Assembly: GCA_903861045.1 (NCBI GenBank)
Contig: CAIOST010000189.1
Coordinates: forward strand, 1 to 47,504
Direction of reading: 5' to 3'
From: an uncultured bacterium
GTDB lineage: Bacteria; Verrucomicrobiota; Kiritimatiellia; RFP12; CAIWXQ01
DNA length: 47,504 nt
Made by a program: the position numbers and the translations under genes. This document shows, piece by piece, positions 1 to 47,504 of this stretch; positions within the stretch are counted from its first letter, which is position 1, and the number at the start of each line of letters is the position of its first letter. Under the pieces are notes generated by a model. The model saw only the letters and a list, made by a program, of their open reading frames with translations. It had not been told where the DNA came from and ran no database searches.

Positions 1-17
1 TGGCGGTGAAATCCGGC

Positions 18-41
18 CTGAACCCCGAACCCTGAACCCTT
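18..41. repeat. Short GAACCC tandem array
   Basis: Three successive units of the type GAACCC(C/T) follow one another with a 7-nt period at the left edge of the window. They lie in non-coding DNA near a second short array at 139-166. This is seen directly. Function is unknown. Confidence 0.5.
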
Positions 42-609
42 CCCTCCTGAGCAGTTACTTTTTTTGGCCCAGCCTGGCAGCCGCCAGGTAGTTCTGCGCC
101 GTCTCTACCGAGTAATGGACGTCCCCCTTCGTTGTCTCGCTTCGCGCCCTTGCGCCTTAGCGTTAGAATCTTCGGTAGGGCAGGTTTGGAGACAGTGCGC
201 GCCCTTGGTCGCGCTTTGCGGGGCGGGCTCGCTGATGGTAGGATCCAAGCCGGAAAAAACGTAAGCGTTTGCGATTTTTTGCGGATCTGGCAACGTGCAT
301 GTAATTCTGCGCTGTCGCCACTTTTCGCCACATCCATAGCCACCCTGGATCGCACGGCCCACGGCCCGAGGCGGGCCGGGGCTACTGGCTGCGGCATGCG
401 CCAAGCTCTGGATAACCGAAGAAGGCGGCGAGATATTTGCTGTGTTTGATTTTACGGGGCAAGCGCAGGGCAAGCCCAAGAGGCTGTTAAACGGCGATTC
501 CCTTCGCCACCCTCGCGGTGGAAGCTGCTATAGCGCGGAAGAAGGCCGTTATGCGCCTAACTGACCAAAGCGGGCGGAGTGGAACACCGGCGGCGCCGGC
601 TGCCAGAAA

Positions 610-627
610 CCCCTATAAATATTGGGG
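610..627 (-). terminator. Weak stem-loop just 3' of tRNA-Ser
   Basis: CCCC and GGGG arms enclose a 10-nt AT-only loop, and the minus-strand reading continues into TTT. It sits 4 nt beyond the encoded CCA of the tRNA gene, where a terminator or processing signal is expected. The stem is only 4 bp, so the call is tentative. Confidence 0.3.
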
Positions 628-631
628 AAGA

Positions 632-723
632 TGGCGGAGGGGGAGGGATTCGAACCCCCGGTACCCTTGCGGGTACGCATGATTTCGAGTCATGTGCATT
701 CAACCGGGCTCTGCCACCCCTCC
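632..723 (-). tRNA. tRNA-Ser (CGA anticodon)
   Basis: Read on the minus strand, the gene starts GGAGGGG and ends CCCCTCC-G-CCA, giving a perfect 7-bp acceptor stem with the CCA encoded. The anticodon loop is CTCGAAA with anticodon CGA (complement of 685-687), which reads UCG serine codons. A long variable arm built on GTACCC/GGGTAC (about 661-676) and the length of 92 nt are typical of class II serine tRNAs. The T-loop GGTTCGAATCC is present. Short open frames through this region are artefacts of the tRNA. Confidence 0.97.
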
Positions 724-798
724 GGCTTGGTACGGGGAAAAGATACGAGAATACGGGCGGGAAGTCAACGGTGCAGCGCATCCTTGTCGCAGCGGGGT

Positions 799-1072
799 CA
801 TGGTCTTTTCCTGAAGCGCCACCTAACGCAGGCTGGCTGTAGCAAGGGCTTTGTGGTAACCGCAGAAGCCGCTTTTGTGTATGCTAGCAGTGGCGAGGTG
901 TTGGTTGGCAGAGAATTTGGACACGGGCAGGATCGGTGCAGACCATTCATGTTGGCCACAAAAGGCACATAAAACACAAAAAACCGCTTTCTTTTGTGTC
1001 TTTTGTGCTTTTTGTGGCTAGATTCCGCCCGGCGGGGAGTCCACAGAACCAGGTCTTCAGGAAAAGACCATG
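799..1072. repeat. Element bounded by 18-bp perfect inverted repeats (MITE-like)
   Basis: The left arm at 799-816 (CATGGTCTTTTCCTGAAG) is matched exactly, in inverted orientation, at 1055-1072. Outside the perfect arms, similarity continues weakly: TTGTCGC-N-GCG occurs at 784-794 and, inverted, near 1084-1094. The 274-bp span contains no gene but does hold a second inverted repeat at 953-1020. Size, terminal inverted repeats and lack of coding suit a non-autonomous mobile element. No target-site duplication was identified, so mobility is inference. Confidence 0.5.
953..1020. repeat. A-rich imperfect inverted repeat with 9-nt internal period
   Basis: Two 29-nt arms (953-981 and 992-1020) are complementary apart from about four positions and enclose a 10-nt loop. 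Each arm is built from CACAAAAGG-type units spaced 9 nt apart. Transcribed in either direction it would form a long hairpin. It sits inside the 18-bp inverted-repeat element. Confidence 0.7.
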
Positions 1073-1101
1073 GGAATGGGGGCGCCGCGACAACAATCAG
1101 A

Positions 1102-1131
1102 TTGCCCGACAGCAGGGTTACATGCTATCAA
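1102..1131 (+). promoter_or_regulatory. Possible sigma-70-type promoter for smc
   Basis: TTGCCC at 1102-1107 and TATCAA at 1126-1131 are separated by 18 bp. A TG extended -10 dinucleotide at 1123-1124 precedes the -10 box. Each hexamer matches consensus at four of six positions, so this is only a candidate. It would give a 5' leader of about 65 nt. Confidence 0.25.
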
Positions 1132-1204
1132 ATAGCGTGCGTGGCGTACTGGCGCAGACCCGTTTCAAGTCGAGCATGCCGGCCACGCACCCATGAGGTT
1201 TTTT

Positions 1205-4200
1205 GTGTATCTTAAGTCGCTGGAAATTACCGGTTTCAAGAGCTTTGCCGACCGCACCAAGCTGCTCTTTGAGCCAGGCATGGTGGCCATTGTCGGACCG
1301 AACGGTTGCGGCAAAAGCAATGTCTCAGATGCCATCCGTTGGGTGCTCGGCGAGCAACGCCCCACGGCCCTGCGCTGCAACAAGATGCAGGATATCGTCT
1401 TTAACGGTACGGATACCCGTAAACCATTGGGCATGGCGGAAGTCAGCATCACCTTTGCGGATTGTGAAGGCCTCCTCTCCACCGAATTCAATGAAGTAAC
1501 CGTCACGCGTCGCGTATTTCGCTCCGGCGAAGGTCAGTACTTCATCAACAAGAATCTCTGCCGTTTGCGTGACGTGCACCGGCTCTTCATGGGCACCGGC
1601 ATCGGCACCACCAGCTATTCGGTCATGGCGCAGGGGCAGATCGACGCGATCCTTTCCTCCAAGCCCGAGGACCGTCGCGGCATCTTCGAGGAAGCGGCCG
1701 GCATCACCAAGTTCAAGGCCGACCGCAAAGAGGCGCTGCGTAAGCTGGAGCAGACCGACGCCAACCTGCTGCGCCTCGCCGACGTCATCCGGGAAGTCAA
1801 ACGCCAGATCGGCTCGCTCCAGCGCCAGGCCGGCAAGGCACGCCGCTACCGCGAACTGCGCGACGAACTGCGCGGCCTCGACCTCTTTGTTACCCGGCGC
1901 CGGCTCGCGGCGTTTGATGTGCGCATCCGTGAACTGGATTCAGAAACCATTCAACTCGCTGCGACGCTGGCCGCCCGTCAGGCTGATGTGGCCAATGGCG
2001 AGAAAGCCACCGCAGCCATCCATGAGCGCATTCTGGCCGCCGAACATCAGATCGGCACGCTCACACAGGCGGCCTCCCAGGCCGACAGCCAGTTAGTCCG
2101 TGCGCAGGAGGTCATGCGCGTCAACGAGCAGCGCATGACCGAGTACCAGGCCTGGTCCACGCGCGACACGCAGGAAATCGCCGCCACCCGCGATCAGCTC
2201 GCCACCTTGCGCCAGGAGCAAGAGGATTTACAGGCCCGGCTAGCCGCCCTGCAGGCGCAGACCGGCACGGCCCGCACGGCGCTTCAGGTCGCCCAGGCGC
2301 AATGCGAAGAACATCGCCGCGCCGTGGATCAAGCGCGCGCCGACCTCCAGCGCCTGCGCGGCGAAACGGTGGAACGCGAACGCCGGACCGCCGCCATCCA
2401 GAACCAACTGACCAGCATGGAGACGCGCCAGCGCGAAACCATGCTGCGCCGGGAACGCCTCGCCTCCGAGCAGGCCCAGCTGACGCACTCCCTCGAATTG
2501 GTGGCCACCACCCGCACGGAAGTACAACGACAGCTCGAACAACGCGCCGAGGACGTCACCACCCACGAAACCCGTCTGCATGACATCGAAGACGAGCGCG
2601 CGCATATCGCCGCCGACCTGCGCACCGCGCAAGAAGAACAGGCACGCCTGCAGTCACAGATCGCCGCACGCCGCGCCCAACTAGACATGTTGACCGACCG
2701 TGACGAGACCGACGAAGAGTTTCTGGAAGGCTCGCGACAACTGCTTGCCCCCGGCAACCCCTTGCACATCGCCCCGGATGCGGTAGTGGGTTCGCTAGCG
2801 GAGATGCTGACCGTGCCGGCCGATTTGCGCCTAGCGGTGGAGGCCTCCCTGCGCGCCTGGCTGGACGCCGTCATTATCCGCAACGAGGCCGAGGCCCGCA
2901 CGCTAGTGGATACCCTGCTCCGCCAGGGGCGCCAGCTGGCGGCCCGCTTGATCATCGCCGAAGGGGTGCCCAGCACACGGCCACCATGCCCGCCCGGGTT
3001 GTCCCCTCTGCTGGAAAAACTGCAGGTGGCACCCGAGTTTGCGAATGCCGCCACCCGTTTGCTGGGACATGTGTTCCTGACCGAAACAACGGATGCCATC
3101 CCGCACCCCCTCCCTGCCGGTTGCACCGTGGTCACGCGCAACGGCATCGTCTTTCACGCCAGTGGTTGCGTGGAACTCTGGATGCCAGATCGTGCCGTCT
3201 CGAGTCCCCTTGCCCGCCGCATGCTGATCAGCGAGCACACCGAGCAACTCTCCCGCCTGGAACAAGAACTGGCGGCGCTGCGCCTGCGTCTGGAAGAGCG
3301 TAACAGCCGAACCTCCCTGCTAGCCACCGCCGTGGTGGATGCCCGACGCACCTATGATGAAATGCGCCGGCAAGCTGCGCACAAAGAAGGCGAACTCCAG
3401 ACCGTCACCCGCGACGCCCAGCGCGCCAGGCAACGCCTGGATGTGGTCACCAGCGAACTCAACACCCTGAACCACGCCACGCGCGATGACGACGAACGCA
3501 AAGTCGCCTGGGTAACCGAACTGCAGCAACTGGTTGAAACGCGCGGCACACTGGTCGAAACCATTGCCACACGCTCCGACGAGTTACAATCGCTGGAAAG
3601 CGCGTTTGCCACCCGACAAACCGCCTTGACTGAAGCACGCATCCACTCATCCACGCTCACACAACAGGGGGAACACACGGCTGCGCAGGTGGCGGCCGTC
3701 ACTTCGCGCTTCGCCGAACTCGAGCGCACCATCGTCGGTCGCAATCAGGGTGTGCAATCCTACGAGGAGAGCATCCGCCGCCTGAACACGGAGAATGCCG
3801 AACTCGACAGCCGCCTCGATGCCATGCGCGCGGAGGCAGCCAGCTTTCACGCTCAGGCCGACAAGGCGCGCCAGGGGCGCGCCGCCACCGCCCGCGACTT
3901 GGACCAGGCCGAAGCCAGTCTCAGCGAGCATCGCCAGATGCTCGATACCAGCCGTACCCGCAAGGCCGCCGCCGACGTGGAGCTGGCCGAAGGGCGCATG
4001 CACCGGCAGAATCAGTTCGACCGGATCAACAACGAGTACAGCCTCTCCCCCGCACAACTGGTGGCAGAGCCGGACCCGGCCTGGCCGGACGGCCAGCCCC
4101 CCACCAGCGAGACCGCGGAAGCGCGCATTGCACAGCTCAACACCGCTATTCACGACATCGGCCCGGTCAACCTTGTGGCCATCGAGGAGTACAAGGAACT

Positions 4201-5002
4201 GGAGGAGCGCCACGCCTTCCTGCATGCGCAGGAGGCCGACCTGATCAAGTCCAAGGGGCAGGTCATGGACCTGATCCGCATGATCAACAAGAAGACCTCG
4301 GAGATGTTCCAGGAGACGTTCGCCCAAGCCAATACCAACTTCGAAGGGATGTTCGCCAAGCTGTTCAACGGCGGCACCGCCCGCCTCATATTGCTGGAAA
4401 ACGCTGAAGATCCGCTCGAATGCGGCATTGATATCATTGCCCGCCCCCCGGGCAAGCGGCTGCAAACCATCTCCCTGCTCTCCGGCGGTGAGCGCACCAT
4501 GACCGCCGTGGCCCTGCTCTTCGCGATCTTCATGATCAAGCCGGCGCCGTTCTGTATGCTAGACGAACTGGACGCCGCCCTGGACGACTCCAACATCGGT
4601 CGGTTTGTACAGCAGCTCAAGGACTTCCTCATTCATTCGCAATTTCTGATCATCACACACAGCCAACAGACGATTGCCAGCGCCGACATCGTCTACGGCG
4701 TCACGATGCCGGAAAAGGGAATCTCCAAGGTTGTCTCTATGCGCCTGAAAGAGATTGGCGTACGCGAACTGGATATCGAAGCCTCCCCGGCCGAACAGGC
4801 GGCGGACGCCGCTTCCCAGGCCCCCGCCCCCCCGCGCCGCCGCCGGCGTACCGCCGCCACGGATGAGACCGCGGACCAACCGGAGACGGTCCCGGAGCTG
4901 CCGTTCCTGACAGACACCGACGAGACGGATGCCGACGAAGAACGACTTGAGGACGACAGCGCGGAGGATGCCACCAGCCCAACGCCGGTCGCCACACCAT
5001 GA
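1205..5002 (+). CDS. smc: Chromosome segregation protein SMC
   Basis: Structural maintenance of chromosomes ATPase, which dimerises and condenses and segregates the chromosome with ScpA/ScpB. The N-terminal head carries Walker A GPNGCGKS near residues 31-38. Long coiled coils flank a hinge at about residues 510-640. The C-terminal head has the LSGGER signature near residue 1092 and a Walker B LDELDAALDD segment near residue 1118. I chose the GTG at 1205: it gives the family-typical start MYLKSLEITGFKSFA and has GAGGT at 1196-1200. An in-frame ATG at 1193 adds four residues and lacks such a site. At 1265 aa it exceeds common bacterial SMCs (about 1180), mainly through a proline- and acid-rich tail of roughly 80 residues containing an RRRRR run. 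It overlaps the next gene by 4 bp. No scpA or scpB is adjacent. Confidence 0.96.
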   Translation: MYLKSLEITGFKSFADRTKLLFEPGMVAIVGPNGCGKSNVSDAIRWVLGEQRPTALRCNKMQDIVFNGTDTRKPLGMAEVSITFADCEGLLSTEFNEVTVTRRVFRSGEGQYFINKNLCRLRDVHRLFMGTGIGTTSYSVMAQGQIDAILSSKPEDRRGIFEEAAGITKFKADRKEALRKLEQTDANLLRLADVIREVKRQIGSLQRQAGKARRYRELRDELRGLDLFVTRRRLAAFDVRIRELDSETIQLAATLAARQADVANGEKATAAIHERILAAEHQIGTLTQAASQADSQLVRAQEVMRVNEQRMTEYQAWSTRDTQEIAATRDQLATLRQEQEDLQARLAALQAQTGTARTALQVAQAQCEEHRRAVDQARADLQRLRGETVERERRTAAIQNQLTSMETRQRETMLRRERLASEQAQLTHSLELVATTRTEVQRQLEQRAEDVTTHETRLHDIEDERAHIAADLRTAQEEQARLQSQIAARRAQLDMLTDRDETDEEFLEGSRQLLAPGNPLHIAPDAVVGSLAEMLTVPADLRLAVEASLRAWLDAVIIRNEAEARTLVDTLLRQGRQLAARLIIAEGVPSTRPPCPPGLSPLLEKLQVAPEFANAATRLLGHVFLTETTDAIPHPLPAGCTVVTRNGIVFHASGCVELWMPDRAVSSPLARRMLISEHTEQLSRLEQELAALRLRLEERNSRTSLLATAVVDARRTYDEMRRQAAHKEGELQTVTRDAQRARQRLDVVTSELNTLNHATRDDDERKVAWVTELQQLVETRGTLVETIATRSDELQSLESAFATRQTALTEARIHSSTLTQQGEHTAAQVAAVTSRFAELERTIVGRNQGVQSYEESIRRLNTENAELDSRLDAMRAEAASFHAQADKARQGRAATARDLDQAEASLSEHRQMLDTSRTRKAAADVELAEGRMHRQNQFDRINNEYSLSPAQLVAEPDPAWPDGQPPTSETAEARIAQLNTAIHDIGPVNLVAIEEYKELEERHAFLHAQEADLIKSKGQVMDLIRMINKKTSEMFQETFAQANTNFEGMFAKLFNGGTARLILLENAEDPLECGIDIIARPPGKRLQTISLLSGGERTMTAVALLFAIFMIKPAPFCMLDELDAALDDSNIGRFVQQLKDFLIHSQFLIITHSQQTIASADIVYGVTMPEKGISKVVSMRLKEIGVRELDIEASPAEQAADAASQAPAPPRRRRRTAATDETADQPETVPELPFLTDTDETDADEERLEDDSAEDATSPTPVATP

Positions 5003-5796
5003 ATCCAGCCATCCCCACGCTCCTAGCCGTCGCCCGTCAGGCCGCCCGTTCCGCCGGCGAACATGTGCTCTCCCAGAACAGCCGCCGGAGCGACACCGAC
5101 CAGGTCCTGCGGCACGACATCAAGCACAAGCTGGATCGCGAAGCGCAAGAGATTGCCACCGCCACCATCCTCAAAACCTTCCCCGACCACGCCATACTCG
5201 GCGAAGAGACCGCTGAGGCCGCGCTCCCCGTGTCCGACGTGCGCTGGGTGATTGACCCGATTGACGGCACGATCAACTTCACGCATGGCCTGCCACTCTG
5301 GTGCTGCTCCATCGCCGCACAGATCAACGAGACCACCGTGGCAGGTGTGGTCTTTGCGCCGGAGCTCGGACTGCTGTTCGAAGCGCAAGCAGACCAACCC
5401 GCCTTTTGCAACGGCCAACCGCTGCAGGTTTCCACCATCAACCGCTTGGACCAAGCCCTGATTCACACCGGCGCCGACAAGGACCAGACGGGCCTTCCTT
5501 CTTTCCGTTTTCTCAACCGCATCGCCGAAGTCTCACAACGCCCCCGGCTGATGGGATCCGCCGCACTGGACATCTGCTGGGTTGCGGCCGGCCGCACGGA
5601 CGGCTACTTTGAGCCCGGCGTCTACCTCTGGGATGTGGCCGCGGCCAGCCTCATCCTCGCTCGCGCTGGCGGCACCGGCGAAATCCTGCAGCAGTACGCC
5701 GGACATAAAATGGCCTTCCTGGCAACCAACGGCCAGCTCCATCACCCCCTGCGCGAAACCGTGCTCCCGCTGCTCCCCCTCCCCCGCCCCCGCTAA
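4999..5796 (+). CDS. Inositol monophosphatase family protein (SuhB-like)
   Basis: Mg2+-dependent phosphatase of the inositol monophosphatase superfamily, probably cytoplasmic, cleaving myo-inositol-1-phosphate or a related sugar phosphate. The family metal-binding motifs are intact: GEE at residues 68-70, DPIDGT at 86-91 and WDVAAA at 211-216, whose Asp is the third ligand. The 265-aa length is normal. The start ATG overlaps the smc stop by 4 bp (ATGA), which argues for cotranscription and translational coupling. The family also includes histidinol-phosphatase-type and PAP-phosphatase-type enzymes, so the exact substrate cannot be set from sequence alone. Confidence 0.93.
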   Translation: MNPAIPTLLAVARQAARSAGEHVLSQNSRRSDTDQVLRHDIKHKLDREAQEIATATILKTFPDHAILGEETAEAALPVSDVRWVIDPIDGTINFTHGLPLWCCSIAAQINETTVAGVVFAPELGLLFEAQADQPAFCNGQPLQVSTINRLDQALIHTGADKDQTGLPSFRFLNRIAEVSQRPRLMGSAALDICWVAAGRTDGYFEPGVYLWDVAAASLILARAGGTGEILQQYAGHKMAFLATNGQLHHPLRETVLPLLPLPRPR

Positions 5797-5809
5797 AAAG
5801 GATTTGCCA

Positions 5810-6766
5810 ATGAACTTTCTAAAACGCGGGTTGGTTTCTCTGGTGATCTTGCCGCTCCTAGCCATCGTAGCCTTGGGGCAGTCGAGCGAAACCGTATTCA
5901 CCGAGGGGTTCGAAACTGGCTTCCCCGGCTCGGCGTGGCAGGTGGGTGACCGCAACACCAGAGATGGGCTGGCTTACTGGGGCAGCGTGAACTCGAACTT
6001 TGCCGGCCTGGCCGCCCCTGGCGGGAACCGCATGGGCTATTGCGCCGGCGTCGGCTATACCGGTACTCAGGCAAGTCCGTTCTACCGCGGGAAGATGAAG
6101 GCGTACCTGCAGCGTACCGTGGATCTCTCGAACTACTCCTCGGCCTCGCTCTCGTTCTCATCCTACATTGCCGGCGTTATGCAATACTGGGACTTCTGCC
6201 GCGTGTATGCCTACGGCTCGTCCAAAAAATGGATCAAGCTCTGGGAGCAATCGCCGGCGACCAGCGATACTGCCTGGACCACCCAGACCCTCGCGCTGAA
6301 CAACTTCGTGGGGCGCGGGCAATCGGCCGTGATCATCAAGTTCGAATTCACCAGCGATGGCCCTTGGCCGTATACCGGATGGTTCCTGGATGATCTTACG
6401 TTGACCGCGCAGCCGCTCCCCGTGGACCTGCTGCTGACGAATCTGGTGGTGGCACCGACCTACCTGAAGCAGGGGGCCGTCCCCGCCGCCCTGCGCTTCG
6501 GCGTCGGCTTAACACCGGCCTCCGGTGCCCTCAACGGCCGCAATGTCATGGTAAATTTCTACCTTTCGACGAACGCCTCGCTGCTCGCCGCCCCGCTAAT
6601 CGGCAGCGTCGCCCTCACGCTGACCAACCAACCCGGCCAAGTCGTGACGTACGCCCTCGCCGCCGAGCAGCTTAACCGCTTCACCATCCCCCACCAACGC
6701 CCCCGGCAACGGCTTCCTCGTCGCCCGCCTGCAACCAGCCACGTCGGACATCAACACCAACAATGA
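5810..6766 (+). CDS. Secreted repeat protein, N-terminal segment
   Basis: Begins with MNFLKRGLVSLVILPLLAIV, a clear Sec signal peptide ending near AxG-Q. A beta-sandwich domain of about 170 residues follows (residues about 24-195), with the phrase GWFLDDLTLTAQ typical of carbohydrate-binding or MAM/concanavalin-like extracellular domains. The first CARDB-like unit starts at VDLLLTNLVVAPTYLK. The reading frame is lost after the C5 run at 6688-6692; residues beyond that point (RQRLPRRPP and on) are out of frame. The ATG lies 13 bp after the phosphatase gene stop, so it may be the last gene of the smc operon. Confidence 0.75.
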   Translation: MNFLKRGLVSLVILPLLAIVALGQSSETVFTEGFETGFPGSAWQVGDRNTRDGLAYWGSVNSNFAGLAAPGGNRMGYCAGVGYTGTQASPFYRGKMKAYLQRTVDLSNYSSASLSFSSYIAGVMQYWDFCRVYAYGSSKKWIKLWEQSPATSDTAWTTQTLALNNFVGRGQSAVIIKFEFTSDGPWPYTGWFLDDLTLTAQPLPVDLLLTNLVVAPTYLKQGAVPAALRFGVGLTPASGALNGRNVMVNFYLSTNASLLAAPLIGSVALTLTNQPGQVVTYALAAEQLNRFTIPHQRPRQRLPRRPPATSHVGHQHQQ

Positions 6767-9690
6767 CTGGACCGCCACGCGCATCAGCGTGGACGACCAC
6801 GCCGACACTTGGGCCGGCGCCACGAGCATCCGCACCAACAGCACCACGTCCGGCACCATCGAAGTGGCCGGTGATGCGGACACCCTGCAAGTATCCATGG
6901 CTGCGGGGCACCAATACACGCTGACCACCACGCTCGGCACGCTCTCCAACGCCACCGCCAAACTGTACGCCGCGGATGGCTCGACGCTGCTGGCCACCAC
7001 CGCCCTCCGCGGCACGGCCGGCGCCACCACCAACCTCTACTACTATTGCACCGCCACAAACACCTACTACCTGCAACTGGCCGGTGCGGCCGGCGCCACC
7101 GGAACCTACGCTCTCATCGTGCAGCCGGCCCGCCTGGACCTCGGGCTGACCAACCTCGTGATCGCACCCGGTTACCTGAAACAGCGGGTTGCCCCCACCG
7201 CCATCCGCTTTGGCATAACTCTCTCGGCCGCCTCCGCCCCCGTCTCCGGCTATGCCGCAACGTTGGACGTCTTCCGCGGCACCAACATCGTGCTCACCAC
7301 CAATAGCATCACCCTCACCCTGACCAACCAACCCGGCAGCATGCTGACCGTGAACCTCACGGAGGCACAGGTGCAATCCCTCGACCTTCAGGCCACAAAC
7401 GGCGGAACCTTTCAGATTTCGGCCCGCCTCCGCCCCCCCCTGGACGACACCAACCCGGCAACAACCAAGCCACCGCCACCGTGCTGGTGGATGACTACCC
7501 CGACACCCTGCCCGACGCCACCACCATTACCACCAACCGGACCACCACCGGCACGATCGAAGTGGCCGGCGACGTGGACACCATGAAAGTCGCACTGGCC
7601 GCCGAGCGCCAATACGCGTTCACCATTACCCTCGGCACACTATCCAACGCCACTGCCAAACTCTACGCCCCGGACAGGCTGACACTGCTGACCAGTCGCA
7701 CCCTGGCCGGCGCACCCGGAACCATGACCAACGCCCCGCACTACTGCAGCGCGAGCGGCACCTACTACCTGCAATTGGCCGGCGCGGGCGGCGCCACCGG
7801 CACGTACTTCGTGCTAATGCAGCCACAATCGTTGGACTTGGGATTGACCAACCTCGTGATCGCACCGAATTACCTGAAACAAAGGGCCACACCTGCCGCC
7901 ATCCGCTTCGGCGTGACGCTTCCCGCGGATTCCGCCCCCGTCTCCGGCTATGCCGCCACCGTGGCCTTCTACCAGACAACCAACAGCACCAGCGCCACGA
8001 ACAACCCCATTGGCTCCATCTCGGTCACCCTAACCAGCCAACCCGGCAATATGATCACGGTGAACCTCTCGCCAGGTCAATTGAGCAGTCTGAGAATCAA
8101 CTCCACCACCGGCGGCGCCTACCGGATCCTTGCGCACCTGCAACCGCCTCAGGACGACCCAAATACCAGCAACAACTGGAGCGCCGCCACCGTGCTGGTG
8201 GATGACTACCCGGACACCCTGCCCGATGCCACCGCCATCACCACCAACCGAGCCGCCGCCGGCATCATCGAGGCCGCCGGCGACGTGGACGCCATGAAGG
8301 TCACGCTGGTCGCCGGGCATCAATACGCCGTGACGACCACGCTCGGCTCCCTGGCGGGCGCGGTTACGACGCTGTACGGCGAAGACCGTCAGACCGTGCT
8401 CGGCACCAGCACCGCCACCGCTGGCACACCCGCTACGATTTCGTATCTAAGCCCCCGCGCCGCAACCTGCTATATCCATGTGGACGGCAGCGGTGCCGCC
8501 ACCGGCAGCTACACCGTGGCAGTGCAGCCACAGGCCACCGACCTCTACCTCACCAACCTGGTCTTCCAACCGTATTACCTGAAGAAAGGGGCCACACCAA
8601 CCAACGTGACGTTCGACGTCGGCCTCACCGCCGCATCCGCCACCATCACGGCGCGCCAGGCCACGGTCTCTTTCCACCTCTCCACCGACTCGACCCTCCA
8701 CCAGGCCGACAGACTGCTTGGAAGCAGCGCGATTACGCTGACCATCCTCCCCGGCGCCACCACTAGCCTGCAGCTCTCCCCGTCGCAACTCGCCGCGCTG
8801 CCGATCCCCACGAACGCCGCCGGCGCGTACACCGTGATCGCCACTCTGGAAACCTTCCTGGATGATGCGCACACCAACAGCAACCAGTCCGGCACCACGG
8901 TCTGGGTGGATGACCACGCCGACACCCTGGCCGCCGCTACCGCCATCGGCGCAAACACTAATATCCCGGGGTTGATTGAAGATGCCGCCGACCTCGACAC
9001 CTTCAAAATCCCACTCGCCGACGGCCACATCTATGTAATCACGCTGGCATCTGCCCTGGACAGGAACGCGCTGACCAGCGGCGTCCTGCGCCTCTATCAG
9101 CAAGGGGTCGAATCGGACACCCTGCTCGACATCAGCACCTGCGACACGAACGGCCTCATCGCCCGCATCGTATTCACCAACGCAGCCACCGCAAACTACC
9201 ACCTGCAGGTCAGCGACATGGACGGCCAAACCGGCACCTACCTGCTGCAGGTCCGCGAACTGACCCAGGTATCCACCAATGCCGTGGCGGATGTGGCTGT
9301 CTGCGGGGTCACACTCGCCCTCGCCCCCGGCGACGTGCGCGGCCAGCACCCGGCCGCCCTAGCCTACGAACTGCGGAACAACAGCCTCACCACCTCCATC
9401 AACAACGCCTACTATCTTCTGGAGTTCTACCTCGCCCCGACCAACAACACCGCCGCCACCAATGAATGGCGCCATATCGGGCATTGCGAAACGCAACTCA
9501 CCCTGGACCACCAGCAGACGCGCGTCTTCCCGGTGCCGGCCGAACAACTCCCGTGGACGACCATCCCGGCCGACCTCAGCAATGGCACCTATTACATCGC
9601 CATGCACATAACCCCGGTACGGGAGCCCGTGCCGCTCGCACCGGATGATCCGATTGACACTAATAACTGGGTCACGGGCAACAGCCTCGT
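6425..9690 (+). repeat. Tandem CARDB-like/PPC-like modules, about 700-bp period
   Basis: CARDB-like starts (LTNLVxxPxYLK) lie near 6425, 7134, 7835 and 8537, with a divergent fifth near 9290. PPC-like starts (VDDxxDTxxxA) lie near 6790, 7487, 8203 and 8907. Spacings are about 709, 701, 702 and 753 bp. Units 2 and 3 are the most alike, sharing LDLGLTNLVIAP and VSGYAAT. Confidence 0.75.
6789..7586 (+). CDS. Secreted repeat protein, middle segment
   Basis: This frame carries the first pre-peptidase-C-like module (DDHADTWAGATSI) and the second CARDB-like unit (LDLGLTNLVIAPGYLKQR). Its true coding part runs from about 6693 to 7457. Past that, the translation turns into a proline-rich shadow (PPPPCWWMTT), while the expected VLVDDYPDTLPDA sequence continues in the next frame. 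It has no ribosome binding site of its own at the GTG at 6789, so it is unlikely to be an independent gene. Confidence 0.6.
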   Translation: MDDHADTWAGATSIRTNSTTSGTIEVAGDADTLQVSMAAGHQYTLTTTLGTLSNATAKLYAADGSTLLATTALRGTAGATTNLYYYCTATNTYYLQLAGAAGATGTYALIVQPARLDLGLTNLVIAPGYLKQRVAPTAIRFGITLSAASAPVSGYAATLDVFRGTNIVLTTNSITLTLTNQPGSMLTVNLTEAQVQSLDLQATNGGTFQISARLRPPLDDTNPATTKPPPPCWWMTTPTPCPTPPPLPPTGPPPARSKWPATWTP

Positions 9691-11857
9691 ATCGCCCGGA
9701 CGTGAGCCGGTCATCTCCGGCAAGGTCACACTCTTCGACAGCAGCATCGGTATAAGCAACGTGGTCCTCACCATCACCGACTACCCCGGCACCGGGGTAG
9801 TTCAGATCGTGACCGACGAGCAAGGGTGCTACCGGCGCGAAGTCACGAACAACTGGTCCGGGCATGTCGTCGCTTCCTACACAAACAACGGCCTGACCGG
9901 CGGCTTCTCCCCCACGAACCGCACCTACACCCGGGTGACCAACGACTGGACCGCCCAGAACTTCTCCTGGACCCCCCCGCCCATGATCACCGGGACCATC
10001 CGCGACTTCCAGACCGGTGCCGCCCTGGCCGGCATCCCCGTGGCCTTCCAAGGGGTCTCCATCATCTCCACGTCCGACGCCAATGGCACCTTCAGCCTCG
10101 CCGTGCCCTACGGCTGGAGCGGCAAGGTGACGCCGAGCGACACCAACGGAGGTTTCTGGCCGGCCGCGCGGGCCTACACCAACGTGACGACCCGATGCGA
10201 CGATGCGAACTTCACCTGGCTGCCACCCCCCGTGATCTCCGGAACGATCCTCGACTTCTACACGGGGCTCGGCGTGGCAAGTGTCACGGTAACTGTGACC
10301 GTCGCCGGCACCCCTTATAACATGGATGTTACCGACGAATACGGCGACTACCGCATCGAGGTGACCAACGGCTGGTCCGGCACCTTGACGACCTCCTTCC
10401 CGGACAGCGGCTTCCTGCCGGCACACTTGGAGTATGAAGCGGTGCTGATGGACGAACTTTCGCAAGACTTCTTCCTGATCCCGCCGCCCGTGATCTCAGG
10501 CTCCATCCGCCACGCCCTGACCGGCGCCGGCCTGGCAGGTGTCACGATACAATTCACCAACACGGCCTCCGGCTCCACCACCAACGTGACGACGGACCTA
10601 GGCGGGTATTACGCGTTTATGGTGCCATTCGGCGCCAGCGGCACCCTCTCGCCCCTCCCGACTATCAACGGCACCTTCGCACCCGCCACCCGCGACTATG
10701 CCGACATCCATTTCCATCAGACGTCGCAGGACTTCCAATGGACGCCGACGCCGGAACCGCCCGTGATCTCCGGCACCATCCGCGACTTCTACACCGGGAG
10801 CGGCGTACCGGGTGTGACCGTGACGGTGACAGCGGCCGGCGTGCCGGTCGTCACCGACTCACAGGGCAGCTATCGTATGGTGGCGTCCAACGGGTGGACC
10901 GGAATCATCGAACCCCAGGCGCCTCACAGCGGCTTCGAGCCGCGGACGCTGAGCTACGCCGTAGGCGTGACCTGCGACCAGCCCGACCAAAACTTCGTCC
11001 TCTTCCCGCCGCCGCAGCTTTCCGGGACGATCCGCGACTTCGCCACCGGTAGCGGCGTGGCGGATTTCACGCTGACGTTCACCGACGACGCCGGCACCCG
11101 CACCACCACCACCGATGCGAATGGCAGCTACACACTTCCCGTACCCTATGGCTGGCGTGGGACGGTCGTGACGCCGGCCAATCCGTCCGGCGGCTTCATT
11201 ACGCCTCACAGCTTGTCCTATGAGCAGGTCACCACGAATCTGACCGCGCAGGATTACACCTGGCTCGCGCCCGTTACTATCGCGGGCACGGTGACCCGGA
11301 TATCCGGCATCTCGGGCGGTGTAGCGAACGTGCTATTACAGGTCTCCCAACCATTTGGCCCGGTTACCAACCAAACCACAGGGTTAGACGGCAGCTACGC
11401 CCTGATCGTGCCGCTGGGCTGGACGGGCACGCTCACCCCCCAGTTGGTCGGCTACACGTTCCTGCCCGCCAGTCGCACCTATGCGGCCTTAACGGAAGGC
11501 CAGACCGCGCAGAACTACACCTGCCGCCCGTCGCCTTTGCTCTCGGGCAAAATCACACGCTCTGGCACGAAGTTGGGTGTCACCAATGTGCTGCTGACCG
11601 TCACCGGCGTCGGCACCACCAAGACGGACAGCAATGGCAGCTACGCGATATTCGTGCCGTACGACTGGTCCGGCACGATCACGCCCGCCCTCACGGACAG
11701 CGGTCGCTTCTCGCCCACGATCAGGTCATACCGACACGTAACGACCAGCAAGACGTTGCAAAACTACACCTGGTACCCCGCCAATGAGCGCGCCATCCAT
11801 GTTTCGCCGGCGATGGAATACAACATCCGGCTGGAACCCATGGGGCTCTCGCGGTAG
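7481..11857 (+). CDS. Secreted repeat protein, C-terminal segment
   Basis: A 1458-codon open frame. It starts in the second pre-peptidase-C-like module (VDDYPDTLPDATTI), repeats the CARDB-like/PPC-like pair twice more, and has a fifth divergent CARDB-like unit near residue 605. From about residue 740 to the end it has eight beta-sandwich units of the form ISGTIRDFxTGxGVxxVxVT...TDxxGSY...VPYGWSGTVTP...PxxRxYxxVTxxxxxQNYTW, separated by proline linkers (PPP). Such units resemble CnaB or carboxypeptidase-regulatory-like domains that form rods on bacterial surfaces. The stop lies 1 bp from the stop of the facing minus-strand gene, with no terminator between. The GTG at 7481 is not a convincing start; it is the interior of the larger gene. 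Confidence 0.8.
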   Translation: MLVDDYPDTLPDATTITTNRTTTGTIEVAGDVDTMKVALAAERQYAFTITLGTLSNATAKLYAPDRLTLLTSRTLAGAPGTMTNAPHYCSASGTYYLQLAGAGGATGTYFVLMQPQSLDLGLTNLVIAPNYLKQRATPAAIRFGVTLPADSAPVSGYAATVAFYQTTNSTSATNNPIGSISVTLTSQPGNMITVNLSPGQLSSLRINSTTGGAYRILAHLQPPQDDPNTSNNWSAATVLVDDYPDTLPDATAITTNRAAAGIIEAAGDVDAMKVTLVAGHQYAVTTTLGSLAGAVTTLYGEDRQTVLGTSTATAGTPATISYLSPRAATCYIHVDGSGAATGSYTVAVQPQATDLYLTNLVFQPYYLKKGATPTNVTFDVGLTAASATITARQATVSFHLSTDSTLHQADRLLGSSAITLTILPGATTSLQLSPSQLAALPIPTNAAGAYTVIATLETFLDDAHTNSNQSGTTVWVDDHADTLAAATAIGANTNIPGLIEDAADLDTFKIPLADGHIYVITLASALDRNALTSGVLRLYQQGVESDTLLDISTCDTNGLIARIVFTNAATANYHLQVSDMDGQTGTYLLQVRELTQVSTNAVADVAVCGVTLALAPGDVRGQHPAALAYELRNNSLTTSINNAYYLLEFYLAPTNNTAATNEWRHIGHCETQLTLDHQQTRVFPVPAEQLPWTTIPADLSNGTYYIAMHITPVREPVPLAPDDPIDTNNWVTGNSLVSPGREPVISGKVTLFDSSIGISNVVLTITDYPGTGVVQIVTDEQGCYRREVTNNWSGHVVASYTNNGLTGGFSPTNRTYTRVTNDWTAQNFSWTPPPMITGTIRDFQTGAALAGIPVAFQGVSIISTSDANGTFSLAVPYGWSGKVTPSDTNGGFWPAARAYTNVTTRCDDANFTWLPPPVISGTILDFYTGLGVASVTVTVTVAGTPYNMDVTDEYGDYRIEVTNGWSGTLTTSFPDSGFLPAHLEYEAVLMDELSQDFFLIPPPVISGSIRHALTGAGLAGVTIQFTNTASGSTTNVTTDLGGYYAFMVPFGASGTLSPLPTINGTFAPATRDYADIHFHQTSQDFQWTPTPEPPVISGTIRDFYTGSGVPGVTVTVTAAGVPVVTDSQGSYRMVASNGWTGIIEPQAPHSGFEPRTLSYAVGVTCDQPDQNFVLFPPPQLSGTIRDFATGSGVADFTLTFTDDAGTRTTTTDANGSYTLPVPYGWRGTVVTPANPSGGFITPHSLSYEQVTTNLTAQDYTWLAPVTIAGTVTRISGISGGVANVLLQVSQPFGPVTNQTTGLDGSYALIVPLGWTGTLTPQLVGYTFLPASRTYAALTEGQTAQNYTCRPSPLLSGKITRSGTKLGVTNVLLTVTGVGTTKTDSNGSYAIFVPYDWSGTITPALTDSGRFSPTIRSYRHVTTSKTLQNYTWYPANERAIHVSPAMEYNIRLEPMGLSR
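9709..11850 (+). repeat. Eight tandem CnaB-like domain repeats, about 265-bp period
   Basis: Units begin near 9709, 9982, 10232, 10490, 10763, 11014, 11273 and 11537. Each starts with (V/L)xSGxI-type strands, has a central TDxxGSY and GWSGT(V/L)TP turn and ends with QNYTW-like residues and a PPP linker. DNA-level divergence among units suggests old duplications maintained by selection. Confidence 0.75.
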
Positions 11858-11858
11858 G

Positions 11859-14003
11859 TCAATGCGGCAGCAGCGGTACACGCTTGCTCATGGGGTGCTG
11901 GGGCTTACCCCGGACCTGCTGCAACAGCCAGTCGTATAACTCCGGTGACGCATAGACCGTCTCCCAGCAGCGGTGTCCCGCCTTGGGCAGCTCATCGAAT
12001 CGCACCCGGCCGCGCACGTTGCGCAGCGCTGCCACCATCTCACGGCTGCGCTCCGGCGGTATCACATCATCCAAGGCCCCATGCACGACCCAGACGGGGA
12101 CACTCGCAAACCGTTCCACCTCACGCACATCCCCCCCGCCGCCGATCGGCACCACGGCGGCAAACAACTCCGGATGCTCCGCCAGCATGGCCCAGCAGGC
12201 AAATCCCCCCGTGCTAACGCCGGTTAGATAGACGCGCAGCTCGTCGACCGGATACTTGGCGATCACTTCATCCAGCAGATCTTCCAGCGCCGTCACCGAC
12301 CAGTTGCTCTCCGTCGGGCAGCGTGGCGCGATCACTAGAAATGTATCCGGCTTGCACACCCCCGGCTGCCGGACCGCCGCCGCGCCGGCCAGCGCAGCCA
12401 CGGGGGCGCCGCGATCCCCGATACCATGCAGATAGATGATCGTCGGATAATTCCGCCGGCCCTGCGCTTCATACCCCTTGGGTAGCTCCACCCAGTACTT
12501 CAAGGGGGCCAGGCTACCGCTGGCGCGCCGCAGTTCATGCTGCCAGCGCTGGTTATAGCTCCAGGCACTATTGCGTTCCGTGAAGGGCGGTTCGTCGGGC
12601 GGTGCCGCCAGCCAGGCCAGCAGTGCCGCCCCCTCCTCCCGCTCCGCCATGCCTTCCAGCAACATGGCGCGTGCAAAGCGTCCCACCGCCTCTGCTTGAT
12701 AGTCCAACATTTCCGGCTTAAGCCCTAGCCCCTCGGGCAATTTGAGTTCCACCCCCATTTCCAGGTTCTTCCACGCCACCTGATTGGTGGTATTAAACAG
12801 TGTGAAGAAGCGCCACATCGGCGGATGAAACCGCGGGGTGATCGTCACCACCGCACCATAGCGGCCTGGTTGGGCGGCACTGGTCACACGCCGAAATGAC
12901 CCGTCGTAATACGCCACACGCACTTCATGTGGTCCTAGCATCCGCTCCAGCGCTAGCGCGTCATGGAACCCACCGGATGGTAGGCGACTACCCGGGAAAC
13001 AGAACGGATAAAAGCCATATTTCAAAGGAATCTTCTGCTCCCCCCGTTCGTTCTCCAGGTCCAGCAGGGTGACCGCATCCAACATCTGCCCATCCACCTG
13101 CACCTCAAACCGCGACATCTCATCGCCACCGGCCGGCAGGGCGGCCTTCAAACAGGCATAGGACCGTCCACCGTACGCGGTAGTCACCCCCTCCACAATC
13201 GTCTTGTTGTTATAGCGTACCACCACCGGCTTGCCTGCCAGGCGGGCAGCAGCCGCGATGCGAAACCAAACCTCCGAAAGTTGCACAAAGCCGTGCGCCA
13301 CCGCCGCACACGGCGCACTCGCCTGCCCGGCCAATCGCAGGCGATACATGCGGGTAGTATCCCGGTAGGTGCCGACCGCCGGATACCACACCGCGCGAAA
13401 GTCCGGCTTGCCAGGATCACGATCATTCACAAAGAGCTGACAGGCGACTTCCGTGCCGCCGGTTGGCGCGATGCCGAGATTCTGCCACGGTAGCAACGCC
13501 TCCAACAAATAGCCACCGGCCACCTTGGTGCGCGCGGCCAGCAGGCTAGGCGCATTCGTGCGCAAGGCGGCGTCCAGTCGGTAATCATAAAGCCGGCAGC
13601 GTAGCGCCGGTTGGTCATCCGCCAAGCCGGGTGCGATCACGGCCTGAATCATCTGCCGTCCGCCCCACTTGTCTGCCAGGTATATCTCGACCGAATCACC
13701 TTCGTATAACTGGTTGGTCTGCGCCTCTTCCAAGTACTGATCGTCGGTCACCCGTATCAGCACCAGCAACCCCTGGTCATGCCAGCCGAGCCTGACGCGG
13801 ATATCCATATCATCCACGGGGCGCATCCACCCGTCGACCGAGGACATGGTTTCCACGACAAACCCGCCCTCGCGCCAATCGTCATCCTGGCCATCTATTA
13901 CAACCCCATCCAGGCGAGGCACGTCAAACACGCGCACTTCCTCAGCCATGACCGCGGAAACCGCGCCAACCGCGGCCAGTACCAGCACTTTCCATGTCGT
14001 CAT
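11859..14003 (-). CDS. Secreted CBM9-like domain / alpha-beta hydrolase (esterase) fusion
   Basis: A 714-aa exported protein. Residues 1-20 are a signal peptide ending AVMA. Residues about 28-225 resemble a CBM9/DOMON-type beta-sandwich (LDGVVIDGQDDDWRE, YEGDSVEIYL). The middle is unassigned. Residues about 510-700 form a serine hydrolase of the CE1/PHB-depolymerase/dienelactone-hydrolase type, with YLHGIGDRG for the oxyanion region, nucleophile GVSTGG (Ser near 598), acid in ALDDVIP (Asp near 646) and His in AGHRCW (near 677). A likely role is removing acyl groups from polysaccharides outside the cytoplasm; the substrate is unknown. AGGAGGT lies directly before the ATG. A TATAGT box at 14041-14046 (minus strand) could be the -10, but I see no good -35. 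It converges on the giant repeat gene. Confidence 0.85.
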   Translation of the reverse strand: MTTWKVLVLAAVGAVSAVMAEEVRVFDVPRLDGVVIDGQDDDWREGGFVVETMSSVDGWMRPVDDMDIRVRLGWHDQGLLVLIRVTDDQYLEEAQTNQLYEGDSVEIYLADKWGGRQMIQAVIAPGLADDQPALRCRLYDYRLDAALRTNAPSLLAARTKVAGGYLLEALLPWQNLGIAPTGGTEVACQLFVNDRDPGKPDFRAVWYPAVGTYRDTTRMYRLRLAGQASAPCAAVAHGFVQLSEVWFRIAAAARLAGKPVVVRYNNKTIVEGVTTAYGGRSYACLKAALPAGGDEMSRFEVQVDGQMLDAVTLLDLENERGEQKIPLKYGFYPFCFPGSRLPSGGFHDALALERMLGPHEVRVAYYDGSFRRVTSAAQPGRYGAVVTITPRFHPPMWRFFTLFNTTNQVAWKNLEMGVELKLPEGLGLKPEMLDYQAEAVGRFARAMLLEGMAEREEGAALLAWLAAPPDEPPFTERNSAWSYNQRWQHELRRASGSLAPLKYWVELPKGYEAQGRRNYPTIIYLHGIGDRGAPVAALAGAAAVRQPGVCKPDTFLVIAPRCPTESNWSVTALEDLLDEVIAKYPVDELRVYLTGVSTGGFACWAMLAEHPELFAAVVPIGGGGDVREVERFASVPVWVVHGALDDVIPPERSREMVAALRNVRGRVRFDELPKAGHRCWETVYASPELYDWLLQQVRGKPQHPMSKRVPLLPH

Positions 14004-14077
14004 ACGACCTCCTACGCTCCGTGATTAGAAACCCGAGCATACTATAATCGGCCAGTGAACGTCACACTTCTTCCGCT

Positions 14078-14150
14078 TATAGAGCACCCGGCCCACCGCT
14101 ACGGACTACTTTGCCATCGACATTTAAACCCGGCGTGCCGAGAATGTCTG
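14078..14150 (-). pseudogene. Possible relic of a small thioredoxin-like protein
   Basis: The minus strand reads ILGTPGLNVDGKVVRSGGPG and stops two codons later. This resembles the C-terminal half of small redox-active disulfide proteins, which have a (M/L)xTPxLVIDGKVVxxG signature. Only about 22 codons remain. Upstream the frame runs into the antisense of the metallo-hydrolase gene, and no CxxC region is present. The match is short and could be chance. Confidence 0.3.
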
Positions 14151-14151
14151 T

Positions 14152-14976
14152 ATGCAAACCGGACAAGCGCTCTTGCGTGATATTGAAACCAGCCATGTCC
14201 CACCCGGCCATTGTGCGCTCTGGTGGCTGGGACAGCACGGCTTCATCATTAAGCTGGGACGAACCGTAGCCTATCTCGACGTCTTTCTCTCGCCCCGTAA
14301 CGGCCGGCAGGTGGAGGCGCCGCTGGCAGCGGCCGAAGCCCGGCACGCCGACCTGATCCTCGGCACGCACGACCACATTGACCACATCGATCGGCCGTCC
14401 TGGCCAGCCATGGCCCAGGCCTCGCCAACCGCGCTATTCATCGTGCCGGAACTACTGCGAGCGCGCCTGATCGCCGAGTTGAACCTGCCGGACCAGCGCG
14501 TGGCGGGCCTGGATTTCGGCTTCACCCGACAGGTCGGCGAGATCACCGTCACGGCCATCCCGGCGGCACACGAATTTCTCCAACGCGACATTGCCACCGG
14601 TCTGCACCCCTGCCTGGGGTATATGCTTGAGGGGAACGGCTTCCGCCTCTACCATGCTGGCGACTGCTGCCTCTACGAGGGGTTGCACACCCTGCTACGG
14701 AGCCAGTCGTGCGATCTCTTCCTGCTGCCGATCAATGGCCGGGATGCGCGCCGCTTCGCCGCCGGTTGCATGGGGAATATGACCTTTCAGGAGGCCGCCG
14801 ACCTGGCCGGGGAACTGCACCCCGGCAGCGTGATCCCGACGCACTACGACATGTTTGCGCGCAACGCCGCCCGCGTCGAAGATTTCACCGACTACCTGCA
14901 CAGCAAATACCCGCAGCAGACCTGCCATATTCCCGTACACGGCGAACGAATGATGCTGGGACATGCCGAGGGGTGA
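14152..14976 (+). CDS. MBL-fold metallo-hydrolase, UlaG-like
   Basis: A 274-aa cytoplasmic metallo-beta-lactamase-fold hydrolase. The metal motif HxHxDH is intact as H73-D-H75-I-D77-H78; further ligands are H140 (IPAAHEF), Asp in YHAGDCCLY and His in PTHYDMF. The closest family I recognise is the L-ascorbate-6-phosphate lactonase (UlaG) group, which hydrolyses cyclic sugar-acid phosphates, but no other ascorbate or PTS genes are nearby, so I do not assign the symbol. The start ATG has only a weak ribosome site. A TATAAT box at 14043-14048 lies about 100 bp upstream without a clear -35. Its last 282 bp are overlapped by an opposing open frame. Confidence 0.85.
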   Translation: MQTGQALLRDIETSHVPPGHCALWWLGQHGFIIKLGRTVAYLDVFLSPRNGRQVEAPLAAAEARHADLILGTHDHIDHIDRPSWPAMAQASPTALFIVPELLRARLIAELNLPDQRVAGLDFGFTRQVGEITVTAIPAAHEFLQRDIATGLHPCLGYMLEGNGFRLYHAGDCCLYEGLHTLLRSQSCDLFLLPINGRDARRFAAGCMGNMTFQEAADLAGELHPGSVIPTHYDMFARNAARVEDFTDYLHSKYPQQTCHIPVHGERMMLGHAEG

Positions 14977-15516
14977 ATGGGGGCGGGAACGGGTCATACG
15001 TTCGCGCAATCCGCCTGCTGTAACAAATTCGCGCTCCAACCGCTGAAGCTGGCCATGGAGCAGTCGCATGGTCACGCGAGTCAACCCGGCCAGCACATTG
15101 GCGCTGATGGCCGGGTCGACGTGGTCAATGCCTTTGCGAAAGGTTTCATAGTCTGCCCCGGGCGTGCGGCATAGATCCGAGAGGTGACGGGCCAGAGGAT
15201 GTGCCGCCGGCCACTCAACCAGATTACGCACGAAGAGAAAATCGCGATAATCTTCAAGTAATTCGCCCAGGCTCGCCAGCGCCACACCGGTGAGTTTAAT
15301 CTCCATCTCCTTGGAGACTGCCGCCGCGAGACTCCCTTCAACAATGTTCTGTTTACCCGATCGCGCTGCCTGCTCCATCTGGTCTGTCGTGCGCGAGATG
15401 CGCGGCACCCAGTGCTTGATGAAGTATACCGTCCCTTTATAGACCACCCGCGCCTTCTGATAAGAAAGCAGCTTCTTATAGCCGCCGAACTTCGGGATAA
15501 AGCCAGGAGAGTTCAT
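14695..15516 (-). CDS. Four-helix-bundle suffix-domain protein (S23/Avd-like superfamily)
   Basis: The first 190 residues match the four-helix-bundle suffix family: KLLSYQKARVVYKGTVYF, then DQMEQAARSGKQNIVEGS, then KEMEIKLTGVALASLGELL. The C-terminal signature EFVTAGGLRERMTRSR comes at about residue 162-178. Related four-helix proteins are known from 23S rRNA intervening sequences and as accessory proteins of diversity-generating elements; the role of the lone suffix form is not established. Family members usually end soon after the GGLRERM motif. Here the frame runs on for about 95 codons, antisense to the metallo-hydrolase gene, and that tail looks like non-selected sequence. AGAGGT lies 7 nt before the ATG. 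A GAGGGAC array and a structured inverted repeat sit just upstream. Confidence 0.75.
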   Translation of the reverse strand: MNSPGFIPKFGGYKKLLSYQKARVVYKGTVYFIKHWVPRISRTTDQMEQAARSGKQNIVEGSLAAAVSKEMEIKLTGVALASLGELLEDYRDFLFVRNLVEWPAAHPLARHLSDLCRTPGADYETFRKGIDHVDPAISANVLAGLTRVTMRLLHGQLQRLEREFVTAGGLRERMTRSRPHSPLGMSQHHSFAVYGNMAGLLRVFAVQVVGEIFDAGGVARKHVVVRRDHAAGVQFPGQVGGLLKGHIPHATGGEAARIPAIDRQQEEIARLAP

Positions 15517-15543
15517 GTGCGATACCTCTTGTTAAGGAACCGG

Positions 15544-15577
15544 AGGGACTTGAGGGACAGGAGGGACGACCAGGGAC
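15544..15577. repeat. AGGGAC array, 9-nt period
   Basis: AGGGAC occurs at 15544-15549, 15553-15558, 15562-15567 and 15572-15577, spaced 9, 9 and 10 nt. It lies 28 bp upstream of the four-helix-bundle gene start. Confidence 0.7.
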
Positions 15578-15635
15578 TGTGCAGGCTTCTCCGAGGTCGC
15601 TCATGCCCCTCGGTGTCGCTGCCGTCCCTCTGGTC
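15568..15635. repeat. Nested inverted repeat upstream of four-helix gene
   Basis: Outer arms GACCAGGGAC (15568-15577) and GTCCCTCTGGTC (15624-15635) are complementary apart from a 2-nt bulge. Inner arms CCGAGG (15591-15596) and CCTCGG (15608-15613) nest inside. The two-level pairing suggests a folded DNA or RNA element; it lies outside any coding region. Confidence 0.5.
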
Positions 15636-15743
15636 CTAACACCCGCTCTACCACCTTCCTATGGCGTGGGTGCTGGCGTGCTCATAGGCCCGCTACACTT
15701 AGGTATACGCAAGCGAGAGACTAAATCTTACACATGTGCCAAA

Positions 15744-16419
15744 CTATTTTTTACCCTGTGGCTCGCTAATCGCAGACGTCTCGCCGTCGAACACACGCCG
15801 ATACGCGTCCGGATTGGCGAACACCTTCTGGAACCGACGCAACAGATGCGAGCCGTGTGCGCCGTCGACATAGCGATGGTCGAACGTGAAGGTAATGATC
15901 ACGGAGTTGGCCGGCACCACCTGGCCATCATGGACCACCGGGATCATCCGAGGCTTACCAATCGTGCGGAGATCGGGTTGACAATTTGCTGCACCTTAAG
16001 ATTCTCAGGATCGCGATTCAGGCGCAAATCCTCGGCCCGCACCTTCGCAATACGTGCGATCTCCGCAATCGGCAACCGGTTTGCATGACGGATAACGAAC
16101 CCCGAGAGGTCTTTTCCCTTAGCCGTATTCAAGAGCGTGGTGATGAAGATGTCCACCTGCTGGCGCAGTACAACTGCCCCATACGCAGAATGTGGTTCAA
16201 GCCATCAAATTCGGCCAAGCAATGCGCCGTGATCTTAGCCACATAGTGTGTCAGCGTCAGCGGGGTATCCGAGGCGCAGGTGGCGAGAAACGCCAGCGCC
16301 GCATCGACCGGCAGGTCAAGCATGGCGTACGTGCTCGGGTCGCGCGGATGATTCCAAGTCGCAATGGCGATCTTGCGATAGCTCGTCAGGCTCTGCTTAG
16401 GCCCCAAGGGGATGTTCAT
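15744..16419 (-). pseudogene. Decayed 2-oxoacid dehydrogenase E2-type acyltransferase
   Basis: Three minus-strand pieces in different frames match a compact E2 catalytic domain. Piece 1 (16419 to about 16172) has TSYRKIAIATWNHPRDPSTY and HYVAKITAHCLAEFDGLNHI. Piece 2 (about 16172-15950) has VDIFITTLLNTAKGKDLSGF and a segment ending VQQIVNPISA. Piece 3 (about 15969-15744) has IGKPRMIPVVHDGQVVPANS and the catalytic HRYVDGAH motif. A frameshift separates pieces 1 and 2 near 16172. Between pieces 2 and 3 the frame shifts and roughly 60-80 residues of the normal fold are missing, so this is more than a sequencing error. It lies 13 bp downstream of the 3035-aa gene on the same strand and was probably the last gene of that operon. 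Confidence 0.75.
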
Positions 16420-16432
16420 ACGAATGCTTCCG

Positions 16433-19400
16433 CTACTTCGGCAGCACGAAGCGCGGATAGAGCTTGGCGGGCGGCTCGGTCTTGGCATCACGCCCGGCCA
16501 GGCCGGGTGCCATCTGCAGCCAATACTGCACGCCTTTGCCGTCGTCATCATCCATGACGGCGAGATTCAGGCCGAACTCGGCACCGGCCTTCAGACCCAA
16601 TTCCGCCAGCGGCAGACGCACCTCGTAACAGGTCTTCCACTGCTGATCCTCCTCCGCCCGTAAGATGGCGAAGTTCGCCGACTGGGCCAGCTTGCTCCCC
16701 TTCCCGCCTTCCAATTGACGGATCACCGGACCATCCTGTGTCAAAGCCAGGGCCAACGTGCTAGCCACGCCCGCCGGCGATACACACCCGATCTGCAAGG
16801 AGTCCCCTTCCACAATCTGGTCTTCCGTTTTGGCATTCATGTGCACGTCGTCCGTCACTTTGACTGCCAGGTAGAGCGACGTGTCATCGCTAGCCAGATA
16901 GACCTTGGAGCCTAGATCATCGAACCCGATCCAAACCTTCTTGCCATCCATGCCGCCCTTATTGCGACTCTTGACAGGGAAAATCCCGTCGGGGCCACTC
17001 AGGGTGTTGGTCGACAGGCCCCAGTCGTCGAGCAAGCCATCCACCTCCACGGTTTTTTCCAGCCGTGCGACGGGCTTTATGCGCCGGGCGTCCTGCGCCT
17101 CCTTGGATTCCGGCTCGCTGAGCGCCTTCAGCATCTGCGCCGTACCATACATGAACCAATGATAGGCGGTGTCGTTATAGATGGGGGCGTCGACGCGATC
17201 CTCATGCGGAATCGTGACAAAGGCCAGGCTGCCGTTGTAATAGCTGATCGGCGCCATCAAATCCCCGATGCCGGGTTGCCCACCGGAGGGCGTCAGCTTG
17301 CCATTTTTGATACTCCCCATGGTCAACTGCCGGGCGGCCGGGTTACCGGTGGCGAGGTCCAGCAACTGCGGCGACCGACCAGACATGCACAACAGTACCG
17401 ACTGCAGCGGGCCCGTGGCATTGGTGCTCCCCGGCGTGCTGCTGGCGAGCTGCAGCGGCACCGGATCGTAGCGAATGAAGCGGGTTTTCTGCTGATTCTG
17501 CCAGAGCCGCGCGCCAGAGCTGCGGTTCAGCGCCGTCAGCTTGCCATCACTGCAACCGAACACCACCTGGTCAGGGAGCACCACCGGGCAGCGACAGAAC
17601 TCGCTCCCCAGTTCCTGCGTCCAGAGAACCTTGCCATCCGCACAACGCACGGCGCGAGCCGTCCCCTTCTGATCAGCCAGATAAACCACCCCGCCATCGA
17701 CCGCCGGGGTAGAGTCTGATAAACGGGCGATCTCCACGCTCCAAGCCTCGCGCCCACCCGTCACAGGCAGGGCCTGCAGACGGCCACTGGCGGTGATGAC
17801 GTAGAGGTTCTGGTTGTCCGTGGCCACGGAGCCGAAAACCGGCCCCGACAGCTTGGTTTCGCCAAGAATCGCGCCACTAGCCAGATCCAGCGTGTAGAGT
17901 CTCCCGGTGTCGGTGGCCAAGTAGACATCAAGGCCGATCGCCACAGGGCAACCGGTGAGACGCTCGCCCAACAACACCGACCAGAAAGCTCGGCCGGACT
18001 CAGGATCAATGCAATAGAGCTTGCCGTCGCTACCGGGCTTCAACAGCGCACCACCATACATCGTGCCACACGGTCCAAACCCCATACCACCCGTGCGGTA
18101 GGCGGTGGCGGCATAACCACCCACCTCGGCCAGAGGGATGCGCTCATTATAGCCGTAGGACCGGCTGAGGTAGACATTCTGTTCCCCTATCAGCACCTGC
18201 GAGACCGGCACCGACCAACGGGGCAGAACCTTATCCGGTTGCAACTTCTTATCGGCTTCGGCCGTCATCGCCTTGGCCTCATACATGGCCGCGACCGGCA
18301 TGGCGCGCTTGTCCACACGGGCAAAAGAGCCCATGTACGTATTCTGTCCCTCTGCATCCACAATGCCAATCTGATCCGAACCGGACATGGGGCCATAGAT
18401 TTCGACTTCGGTCAACGTCTGCTGCCGGGGCACGGTATTGACCAGCATCACCTGCACCTGATCCGCCCGACAGGGGGGGAACTTCACCAGGCGGAAGAGG
18501 CTGCGATTGTTGCGGACCGACGCCACACGTACATTCTTGCGCTGGTTCACATCCGAGACATAGATATCGAAGTGTCGGGTGGTGTTCTCCTCATCGTACG
18601 CATTAAAGTAGACGGCCACCATGGAGATCCAGCGCGGCACCTTGAGCCCCAGCGCCACCTTCGTATCGCGTGTGCCGAGTGGCGCGTTATACCAATCACT
18701 GCTGACATCATTCAGCCGGCCGTTCTGCAGGAAACTATCCGTCAGCAGGGCATTGGCGATCTGCTCCGTGCGTTGCGCCAGCACGATATTCGGAATCTGC
18801 TCGCGCAAGGTGCCGCCCAGCGGATCGTAATCGCGCTGGAAGAGCGGATTGTGCAGGATGACGGGTTCCACGTCGTACACCGGCGGATGGAGCATGTGGT
18901 TGACACTGGGGAAGCGGATGCGCCGCAGGGTCACGTCATCCACCAGCACCTCACCACCCAGCGCCTGGAAGCCGACTTGGATGGACTTGGGGTCGCCGCC
19001 GCTCTTAAAGACCACCCGGTCGAATCGCCACTCCTTGCCGGACGGCAGGGTGCGCACCACATTATCGGGGTGCCGGTTTGTCACATCCATGCCGGCCAGC
19101 AACTGGGCTGGTTTATCGGGCGAAGCGCTGCGATGGTAGAACTCCAGCACCCAGGTGAAATGCTCACCGATCAAACCTTCGATCTGCTGCTGCACCGGCG
19201 TCGCGCCGATCTTCAGGCTGCGCCGACCTTGATGACCGACATCGGCATACGTGACGCCGCCGGCCTGGGCGGCTTCATTCGTATCCACCTGCCACCCGCC
19301 CTTGGCTTCGCAATCGCCATTGATCAAGCGGCTGCGATCCATGGTCACCAGCGCATCCAATTCGCCGGGTTCGTCAACGAGCGGACGGAAGAGTTTCTCC

Positions 19401-22400
19401 GTACTATCCACAAAGGCCGGATCTAGGCGCGGGAAATCTGTTTGTGCCAGGGAACGATTAAACGGCCCCAGCACCGTGGACCACTGCAAGGTGCCATCCA
19501 GTGCGTAACACATCACGGCCCCGCGCAGGCCTCCCACCAGGAACTTTTGCGAGTCCGGCATAAAGCTCAGCGCAAAACCCATCTCCGAGAGTTTCGCCTG
19601 GCCGACGCGCTTGCCGGTGGCGACTTCATGCACATAAGCCATCCAGTACTCATCCAGGAAAACTAGGTGCTTCCCGTCGGGACTGGCCTGCGCGAAGGTC
19701 GGTAAGTGCGTGAATGTGCCAAAGCGCGCTACCTCCACCTCGCCGGTGCTCGACGCGCGCATCAGGCGCAACGCCGTCGCACCATCGGGGACCAGCACAC
19801 CCAGCGCACCCAGATCAAACATGGCGCCCGTGACCTCGGGCGGATCCTGCCGCAGTGGCGCGAGGTCAGCCCCATAATGCGTCCGCGCCATGGTCGGGCC
19901 GGGTTCGCCCGCCCCCCACGACAAACTACCGCCCAGATCCAACATGGGGCGCTCAGACAGCTTGCGACCCTTGGCGTCATTCAGATCGCGCAACACCAAG
20001 GCATTCCCCTCCATCTGTGCCACCTTGGTGCCGTCCGGACTACAAACAAACTCACCCATGCGGCGGCGGGTAGCACGCCCGTCGTCGCTGATCCGCAGCT
20101 CACCCTGCCATTCCGCCACCAGGCGCAAATCACCGTCCAGCACGCGCATGCTCTCGGTCAGGAAGTCGTAGTAGACCACCCGCCGCTTGCCGGGCAGGTA
20201 GGCATAGCGGAACAGTTCGGTGAAGAGGTTCATCTCCGGCGCCGCCAGGCCGTGGCGGAGCAGATCGGGCGTAGCGCGCTCGCGGTAGGTGGTGCCGCGT
20301 TCATTGATACCAGGATCCATCGTTAAGCATGCCTGGGAGATCGGCTTGCCATCGAGCGCCACCTGGTACAACCGACTGCCGTAGGCCGTGAAAACCACCA
20401 CGCGGTCGCTATCCACATCCAGCCGGCTGGCACCCATCTCCGGCAGCCGCCGGGAAAAGCGCAGTTTGCCAGCCGGATCCAGAGAGTAAAGGTTATCGCC
20501 ATGCCCCCACGTGATCAGGTAGATGTTCCCGGCGGCATCGAACTTCATATCCAAGATATATTCGTTATTGCCGAGGAAGCTCATGGCGGAAGGCCGCGCC
20601 AGTGACTCGCGCCCATCCACCTTCTCCGGTGCGCCGTAGGAAATAGCCGCCTGCGCTTTTTCAGTCGTACTAGCGTTGGCCGTGGTCGCGGCCGGCGACT
20701 GTTCCAGCAGACGATCCACGGCGCGACGCACGCTATCGCCATCATTGGCCACCACGCACAGAGTGTCATACTTCCAATGGAACGCGCGCGAGGCCACCTG
20801 AATCGTCGGCGGCACCGCCAGACCAGCCGACGCCGTGGGCAGTTCCGTCAGAAACCCCTTTTCCGCCAGGCTGTTCAACAGGAACGATCCGCTCGCCGGA
20901 CTCAGGATAATCAGCGGATGATCCACTGCCACACGCGGCGCGATGATCCCCGTTCCGCCTGACCAGTAATGGAACCCGTCCGCTGTGGGATCAGCCGTGA
21001 TCGTTGGGTCGCCAGTGGGCACATGCCATACACTACCTTCCGGGACGACCGAGACCTTCAACCCCTTGGCCCCCAAGCCCGCCACCAACCGTTCGACATC
21101 CTTCGAGACCCCTTCCATGCCACGTCCCAGCACCAGCAAGGCGTTGGTGTTGGCAGTCAGGAAGCGCTGCAGTTCCGACGGATACGGCACATACGGCACC
21201 GTGCTATTCTCCAAACAAAGCACCTTATCTGTGGCCGCGCCACCCTCCAGCGGGATCCGAGCGCTCTTGCCGGAGATGTTTTCCGTAACTTCCAGCACAC
21301 AGCCAGCAGCAGTCAGCGGGATGGCCACGGTCAGGTCCTCGACCGTACTACCGAGGACGCGGTACATGGCATAGAGCGACTGACCCTTGCCATCCAGAAG
21401 ACGAATGCGCGTCGGGAAAGCACCGGTTACGGCTTTCCCGGAAGCCCCCATCAAAGATCCATTCAGCAGCATGGACGTGCGGGCTGCATCCCGCCGCACC
21501 GACAACTGCAACGCAGCGATCTTTTCCGGCAGGAAGGCCACCATCGCACCCTGGCAGCGCGTCATATCCAGCACCAGCGAACGTTCCTGCTGGTTGGTCC
21601 CGGCCGGCCCGAGCGGCAGTTCCGCGCGCGCCAGCAGATCGTAGGCGACTGCGCCGCGATACGCCGCCACGGTCAACGGCATGCGCACCGGCTTGGCCAT
21701 GGAATCCTTACAGGTCTGCTCGTAGTCAGGATCATCGTAGTTGGACATCAGCAGGTAGTGGATCCCGCCGCTGGAGCGCCAATTGGGGCCGACCTTGAAC
21801 GGCCCGCGCGCGGTCGGCTCCGCCCATTCGGCCATACGCGGACGCAAGTAATCGACCGCCCGCTGCGACTTGCTGAAGATGCGCTCCAGTTCATCATCCG
21901 CGGCCGCCGGGTTGTACCCCGCGCCAAGGTAGTAGTTCATGAGGTCGAAATCCTTGAGCTTGATCACGCCCGGCAGCTCCGCATCCAGCGTACTGTCGCG
22001 TTCGACCACGACCTTGCAGCCGGCGGCTATGGCCTTCTGAAGATTTTCCACGGCCCGCGCGGGCAGTTCGCCTTTGAACCGGATGCCGGGAACGAAGATA
22101 ACCTGATACCCCTCGATTGCCTTGGCCAACTCCGGCTCGCGCAGAAAGACCGCCGGGTACCCCATGCGCCAGCAAGCCACCCAGAGCTCCTCTAACTGGT
22201 TGGCCGTCCGGATATTCTTGAACTCGCTGAGCGAGAGCTGCGCCAGCGTGTTGACAATTCCCACCTTCAGATACCCCGGCTGGCACCGTGTCACGAGTTC
22301 GCCAAACGGCGCCAGGATCTCCTTGTTCAGGAGGCGGGTCGTCTCCTTGGCCTTGACCGTATCGGGGTTCGGTCCCTCGGTAAAACTAACAGGCACCCAG

Positions 22401-25400
22401 TACTGGGAGATGCCGTCCGCACCCTCCTGCAGCATGGCGAACGCCATCTGCCGCTGCAACTGACCGTCATTCAGCGTGCTGGACTCCTGATGCATGCCGA
22501 TGTTAGCCCAGACCAAGCGCTTGCCGCCGACCGGCGACTCGCGCTGCAGGGCAATCATGATGGGCGAATGCGGCCAGAAGCCGAGGGTCGGCCCGTCGTG
22601 ATAGTGCTCACTTGCGGCAATATCGAGATTTTCAAAGACATCGGGATGATAGCCGCAGTCGAAATCGGTGGCGGACATCACCGCCCCATAGCCGTTTTGC
22701 ACAAATAGGAACGGCTTGTGGTAGGTAGACATCCTGGCGCGCGGCAACAGATCCCGGCCGGCCGCAGCCAAGCGCGTATTAAAATCGCCCCAGCCGTGCA
22801 TCTCCCACTTGCGCAGCTCCAGGAAGCGGTCCAACGACTGGGGCTTCCAGTTTGCGGGCGCCACCCGCGCATTTTCCACGTTACGGCTCATCTCCTTACG
22901 AATCTGGCTGGGCGTCACATTGGTGAAGATCTCCGCCGCCCGTCGCATCCGCCAGGCCGGGAAGAACGTATCGTGCCGGGCCGGCACACCGACCAGGCCG
23001 GATTCATAGGCCTCCTGATACATATACATGCCATCAAAGGCCGGTGAATGGCGCATCGACGTAACCTCGCGCCGCATCCAGCGTTCGCCGGCATTGATAT
23101 AGCCATCGATATAGCGGGGAATCTGGTTGTCACCCGCAGTATGCAGCACATCGGCGAATTCCAGCCCTTGTCGCACGCAGGCGTTGAGCATCTGGTCACG
23201 CGCCGACGGCAGGTAGATCGCCTCTGGCAACATGAGCCGCTCGTCGGTATCCGCCAATACAGCCCGCGAATCCGCGGCGCGGCCATGGTGATCGGCGGAA
23301 TAGGTCCAGTAATCAAAGCGGTTATAGCCAAGCTCGGCGAAGGTCGCGATCCCCCGATCAATATCATAGGACTCCAGCGCTTTTAGGAACCAGGTGCCGG
23401 CCGTACCTGACGATTGGATCATGCGATAGAGGCTCTCGCGCGGCGCGGCCATCTCAAAGCGGAACGGGAAACAGGCTAGCCCAGCCGGCAGATTGGCCAC
23501 GGTCAGCTCATAACGCCCCGGCAGCAGGCGGCGCGTGATCGTCGCCGGGATGGTCACCGTCTGGCTGGACCACTTCCCGCCGGCGTCCGGGAACACCAGA
23601 CGGTCTTCGCGGCCATCGGGATGCCGCAGCAGGAAGGTGCGCTCCCCTGCCGCCCGCGGGTTACGTGACCGCACGACCGTCTGCAACCGGATGGTTTCGC
23701 CGGGTGTGAAGGCATTACGCCCCTTATTGCTCACGAAAGAAACCGTGCCGTCCTGCTTGGGTTCGATCACGCACCCCGTAAACTCCGCCATCAGCGAGGA
23801 GACCGTCCCCTGCTCCTCCGGCCCGCCCAGCATCACACGGAACACATAGAAGCCATAGGGGACGTCCGGCGCCTGGAACGTCAACGTATCCCCTTCCCAG
23901 GACTGCGTCTCAAATACGGTCCAGGAGCGCGTCGCCTCATGGGCCGGGTCGTACGGCGAATACGCCATGCGCACCTTGGGGCGTCCATCCCCGGCGGGGG
24001 GTGGCGCAAAGACATCGGGGAAGATCAGTTCGAGCAGGCGCCGGTTGAGCCGCAACAACTGAGTCTCATCCAGCGTCGCGAGGCGGGCCACCTCGCGACG
24101 CAGCGCGTCATCGCTCGGTAGGGCGGCAAGCTCTTTGGCATCCAGGAAGGCGCGCTCATACAACCACTCATTGAGCGTACCCAACACCGGCACCAACCCC
24201 TCCGCCAGCTTCGCCTTGTCTGTCGTTGACTGCGCCAAAACCGCCATCAGGCGTTCGGCCTGCCGTGCATCCGTAGTGGTCAGCGCATACTTACAGACAC
24301 GACGGACCACGTTCATTAACGGCGTACTGGCTTTGTCAGGCGCATTCGTGGAGGCCCGCAGGGCCTCGAGCAACGCCTCCGGCTTGCGGAGGTCCGCAGG
24401 AGTCAGCGCCAAGGCATTAGCCTTGTATTGTAAGCGGACCGTTGACGGCACCCCGCGCTCGAAGACGCATCCGCCCGTTTCCAAGGTCATGAGCCGGACG
24501 GCCAGCGCATTCGCCGTGTTGTCGGCCACCACGAACTTGACCGGATAGCGTTCATAGTTGCCAGAGAGCGACAGGCCGAAGCGCATGGAAAGACCCTCCA
24601 CGCCGGCCTTGAAGAGCGGATCGCCACGCGTCGGAAAAATCCGCACCCGGGCTGGGGTCGTGCGGGTCTCGGGTAGCCTGATACCACCGAGCCCGGCCGA
24701 AAGCCCGGTCTTGCTGTTTACCCAGGCCGAGATCGTCAGATACGGAATCATGATACGCGTGCCATCGCAGACCAGGCCGCTAACCTTGGGCTCCTGGAAA
24801 GTCACCTTGCCACCCGGTATCAATTGGAACGGCTGGATGCACGGGCTCAACAGGTAGCCGCTGCCCACGGTGTTCGCCGGTAGATAAACCCGCAACGGAT
24901 AGAAGTTGCGCGCATGACTGAGCAGGTTGGTCGCCACCTTGGAGAGATCAGCCACCTCGTTGCTCAAGGTCAGGCCGGCGGGGATGGACCAGACGCCCAC
25001 GGGACGTCCCAACATCCGGGTATCCGGCGGACCAGCCTTGTCCCCATCCACGCTGAAGACATCCACGCGGTAGGTCTTCAAGGCGACCACCTTGCCGTTA
25101 ATCACGATATCCGGATCCGTGGACGTCAGGGTCCCATCCTTCTCCAGGCGGAAGACGTGGTGGCCGGGTTCAATGACATGTTCCCCCACGGCCAGCGCCG
25201 CCGGATCAAAGGCCAGCTCGGACGTGCGATTGATGTACTTCCCTTGGTAATAGCGCTCAAACGTGTTAGTCCGGTCCACGCTCGCGCCGCGCACCCACAA
25301 CGTGGCATCGTCGCCCAGGACTGGTGTGGTGGCATTCGGACGCTGCCGTGTGACGGAGCCGCTGGTCGGGTCCTCAATGGGCGTAATGGACTCCAGGTCG

Positions 25401-25540
25401 CTGATCAGTTTATCCGGCCGCTCGGCCGCCACCAAGCGCACCAGGATCCGGTTGTCTTGCGACGCTTCCTGGGCCGGGGCTACCAGGGCCGCCAGCCACA
25501 GCACTGCCCAATACCCCATGAATGTACAAGCTCGATTCAT
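16433..25540 (-). CDS. Giant multidomain exported protein: glycosidase-like core, two beta-propellers, CBM9-like C-terminus
   Basis: A 3035-aa protein with signal peptide MNRACTFMGYWAVLWLAALV followed by APAQ. Residues about 737-1050 look like a TIM-barrel glycoside hydrolase of the GH42-like kind (YNRFDYWTYSADHHGR, FDGMYMYQEAYESG). About 1130-1210 resemble the glutamine-amidotransferase-like domain that often follows such barrels. About 1650-2030 form a WD/NHL-like propeller. About 2070-2208 look like a carbohydrate-binding sandwich (LINGDCEAKGGW to VDDVTLRRI). About 2267-2380 are discoidin-like. About 2440-2685 form a PQQ-type propeller (GKLYCIDPESGRAFW, DGKVLWTQELGSEF). About 2825-3035 are CBM9-like (VDGLLDDWG). 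I prefer the ATG at 25540; in-frame ATGs at 25579 and farther upstream put a charged stretch before the signal. It is probably a surface or periplasmic polysaccharide-binding protein. Catalytic residues could not be proven. Confidence 0.85.
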   Translation of the reverse strand: MNRACTFMGYWAVLWLAALVAPAQEASQDNRILVRLVAAERPDKLISDLESITPIEDPTSGSVTRQRPNATTPVLGDDATLWVRGASVDRTNTFERYYQGKYINRTSELAFDPAALAVGEHVIEPGHHVFRLEKDGTLTSTDPDIVINGKVVALKTYRVDVFSVDGDKAGPPDTRMLGRPVGVWSIPAGLTLSNEVADLSKVATNLLSHARNFYPLRVYLPANTVGSGYLLSPCIQPFQLIPGGKVTFQEPKVSGLVCDGTRIMIPYLTISAWVNSKTGLSAGLGGIRLPETRTTPARVRIFPTRGDPLFKAGVEGLSMRFGLSLSGNYERYPVKFVVADNTANALAVRLMTLETGGCVFERGVPSTVRLQYKANALALTPADLRKPEALLEALRASTNAPDKASTPLMNVVRRVCKYALTTTDARQAERLMAVLAQSTTDKAKLAEGLVPVLGTLNEWLYERAFLDAKELAALPSDDALRREVARLATLDETQLLRLNRRLLELIFPDVFAPPPAGDGRPKVRMAYSPYDPAHEATRSWTVFETQSWEGDTLTFQAPDVPYGFYVFRVMLGGPEEQGTVSSLMAEFTGCVIEPKQDGTVSFVSNKGRNAFTPGETIRLQTVVRSRNPRAAGERTFLLRHPDGREDRLVFPDAGGKWSSQTVTIPATITRRLLPGRYELTVANLPAGLACFPFRFEMAAPRESLYRMIQSSGTAGTWFLKALESYDIDRGIATFAELGYNRFDYWTYSADHHGRAADSRAVLADTDERLMLPEAIYLPSARDQMLNACVRQGLEFADVLHTAGDNQIPRYIDGYINAGERWMRREVTSMRHSPAFDGMYMYQEAYESGLVGVPARHDTFFPAWRMRRAAEIFTNVTPSQIRKEMSRNVENARVAPANWKPQSLDRFLELRKWEMHGWGDFNTRLAAAGRDLLPRARMSTYHKPFLFVQNGYGAVMSATDFDCGYHPDVFENLDIAASEHYHDGPTLGFWPHSPIMIALQRESPVGGKRLVWANIGMHQESSTLNDGQLQRQMAFAMLQEGADGISQYWVPVSFTEGPNPDTVKAKETTRLLNKEILAPFGELVTRCQPGYLKVGIVNTLAQLSLSEFKNIRTANQLEELWVACWRMGYPAVFLREPELAKAIEGYQVIFVPGIRFKGELPARAVENLQKAIAAGCKVVVERDSTLDAELPGVIKLKDFDLMNYYLGAGYNPAAADDELERIFSKSQRAVDYLRPRMAEWAEPTARGPFKVGPNWRSSGGIHYLLMSNYDDPDYEQTCKDSMAKPVRMPLTVAAYRGAVAYDLLARAELPLGPAGTNQQERSLVLDMTRCQGAMVAFLPEKIAALQLSVRRDAARTSMLLNGSLMGASGKAVTGAFPTRIRLLDGKGQSLYAMYRVLGSTVEDLTVAIPLTAAGCVLEVTENISGKSARIPLEGGAATDKVLCLENSTVPYVPYPSELQRFLTANTNALLVLGRGMEGVSKDVERLVAGLGAKGLKVSVVPEGSVWHVPTGDPTITADPTADGFHYWSGGTGIIAPRVAVDHPLIILSPASGSFLLNSLAEKGFLTELPTASAGLAVPPTIQVASRAFHWKYDTLCVVANDGDSVRRAVDRLLEQSPAATTANASTTEKAQAAISYGAPEKVDGRESLARPSAMSFLGNNEYILDMKFDAAGNIYLITWGHGDNLYSLDPAGKLRFSRRLPEMGASRLDVDSDRVVVFTAYGSRLYQVALDGKPISQACLTMDPGINERGTTYRERATPDLLRHGLAAPEMNLFTELFRYAYLPGKRRVVYYDFLTESMRVLDGDLRLVAEWQGELRISDDGRATRRRMGEFVCSPDGTKVAQMEGNALVLRDLNDAKGRKLSERPMLDLGGSLSWGAGEPGPTMARTHYGADLAPLRQDPPEVTGAMFDLGALGVLVPDGATALRLMRASSTGEVEVARFGTFTHLPTFAQASPDGKHLVFLDEYWMAYVHEVATGKRVGQAKLSEMGFALSFMPDSQKFLVGGLRGAVMCYALDGTLQWSTVLGPFNRSLAQTDFPRLDPAFVDSTEKLFRPLVDEPGELDALVTMDRSRLINGDCEAKGGWQVDTNEAAQAGGVTYADVGHQGRRSLKIGATPVQQQIEGLIGEHFTWVLEFYHRSASPDKPAQLLAGMDVTNRHPDNVVRTLPSGKEWRFDRVVFKSGGDPKSIQVGFQALGGEVLVDDVTLRRIRFPSVNHMLHPPVYDVEPVILHNPLFQRDYDPLGGTLREQIPNIVLAQRTEQIANALLTDSFLQNGRLNDVSSDWYNAPLGTRDTKVALGLKVPRWISMVAVYFNAYDEENTTRHFDIYVSDVNQRKNVRVASVRNNRSLFRLVKFPPCRADQVQVMLVNTVPRQQTLTEVEIYGPMSGSDQIGIVDAEGQNTYMGSFARVDKRAMPVAAMYEAKAMTAEADKKLQPDKVLPRWSVPVSQVLIGEQNVYLSRSYGYNERIPLAEVGGYAATAYRTGGMGFGPCGTMYGGALLKPGSDGKLYCIDPESGRAFWSVLLGERLTGCPVAIGLDVYLATDTGRLYTLDLASGAILGETKLSGPVFGSVATDNQNLYVITASGRLQALPVTGGREAWSVEIARLSDSTPAVDGGVVYLADQKGTARAVRCADGKVLWTQELGSEFCRCPVVLPDQVVFGCSDGKLTALNRSSGARLWQNQQKTRFIRYDPVPLQLASSTPGSTNATGPLQSVLLCMSGRSPQLLDLATGNPAARQLTMGSIKNGKLTPSGGQPGIGDLMAPISYYNGSLAFVTIPHEDRVDAPIYNDTAYHWFMYGTAQMLKALSEPESKEAQDARRIKPVARLEKTVEVDGLLDDWGLSTNTLSGPDGIFPVKSRNKGGMDGKKVWIGFDDLGSKVYLASDDTSLYLAVKVTDDVHMNAKTEDQIVEGDSLQIGCVSPAGVASTLALALTQDGPVIRQLEGGKGSKLAQSANFAILRAEEDQQWKTCYEVRLPLAELGLKAGAEFGLNLAVMDDDDGKGVQYWLQMAPGLAGRDAKTEPPAKLYPRFVLPK

Positions 25541-25630
25541 CAAAACTAACCGTCCCTTCGTCTTTCTGATTCGTGTCATACGGCGTGCTTGGCGAGGTGT
25601 GGCACCACCATGCGTCCCGGCGCCGGTCAC

Positions 25631-26458
25631 CTAGTGCGTCAGTGCAAAAAAGATCCAGTTCATGCTGAAGCGGTACACGGGTTCCCGCTGATCATCACCG
25701 GCCATACCATGCGCCCCCTCGCCGAGAGGGTTGAGGGCGGTCGGAGGCGTGGAGATCTCCCAGCGGCAACCATAATCATTCGGGCAGAAGATAATCGCCG
25801 GGCGCCCGCGCACAAAGGCCGCCTGGAAGGGGCGGTTGAACTGCTCTTTGAACAGGTTGGGGTACCCCTCGAAGGCGTACAACATGTTAAACAGGTCGAA
25901 GAACTCCGGCGAATCGCGCAGCATGGTCTTCATCTCGGCACCGGGGATGATGCGCTGCACATTTTGCGCCACGCACTCCATGAACGGGCCGCTCCCTGTG
26001 CAGTCATCTAGCAAGAGCGTACCGCCCCGCTCCACGTATTTGCGCAGGTTGATCACCTCATCGTCCGAGAAGGAGAAGGAGAAGTGGCTGGTGAAGTAGA
26101 CGAGCGGGTAGTCGAAGATCTCCTCACTCGTCACATCCAGCCCCGCGTTATTACAATACCAGGTGAAATCATCATCCGTGCGCAGTCGCATCTGGTAGAG
26201 GAGATACGGCAGCGCGGTCGGGTCGTTCTCCCAGTCCGAGAAGCATTGCGGCCGAAGGCGGCGGATGGTGACCTTGCCACGCACATCCTCATCCTTGCCG
26301 GCCTTCTTGCCGGCGCTGGCCGGATCGTAGATCTTCTGCTCTTTGCTGGCGCCCTTGCGCAGCCACCCCTGCGCTGTGGCACTCCCAGGTGCCAGCAGCA
26401 CAATGGCAAACACCAACAGCAGGCCGGTTCTCGCAAATAATCCCGCACGGCTTTTCAT
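25631..26458 (-). CDS. DUF4159 domain-containing exported protein
   Basis: A 275-aa protein starting at the ATG with GGAGAT 7 nt upstream. Residues 1-30 form a signal peptide (GLLLVFAIVLLAPGSATAQG). The remainder matches DUF4159: the block FDYPLVYFTSHFSFSFSDDE is followed by LRKYVERGGTLLLDDCTGSG, and it ends FSMNWIFFALTH. The domain has a flavodoxin/GATase-like look and is regularly encoded beside MoxR, DUF58 and vWA genes in the PVC group and Bacteroidetes. Biochemical function is unknown. It lies between the two giant exoproteins of the operon, 90 bp from the downstream start. Confidence 0.9.
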   Translation of the reverse strand: MKSRAGLFARTGLLLVFAIVLLAPGSATAQGWLRKGASKEQKIYDPASAGKKAGKDEDVRGKVTIRRLRPQCFSDWENDPTALPYLLYQMRLRTDDDFTWYCNNAGLDVTSEEIFDYPLVYFTSHFSFSFSDDEVINLRKYVERGGTLLLDDCTGSGPFMECVAQNVQRIIPGAEMKTMLRDSPEFFDLFNMLYAFEGYPNLFKEQFNRPFQAAFVRGRPAIIFCPNDYGCRWEISTPPTALNPLGEGAHGMAGDDQREPVYRFSMNWIFFALTH

Positions 26459-26545
26459 GATCGCATCTCCATCACCGTTCCTTTGTGGCACGTGTGCGGT
26501 TTCGACGAAGGAACCCGCACCAACCCCGCCGTCCTTGCGTCGCCG

Positions 26546-29500
26546 CTAGCGCGGCGTCTCCTTCAGAAACAGGGTAGGCACCACCCAGTTCGCCAAATCA
26601 TTATCCAGCCCGTCGCCGCTATCGTCCACGATCAACATCAAGCGATCCGCCTCGTCGAGCTTATCCACTTGCAACGTCTTGGGCAGCGTCATGCCGGTCA
26701 CCAGGCCGGACTTGGTCCGCTCCTTGCCATCCACCAGGATCCGGAAGTTGACGGTCCCCTTGCCACGCGCGGCGCCATCAATCCCGACGATCACTTCCAG
26801 CCGGGTGTACTGCTTATTCAACGGATATTCCAGCACGGTGCCACCCAGGCAGCCAATTCCCGTCGCATACCCCTGCTTGCCGATGGTCAACGCACCGCCC
26901 CAGGCATTGTGATAGAGTTGAGCCGCAACCCCCGCATCGCGATAGGCCAGCGGACTGCAATCGCTCAGATCCACCGCCCCCCCGGCCAGCGTCGTCACGC
27001 GGAAGCCGCCGGAAGAGCCCGGCCCGTCATGCCGCAGCACCACCTCGTTGCGTCCGGCCCGACCACCACGCAAGGCCAGCGCCGAACGCCGCGGACCGGG
27101 GACGTAGACCGACTGGAGGTCATTCGAGGAGACCCCGGGGGAAGGTTTCAAGTTCCACGCCAAGTCTGGCGCGCCATTGAGCGACACGCGTACGCTGCGC
27201 GCATCCGTCCCCATCAACCACATGCGGCTCAACAGCAGATCGCCCGGTTTATCAAGCGTGAACGCGAAGCGCTCCTCGGTCACCCCACGCAGGAAACCGG
27301 CGGGCGGCACGCGTTCGCCGCCAAACACCTTGCCAGAGACGCGTTCCACCTTGTCGCCGCCGGTCACGGTATACCCCGCCACCTGCCGCGAATAGGGGTC
27401 TGCCGGACTAAAGTCAAGTGCCAGCGTATAGTTTGTCCCCGTCTCCTGCGGCTGCAGATTGCGCAATTCATGCGTCACGCGCTCCACGGTCACGGCCGGC
27501 GGGAAGCGCACAAAGAGCGGCATCCCCCCCAGTACCATCTGCTTATCCAGGGCGACAGGCGTACCAAAGGCATCGGTGCCTTTCGCCTCACTCCATTCGG
27601 CGGGGAGGCGAAACGCCCGCGTTCCGCGCGCCCGCCAGAGGACGGCACAGACACCGCCCGCACTCTTTTGCCGGAAGAGGTAGGCGCGATTGGCCAACGC
27701 ATCCCGGTCGGCAATTGCCACCCGCTGCTGCAGTTCCAGATCTGCCAGCGCCTTCTGCAGCTCCAGTCGGACAAAGTACGCCGGCTTGGGGACATAGAAC
27801 GAGCGGGGTGGTTGCGTGAAGCTGTTCCCATAGCGCGGGCGATATACGACGCCGAACGCGTCGCGCTTTTCATCCGGGCCGGTGATCTGGAACTTATGCG
27901 GCAGGAAGTTCCGGGCCTGCAACAGGATCGCGGCACGCGCGTGATACGCGGCTTGATCCAGCAGCGAGAAGCTATCCCCCGTCTCCCAGTCCAGTTCTGC
28001 CAACGCAACTTTGCGGCCGGTCTCCGTCAAATGCAGCTTCGTATCGAGATCGTCGAGGAAATCCTCCAGTTGCAACGCTTCCACGGAGGCGCCGCCGGGG
28101 TTCACGCGCACTTCGAAGCGGTTGAACGGCAGCTTCTCGGGTTCCGGCATGTCGGCCAGGTAGTTCAGGACGCGGTCAAACGTGAAGCCACCTGCCACCA
28201 CACAGGCATTCGTGTTGTAGAGCGAGACCCACTGGCTGAAGACGCGGAACATGTTCGCGTACTTATCCGGCGCCAGATAGACCGGCGACTCTTTCATATC
28301 CGGGCTCTGCCAGAAAACCCAGGTATTGAACTCCGTGGCATGCTCGCGGGCGACGGAGCGGGCAAAGCTATCCCAGTCCGCCAGACGCGCCGGCGATTGC
28401 ATGTAGTTGCCGGTGCCGCGCACATACGAACCATCAGCCAGCGCCGGCTGTTTTTCCGGGCCGGCCCAATCCGCGGCATACCCGACCATCGGAATCATGG
28501 TATAGACATTATTCTCGGACTTAGCGGCCGCAAAGCGACGAATCCAGTTCTGGTAATAGAGATTCGGCACCGGCTCAGCCGTATCCCAGTCCAGATTGAA
28601 CAAGCGCTCCGTGAAGCCCAAATCGGTATTCAGTCCATTCAAGTCCGACAGGCGGGTCATCGGGGTGTCGCCAAAGTACTTCTTGCGGTCCGGCACCTGA
28701 ATATCTGCATCCAGGGTGCGTCCGCCAGGCAGCCCTTCCACGCGCACATGGCAGAACCCTTCCCGCAACTTCTCGCAGAGCGGAACATACGTGCGGGAGC
28801 CGACCGGCAGGCTGGTCTTGCGCACGCCACCATCCACCGGCAACCCCGCCGCCGACGTGAGCCGATACTCGATTTCACTTGTGACCGCATTGGAAGAGAA
28901 ATTTGCCAGCACCATGCGCAGCGGCTCACCGGCCAGATGCAGCATGGTCTCATCCGGGTAGTCCAGCTCGCAGCGCCACTCATCCTCGGGTGCCAGATGG
29001 GTATTCACCTTGATCTGATCCACACGGATGTTGGCTGGCGTGCCGTCGGCCGCACGCGCCGTCAGCAGCAGGTTCAACGGATAGAACGGCGAATAGTACG
29101 GATTCCCGGCGCCGGTCGTATAGTTCGGCGGGATCGCGGGTGCCGCAAAGCGGCAGAGTTTCCACCCCTTCCAGTCCACGAGCACCGGCGGGGCGGCAAA
29201 CTGGTTGTAGGTCATGTCAAAGTCGCGCGAGCCGCTGTCGGCAAAGATCGGCTGCAAGATCACCGGCGCACCCTCACCGCCCCACACCTGCATCTCCACG
29301 CTTTCGACCACGCCGGGCAGAGCCGGATGCAGCATGACGCCGGTCAGGCGATTCGAAACCACGTCGAGCGGCAGCGCATACTTGGTGCCGTCCGCCCCCC
29401 CTGCCACCGGGTCTGCGCCCGGCCCCAGGTCTTTCCCCGGTGCATTGAAGTGCTCCAACCGCTCAAAATCCCAGCAGACCGCCCCGCCGGTCGGCCGGGC

Positions 29501-31204
29501 AAAGACGATCTTCCCCTGTACACGCTGCCCGGGAACCGGGCCGGTGACCACCACCACCGCAGTAACAGGGCCGCGCGGCTTGCCGGCAGCGACCTTGGCC
29601 AGCGCCAGAGCCTTGGTAGTAAACTCGCCGGAGGCCGCCTCCATGGGTTCGGTCAACTCGCACACCGTCGCGCCTACCGCGTCCTGGAAGGTGGCGGTCA
29701 GGCGTCCGCCGCGCAGCTCACTGCCGGAGCCGTTACCCACCGTCACCAGCAGTTGCGCGTTGTCATCCAGCGTCCGTCCCGGCGTGTTGCTGCGCAACTC
29801 CAGCGTCATGCGCTCGTTGCGATTGGCCTGGGTCTCCAGCATGAGATCGTCAATCCAGACCGAGCGCAGCGTGACATTCGTGGCGGCCTCTTTCGACAGC
29901 GGTTCCGGGAGCACCCGCAAGGCGGCCAGATACACCGGCATCTGGATGGGATGCCGGACTTCCTGACCGGAATGCCCCGCCATGTAAGCCATGCTGTCGC
30001 GCCCCGGCAGGCCGTCGCCCATCACAGGCACGCTGAAACAGCGCCACTCTGTGAAGTCCAACCGACAGATCTCCATGCTGGCCGTATTCATAAAGCGACG
30101 GTAGCCCGCTGCGTTAAAGTTACACGGGTCACGCCATTCCAGCATCAGGCGGTCACGGGTGCCATTCCCTTTCACCCAAACGCGGGCTACGACCGGCACA
30201 CCGGGCAACTTCAAATTGCTGCCAATCACCGTCACCGCCGGCGGCAGGTAATCAATCCGGAGACTACGGTTACCGCTATGCCGGACTTCCGTGTCAAAGA
30301 CCGGGGTGGCAAAGGGCTGATAGAAGCTATACAAGGTGCCGGGCAGCCTGCCCGGGTCCAACGGGGTCTTGGGCAAGAGGTAATCGAGCGCGCAGCCGGG
30401 CAGCGCCTTGGCCGCCGGAATATGCCAGTTCGCCAACGTGTCGCCCTCCATGCCCGCGACAGGCGCCAGCGTCGTGGCAAACGGGAAGCGCAGATCGCCG
30501 GCAAACGAGTTCAGCCCCAACGCTTCATTGTTCAACGTAAAGGTGAGATTATACGGGCCAAAGGAGGTATCGCGCTTAGGCGTAATATCCATCTCAAAGT
30601 CTGTGGCCTCGTTCTCTGGCAGTTCGACCGTCAGCGTCCGGCTCGTCAGGTGATTGGCCTCGCCATCCAGCAAATGCCATTCCAGTGCCACCGCCTGTGC
30701 GAGCCCCAGTTTGTTGCGGGCAAAATTAAGAGCCAAGCGCGCCGTGCGGTTGGTGAAATCGCCGGCCACGCGCACACTGTAACTCTCTAGCGCCTGCTTC
30801 GGCTTGAGCATACTTACGTACTCAGCACAGGACAAGCCGAGCGCCTCATCGCGCACAGTGATGCGGATATAGTCGTTGGTGGGCCACACGCCATCTTTGC
30901 CAGCCAACAACGGGAAGCTGGCGGTCGCCGGTTTCCCTTTGCCATCCAGCTTCAGGGCATACCCGTCCGTGAACCCCGGCACAACCTCCCCGCGCAACGA
31001 AAACCCTTTCACGCCAATCAAAACCGTCCGTTCCTTGCCGGCCTCCGGGACGATGCCCGCCGGATCGACCGTCACCTGCACCTGCGGCAGATCGCCGATC
31101 CTAACGACCTTGGCATGAAAGTCCGGCGCCGCATAGCCGATCGTGCTCAGGCCCAACCCTGCAACCGCCAGGAGCAGCGCCACCCATCTAAGATCCTGCT
31201 TCAT
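26546..31204 (-). CDS. Large exported protein with glycosidase-like barrel and NPCBM domain
   Basis: A 1552-aa protein. Its N-terminus MKQDLRWVALLLAVAGLGLS is a signal peptide. The N-terminal half is made of beta-sandwich modules, several looking like galactose-binding folds (HSGNRSLRIDYLPPA; VWIDDLMLETQ). Residues about 842-1118 look like a TIM-barrel hydrolase region, with acidic candidates in FNTWVFWQSPDMKESP and ALAELDWETGDS; their role as acid/base and nucleophile is inference. Residues about 1410-1550 match an NPCBM (novel putative carbohydrate-binding) domain: SPLAYRDAGVAAQLYHNAW, GTVLEYPLN, LEVIVGIDG and VDDSGDGLDND. The start overlaps the stop of the upstream gene by 4 bp, indicating translational coupling with the membrane machinery. 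The antisense strand has a very long open frame here, a GC-composition shadow. Confidence 0.88.
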   Translation of the reverse strand: MKQDLRWVALLLAVAGLGLSTIGYAAPDFHAKVVRIGDLPQVQVTVDPAGIVPEAGKERTVLIGVKGFSLRGEVVPGFTDGYALKLDGKGKPATASFPLLAGKDGVWPTNDYIRITVRDEALGLSCAEYVSMLKPKQALESYSVRVAGDFTNRTARLALNFARNKLGLAQAVALEWHLLDGEANHLTSRTLTVELPENEATDFEMDITPKRDTSFGPYNLTFTLNNEALGLNSFAGDLRFPFATTLAPVAGMEGDTLANWHIPAAKALPGCALDYLLPKTPLDPGRLPGTLYSFYQPFATPVFDTEVRHSGNRSLRIDYLPPAVTVIGSNLKLPGVPVVARVWVKGNGTRDRLMLEWRDPCNFNAAGYRRFMNTASMEICRLDFTEWRCFSVPVMGDGLPGRDSMAYMAGHSGQEVRHPIQMPVYLAALRVLPEPLSKEAATNVTLRSVWIDDLMLETQANRNERMTLELRSNTPGRTLDDNAQLLVTVGNGSGSELRGGRLTATFQDAVGATVCELTEPMEAASGEFTTKALALAKVAAGKPRGPVTAVVVVTGPVPGQRVQGKIVFARPTGGAVCWDFERLEHFNAPGKDLGPGADPVAGGADGTKYALPLDVVSNRLTGVMLHPALPGVVESVEMQVWGGEGAPVILQPIFADSGSRDFDMTYNQFAAPPVLVDWKGWKLCRFAAPAIPPNYTTGAGNPYYSPFYPLNLLLTARAADGTPANIRVDQIKVNTHLAPEDEWRCELDYPDETMLHLAGEPLRMVLANFSSNAVTSEIEYRLTSAAGLPVDGGVRKTSLPVGSRTYVPLCEKLREGFCHVRVEGLPGGRTLDADIQVPDRKKYFGDTPMTRLSDLNGLNTDLGFTERLFNLDWDTAEPVPNLYYQNWIRRFAAAKSENNVYTMIPMVGYAADWAGPEKQPALADGSYVRGTGNYMQSPARLADWDSFARSVAREHATEFNTWVFWQSPDMKESPVYLAPDKYANMFRVFSQWVSLYNTNACVVAGGFTFDRVLNYLADMPEPEKLPFNRFEVRVNPGGASVEALQLEDFLDDLDTKLHLTETGRKVALAELDWETGDSFSLLDQAAYHARAAILLQARNFLPHKFQITGPDEKRDAFGVVYRPRYGNSFTQPPRSFYVPKPAYFVRLELQKALADLELQQRVAIADRDALANRAYLFRQKSAGGVCAVLWRARGTRAFRLPAEWSEAKGTDAFGTPVALDKQMVLGGMPLFVRFPPAVTVERVTHELRNLQPQETGTNYTLALDFSPADPYSRQVAGYTVTGGDKVERVSGKVFGGERVPPAGFLRGVTEERFAFTLDKPGDLLLSRMWLMGTDARSVRVSLNGAPDLAWNLKPSPGVSSNDLQSVYVPGPRRSALALRGGRAGRNEVVLRHDGPGSSGGFRVTTLAGGAVDLSDCSPLAYRDAGVAAQLYHNAWGGALTIGKQGYATGIGCLGGTVLEYPLNKQYTRLEVIVGIDGAARGKGTVNFRILVDGKERTKSGLVTGMTLPKTLQVDKLDEADRLMLIVDDSGDGLDNDLANWVVPTLFLKETPR

Positions 31205-32985
31205 TTGCCTCCTCCTGCCGTCGCGCTCGTATAGCCACTGCGCGTCCGGGCATCATCCCCCCGGGTGGGGGCGCGGGTGACGTTCTGATCGTCACGCTTG
31301 TAATCGGACACTTTCTGTTCAGGCTTCGCGACACTCGAAGGTAGCCCGACGCCGATATTAGGTTTGCCCTCCCCTCTACCGTACTGTTTCGTACCTTTCG
31401 GCCCGCGCGTGTCATCAAACGGCCTCTCGATCGCCCCGCCCATCGAGCCATTCTCCAGATCGTCCGCATGTAAGAAAATCGAGAACCAGGCGGAAACCGT
31501 GGATTGCGCCTTGGGCAGGCGATTGTCGAACGCCTCAATCTGGAAGGAGTAGATATCGCCGGGCTTGCCGGACTGCTCCTGGAAGATGCGCTCGAACGGC
31601 ACAATCGCCAGGATCTTGGAAGGCAGCAACGGGCGTTCAACCTCCCCCTTATCCTGCACGCGGTTGCGGTCATCCGTGTTGGCCTTCTGCCAGCGCAACA
31701 CACACTTGGCCACGCCGTAATCGTCCTCGGCGCGTACCCCGAAGCCATAACTGTTGAGCGCACCGACCGGGCAGGGCATATCCTGCTTCAAGTAGGGCGG
31801 CACAATCAGCTTCGGCGACTTGTCCACCGCGAGGCTGAGTTCCAGAGCGTACGGCATTTCCAGTGCAAAGCCGTGCACATCCTCCACCTGCAGTTTAGCG
31901 CGCCGCTCCTGTGCATGCATAAACGAGAGCGAGGCAAACCGGCCCGCCACATCCAGCGGGATGCGCTCGCCGTCCTCAAAGGTCAGCACCGCCCAACTCA
32001 GCGGCTTACTGAACGTGAACCCCATGCTGACGCGCGTGCCCGGCAGCGCCGTGACACGATCCTGCAAGCCGTCGAGCTCCTTCGGCACCATCCGCGTGTA
32101 GGCCGGGTACGTGAGTTCGGTCTGCATATTCTCAATGACAGGGGGCATGGCGAAGATCAACTGCATCGGCTCCGTAACCCGCCGGCCGAAGCGGAAGCGG
32201 ACCTCGTACTCCCCAGCCAGGGCAGACTGCAACGTCTTGCCAGCCTGCCGCGCCGCATCCACCGGCAGCTTGCTCTGTTCCACGCCCTCCCGGCCCGTCA
32301 GCGCGCTGAGCATCGTCACTTCCGGATAGCCGAAGCGCGTGAAACGGATCCCGGCCACCACATTGGTACCGACCCGATAGACGTGGCGCCCCGCCCCCGG
32401 CACCAGTACATACCGTGTCGGGAACACACGCTCCCGCAAATCCAGCGTGCTACTGCTGACCGTACGCCCCAACCGGGCAAACCCGAAGGGGCTGAAGAGG
32501 CCCAGCGCTAGAAAACCAACCAGCAGCAGGGCAAACCACTTGCCCCAGCGGTTGCGCGCGCTACGGTCCAGCAACTGTTCAAAGGGACGTGCCAGATCCT
32601 GCTGCGCGGCGGCAATCACCGCCTCCTTCATCGGCGTCACGTCGTCATGCTGCAGGAAGTCCACTGCGCTGATCAGCCGGCTGTATAGATCCCCGGCCAA
32701 CTCTTCGATGCGGAAGGCCTCGGAGAGCACCGACCGACGGCGATCCCAACGCAGGATGCTGCGTACCAGCAACACCAGTAGGGCGCCCGACGCCACCAGC
32801 GTCAGCCCTACATTGACAAACGGATTGGCCGTCCAGCCGCAGAGCAGGAGCAGCGATGCCACCCCGATCAGCAGTGCCAGGGATCCCGCCGTGAAGAACA
32901 GGGCGGCATTCCGCAGGCTGCGCCGCACGCTACCGAAGCGGCGGATGCGCAGGTCGAACTGTTTCCTTATCTCGTTCCTATCCAT
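31201..32985 (-). CDS. DUF4175-like membrane protein
   Basis: A 594-aa protein with two N-terminal transmembrane segments (residues about 27-50 and 54-74), a cytoplasmic-looking stretch, a third membrane segment at about 146-168 (FALLLVGFLALGLFSPFGF) and a large presumably periplasmic region of beta-rich character (YPAYTRMVPKELDG, VRAEDDYGVAKCVLRW). This layout and the AEDDYG phrase fit the DUF4175 family found with MoxR/vWA genes. The C-terminus is polar and glycine-rich, hence probably disordered. It overlaps the 1552-aa gene by 4 bp and lies 24 bp from the upstream vWA gene, so it is firmly inside the operon. Function unknown; it may link the vWA proteins to exported clients. Confidence 0.82.
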   Translation of the reverse strand: MDRNEIRKQFDLRIRRFGSVRRSLRNAALFFTAGSLALLIGVASLLLLCGWTANPFVNVGLTLVASGALLVLLVRSILRWDRRRSVLSEAFRIEELAGDLYSRLISAVDFLQHDDVTPMKEAVIAAAQQDLARPFEQLLDRSARNRWGKWFALLLVGFLALGLFSPFGFARLGRTVSSSTLDLRERVFPTRYVLVPGAGRHVYRVGTNVVAGIRFTRFGYPEVTMLSALTGREGVEQSKLPVDAARQAGKTLQSALAGEYEVRFRFGRRVTEPMQLIFAMPPVIENMQTELTYPAYTRMVPKELDGLQDRVTALPGTRVSMGFTFSKPLSWAVLTFEDGERIPLDVAGRFASLSFMHAQERRAKLQVEDVHGFALEMPYALELSLAVDKSPKLIVPPYLKQDMPCPVGALNSYGFGVRAEDDYGVAKCVLRWQKANTDDRNRVQDKGEVERPLLPSKILAIVPFERIFQEQSGKPGDIYSFQIEAFDNRLPKAQSTVSAWFSIFLHADDLENGSMGGAIERPFDDTRGPKGTKQYGRGEGKPNIGVGLPSSVAKPEQKVSDYKRDDQNVTRAPTRGDDARTRSGYTSATAGGGK

Positions 32986-33009
32986 GAGTAATGGACCTCG
33001 CTAAGCGCA

Positions 33010-35280
33010 CTACGCCAGCCCTTGCCGTTTGCGTATGTAACAATCGACGCAGACGAGCAGGATGAACAACACCAGCACTGCCGGACTGTTCCACAACTCC
33101 AAATCGCGCGAGACCGGCTCTGCCGCCGGCCGCAGGTTCGCCTGCTTGACCCACGCCGGGACCGCCTCCACCACGGTGCCGCCAGCCGCCTTGGCCAGCG
33201 CCTGCATGCCGGCGCGATCCACGGCCAGCTCCGCATATTCATCATCCTGGCCGCGCACCACGAACTTGGTCGTCTGCTGTTCCTTCCCTTGCTGGAGCGT
33301 GGCGGTCCAGTCGCCGGCCTGATCCGCCGGGAAGCGATACTCGTAGTGGCCGGGGCGGTCGGGAAGATCGCAGGGGTAGATGGTCAGAGTCTGCTTGTTC
33401 GGCTTCGTCACCACCACCTTCAACTCCGCCATGCGCACCGGCTCATAATTCTTGTCGCGCAGTAGGGTGGAGAGCACCACGGTCTGCCCCAGCGCGGGGG
33501 TCGGATCCGCCGGCACGATATTCAGATTGCCAGCCCGCAACCCCGCCTCGGGCGCCAGGTAACGAACCATGTTCCCCAGCAGGGTTTCCAGCGGCGGGTT
33601 ATCGTAGGTGGGCTGCAATTGCCAGCGCCCCAAGGTATCCACCGACGCGGCCACGATCTTGCCGTCGCCAAAGTCCTGACAGGCTAGGATCGGCACTTCC
33701 CGCACTTCCTTGAGCCCCGACGGCAACTGGATTTCCACGTAGCGCGACAGCAGCGGCCGCGCCATAGGCTTGACCAACCCGACGTTGTTACATCCATCGA
33801 GTTGCGGCAGGTTATTCCACATCTCCCGGTTGGCCGCCGCATCCGGCAGCAGCCGCAACAGGGGGTGTTCATGCAGATTGTTGACGACATTCACCGAGAA
33901 TTTGCCCGGGAATTGCGGATTCTTGGAAACGGCGTCGCTCAGGTCATACGGCAGAAGGGTCGCCAGCGGGCTGTCTTGATAGCCGCCGGCACGATAAACA
34001 TTCTGGCCGCCCATGACCACCAGACCGCCGCCGCGCTTCTGCACAAAGGGCGTCAAGAGCTTCATGGCCGCCTCATTGGTGTCTGACCCTACGAGGAAGA
34101 GATTGCGCGGTAGATCCAACAGAACCACCATGTCGTACTTAAACAGTTCCGGCGCATACGCAATGACCCCATCGGCCGCGTTGGCGTGCAGCGCCCCGCC
34201 CTGCACATAGACGCCGCCACCCGGCAGATGACTGACCGACACCAGGTGCACCAGCGGATCCGTGGCCATAGCCGCCTTCATGAGCTTGAATTCGTACCCT
34301 GGCAACCCTTCCACCATCAGCACATTGATCTTCTCGTCGCGCGCATCCACAAAGAAGGAACAGGCCGCGGCGGCGCGATCCGGACTGTCTGCGTCCATGG
34401 TCAGCGTATAGCGGTGCATCCCGGCCTTCTCCGGTCGGTAGAGTACATCAAACCACCCGTACGACTCGCGCGGGATGCTGACCGTGCGCACCACCTTGCC
34501 ATCTTCCAGCAGCTTGACATCGCGGGCACTCTTGCTGGAGGGATCCTTCAGGCTGCCGTGCATGGCAATGGTCTCACCCAACCGGATCACGCTGCGCTCC
34601 GGTGTCACGCGAATGCTGGAACTGGGCTTCGGCTGATCCGAGCCATAGAGGGCTATGTCCAGCGCCACGCCGCGCGACTTCAGCGCCTCGGCCGTGAGGG
34701 TATAATCGGTTTGACCCACGTCCCGCCCGTCCGTGAGCAAGAGCAGGCGCTGCAACCGCGGCCGCTCGGCGAGTTCCCGCAGGATGGCATCGTGAATATG
34801 CGTCGGGGTCTTCTCGCCGGCTTCGTCCTGCACGGGCGCCGCGCTCAAGGAAGCCACATCGAACGCCACGCGGCGCCCCACCGCCTCGCGCACCTGCTTC
34901 ACATCCGCGACCGCCGCACGGAAGCGGGGTTCCCCTCGCACATCCGCGGTGCGCATGGATCCGGAGTCATCCACCAAGGCCAGCCAGGCAGGGATGCGCG
35001 CCATTTGCAGGTCGAGCTGCAAGTGCGCGCGTACCAGCACCAGCATCAGCAAAGCCACCATCCCCAGTCGCAACGCGAAACAATAGATGCGCGTGCGCAA
35101 CTGCATCCGGACCACTGGTAGGAAGCTAACTGCCGCCAGCAGTACGCCCATGCCCAGTGCCACCCAGACCACCCAGGACATCCCCGGCGGTAACCAGGCA
35201 TCCATGACCAACCGGCCATGCGTCACCCGCTCAATCGGCGTGAACGGATCCAATCCGAGCCATTTAAATAGTTGATCCAT
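33010..35280 (-). CDS. vWA domain membrane protein with GATase-like domain
   Basis: A 756-aa protein with two N-terminal transmembrane helices (about 35-56 and 65-85), then a von Willebrand factor A domain beginning ALVDDSGSMR. D104, S106 and S108 form the MIDAS DxSxS metal site. A segment near 300-480 (ELFKYDMVVLLDLPR and FVQKRGGGLVVMGGQNVYRAGG) resembles the glutamine-amidotransferase-like fold common in BatA-type proteins, and a C-terminal helix (AVLVLFILLVCVDCYI) re-enters the membrane. It overlaps the preceding gene by 17 bp. vWA proteins of this type pair with MoxR ATPases; here it would act as the membrane-bound adaptor. Confidence 0.9.
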   Translation of the reverse strand: MDQLFKWLGLDPFTPIERVTHGRLVMDAWLPPGMSWVVWVALGMGVLLAAVSFLPVVRMQLRTRIYCFALRLGMVALLMLVLVRAHLQLDLQMARIPAWLALVDDSGSMRTADVRGEPRFRAAVADVKQVREAVGRRVAFDVASLSAAPVQDEAGEKTPTHIHDAILRELAERPRLQRLLLLTDGRDVGQTDYTLTAEALKSRGVALDIALYGSDQPKPSSSIRVTPERSVIRLGETIAMHGSLKDPSSKSARDVKLLEDGKVVRTVSIPRESYGWFDVLYRPEKAGMHRYTLTMDADSPDRAAAACSFFVDARDEKINVLMVEGLPGYEFKLMKAAMATDPLVHLVSVSHLPGGGVYVQGGALHANAADGVIAYAPELFKYDMVVLLDLPRNLFLVGSDTNEAAMKLLTPFVQKRGGGLVVMGGQNVYRAGGYQDSPLATLLPYDLSDAVSKNPQFPGKFSVNVVNNLHEHPLLRLLPDAAANREMWNNLPQLDGCNNVGLVKPMARPLLSRYVEIQLPSGLKEVREVPILACQDFGDGKIVAASVDTLGRWQLQPTYDNPPLETLLGNMVRYLAPEAGLRAGNLNIVPADPTPALGQTVVLSTLLRDKNYEPVRMAELKVVVTKPNKQTLTIYPCDLPDRPGHYEYRFPADQAGDWTATLQQGKEQQTTKFVVRGQDDEYAELAVDRAGMQALAKAAGGTVVEAVPAWVKQANLRPAAEPVSRDLELWNSPAVLVLFILLVCVDCYIRKRQGLA

Positions 35281-37414
35281 GCGTCACCTTCTTACGCCGT
35301 AAAAAAACTGATCCCAGCGTCTCCGCGGTCAGAGCCAGGAAGAGGAGCAGCAATAGCCACGGGAAGAGTTCCCGGCGCGGCTGGAAGAGCCCGTCCAGGC
35401 GATCGGAGGGCAGCGCCACGTTCCCCTTCCCGCCACACAGCTTGGACAACTGCTCCGTGCTCATCACGACCTGCCCCGATTCCCCCTGCGCCCGGTTGAC
35501 GGCCACCCAGCGATCCTTGACCACTTTGGTCGGGGAGGTGTGTGCCACGCGATAGGCGCCAGCGACAAACATATCTTTGAGCGTCACCACCGCGGCATCG
35601 GCCGGCATATCGAACGCATACCGGCGGGGCCCTTGGACCACCACGTTGCTCGACCCGCGGAAATCCAGCGGCAGCACGAGGCGGTGATAATCCCCCACGC
35701 GCATGTGATCCATCCGGCCATCCGAAACTTCGCCTTCCGGCACGGCCAGGCGGCCGAGCAGCGCGTGCACCACGGAGACGAACGGCAAAGCGCGCGGCAT
35801 CGTGGTTTCCTGGATGCTCCAGCTATGGGTCTGGACGCAGACATGCCCCTTGCCCAGCGTCACCATGGCCAGCAGCGTATCCCCGTCCGCCGTCTTCAAG
35901 GCCGGCCGGGCCTTCCCCAGCTGCGTGGCATCAAAGTAACGACTGACGAAGATATCGTTGACCGTGCCCCACTCGCCCCGCAGCAAGCTTACGAGCAGGG
36001 GGTCCGTCAGGCTCTTTTCCCGGGTGTCGAGTGCCGCTGGAGATTTCGGTTCGCGTAGGCCGCCCAACCGGAAGCCATCCAGCACTTTCGCAAAAGTCTC
36101 ATTGAACAGGGATGGATTGTTGGAGGCATCTGGAATCAAGTACAACCCGCCACCATTGCGCGCATACATCTCCAGGTCCTGCACCATCTCGGCCGAGGGG
36201 AGTTCCTGCACGCCATAGAGGATCACGGTGGTGTAAAGCGACAAGGCCTTGCGCTCCAGCGCGCTGAACCCGACGCGTGTCACGCGGATGTTCGCGCCGG
36301 AATCCTCCAACCCCATGGCCTGTACCGGGTTGATGGCACAGGCCAGCAGGTCTGCGCCGGTGTCGCCGATCACCGCGCCTTCCGGCACCGGATAGCGCGG
36401 TCCGGTCACCAGCAACACCTCGCGCGTTTTCAACATGCGCACGGTGGTATACTGGTCGTTATCCGCATTAAAGGCGTCCTCAGAGAGGCTAACCTTCCAG
36501 GCCGTATCAACGGGCGAATCAAAGATGTTGCGCATCTCGGCCTGCACCGTTTCGCCACTGGCCACATTGCAGGCCCGGCTCTCCACCAGCGAAAGGCCAT
36601 TATAAAGCGAAACTGTCACAGCCATCTGGGTATCGGAGCCATTCTGGAAGGTGGCGCTGACTTTGCTGCCCGAACCGGGGTAGGTACGCGCGGGTTGGAA
36701 CTCGGCGGAACACATCTCTGCATTCGCCCCATTTGTCACCGGGTCCAGCACAAAGACCGGCTGAATAGACGTGCCATCCAGCAAGGGGGCCAGGGCCGGC
36801 TGATCGAACTGCGCGCGATAGTTCTGCGCCTGCTGATCCGAGAAGACCAGCAAGGCCATATTCAACGCCCGCCGGGAGCGCAACTCCCGCAGATTTTCTT
36901 CCACCGTGGTATAGAGGCAACGTCCGCCGCCGTCGCTCACCCAGGCATTGGTCACGGCCTGCTCCAAGGACGTGCGATCGCTGGTGAACCCGGTGCTCGC
37001 AAAGACATTGTCCCCCACCAGCGTGAAGGAGAAGCAATCGCCGGTGCGCATGCCGCGCACCAGTTGCAGGATGCGCCCGCGGTGCGACTCAAAGAGCGTA
37101 GTCTTGCCATCCGGACAGAACCGGCGCATGCTCATCGAGTTGTCCAGCACCAGAGCCACCGTGCGCGGCCCGACCTCCGCACTGGGCTTGGTCAGACGGG
37201 CCATCAGCAGCACAAAGATCGACAACAACAGCAGGCGCAGCAGCAACTGGATCCAGTCGCGCGGCACCGGGGCGAAGGCGTTGGTGACATCCTGCGGGTC
37301 CAGGAAGCGCAACGTGGCTAGGACCTGCGGCTTCATGCGCCGCCGGTTGATCAAATGGATCACCACGGGGATGCCCAGTCCCAGCAGCCCCAGGAGCATC
37401 ATGGGGTACAACAT
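35264..37414 (-). CDS. BatA-type vWA membrane protein
   Basis: A 716-aa protein. The N-terminus LLGLLGLGIPVVIHLINRRR is the canonical BatA N-terminal membrane motif. A second helix is at about 55-72. The vWA domain starts VALVLDNSMSMRR with MIDAS residues D91, S93 and S95. Later sections include a GATase-like fold (YARNGGGLYLIPDASN), and the C-terminus has a hydrophobic helix (LFPWLLLLLFLALTAETL) followed by RRKK. It overlaps its upstream neighbour by 1 nt (TGATG) and the downstream gene by 17 bp. In family context it is a cell-envelope partner of MoxR and DUF58. The second vWA gene next to it suggests a heteromeric pair. Confidence 0.9.
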   Translation of the reverse strand: MLYPMMLLGLLGLGIPVVIHLINRRRMKPQVLATLRFLDPQDVTNAFAPVPRDWIQLLLRLLLLSIFVLLMARLTKPSAEVGPRTVALVLDNSMSMRRFCPDGKTTLFESHRGRILQLVRGMRTGDCFSFTLVGDNVFASTGFTSDRTSLEQAVTNAWVSDGGGRCLYTTVEENLRELRSRRALNMALLVFSDQQAQNYRAQFDQPALAPLLDGTSIQPVFVLDPVTNGANAEMCSAEFQPARTYPGSGSKVSATFQNGSDTQMAVTVSLYNGLSLVESRACNVASGETVQAEMRNIFDSPVDTAWKVSLSEDAFNADNDQYTTVRMLKTREVLLVTGPRYPVPEGAVIGDTGADLLACAINPVQAMGLEDSGANIRVTRVGFSALERKALSLYTTVILYGVQELPSAEMVQDLEMYARNGGGLYLIPDASNNPSLFNETFAKVLDGFRLGGLREPKSPAALDTREKSLTDPLLVSLLRGEWGTVNDIFVSRYFDATQLGKARPALKTADGDTLLAMVTLGKGHVCVQTHSWSIQETTMPRALPFVSVVHALLGRLAVPEGEVSDGRMDHMRVGDYHRLVLPLDFRGSSNVVVQGPRRYAFDMPADAAVVTLKDMFVAGAYRVAHTSPTKVVKDRWVAVNRAQGESGQVVMSTEQLSKLCGGKGNVALPSDRLDGLFQPRRELFPWLLLLLFLALTAETLGSVFLRRKKVTHGSTI

Positions 37415-38328
37415 CAGCCGAACCTCCGCATCAGGCGGCGCAGGAAATGCGACCGCAACAGAACCATCAGATCCGCATTGTTCTGAACCGGCACATAATC
37501 AATGCGCGCTTTGCGGCAGAAGCTCTCCAGCGACGACTGGTGCTCTCGCAACCGCTGCAGATAGCGATCGCGCACATCCGACGGGTTAGCCGCCAGCCGC
37601 GCCCCGGTCTCCGGATGCCGGAACTCGGTCATGCGCGTGAACGGAAACTCTACCTCGGCCAGATCCAGCACCTGCAGCAAGGTAACATCATTATGTCGTG
37701 CCACCATGTTGCGCATGGCTTTGTATAGCGGCTCCAGCTCATCCAGCGCATCCGTGATCACAAAGACCATGCCCCGCGCCTGCACATGCCCGCCCAAGTG
37801 GGCAATCTGCGTGCCGAACGCACCGCCCCCCGTACCGCGCGGCGCCCCCAGGTGCTGGAAGAGCTGCGCCAGGTGGTTCATCCCCTGCCGGGCCGGGATG
37901 CGCTCCTCGATCTTATCGCCCACCAGGCACAACCCCGCCGCATCCTGCTGCGAGATCACCATGGTGGCAATCGCCCCAGTGATGGCCGCCGCCAACTCCA
38001 GCTTGGAAGGCAACCCGTCCGGCGGGGGGACGCGCATGGAGTCCGACGTGTCCAGCAGCAGATGCACGCGCATGTTCGCTTCCATCTCGTGCCGCTTGAC
38101 GTAATGCCGGTCCGTACGTGCAAACACCCGCCAGTCAATCGAGCGGATCGCATCCCCCTTCTGGTACTCGCGGTGGTCAATGAACTCCGTCGAGGAACCA
38201 AAGTCGGAGGTGCGATGCCGATTGTTGTACATCCCGCGCACCAGCATGCGGGAGCGCAGGTGCACCCCCTTCAGCGACTGCAGAAGGCGCGGGTCAATCT
38301 TCATGCCTGAGGACACAGCGGCACTCAT
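37414..38328 (-). CDS. DUF58 domain-containing protein
   Basis: A 304-aa soluble protein. The DUF58 core is plain: the block STEFIDHREYQKGDAIRSI runs into DWRVFARTDRHYVKRHE at residues about 46-81, then a vWA-like domain with LLLDTSDSM (about 90-98). DUF58 proteins are almost always encoded directly after a MoxR AAA ATPase and are thought to be its vWA-type partner. The start lies 10 bp after the moxR stop, and the stop overlaps the next start by 1 nt. An internal ATG at 38304 is a possible alternative start. Confidence 0.94.
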   Translation of the reverse strand: MSAAVSSGMKIDPRLLQSLKGVHLRSRMLVRGMYNNRHRTSDFGSSTEFIDHREYQKGDAIRSIDWRVFARTDRHYVKRHEMEANMRVHLLLDTSDSMRVPPPDGLPSKLELAAAITGAIATMVISQQDAAGLCLVGDKIEERIPARQGMNHLAQLFQHLGAPRGTGGGAFGTQIAHLGGHVQARGMVFVITDALDELEPLYKAMRNMVARHNDVTLLQVLDLAEVEFPFTRMTEFRHPETGARLAANPSDVRDRYLQRLREHQSSLESFCRKARIDYVPVQNNADLMVLLRSHFLRRLMRRFG

Positions 38329-38338
38329 GGGAGCCCTT

Positions 38339-39349
38339 TTACTTGCTCTCCGCCGGGATCGTCGCGAGCAGTTTCTCGATGATCGTCACGTTGTCCAACC
38401 GTTCCGCCATGGCGTTGAAGTTCAACGCGATGCGATGGCGCAACACGCTCACGGCCACGGCCCGCACATCCTCGATGGAGGCGTGGGCGCGGCCACTGAG
38501 CACGGCGTGGGCCTTGGCGCCCAGGGCCAGGTACTGCGCGGCGCGCGGCCCCGCCCCCCAGCTCAGGTATTCCTTCACGAAGTCCGGCGCGCCGGCGTCT
38601 TTCGGGCGCGAGGCGGCGGAGAGGCGCACGGCGTAGTTCACCACCGGCCGTGCAATCGGCACGCGCCGCACCATCTTCTGAATCTGCAGAATCTCGTCCT
38701 TGTCCATTACCGCATTCACGGTAGGCGTCGTGCCGCTAGTGGTATTGATCACAATATCCTCCAACTCCGCGTTGGTCGGATAGTCCACGAAGGTGTTGAA
38801 CATGAAGCGGTCCATCTGCGCCTCGGGGAGCGGATAGGTCCCCTCCTGCTCCAGCGGGTTCTGCGTGGCCATCACCAGGAAGGGGCGCTCCAGCGCAATG
38901 GTCTCGCGCCCGGCCGTGACTTCCCGCTCCTGCATGGCCTGCAGCAAAGCGGCCTGCGTCTTCGGCGGCGTACGGTTGATTTCGTCGGCCAGCAACAGGT
39001 TGGTGAACACCGGCCCCGGAATAAAGCGGAAGGAGCGCCGACCCGTGGTCGCATCCTCCTCGATGATCTCCGAGCCCGTGATATCACCCGGCAGCAGGTC
39101 CGGCGTGAACTGAACACGCTTGAAGTTGAGCTTCAGCACCCGCGCCAAGGTGGCGATCAACAGGGTTTTGGCCAACCCCGGCACCCCCAACAGCAGAATG
39201 TGCGAATCGCAAAAAAGGGCCATGAGCACGTCATCGATCACCTTGGTCTGACCGACAATGACCTTGCCGATCTCGCCCAAGATGCGCGTGTGTGCGTCCT
39301 TGTACTTCAGAATCACATCCATGTCCTGAACCGGTTCTTCTTTTGCCAT
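38339..39349 (-). CDS. MoxR-family AAA+ ATPase
   Basis: A 336-aa AAA+ ATPase of the MoxR group, which works with vWA-domain partners in metal insertion, complex maturation or envelope stress functions. Walker A is GVPGLAKT at residues 55-62 and Walker B is LLLADEIN near 118-125. Sensor 1 is in [21 protein letters not shown] chose the ATG at 39349 because AGAGGT lies upstream at the right distance. A longer frame back to 39394 would start inside the sigma-54 promoter and is rejected. First gene of the 23-kb operon. Confidence 0.95.
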
Positions 39350-39378
39350 TTGAGTACCTCTTCGTTTTTCCACCATCG

Positions 39379-39420
39379 TGACACGGGTAAACAAGCAAAA
39401 AACGTGCCAATCCCGTGTTA
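39379..39420. repeat. Inverted repeat bracketing the sigma-54 promoter
   Basis: ACACGGG at 39381-39387 and CCCGTGT at 39412-39418 are perfectly complementary and sit symmetrically on both sides of the -12/-24 elements. It could be a repressor dyad, a hairpin or coincidence. Confidence 0.45.
39393..39410 (-). promoter_or_regulatory. Sigma-54 (RpoN) promoter for the moxR operon
   Basis: The minus strand reads TTGGCACG-TTTT-TTGCT. This matches the sigma-54 consensus YTGGCACG-N4-TTGCW at every defined base, and the invariant GG and GC are exactly 10 bp apart. The predicted start site (about 39383) would give a leader near 34 nt with AGAGGT before the moxR ATG. Sigma-54 promoters need an enhancer-binding ATPase; no gene for one is in the window. 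Confidence 0.75.
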
Positions 39421-39679
39421 GCGCCAGACTGCCTCGGGCACTGCCACAAATACCCTAGCAAAAACGCATTTTTTGTGCGAAAACACCTACCCACAACCCA
39501 TCCCCCACGACCCGACGTCCTCTGCATACGCTGCTACGCAGCCTAGCGGCCGACGGACAGGGGGATAGCGAGCTGGCATCTTGTCACAACTTGCGCGGCT
39601 TGCCAACCGAAAGATACCCGAAAAAAAGCCGCGTTTTTCGATGCAAGGTCATGCTGAAGGGGATGACCTCCGTTCCCAC

Positions 39680-39696
39680 CACGAAGCACACGAAGG
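39680..39696. repeat. CACGAAG array, 9-nt period
   Basis: CACGAAG at 39680-39686 is repeated at 39689-39695. It belongs in style with the 9-nt-period arrays at 139-166, 953-1020 and 15544-15577. Confidence 0.45.
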
Positions 39697-39701
39697 TGTT
39701 T

Positions 39702-39717
39702 GTTTTGCCGGCAAAAC
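39702..39717. promoter_or_regulatory. 16-bp perfect palindrome upstream of trmL
   Basis: GTTTTGCCGGCAAAAC is a perfect dyad 44 bp before the trmL start. It has the size and symmetry of a dimeric repressor operator, but no regulator gene lies nearby. Confidence 0.4.
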
Positions 39718-39761
39718 CATGGGGATGGCCAACAGACTGACAAACTGCTATCCTCCTGGCC

Positions 39762-40265
39762 ATGTCGTTGCCGCTCCATATCGTGCTGGTCCACCCCGAG
39801 ATTCCCCAGAACACGGGCGCTATTGGGCGCCTGTGCGTCGGCTTGGACGCCCCTTTGCACCTGATCCGGCCGCTCGGCTTTGCCATGACCTCGGCCTGGC
39901 TCAAACGCGCCGGCCTGGACTACTGGGCACATCTGGACCTACGCCTACACGACACCTGGGACGCATTTCTGGCGGCCACAAACCCCGCCCGCTTCCATTT
40001 GGCCAGCACGCGCGGCCGCCATACGCTCTATGCCTGCCGGTTCAACCCCGGTGATGCCATCATTTTCGGCAACGAAAGCCGCGGCCTGCCCCCCCCCTTC
40101 TACCAGCAGTACGCCGACGCGCTCTTTTGCATCCCCATGCCCGGCGTACATGCCCGCAGCCTGAACCTGGCCAACGCCGTGGCCGTCGTAGCGTACGAAG
40201 CCTGGCGACAACTTCAACCGGCCATAGACACTAGCCACCCCGCGGCCACCCCGACACCCCCATGA
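39762..40265 (+). CDS. trmL: tRNA (cytidine(34)-2'-O)-methyltransferase
   Basis: SPOUT-class methyltransferase that 2'-O-methylates the wobble base of certain leucine tRNAs using S-adenosylmethionine. The 167-aa size and motifs agree with TrmL: N-terminal HIVLVHPEIPQNTGAIGRLC, then the trefoil-knot SAM site IIFGNESRGLP (residues 100-110), IPMPG (124-128) and RSLNLANAV (132-140). The final 15 residues are a proline/threonine-rich tail. It overlaps the following HAD gene by 4 bp. Confidence 0.94.
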   Translation: MSLPLHIVLVHPEIPQNTGAIGRLCVGLDAPLHLIRPLGFAMTSAWLKRAGLDYWAHLDLRLHDTWDAFLAATNPARFHLASTRGRHTLYACRFNPGDAIIFGNESRGLPPPFYQQYADALFCIPMPGVHARSLNLANAVAVVAYEAWRQLQPAIDTSHPAATPTPP

Positions 40266-41008
40266 TCGCCCTCCCGCCAGTCATACTCTTTGACCTCGAC
40301 GACACCATCTTGGCCTACGAGGCCGCCGCCGCAGGGTGCTGGCAGGCCGCGTGCACACGCCACGCCACCGATCTGGACGCGCCAACCCTGGAAAAACTAT
40401 ATTCCGCCATCCAACAGCAATCCGACTGGTTCTGGAGCGACGAGGAGCGCTTTCGGGAGGGGCGACTGAACTTGGAGGAAGCACGGCGAAAAGTGGTGGC
40501 CGGCGCGCTGGCAGCCATCGGCACCCCCAACCCGGAGGCCGCCCGCGCCATTGCCACCTACCGCACCGCACTGCATGAGGAGCGCATCACCCCCTTTCCA
40601 GGCGCCATCGGAGTCCTGCAACAACTGCACGCGGCGCACATCCGACTCGGACTCGTAACCAATGGCGCCTCCGACAAGCAGCGCGCCAAGATCAACCGCC
40701 ATAATCTGACCCCCTTCTTCGACTGCATCGTCGTGGAAGGCGAGTTCGGCTGTGGCAAACCGGACACGCGCGTATTTCAGCATGCCTTGCGCACGCTGCA
40801 CGCCACCCCCGCCGAAACGTGGATGATCGGCGACAACCTGCGGCACGACATCGCCCCCGCCCAGTCGCTCGGTATTACCGGCGTTTGGCATGACTTTCGC
40901 AACCAGGGCGTCCCCGCCGATGCGCCCTGCCAGCCACACCGACTGATTCGATCACTGACGGAATTAACACCGGCCGCCTTACCACCACCCGCCCCACCCA
41001 CCCGCTAA
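40262..41008 (+). CDS. HAD-superfamily hydrolase
   Basis: A 248-aa cytoplasmic phosphatase of the haloacid dehalogenase superfamily. Motif I FDLDDT (10-15) carries nucleophile D11 and acid D13. Motif II is LVTNGAS, motif III includes the lysine in CGKPDTRVF, and motif IV is MIGDNLRHD. The alpha-helical cap after motif I marks it as subfamily I with a C1 cap, similar to YjjG or phosphoglycolate phosphatases; the substrate is not resolvable. The ATG overlaps the trmL stop (ATGA). Confidence 0.92.
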   Translation: MIALPPVILFDLDDTILAYEAAAAGCWQAACTRHATDLDAPTLEKLYSAIQQQSDWFWSDEERFREGRLNLEEARRKVVAGALAAIGTPNPEAARAIATYRTALHEERITPFPGAIGVLQQLHAAHIRLGLVTNGASDKQRAKINRHNLTPFFDCIVVEGEFGCGKPDTRVFQHALRTLHATPAETWMIGDNLRHDIAPAQSLGITGVWHDFRNQGVPADAPCQPHRLIRSLTELTPAALPPPAPPTR

Positions 41009-41051
41009 CACGACGCAATCACGCCGCCAACCCTCATAGCATTCACGCGCC

Positions 41052-43142
41052 ATGTTTGATACCACCGACACACCTGCCACCACGAACGCGCCACCCTCCT
41101 GGCTGTACCAACGGATGCCACGCCTGTTGCTATTTGGCGGCCTGTTGGTCGTGCTGCTCTGGTACGGCATTGCGCAGACCTGCGGCCTGAACAGCCACCC
41201 GGCCACCACCCAAACCGATGCACTGGTCTACCTGCAATATGCGCAAGCCATAGCCGATGGCCACCCCTATGTTTACAGCGCTGGCGACGCCCCTTCCACC
41301 GGCAGCACCAGCCACCTCTACCCCGCGCTTCTGGCCATCCCATGCGCACTGGGGCTACGCGGCACGGCCCTGCTCTCCGCCGCCTTTGTCATTAGTGCGC
41401 TGGCCTATCTTATCTGGCTTCAACTCTTCTGGCAGGTGGCGCGCCGCATCGCGCCCAGGCAGGCGGTCTTGGCGGCCGCCCTAGCCTTGTGCAACGGCCA
41501 CCTGCTCCTGGCGGTCTCCGGCCTGACCGACATGGCGCTCTTTACCGCCCTCGCTTGGGGCGTTCTGGCCGCACTGCTGTATGAACGACACCGGCTGGCC
41601 GGCGTCTTGCTCCTGCTCAGCATCTTCACGCGCCCGGAAGGGATGCTGCTCGCAATCGGCCTGACTCCGCTGGCCGCCTACCGCACGTGGCAGCGTGCCA
41701 CCCAAGCCAAACCCATGTGCCGCCTCGCCTTGACCGGCCTGCTGGGCGTTGCCATCGTCTTTACCCTCAACTTCGCGCTGACCGGAGTCGCGCAATTTCA
41801 GTCTGTGGCACAAAAAGGGTACCTGATCAACTACCCGCTGCTGGGCGCACTCGGCTGCATCGCACGCGACTTCACCACCCTGGTGCGCGAAACCTGGTTC
41901 AATCTCGGCGCGGCGCCGCGCCATGCCTACTTCCTCCCCGGGATCGGCGGCCTGCTGGCCATCCTCGGCGCCCTGCGCCTGCCCGAGCAGGCCACCGCCG
42001 TATGGCGTTGGTGGCTGGTCTGCGCCGGGGCCGCGTTCCTCCTGATCGCCATGAGCACCAGCCAAGGTAGCTGCAACGACCGCTACCTCCTCTGGCTGCT
42101 CCCCACCTGGTACCTGCTCGCGGCCTGCGGGGCCGGTTGGCTGGCCGAAACGTGCCGCACGCCCCGCCTCTTCCACCTGCTGACCATCGCGCTACTCGGC
42201 TATGAACTGGCGAGCTGGCCCTATTTTGCCGCCCGCCTTGCCGCCGATGGCACGCGCACGCAAAGCGTGCTGAACTTCGGCCGCGAAGCGGCGGCGCTGC
42301 TCCCCGCCGATGCCACCGTGGGTGTGATCAGCGGCCCCTGTCTCGCCACCCCGCTCGCCCCACGGCCGGTACGCCACCTCTTCGGCATCACCTCGCCCGC
42401 TTTCGCCGCACAGCGCGACATGCTCTGCGCCATCGAAACGATGAAATATCACCCCGAAACCCGGTTCAGCCACCTGGCTCTCACCGACGGCGAAGCCTTC
42501 TGGTGCGCACAAGCCGGCATCCTCGGCGCAGCACTCCTCACCAGCCCCGATGCGCCACCCGACGGCGATGCCTATACCCTCTACCACGCACGCTTCGATA
42601 GCTTCCCACCGGCTGCACACCTCCCCCTCGACCCGGCCATTCGACAGGCCTTACACCTACGCACGCTGACGGATCAGTTGGACATCGGCTATCTGCCGGA
42701 CGAACGCCGCTGCCAATACCGCACGGCAGCGCGCCTGGCCGGTCTGCGCTGCCGCCCTTGCGTCGCCAACCGCGCCATCAACAACCAGCGACTCACGGAA
42801 GTAGGCCAACCGGTCCTCGGCTGGGATGAATTCCACGTGCGCGTCGCCCGCACCAACTCCCCCGTGTTCGTCGTGCTGCGCACCATGCTGACGGCAACTT
42901 GTACGGTGATCCGCACCAGCGAGAAATACACCGGCGAAGGGCTCCACCTCCAGACGCCCCTCCAACTCCGCCCCATCGTCAACAACCAGTTGCTGCCCGT
43001 ACTCACACTCACCGTAGACGCCGCGCCGGATACGTTTACCGAAGGCCTGTTCGCGATTCCTGCCGCCTACGTCACCACGGATCCGCTGGAGATCGTCTTG
43101 GCCGGTGACCACATCGCCTTGGCGTACTGGTTCTACCAATAA
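41052..43142 (+). CDS. Polytopic membrane protein, glycosyltransferase 39-like
   Basis: A 696-aa integral membrane protein. Roughly ten hydrophobic segments lie between residues 25 and 400, followed by a soluble C-terminal region of about 290 residues. The first extracytoplasmic loop (TTQTDALVYLQYAQAIADG and GSTSHLYPALLAIP) resembles lipid-linked-sugar glycosyltransferases of the GT-C/GT39 type, whose catalytic acidic residue lies there; D56 in TQTDALVY is a candidate. These enzymes move sugars from polyprenyl-phosphate donors to lipids or proteins outside the membrane. It starts 43 bp after the HAD gene and ends at a strong terminator. Family assignment is by pattern and moderately sure. Confidence 0.72.
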   Translation: MFDTTDTPATTNAPPSWLYQRMPRLLLFGGLLVVLLWYGIAQTCGLNSHPATTQTDALVYLQYAQAIADGHPYVYSAGDAPSTGSTSHLYPALLAIPCALGLRGTALLSAAFVISALAYLIWLQLFWQVARRIAPRQAVLAAALALCNGHLLLAVSGLTDMALFTALAWGVLAALLYERHRLAGVLLLLSIFTRPEGMLLAIGLTPLAAYRTWQRATQAKPMCRLALTGLLGVAIVFTLNFALTGVAQFQSVAQKGYLINYPLLGALGCIARDFTTLVRETWFNLGAAPRHAYFLPGIGGLLAILGALRLPEQATAVWRWWLVCAGAAFLLIAMSTSQGSCNDRYLLWLLPTWYLLAACGAGWLAETCRTPRLFHLLTIALLGYELASWPYFAARLAADGTRTQSVLNFGREAAALLPADATVGVISGPCLATPLAPRPVRHLFGITSPAFAAQRDMLCAIETMKYHPETRFSHLALTDGEAFWCAQAGILGAALLTSPDAPPDGDAYTLYHARFDSFPPAAHLPLDPAIRQALHLRTLTDQLDIGYLPDERRCQYRTAARLAGLRCRPCVANRAINNQRLTEVGQPVLGWDEFHVRVARTNSPVFVVLRTMLTATCTVIRTSEKYTGEGLHLQTPLQLRPIVNNQLLPVLTLTVDAAPDTFTEGLFAIPAAYVTTDPLEIVLAGDHIALAYWFYQ

Positions 43143-43145
43143 AAA

Positions 43146-43176
43146 AAAGGCACCGGCACAACGTGCCGATGCCTTT
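43146..43176. terminator. Bidirectional rho-independent terminator
   Basis: Arms AAAGGCA-C-CGGCAC and GTGCCG-A-TGCCTTT pair over 13 bp with one mismatch and an AAC loop. A-run and T-run flanks let it work for the plus-strand glycosyltransferase operon and the minus-strand RRM gene. Confidence 0.85.
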
Positions 43177-43198
43177 ACTTTGTATCCGAGTAAACGGA

Positions 43199-43534
43199 TT
43201 ACCAGCGCTTGCCGCCGCCGCCGCCGCCGGCGCCGCCACGACCGCCGCCGAACCCGCCGCCGCCGCCGCCGCCACCGCGACGTTCTTCACGCGGCTTCGG
43301 CTGCGACTCGTTGACGCGCAGGGGGCGCCCCATCATGTCCGCGCCGTTCGTCCCGGCAATGGCCTTCTCGGCCTCCGCGCGATCCGGCATCTCAACGAAG
43401 CCGAAACCCTTGGAGCGACCCGTCGCACGGTCCATCACCACGCGCGCCGACGCCACCTTGCCAAACTTCTCGAAATGCGACTGCAGTTCCGAATCACCTA
43501 CCTCGTACGAAAGGTTGCCAACATAGATATCCAT
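43199..43534 (-). CDS. RRM-domain, glycine-rich RNA-binding protein
   Basis: A 111-aa cytoplasmic protein with a single RNA recognition motif at residues 1-74: RNP2 is IYVGNL (3-8) and RNP1 is KGFGFVEM (42-49), both with the aromatic residues needed for RNA stacking. The last 30 residues are almost only glycine with a few Arg, Phe and Lys, like cyanobacterial Rbp proteins and plant GRPs. I chose the ATG at 43534, with AAGGA 8 nt upstream; a longer frame to 43564 is less likely. Such proteins often respond to cold and bind single-stranded RNA. Confidence 0.93.
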   Translation of the reverse strand: MDIYVGNLSYEVGDSELQSHFEKFGKVASARVVMDRATGRSKGFGFVEMPDRAEAEKAIAGTNGADMMGRPLRVNESQPKPREERRGGGGGGGGFGGGRGGAGGGGGGKRW

Positions 43535-43693
43535 GATCTGTTCCTTCATCCTACTCTGTGTCACGACTCCATAACTGTTCCCGACTCCTCCATCATGACA
43601 CCGGAAGAAGTGCGGAGCTGGTCAGGCTGACCCCGGCCGCACAGATACCATGCACGAAATCCGTACACTTGCCAACAACAATCTGCAAGTAGC

Positions 43694-43781
43694 TGGCGGA
43701 GGGAGAGGGATTCGAACCCCCGGTACCTTGCGGTACGTCGGTTTTCAAGACCGATGCTTTAAACCACTCAGCCATCCCTCC
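43694..43781 (-). tRNA. tRNA-Ser (TGA anticodon)
   Basis: On the minus strand the gene starts GGAGGGA and ends TCCCTCC-G-CCA, with the CCA encoded. The anticodon loop CTTGAAA gives TGA (complement of 43745-43747), reading UCA and related serine codons. The long variable arm (GTACCG/CGGTAC region) and 88-nt length fit a class II serine tRNA. It shares acceptor, T-arm and variable-arm style with the tRNA-Ser(CGA) at 632-723. Confidence 0.97.
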
Positions 43782-43843
43782 GGATGACCACAAGGCCAGA
43801 AAATACGGGAATTGTGGCCAAACGTCAAGGCACCCCTCGCCTC

Positions 43844-44302
43844 CTATTGCGGCACCCCGCGCTCCTCGTCCAGCGCACGCATCATGTCGGGGGTCGGGGC
43901 CAAGGGTCTGCGCTCTTCCGGTGGCAGCGCTTCGTTCTGGCGCATTTCCCGCTGCATGTGCTCCCGCTGCTCAAAACTGATGGGAGGCGGACTGGCAAGC
44001 TCGCGCTCCGGCGCCTCTTGTGCGTTCCCGTGGTGCGGGAGTGCCGCCGACGCCGCCTCGGCTGCGTCGGCCACCAGCGCCACCGTCGGTTCCGACGCCG
44101 TCACCGCCAGGCCGTGTGGCGTCATCGTCGTGCCTTCGGCAGTGTCATGCACCTGTGGCGCAAGCGCCTTGATAAGCCCCACGGCCAATCCAAAGAGCAT
44201 GACCACGATCAGCCCAGTCCAAAGCCACCCCTTGCCACCACGTGTAGGCTTGGTGGGTTGGCTGCGGTTGGGTGCCTGCCGCGGGTGGATGATAATTGAC
44301 AT
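43844..44302 (-). CDS. Small single-pass membrane protein of the pilin operon
   Basis: A 152-aa protein with a short basic cytoplasmic N-terminus ([18 protein letters not shown]), one transmembrane helix at residues 26-46 ([20 protein letters not shown]) and a polar periplasmic tail rich in Ala, Glu and Pro with [18 protein letters not shown] recognise no family. The ATG at 44302 lies 1 bp after the PilX-like stop and has GGAGGG upstream, so it belongs to the pilin operon. A longer open frame extends into the upstream gene and is rejected. Confidence 0.7.
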
Positions 44303-44303
44303 G

Positions 44304-45962
44304 TCAGCGTTCCCTCCATGTGCCAAACACCAACTGGTCGCCCAGCGGCGGATATTCTGGCGGCGGATCAATTTTAAAACGCACATCATAGGTGTAATTT
44401 TTGTAGAAGCCGTGGGTGGTTTGCCCCGTACCGCTGTCGAAGGTGCCCACCGCACCACGGTCATCCTGAATGATACCCCCATGAACCATCAACATGCCGC
44501 GAGGATTGTTCACGCTATAATTTACCACACCAAAAGATCCGTCCGTGGTTGAACTGGCATCATACTGGCCGGTAGCCATCATGTGGGCGTAGATCTTGAG
44601 GTTACTCGGCGCGGCCGTGGTAACCGCAATATCACGCTTGGTGATGATCCCCAGGGCATCGTCCGAAAGCATGTTGGTCTTGGAATCGGAGGCGTAGACG
44701 ATATGGTTCGTGATGTACGCATCCCGCTCGCAGACCACGGTCACGCGTCCATTCAGCGTCCCCCCCAGATTGCAATCGCCCGGCTTGGTCGCGCTGCTCC
44801 CCGTGGCGGAGGTCTTAACATAGATGACCTGGGGTGCAGTGCAAGACACCGCCTGTAGCGTCCACCCTTGGCGCGAATTCGTAATCAAAAGATTTGTGCC
44901 GTTGAATGTTAAATAGGTCAACCCTTCCAGTGTCAACGTCGCCTTACTTTTCAAGCGCGCGAAGTCCACCGTCTGCAAGGTCTGTTCCGCCGCGTTCCTG
45001 GTAAACCCATTATGAAATATGCATTGGGCAATACTGCCAACATAACTGTTCGCGCTGCTGGTGCAGGTGTCAAAAAACTCGGGGTTACCGCTGAAGCCCA
45101 ATGGGTCGTTCGAATGCACTTTGCCATAAAACTTTTCCCCGGCAATGAAATAGATGCCGTTGTTGGCGTTCATCCACATGGCATATTCCGCCCAGGTCTT
45201 CTGGCGCAGGGTCTCACGCATGACTACCTTGGAACGCCCCCGCACCGTCCCCACGGATAAGATGGAGTATTGAATCCGCGACTGCCCAATATTACCGCTG
45301 CCGCTACCCATGCCGTTGACGGCAATGTTGGCTTCCGCGGCCGCCACTGAAATCCACCATTTCCCCATGGCCTTGCCGTTATTGGTGTTAACATTGTCAT
45401 TATAGATGCAAGCGCTCATGTAATCCGAAACAATGTCGTAGGCATCGCTGTTTGACAGTTCATAGGTGACGCCATCCACCAGCAGACCATTCTGGTTCCC
45501 CTTGGGCTTAACGTGTACCATGACCGGGTTTCCCGTGAAGCCGGGGTAATCTTGCGTGAGCGTGTCACGCGTGATCGTCGAGCCATCCGCCATGGTTACC
45601 GTGAACTCATGCTGGGCACTGTTATTCGGATTGATGTTGATCTGCCCCCCGACGGTATGCCAGGAATCCGTGATGCTGGCGCCGGAAATGACCGTGGCCA
45701 CGTACGCACCGTCCCCGAAAAGACCTACAAAGGCGGCCGGCACATTGCTGCCCTGTGCCACATACTGGGCCGCCTGTTCGACTCCCGCTTCTGCCACGTA
45801 AAATGCCTTTTCACTGTCCGTGTTAATCCGGGTCATCTTCAAGTGACTACCAGTCACAAACTGCAGGCCGATGGCGATACTGCCAAGCAGAGTAACAAAG
45901 CTCATGACCACGACCAGCGCCATGCCAGCTTCATCCCGATGGTGTTTAACCTTGCGGTTCAT
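44304..45962 (-). CDS. PilX-like minor pilin / pilus assembly protein
   Basis: A 552-aa protein whose N-terminus, EAGMALVVVMSFVTLLGSIAI, matches the PilX N-terminal helix: a glycine before a hydrophobic stretch but no Glu at position +5. EKAFYVAEAGVEQAAQYV follows the helix, as in other PilX-like proteins. The remaining 480 residues are a large, Asn/Thr/Gly-rich extracellular domain, far longer than the usual 150-200 aa, with C-terminal IKIDPPPEYPP-like residues. It could be a tip adhesin. It lies 8 bp after the PilW-like gene. Confidence 0.8.
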   Translation of the reverse strand: MNRKVKHHRDEAGMALVVVMSFVTLLGSIAIGLQFVTGSHLKMTRINTDSEKAFYVAEAGVEQAAQYVAQGSNVPAAFVGLFGDGAYVATVISGASITDSWHTVGGQININPNNSAQHEFTVTMADGSTITRDTLTQDYPGFTGNPVMVHVKPKGNQNGLLVDGVTYELSNSDAYDIVSDYMSACIYNDNVNTNNGKAMGKWWISVAAAEANIAVNGMGSGSGNIGQSRIQYSILSVGTVRGRSKVVMRETLRQKTWAEYAMWMNANNGIYFIAGEKFYGKVHSNDPLGFSGNPEFFDTCTSSANSYVGSIAQCIFHNGFTRNAAEQTLQTVDFARLKSKATLTLEGLTYLTFNGTNLLITNSRQGWTLQAVSCTAPQVIYVKTSATGSSATKPGDCNLGGTLNGRVTVVCERDAYITNHIVYASDSKTNMLSDDALGIITKRDIAVTTAAPSNLKIYAHMMATGQYDASSTTDGSFGVVNYSVNNPRGMLMVHGGIIQDDRGAVGTFDSGTGQTTHGFYKNYTYDVRFKIDPPPEYPPLGDQLVFGTWRER

Positions 45963-45970
45963 GCGGCACC

Positions 45971-46474
45971 TTAATTCCGGTAGTGAATAAACGACGTCAA
46001 CGTATTGGTAGCACTGGCCAACCGATGCGTAGCAACCGCCGTGACCCGTACCGTCACACCTGTCCCCGCCATGGGTGTGATCGAACTCGCGACAATTTTC
46101 GAGCTGACCACGCGCGCGGCGGCATTGCTATTGCCTCCCGTTAAATCAGCAAACATCACCGCCTTATTGGTCGCAAGATAAGAGAAGCGATAACGCCCCC
46201 CGTCCGCCGTGTTATACGTGATCGACCAGTTATTGCTAACAGCCACGCTGACTATGTTAGTAGCGAGTGCTGACCGCAGCCCATTGGTGCCGTACGGACC
46301 ATAGACCATGCGTTGGACTGCCATGCTCGCCTTCTGCGCGGCCTGCATCGAGACATCCGAGGCAAACCAAGTCTTATAACACGCCAAATACACCCCGACG
46401 CTGCTGACCATGATCATCGACAGCAGGCCGGTAGTCAGCATCACCTCAACCAATGAATAGCCGCGCTTGCTCAT
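45971..46474 (-). CDS. PilW-like prepilin-type protein
   Basis: A 167-aa type IV pilin/pseudopilin. The short leader MSKRG is cut before YSLVEVMLTTGLLSMIMVSS, with Glu at +5 of the mature form as required for assembly. The C-terminal region is a beta-rich pilin head with AQKASMAVQRMVYGPYGTNG. It lies 9 bp after the PilV-like gene. Its position as second minor pilin resembles PilW in fimU-pilV-pilW-pilX clusters. Confidence 0.85.
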   Translation of the reverse strand: MSKRGYSLVEVMLTTGLLSMIMVSSVGVYLACYKTWFASDVSMQAAQKASMAVQRMVYGPYGTNGLRSALATNIVSVAVSNNWSITYNTADGGRYRFSYLATNKAVMFADLTGGNSNAAARVVSSKIVASSITPMAGTGVTVRVTAVATHRLASATNTLTSFIHYRN

Positions 46475-46483
46475 AATAGCTGT

Positions 46484-46864
46484 TTACCTGTGAATGGCAT
46501 ACGATAAGGCCGAGGTCAGCACGAATGACGAAGCCTGCCGCTGCAGCGCATTGGTCCACGTCACCCTGACTGCCACCGTTTTCATGCTGTTCGCCTCCGA
46601 CACCGTGTACGCGCAACGCCCGTCCACCGCATGGTTACCTGCAGATAGTGCGGGGTCGTAGTACGCGTGTGAAAAAAGGTCCTCCATCACGCCGCGCGCC
46701 TGATTCATCGCCTGCTGCTGGTTATTAGCGACAACCACCGTCCTTTGGTTCATCATAAATACCGCCAGAAAGCTGGCGAGGGTTGAGGCCAGGATGGTCA
46801 TGGCAACCAAGACTTCGACCAGGGTTAACCCCGCCTTGTGCCGCAACCGTCGTACGTCTGCCAT
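46484..46864 (-). CDS. PilV-like prepilin-type protein
   Basis: A 126-aa minor pilin. Prepilin peptidase would cleave after G12 in RRLRHKAG, leaving LTLVEVLVAMTILASTLASF with Glu at +5. The ATG at 46864 is preceded by GGAGGG at 6-nt spacing; a longer frame to 46969 starts with non-pilin sequence and is rejected. First gene of a four-gene minor-pilin operon. Confidence 0.87.
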   Translation of the reverse strand: MADVRRLRHKAGLTLVEVLVAMTILASTLASFLAVFMMNQRTVVVANNQQQAMNQARGVMEDLFSHAYYDPALSAGNHAVDGRCAYTVSEANSMKTVAVRVTWTNALQRQASSFVLTSALSYAIHR

Positions 46865-46968
46865 TGCATGCCCTCCGTGCGCACCCATCTGAACCCGGCC
46901 ATGTGAAAAAGCCAAAAAGAATACCGGAAGATCGCATCGTATGCCAACTAAGATATAATACCACGACA

Positions 46969-46998
46969 ATTATAGCACCAAGCATGCCAGTAACACAA
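46969..46998 (-). promoter_or_regulatory. Candidate promoter of the pilin operon
   Basis: Minus strand TTGTGT (46993-46998) and a perfect TATAAT (46969-46974) are 18 bp apart. The same DNA reads CTGGCATGCTTGGTGCT (46990-46974), a sigma-54-like site with the correct GG-N10-GC spacing but three consensus mismatches. Pilin genes are known from both classes, so either is possible. Confidence 0.4.
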
Positions 46999-47114
46999 TG
47001 AGGCGTTATAATGTCAAAAAACACGCCATGTGTGTCCTGCGTTTGCAAAAATCTCGCTTTTTTGCTTCGTTCTGTCTTCCGCAATTTCTGGAAACTGAGG
47101 CTCTTGCAACCCCC

Positions 47115-47151
47115 CCCCGCAACGCGGCGCCTAACGGCTTGCGTTGCGGGG
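47115..47151. repeat. Perfect 11-bp inverted repeat (hairpin)
   Basis: CCCCGCAACGC (47115-47125) and GCGTTGCGGGG (47141-47151) pair perfectly around a 15-nt loop. Outer CTTGCAA/TTGCAAG remnants add partial pairing. It could be an REP-like or terminator-like element near a transposon end. Confidence 0.6.
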
Positions 47152-47316
47152 CGTTTTGCAAGGTGAAATGTCCCGCCGCCCAGTGTGGGCAAGCTTGACG
47201 CCATAGCCTTCGCCAAGTCGTTTTCTGCGCGGCACTATACTGCACCCAAAACGAACGCAAATTGTTTCGTATATCTCGAGGCGTTTGCCCCCCCCAGTCT
47301 TTTCTAAAAACATACG

Positions 47317-47345
47317 TAGACCATTGCAGCGCAACATGTTATAAA
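47317..47345 (+). promoter_or_regulatory. Candidate promoter for the right-edge gene
   Basis: TAGACC (47317-47322) and TATAAA (47340-47345) are separated by 17 bp. The gene has GAAGGAGA about 10 nt before its ATG. Only moderate consensus match. Confidence 0.3.
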
Positions 47346-47400
47346 TTATGTCAGCTCCAAAATGAACGGATGTTGACACGACGGAAGGAGACGAAAGAGC

Positions 47401-47504
47401 ATGCAGAACAATCGACCGCAAACCCCGATGGGCCACCTGTGGAACAGCATCCAATCGTGGCTCTTCCCCGTGCTGGAGGACGAAATCGGAGCGCTCGACG
47501 AGAA
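47401..47504 (+). CDS. Probable transposase, N-terminal fragment cut by window edge
   Basis: Only 34 codons are visible. The peptide MGHLWNSIQSWLFPVLEDEI followed by GALDEK resembles the start of IS5/IS1182-like transposases, which begin with LWxxIQxxLFPxLExELGPLxEK before a DDE domain. A ribosome binding site (GAAGGAGA) precedes the ATG. The identification rests on a short stretch and is tentative; the rest lies outside the window. Confidence 0.45.
   Translation, partial: MQNNRPQTPMGHLWNSIQSWLFPVLEDEIGALDE

Follow-up and report, generated by a model that had tools for sequence, protein, structure and literature searches.

A 3035-residue exported protein with a GH42-like core as a candidate recognition or scaffold subunit of a conserved MoxR/VWA envelope system

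To our knowledge, MoxR/VWA operons are widespread and the substrate has been established for few of them. The same exported giant proteins encoded beside membrane components in two phyla, as described here, offer a concrete candidate for what a MoxR/VWA apparatus assembles or displays. In the MoxR-vWA-beta-propeller ternary conflict systems the vWA protein carries a C-terminal propeller, the third component has TPR and propeller regions, and the MoxR P-loop often reads GXXXTAKS (PMC7159879, section 22). In the GH42 enzyme BiBga42A, Glu-160 is the acid/base and Glu-318 the nucleophile, and Asn-159, Asp-285 and Tyr-287 contact galactose (PMC10688820). Literature searches on DUF4159 with MoxR/DUF58, on Kiritimatiellota with MoxR, and on Planctomycetes with MoxR, BatA and VWA turned up no account of the gene set within their scope, which excluded most subscription journals.

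The window, the 47,504-nucleotide stretch of DNA analysed here, is contig C189 of a 4.7-Mb assembly, and computation on it and its relatives establishes the giant gene, the export signals, the domain order and the co-conservation with neighbouring genes. The giant gene lies on the minus strand at 16433-25540, exactly where the earlier note had placed it without giving a strand, and its translation and orthologues support a product of 3035 aa read from an ATG at 25540 with no internal stop. The 3065 aa given in the list of open reading frames result from a GTG 30 codons upstream of this ATG. By inspection, the ATG start fits the signal peptide MNRACTFMGYWAVLWLAALVAPAQ, predicted to span residues 1-24 (25469-25540) with an APA-Q cleavage motif, and the hydrophobic N-terminus of the orthologues likewise ends in A-Q. 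The GC content by codon position (0.63/0.46/0.77), together with full-length orthologues elsewhere that have no internal stops, shows that this is a real gene.

The gene context, which is absent from the earlier note, is more informative than the domain list. The giant is the last gene of an apparent eight-gene operon that begins with MoxR, with same-strand gaps of 10, -1, -17, 24, -4, 54 and 90 bp from MoxR to the giant. All on the minus strand, the MoxR AAA+ ATPase (38339-39394; Pfam and sequence, P-loop GVPGLAKT) is followed by a DUF58 (VWA) protein (37414-38328) and a BatA/VWA membrane protein (35264-37414), both assigned by family match, and by a 756-aa membrane protein with a VWA-type MIDAS motif, a GATase1-like domain and MG2 (33010-35280; family match and sequence). 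Next come a 594-aa protein with three hydrophobic helices in its sequence and no family identified (31201-32985), a 1552-aa exported protein with a C-terminal NPCBM domain (26546-31204; family match) and an exported DUF4159 protein (25631-26491; Pfam, 1.4e-28). By eye the middle of the NPCBM protein has the look of a divergent TIM barrel, in which D969 and D1072 are invariant among six homologues; it was rejected as a relative of the giant's barrel, since the two give no alignment. An hhalign match between the MG2-like region of the giant and the 756-aa protein was likewise set aside, at probability 7. Elsewhere in the window a repeat-rich protein with carboxypeptidase-regulatory-like domains is encoded at 6789-11857 on the plus strand, where one repeat motif recurs in a pair of overlapping frames and a frameshift is therefore possible, and prepilin-like genes lie at 44304-46969 on the minus strand, two with an N_methyl motif and a third PilX-like.

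Genes for MoxR, VWA and propeller proteins share this locus, and Pfam bpMoxR hits the MoxR of the window at 1e-11, so the giant could be taken for the beta-propeller part of one of the ternary MoxR-vWA-propeller conflict systems. We regard this as highly improbable, given that Pfam matches no propeller in BatA, DUF58 or the 756-aa protein, that the giant has no TPR match, and that the MoxR P-loop reads GVPGLAKT.

G015 and G404 retain the block that runs from BatA to the giant, contig ends limit G005, G453 and G317 to parts of it, and in G466 the operon partners are split over contigs. In G410 and G609 the order has changed and the 594-aa family, DUF4159, the giant and the NPCBM protein are all present, in G410 together with BatA and the 756-aa family. 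In G611:C233, from a class-mate of the genome of orthologue L031 (record titled Planctomycetota), MoxR, DUF58, BatA, the 756-aa and 594-aa families, DUF4159, the giant and the NPCBM protein all stand together. MoxR, DUF58 and BatA are adjacent, as in MoxR/Bat operons, in both the window and G611:C233; in G015, G317 and G410 MoxR and DUF58 are not beside BatA, which makes their part in the system less certain.

The giant core (cut-off E below 1e-40) was found in nine of the 346 genomes of the window's class (G000, G005, G015, G317, G404, G410, G453, G466 and G588). The NPCBM protein, searched outside its common C-terminal domain, and the 756-aa VWA-GATase subfamily (over 430 bits, the next best scoring 262) occur in the same nine, and the wider VWA-GATase family in 116 of the 346. 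The hypergeometric value for one pair is 5.7e-18 with relatedness ignored, which we read as a strong association and not as a p-value because the genomes are not independent. This co-occurrence contradicts the idea that recent domain captures made the giant a mosaic by chance and that its neighbours are incidental, as does the colinearity of all but its CBM9 domain in every member aligned, across two phyla; the confinement of CBM9 to the window clade, and its presence in a neighbouring gene too, would fit such a mosaic, which on balance we find scarcely credible. As it is encoded beside the same envelope-protein genes in two phyla, the giant is probably the outward-reaching part of a cell-surface machine and not a lone enzyme.

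Full-length orthologues at 46-61% identity, none with internal stops, come from Kiritimatiellia and one Planctomycetota genome: L018 (G005), L028 (G015), L029 (record titled Kiritimatiellia bacterium) and L030 (Lentisphaerae bacterium) are 57.6-61% identical to the giant and L031 (Planctomycetota bacterium, genome G507) is 46% identical. The L028 record is titled Akkermansia muciniphila, a label that is probably wrong because its genome belongs to the window's order and hence, by inference, to Kiritimatiellia. Members at 27-30% identity are found in G410 and G466, of the window's class, and in G608, G609 and G611:C233, of the class of L031's genome. When genome contigs were scanned, a single-sequence query gave no match and an alignment query gave four loci; a search of viral contigs gave no match. 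A tree made by a quick method groups operon-bearing members into two clades, both well supported, beside relatives that are mostly solo. Such relatives without an operon are common and several are in G507, which encodes a minimum of seven more giant paralogues, 2060-3016 aa long, on contigs C16, C32, C36, C92, C94, C95 and C109, mostly without operon partners. The window's own genome also encodes a distant 2288-aa paralogue without an operon (L052:4733-11599). Other giants of 2897-3124 aa have an N-terminal GH42 match (L183:7960-17334, L184:263-9094, L185:565-9417 and L186:1155-9848); giants with such a match (G311, G297, G575 and others) were rejected as family members, having no other segment in common.

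Segment HMMs built from 17 core sequences and mapped on all members run colinearly on every member aligned, in both phyla, and together with Pfam matches and profile searches they bear out most of the domain list and order proposed in the earlier note. All on the minus strand, the kept order begins with a conserved N-terminal domain for which segment HMM and profile search identified no relative (residues 29-375, 24416-25456), followed in the window by an insert that is missing in L028 and L029 (376-519, 23984-24415; orthologue comparison). It continues with an MG2-like sandwich (520-700, 23441-23983; segment HMM and profile comparison), a GH42-like barrel whose putative fold comes from profile alignment (701-1088, 22277-23440), a GATase-like (GH42M-like) domain (1085-1309, 21614-22288; segment HMM, paralogue match and profile alignment), a second MG2-like sandwich (1315-1438, 21227-21598; in paralogues Pfam places MG2 here) and a second alpha/beta domain (1441-1639, 20624-21220; segment HMM and AlphaFold2, with pLDDT 70-80 at about residues 1460-1500). 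Profile comparison links the first sandwich to the second (P 6.1e-5). After the alpha/beta domain come beta-propeller 1 (1651-2060, 19361-20590; segment HMM, and a profile match to BamB chains at 9.7e-13), a jelly-roll-like module (2060-2215, 18896-19363; segment HMM, fold by inspection only), an F5/8-type (discoidin, CBM32-like) module (2215-2400, 18341-18898; profile match to a CBM32 structure at 0.0014) and the BamB/PQQ-type beta-propeller 2 (2440-2696, 17453-18223; segment HMM, and Pfam PQQ_2 at 7.3e-35 over 2505-2685 from sequence alone). Across 18 relatives Pfam matches PQQ_2 in 16 and MG2 in seven. Profile searches of PDB sequences with the barrel, GATase-1, N-terminal, jelly-roll and MG2-1 segments gave no credible match.

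The proposal that the two propellers differ in type, suggesting capture, is not supported, as both match BamB-type propellers and, in several homologues, the HMM of one also hits the other at 1e-4 to 1e-9, a result compatible with duplication or separate capture alike. Both sit at a constant position in all members, so recent capture accounts for neither. The CBM9-like module (2830-3035, 16436-17053; segment HMM, and Pfam at 3.5e-4, below the curated cut-off) occurs only in those Kiritimatiellia orthologues that are near relatives of the window giant and is missing from L031 and from the 27% members; it is the only domain that looks like a late addition. An esterase-like protein encoded at 11859-14003 on the minus strand carries a CBM9 at its N-terminus, similar to that of the giant (segment match at about 1e-8), and it is possible that the module has been shared between the two genes. 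A very long exported chain of fixed architecture, with MG2-like sandwiches and propellers, which are common protein-contact folds, might also be a structural surface protein, such as a sheath, an adhesin or part of a matrix, with domains that mediate contacts between proteins and have no glycan role. The F5/8-type and CBM9-like modules point to sugar recognition instead, as does the GH42-like core, and we consider a purely structural protein quite improbable.

Pfam Glyco_hydro_42 has no match in the window giant or 18 relatives, the barrel segment has no direct family match and no match among PDB sequences, and a GH42 profile gave no significant barrel match in any giant. AlphaFold2, run with a five-row alignment on residues 520-1655 and on the barrel alone, reached a mean pLDDT of 43 and 38 and did not resolve the barrel (pLDDT 22-45); a fold search with the first model was discarded, all matches having a TM-score of at most 0.08 by query length. 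A GH42 profile built from 30 GH42 genes of the window's class aligned locally with a score of 37.3 (P 0.0017); the 175 columns involved span the junction of barrel and GATase-like domain in register, and 60 column shuffles reached at most 26.3. Because unrelated segments of the giant reach 35.5, this local score alone proves little and only the global mode separates, with P 3.9e-6 over 525 columns, while none of eight controls (five other giant segments, two partner proteins and the reversed profile) did better than 0.019. In global mode the GATase segment alone gives 5.4e-4 and the barrel alone 0.011. The global alignment supports the earlier proposal of a GH42-type barrel followed by a GH42M/GATase-like domain, and a Glyco_hydro_42M match at 3.5e-4, in paralogue G507:C109 only, is weak support for the giant's first GATase-like domain.

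Two catalytic carboxylates had been expected within residues 737-1050, and the profile alignment bears this out for one of them. E843 (23012-23014, minus strand), invariant in 15/15, falls on the acid/base Glu that GH42 enzymes have at the end of beta-4; there HSPAFDGMYMYQEAY stands beside HPALLAWHISNEING. The position of the nucleophile Glu at the end of beta-7 is I1014 (22499-22501, minus strand), and positions 1013 and 1014 are acidic in 0/16 homologues. Compared with the five GH42 active-site residues (PMC10688820), the giant family keeps E160 and Y287 but not N159, D285 and E318, the Asn-159 position being Q/E/W/D. Since D804, E825 and D982 are also invariant in the homologues aligned, a different catalytic arrangement is possible; we read the core as GH42-like and probably non-canonical or inactive.

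The giant might instead be a working glycoside hydrolase, secreted and belonging to a new family, in which the active site is rearranged (E843 could pair with D982 or D804, for instance); its operon partners would then serve to secrete or anchor it. The invariance of E843, D804, E825 and D982 and the resemblance of most accessory modules to those of glycosidases speak for such an enzyme, which we hold to be unlikely but worth keeping in view, as the GH42 nucleophile and the galactose-binding Asp/Asn positions are not conserved and an unsystematic look at the annotated neighbours recognised no polysaccharide-utilisation genes (sulfatase, SusCD or transporter).

We therefore favour, with about even confidence, the reading that the giant is an exported recognition or scaffold subunit of a conserved MoxR/VWA envelope system. 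In such a system MoxR and DUF58, a cytosolic AAA+ and a VWA protein, would be joined by BatA/VWA, VWA-GATase-MG2 and the 594-aa protein in the membrane and by DUF4159, the NPCBM protein and the giant as its exported part. We infer that these form a physical complex, driven by MoxR/DUF58 and remodelled by MoxR, and that the giant has a glycan ligand and has lost catalysis. Its core would derive from a GH42-like barrel and a GATase-like domain in which the acid/base was kept and the nucleophile lost, so that it probably binds a glycan instead of cleaving it by the GH42 mechanism, while the F5/8-type, jelly-roll and CBM9-like modules may add glycan contacts and the propellers may supply protein contacts. 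The tight gene spacing, the same neighbours even at 27-30% identity, the nine-genome co-occurrence and the GH42 profile alignment argue for this reading, and it is weakened by the unmodelled barrel, the near-control local GH42 score, the loci in which MoxR and DUF58 do not adjoin BatA, the common solo relatives and the further invariant acids. More tentatively, and with rather less than even confidence, Kiritimatiellia and Planctomycetota might share an envelope machine in which a MoxR/VWA membrane apparatus works with exported glycan receptors or scaffolds of 1500 to 3000 residues built on a degenerate glycosidase core.

Compared with known systems, the giant resembles BamB in propeller 2 by Pfam PQQ_2 and in propeller 1 by profile; its propellers, however, are parts of a giant chain, which reaches 118 bits against TIGR03300 (NCBIfam; cut-off 285.2). 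With GH42 beta-galactosidases it probably shares the order of barrel and GATase-like domain, along with an aligned acid/base Glu and a conserved Tyr after the predicted beta-6, but it has neither the nucleophile nor a significant single-sequence match, its core sits inside a 3000-aa exported chain, and an MG2-like sandwich stands where GH42 has its C-terminal domain. The ternary systems (PMC7159879) likewise combine MoxR, VWA and propeller parts, whereas here the propeller is outside the VWA protein, TPR matches are absent, the P-loop is canonical and the large components are exported. Like the MoxR-DUF58-BatA (Bat/aerotolerance-type) operons, the locus encodes MoxR, DUF58 and a BatA-type VWA membrane protein in one set; it differs from them in the added giant, NPCBM, DUF4159 and 594-aa proteins, and in a VWA-GATase protein that forms a distinct subfamily.

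Follow-up and report, generated by a model that had tools for sequence, protein, structure and literature searches.

MoxR/VWA operons are common, and in general it is not known what triggers them. The locus described here raises the question of whether such an operon is controlled by sigma-54, and whether this control concerns a single operon or an entire bacterial order. The stretch of DNA that was analysed (47,504 nucleotides, hereafter the window) belongs to a genome of 4.73 Mb in 406 contigs, which is about 90% complete. It contains a closely packed run of eight minus-strand genes, extending over approximately 23 kb from 39349 down to 16433. The intergenic gaps in this run range from -17 to +54 nt, and judging by this spacing the eight genes appear to be co-transcribed. 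The first gene encodes a MoxR-family AAA+ ATPase (38339–39349; PF07726, 6e-61) and is followed, after a gap of 10 nt, by a gene for a DUF58 protein (37414–38328; PF01882, 7.5e-44) and, overlapping the latter, one for a BatA/VWA membrane protein (35264–37414; PF07584, 4e-8; TIGR02226). MoxR (with AAA_3 and AAA_lid_2), DUF58 and BatA/VWA are thus adjacent, as in MoxR/BatA-type operons. The remaining genes encode a protein with a sub-threshold MG2 match (33010–35280; PF01835, 30.4 bits with a cut-off of 32.8), a 594-aa protein with no Pfam match (31201–32985), a 1552-aa protein with a C-terminal NPCBM domain (26546–31204; PF08305, 4.6e-23), a DUF4159 protein (25631–26491; PF13709, 1.4e-28) and, at the end of the run, a 3065-aa protein with a PQQ-type beta-propeller (16433–25630; PF13360, 7.6e-35). 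Close to its C-terminus, the latter also matches CBM9 below the threshold. Lentisphaerae metagenome-assembled genomes provide the nearest named relatives of the MoxR protein (71–72% identity). Two tRNA genes are present elsewhere on the minus strand of the window (635–723 and 43697–43781).

The MoxR gene is preceded by a sigma-54 core, TTGGCACGTTTTTTGCT, at 39410–39394 on the minus strand. As claimed in the preliminary description, the match to the consensus is perfect, and TTGGCACG-N4-TTGCT at this position is the only match with 0 mismatches in the window. The invariant GG (-24) and GC (-12) of TTGGCACG-N4-TTGCW are correctly spaced. The core is intergenic: on one side lies the MoxR start codon (39349), and on the other a gene for a SpoU-type RNA methyltransferase runs divergently from 39762. 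It lies on the strand of the MoxR gene, approximately 45 nt upstream of its ATG. An exact site is expected 0.0012 times per window and 1e-5 times per intergenic stretch of 413 nt; matches with up to three mismatches occur at chance level (31 found, 27.8 expected). Assuming the established geometry of sigma-54 promoters, in which the start lies 12 nt downstream of the -12 C, the GC at -13/-12 would place the transcription start near 39383, the position proposed earlier as well. This would leave a leader of 34 nt, and a purine-rich GAAGAGG precedes the MoxR ATG. Approximately 130 nt upstream of the promoter lies another dyad, GCTGCNNNGCAGC (GCTGCN3GCAGC, 39530–39542), which by its position is a candidate activator site. 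No activator gene was recognised within the window.

The genome does encode the machinery that such a promoter needs. It has two rpoN genes (3.7e-59 and 4.1e-48), both with the ARRTVAKYR RpoN box, and 11 strong Sigma54_activat matches, i.e., enhancer-binding ATPases; three further weak matches are probably other AAA+ proteins. The objection anticipated in the preliminary description, namely a genome without rpoN, therefore falls away. The two RpoN paralogs are located at G000:C10 and G000:C83, while most relatives show one. In the order as a whole, RpoN was found in 148 of 161 genomes. Moreover, the consensus is over-represented relative to a backwards-read control. In the source genome, TGGCAN6TTGCT occurs 21 times versus 5 in the control and TGGCACGN4TTGC with at most one mismatch 196 times versus 116; across 40 genomes (120.7 Mb), TGGCAYGN4TTGCT occurs 103 times versus 19. 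By inspection of the open frames, approximately nine of the 21 sites are promoter-like in placement, and most of the others fall inside long open frames. One of the promoter-like sites is followed after 90 nt by the gene for a type III glutamine synthetase (locus L294), glutamine synthetase being a classical sigma-54 target. The identical copies of TGGCACGGGAGTTGC at G000:C83:5041 and G000:C283:2941, the second of which is overlapped by an open frame, were discarded because they probably represent a dispersed repeat and not promoters.

Very probably, then, the site is a genuine sigma-54 promoter that transcribes the operon from MoxR, DUF58 and BatA/VWA through to the giant protein (39349 to 16433). 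RNA polymerase carrying sigma-54 would form a closed complex at the -24/-12 elements, and initiation near 39383 would have to await the activation of an NtrC-type enhancer-binding ATPase whose gene lies elsewhere in the genome. Conditional expression of the operon would follow from this established sigma-54 mechanism.

The comparison with relatives proposed in the preliminary description gives less support, as the window promoter is not conserved in most of its direct orthologs. Footprinting on these orthologs failed: the search yielded just four orthologous operons (G005, G015, L050 and L051), of which at most one keeps a site, and a degenerate one. This is L050, with TGGCATGTTTCCTGCG at -88. 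In L051, another open frame abuts MoxR. The G005:C11 operon (72% identity in MoxR) has no sigma-54 consensus site. By eye, TTGACA-N17-TATGCT can be recognised at L021:1372–1400 of this operon, an apparent change of promoter class. At G015:C10, BatA is retained (57%), with no intact MoxR before it and no site; this locus, L205, is a BatA-led relative of the window operon.

The alternative that survives best, possible but clearly less likely than a single inducible promoter, is that tandem promoters serve the operon: a basal one of the sigma-70 type and an inducible sigma-54 promoter. This is the arrangement of E. coli glnA, where the sigma-54 promoter of the tandem is the inducible one. Suggestive of it is a 13-nt element, TGCTAGGGTATTT, at 39448–39460 on the minus strand, which may be a second promoter or a regulator site. 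A second copy immediately precedes the sigma-54-like site of glutamine synthetase III (L294, about 1522–1534), in the same orientation, and the element perhaps includes an extended -10-like TGCTAGGGTA (39460–39451). The orthologous operon in G005, furthermore, carries a sigma-70-like promoter. On the other hand, no sigma-70 match at 9/12 or 8/12 is present in the region, and a few chance 13-mer matches are to be expected in the 248 kb compared. The likeness to glnA thus consists of a sigma-54 promoter with possibly a second promoter upstream, the second one being conjectural in the window. For the condition-dependent operon proposed in the preliminary description, this means that one half of the claim holds up better than the other. 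Sigma-54 dependence is supported by RpoN, the activators, the excess of 21 sites over 5, the glutamine synthetase site and the recurrence at MoxR operons described below, but since TGCTAGGGTATTT may be a second promoter, "silent" may be too strong a word for the operon before activation.

Sigma-54 sites recur at the MoxR loci of the order. Of the 40 genomes, 39 contributed the 88 MoxR matches that were listed. Seven were dropped (six fragments, and G036:C280 with 167 nt of upstream sequence), leaving 81 loci with up to 8 kb of upstream sequence each, 443,218 bp in total. TGGCAYGN4TTGCT occurs here six times on the same strand as MoxR and never on the opposite strand. On both strands together 0.38 sites are expected (Poisson 3e-6), an estimate in which genome sizes are rounded and sites in orthologous operons are not independent. 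Besides the window site, the six comprise one at G000:C192, before a run of propeller, MoxR, DUF58 and BatA genes, two before Gld-type operons (G001:C29 and G031:C31), and two before MoxR genes with extra N-terminal sequence, one 116 nt upstream (G009:C33) and the other 205 nt upstream, where the extra sequence is an FHA domain (G039:C46). This was the only pattern compared with genome-wide density. After the hits had been inspected, the pattern was loosened to allow R at position 7 and Y within TTGC: TGGCAYRN4TTGCW gives nine same-strand and no opposite-strand sites (0 and 0 read backwards) and TGGCAYRN4YTGCW 15 and one (0 and 1 read backwards), the latter at 14 of the 81 loci. The other 67 have no strict site, partly through lack of upstream sequence. 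Three further sites of the TGGCAYRN4YTGCW type directly precede MoxR, at G028:C115 (at -63), G011:C344 (at -119) and G020:C197 (at -139).

Within the source genome, three of the five MoxR loci (window, C192 and C44) have a site, i.e., three of the four that are testable: C378 has none in 5 kb upstream, and at C35 the available upstream sequence is 126 nt long. The link does not extend to MoxR in general, since no excess is seen at 80 MoxR relatives mostly from other phyla, L050 and L051 included: 387 kb contained no strict same-strand site and, allowing one mismatch, eight same-strand and five opposite-strand sites versus nine and eight read backwards. A shared-word search of the three MoxR promoters of the source genome returned no common 8-mer and nothing coherent, with a slight excess of shorter words (13 shared 6-mers versus 5.1 in mononucleotide shuffles and three shared 7-mers versus 0.44). 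Among 15 promoters, no common palindromic half-site rose above shuffles. The window promoter would be one case of a habit of the order, in which MoxR operons are headed by sigma-54 promoters.

This habit is most regular in one class of loci. At eight of the 81, homologs of GldG or DUF4340 are encoded upstream of MoxR, and in every one of these eight Gld-type operons the ABC gene, which comes first, has a sigma-54-like site at most 400 nt upstream; six sites are strict and two have one mismatch to TGGCAYRN4YTGCW. In five of the eight, a histidine kinase and an NtrC-type regulator are encoded directly upstream, giving a module in the order histidine kinase, NtrC-type regulator, sigma-54-like promoter, Gld-type ABC ATPase, permease, GldG, DUF4340 and MoxR. 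These five are G000:C44 (L133:150–8760), G005:C96 (L137), G015:C34 (L253), G007:C10 (L245) and G011:C404 (L247). Close relatives of the regulator exist in G001, G005 and G031 (80, 72 and 62% identity), whereas the best match in G009 and G039 is at 44–46%. A palindrome, GACAN3TGTC, is a candidate enhancer for this regulator. It is present at L133:8726–8759 and in the upstream stretches of L137, L253, L247, L278, L246, L244 and L245. Counted on the very loci in which it had been picked by eye, it occurs 17 times in 448 kb. Of these copies, 11 precede a YGGCAYRN4YTGCW site by no more than 400 nt, and 10 form five pairs spaced 21–23 bp apart. In four loci it lies 56–88 nt before a CGGCAC-type sigma-54-like site. 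The exact CGACAN3TGTCG occurs at nine places in the source genome versus six in the backwards control, so the motif is not clearly enriched genome-wide.

The kinase and NtrC pair of C44, located beside the Gld-type MoxR operon, might also activate the window promoter, as the two promoters belong to the same genome, precede the same kind of target and have a similar core (TGGCACACTTTTTGCT versus TGGCACGTTTTTTGCT). We consider this improbable: GACAN3TGTC occurs neither in 39351–39761, where CGACAN3TGTCG is matched with three mismatches at best, nor upstream of the C192 promoter. Therefore, another activator probably serves the window promoter.

The site is also flanked by an inverted repeat, which had been proposed to bind a repressor that occludes RNA polymerase. 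The arms are present as described, exact and 7 bp long: on the plus strand, ACACGGG at 39381–39387, overlapping the predicted start, and CCCGTGT at 39412–39418. Their location at about -35 to -29 and -4 to +3, with arm starts 31 bp apart or roughly three helical turns, would suit such a role. However, when window positions were treated as 17-nt pseudo-sites, exact 7-bp arms within 25 nt on either side bracketed 1319 of 47364 (2.8%), and such arms appeared in 1.2% of 5000 flank shuffles, which places a dyad spotted post hoc weakly above chance. No counterpart was found at the other loci scanned in the same genome. With arms near chance and no counterpart elsewhere, the repressor is unsupported and very unlikely, and the dyad is probably incidental. 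Least likely of all, by a little, is a chance or non-functional match of the sigma-54 core itself, which would explain its absence from most direct orthologs but is at odds with an expectation of 0.0012 in the window, with its occurrence on the right strand and in the right place, and with the recurrence of such sites at MoxR operons.

The window promoter resembles known -24/-12 promoters (TGGCAYRN4TTGCW) in its perfect core and spacing, its intergenic position before the first gene of an operon and the presence of RpoN and activators in the genome; it differs in its target, a MoxR/BatA-type envelope operon. This operon in turn shares the row of MoxR, DUF58 and BatA/VWA with the Bat/aerotolerance operons of Bacteroides, Leptospira and Borrelia, but adds NPCBM, DUF4159 and the 3065-aa propeller protein, as well as a sigma-54 promoter. 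In Borrelia, bat-like genes have been measured under low oxygen together with rpoN as a control, and the accessible part of that study holds no claim of a sigma-54 promoter for them (PMC5700661). Sigma-54 has been predicted to control the bacterial exterior (Francke et al., 2011; PMC3162934), a theme that the window operon fits; "MoxR", "Lentisphaera" and "Planctomycet-" do not appear in the main text of that paper, nor do "MoxR" and "Lentisphaer-" in the main text of a cross-phylum comparison of sigma-54 regulons from 2025 (PMC12316311). No link between sigma-54 and MoxR was found in the main text of PMC7159879. In the open-access literature searched, no report connecting sigma-54 promoters with MoxR operons was found.

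A single good sigma-54 promoter is ordinary in itself; it is the recurrence at the level of the order that is worth following. Given these recurrent promoters, the MoxR operons of the order look switchable rather than constantly on. On balance, we lean towards a picture in which sigma-54 and NtrC-type two-component systems are the standing controller of MoxR chaperone operons in this Lentisphaerae-affiliated order. The module of kinase, NtrC, sigma-54 promoter, Gld-type ABC, GldG, DUF4340 and MoxR, with its paired GACAN3TGTC enhancer, would be ancestral, and the 23-kb envelope operon of the window would be a lineage-specific recruit with an activator of its own. A sigma-54 promoter at a MoxR operon implies an identifiable activator and signal, and through the conserved module of kinase, NtrC and GACAN3TGTC, one class of MoxR operons becomes directly open to testing.
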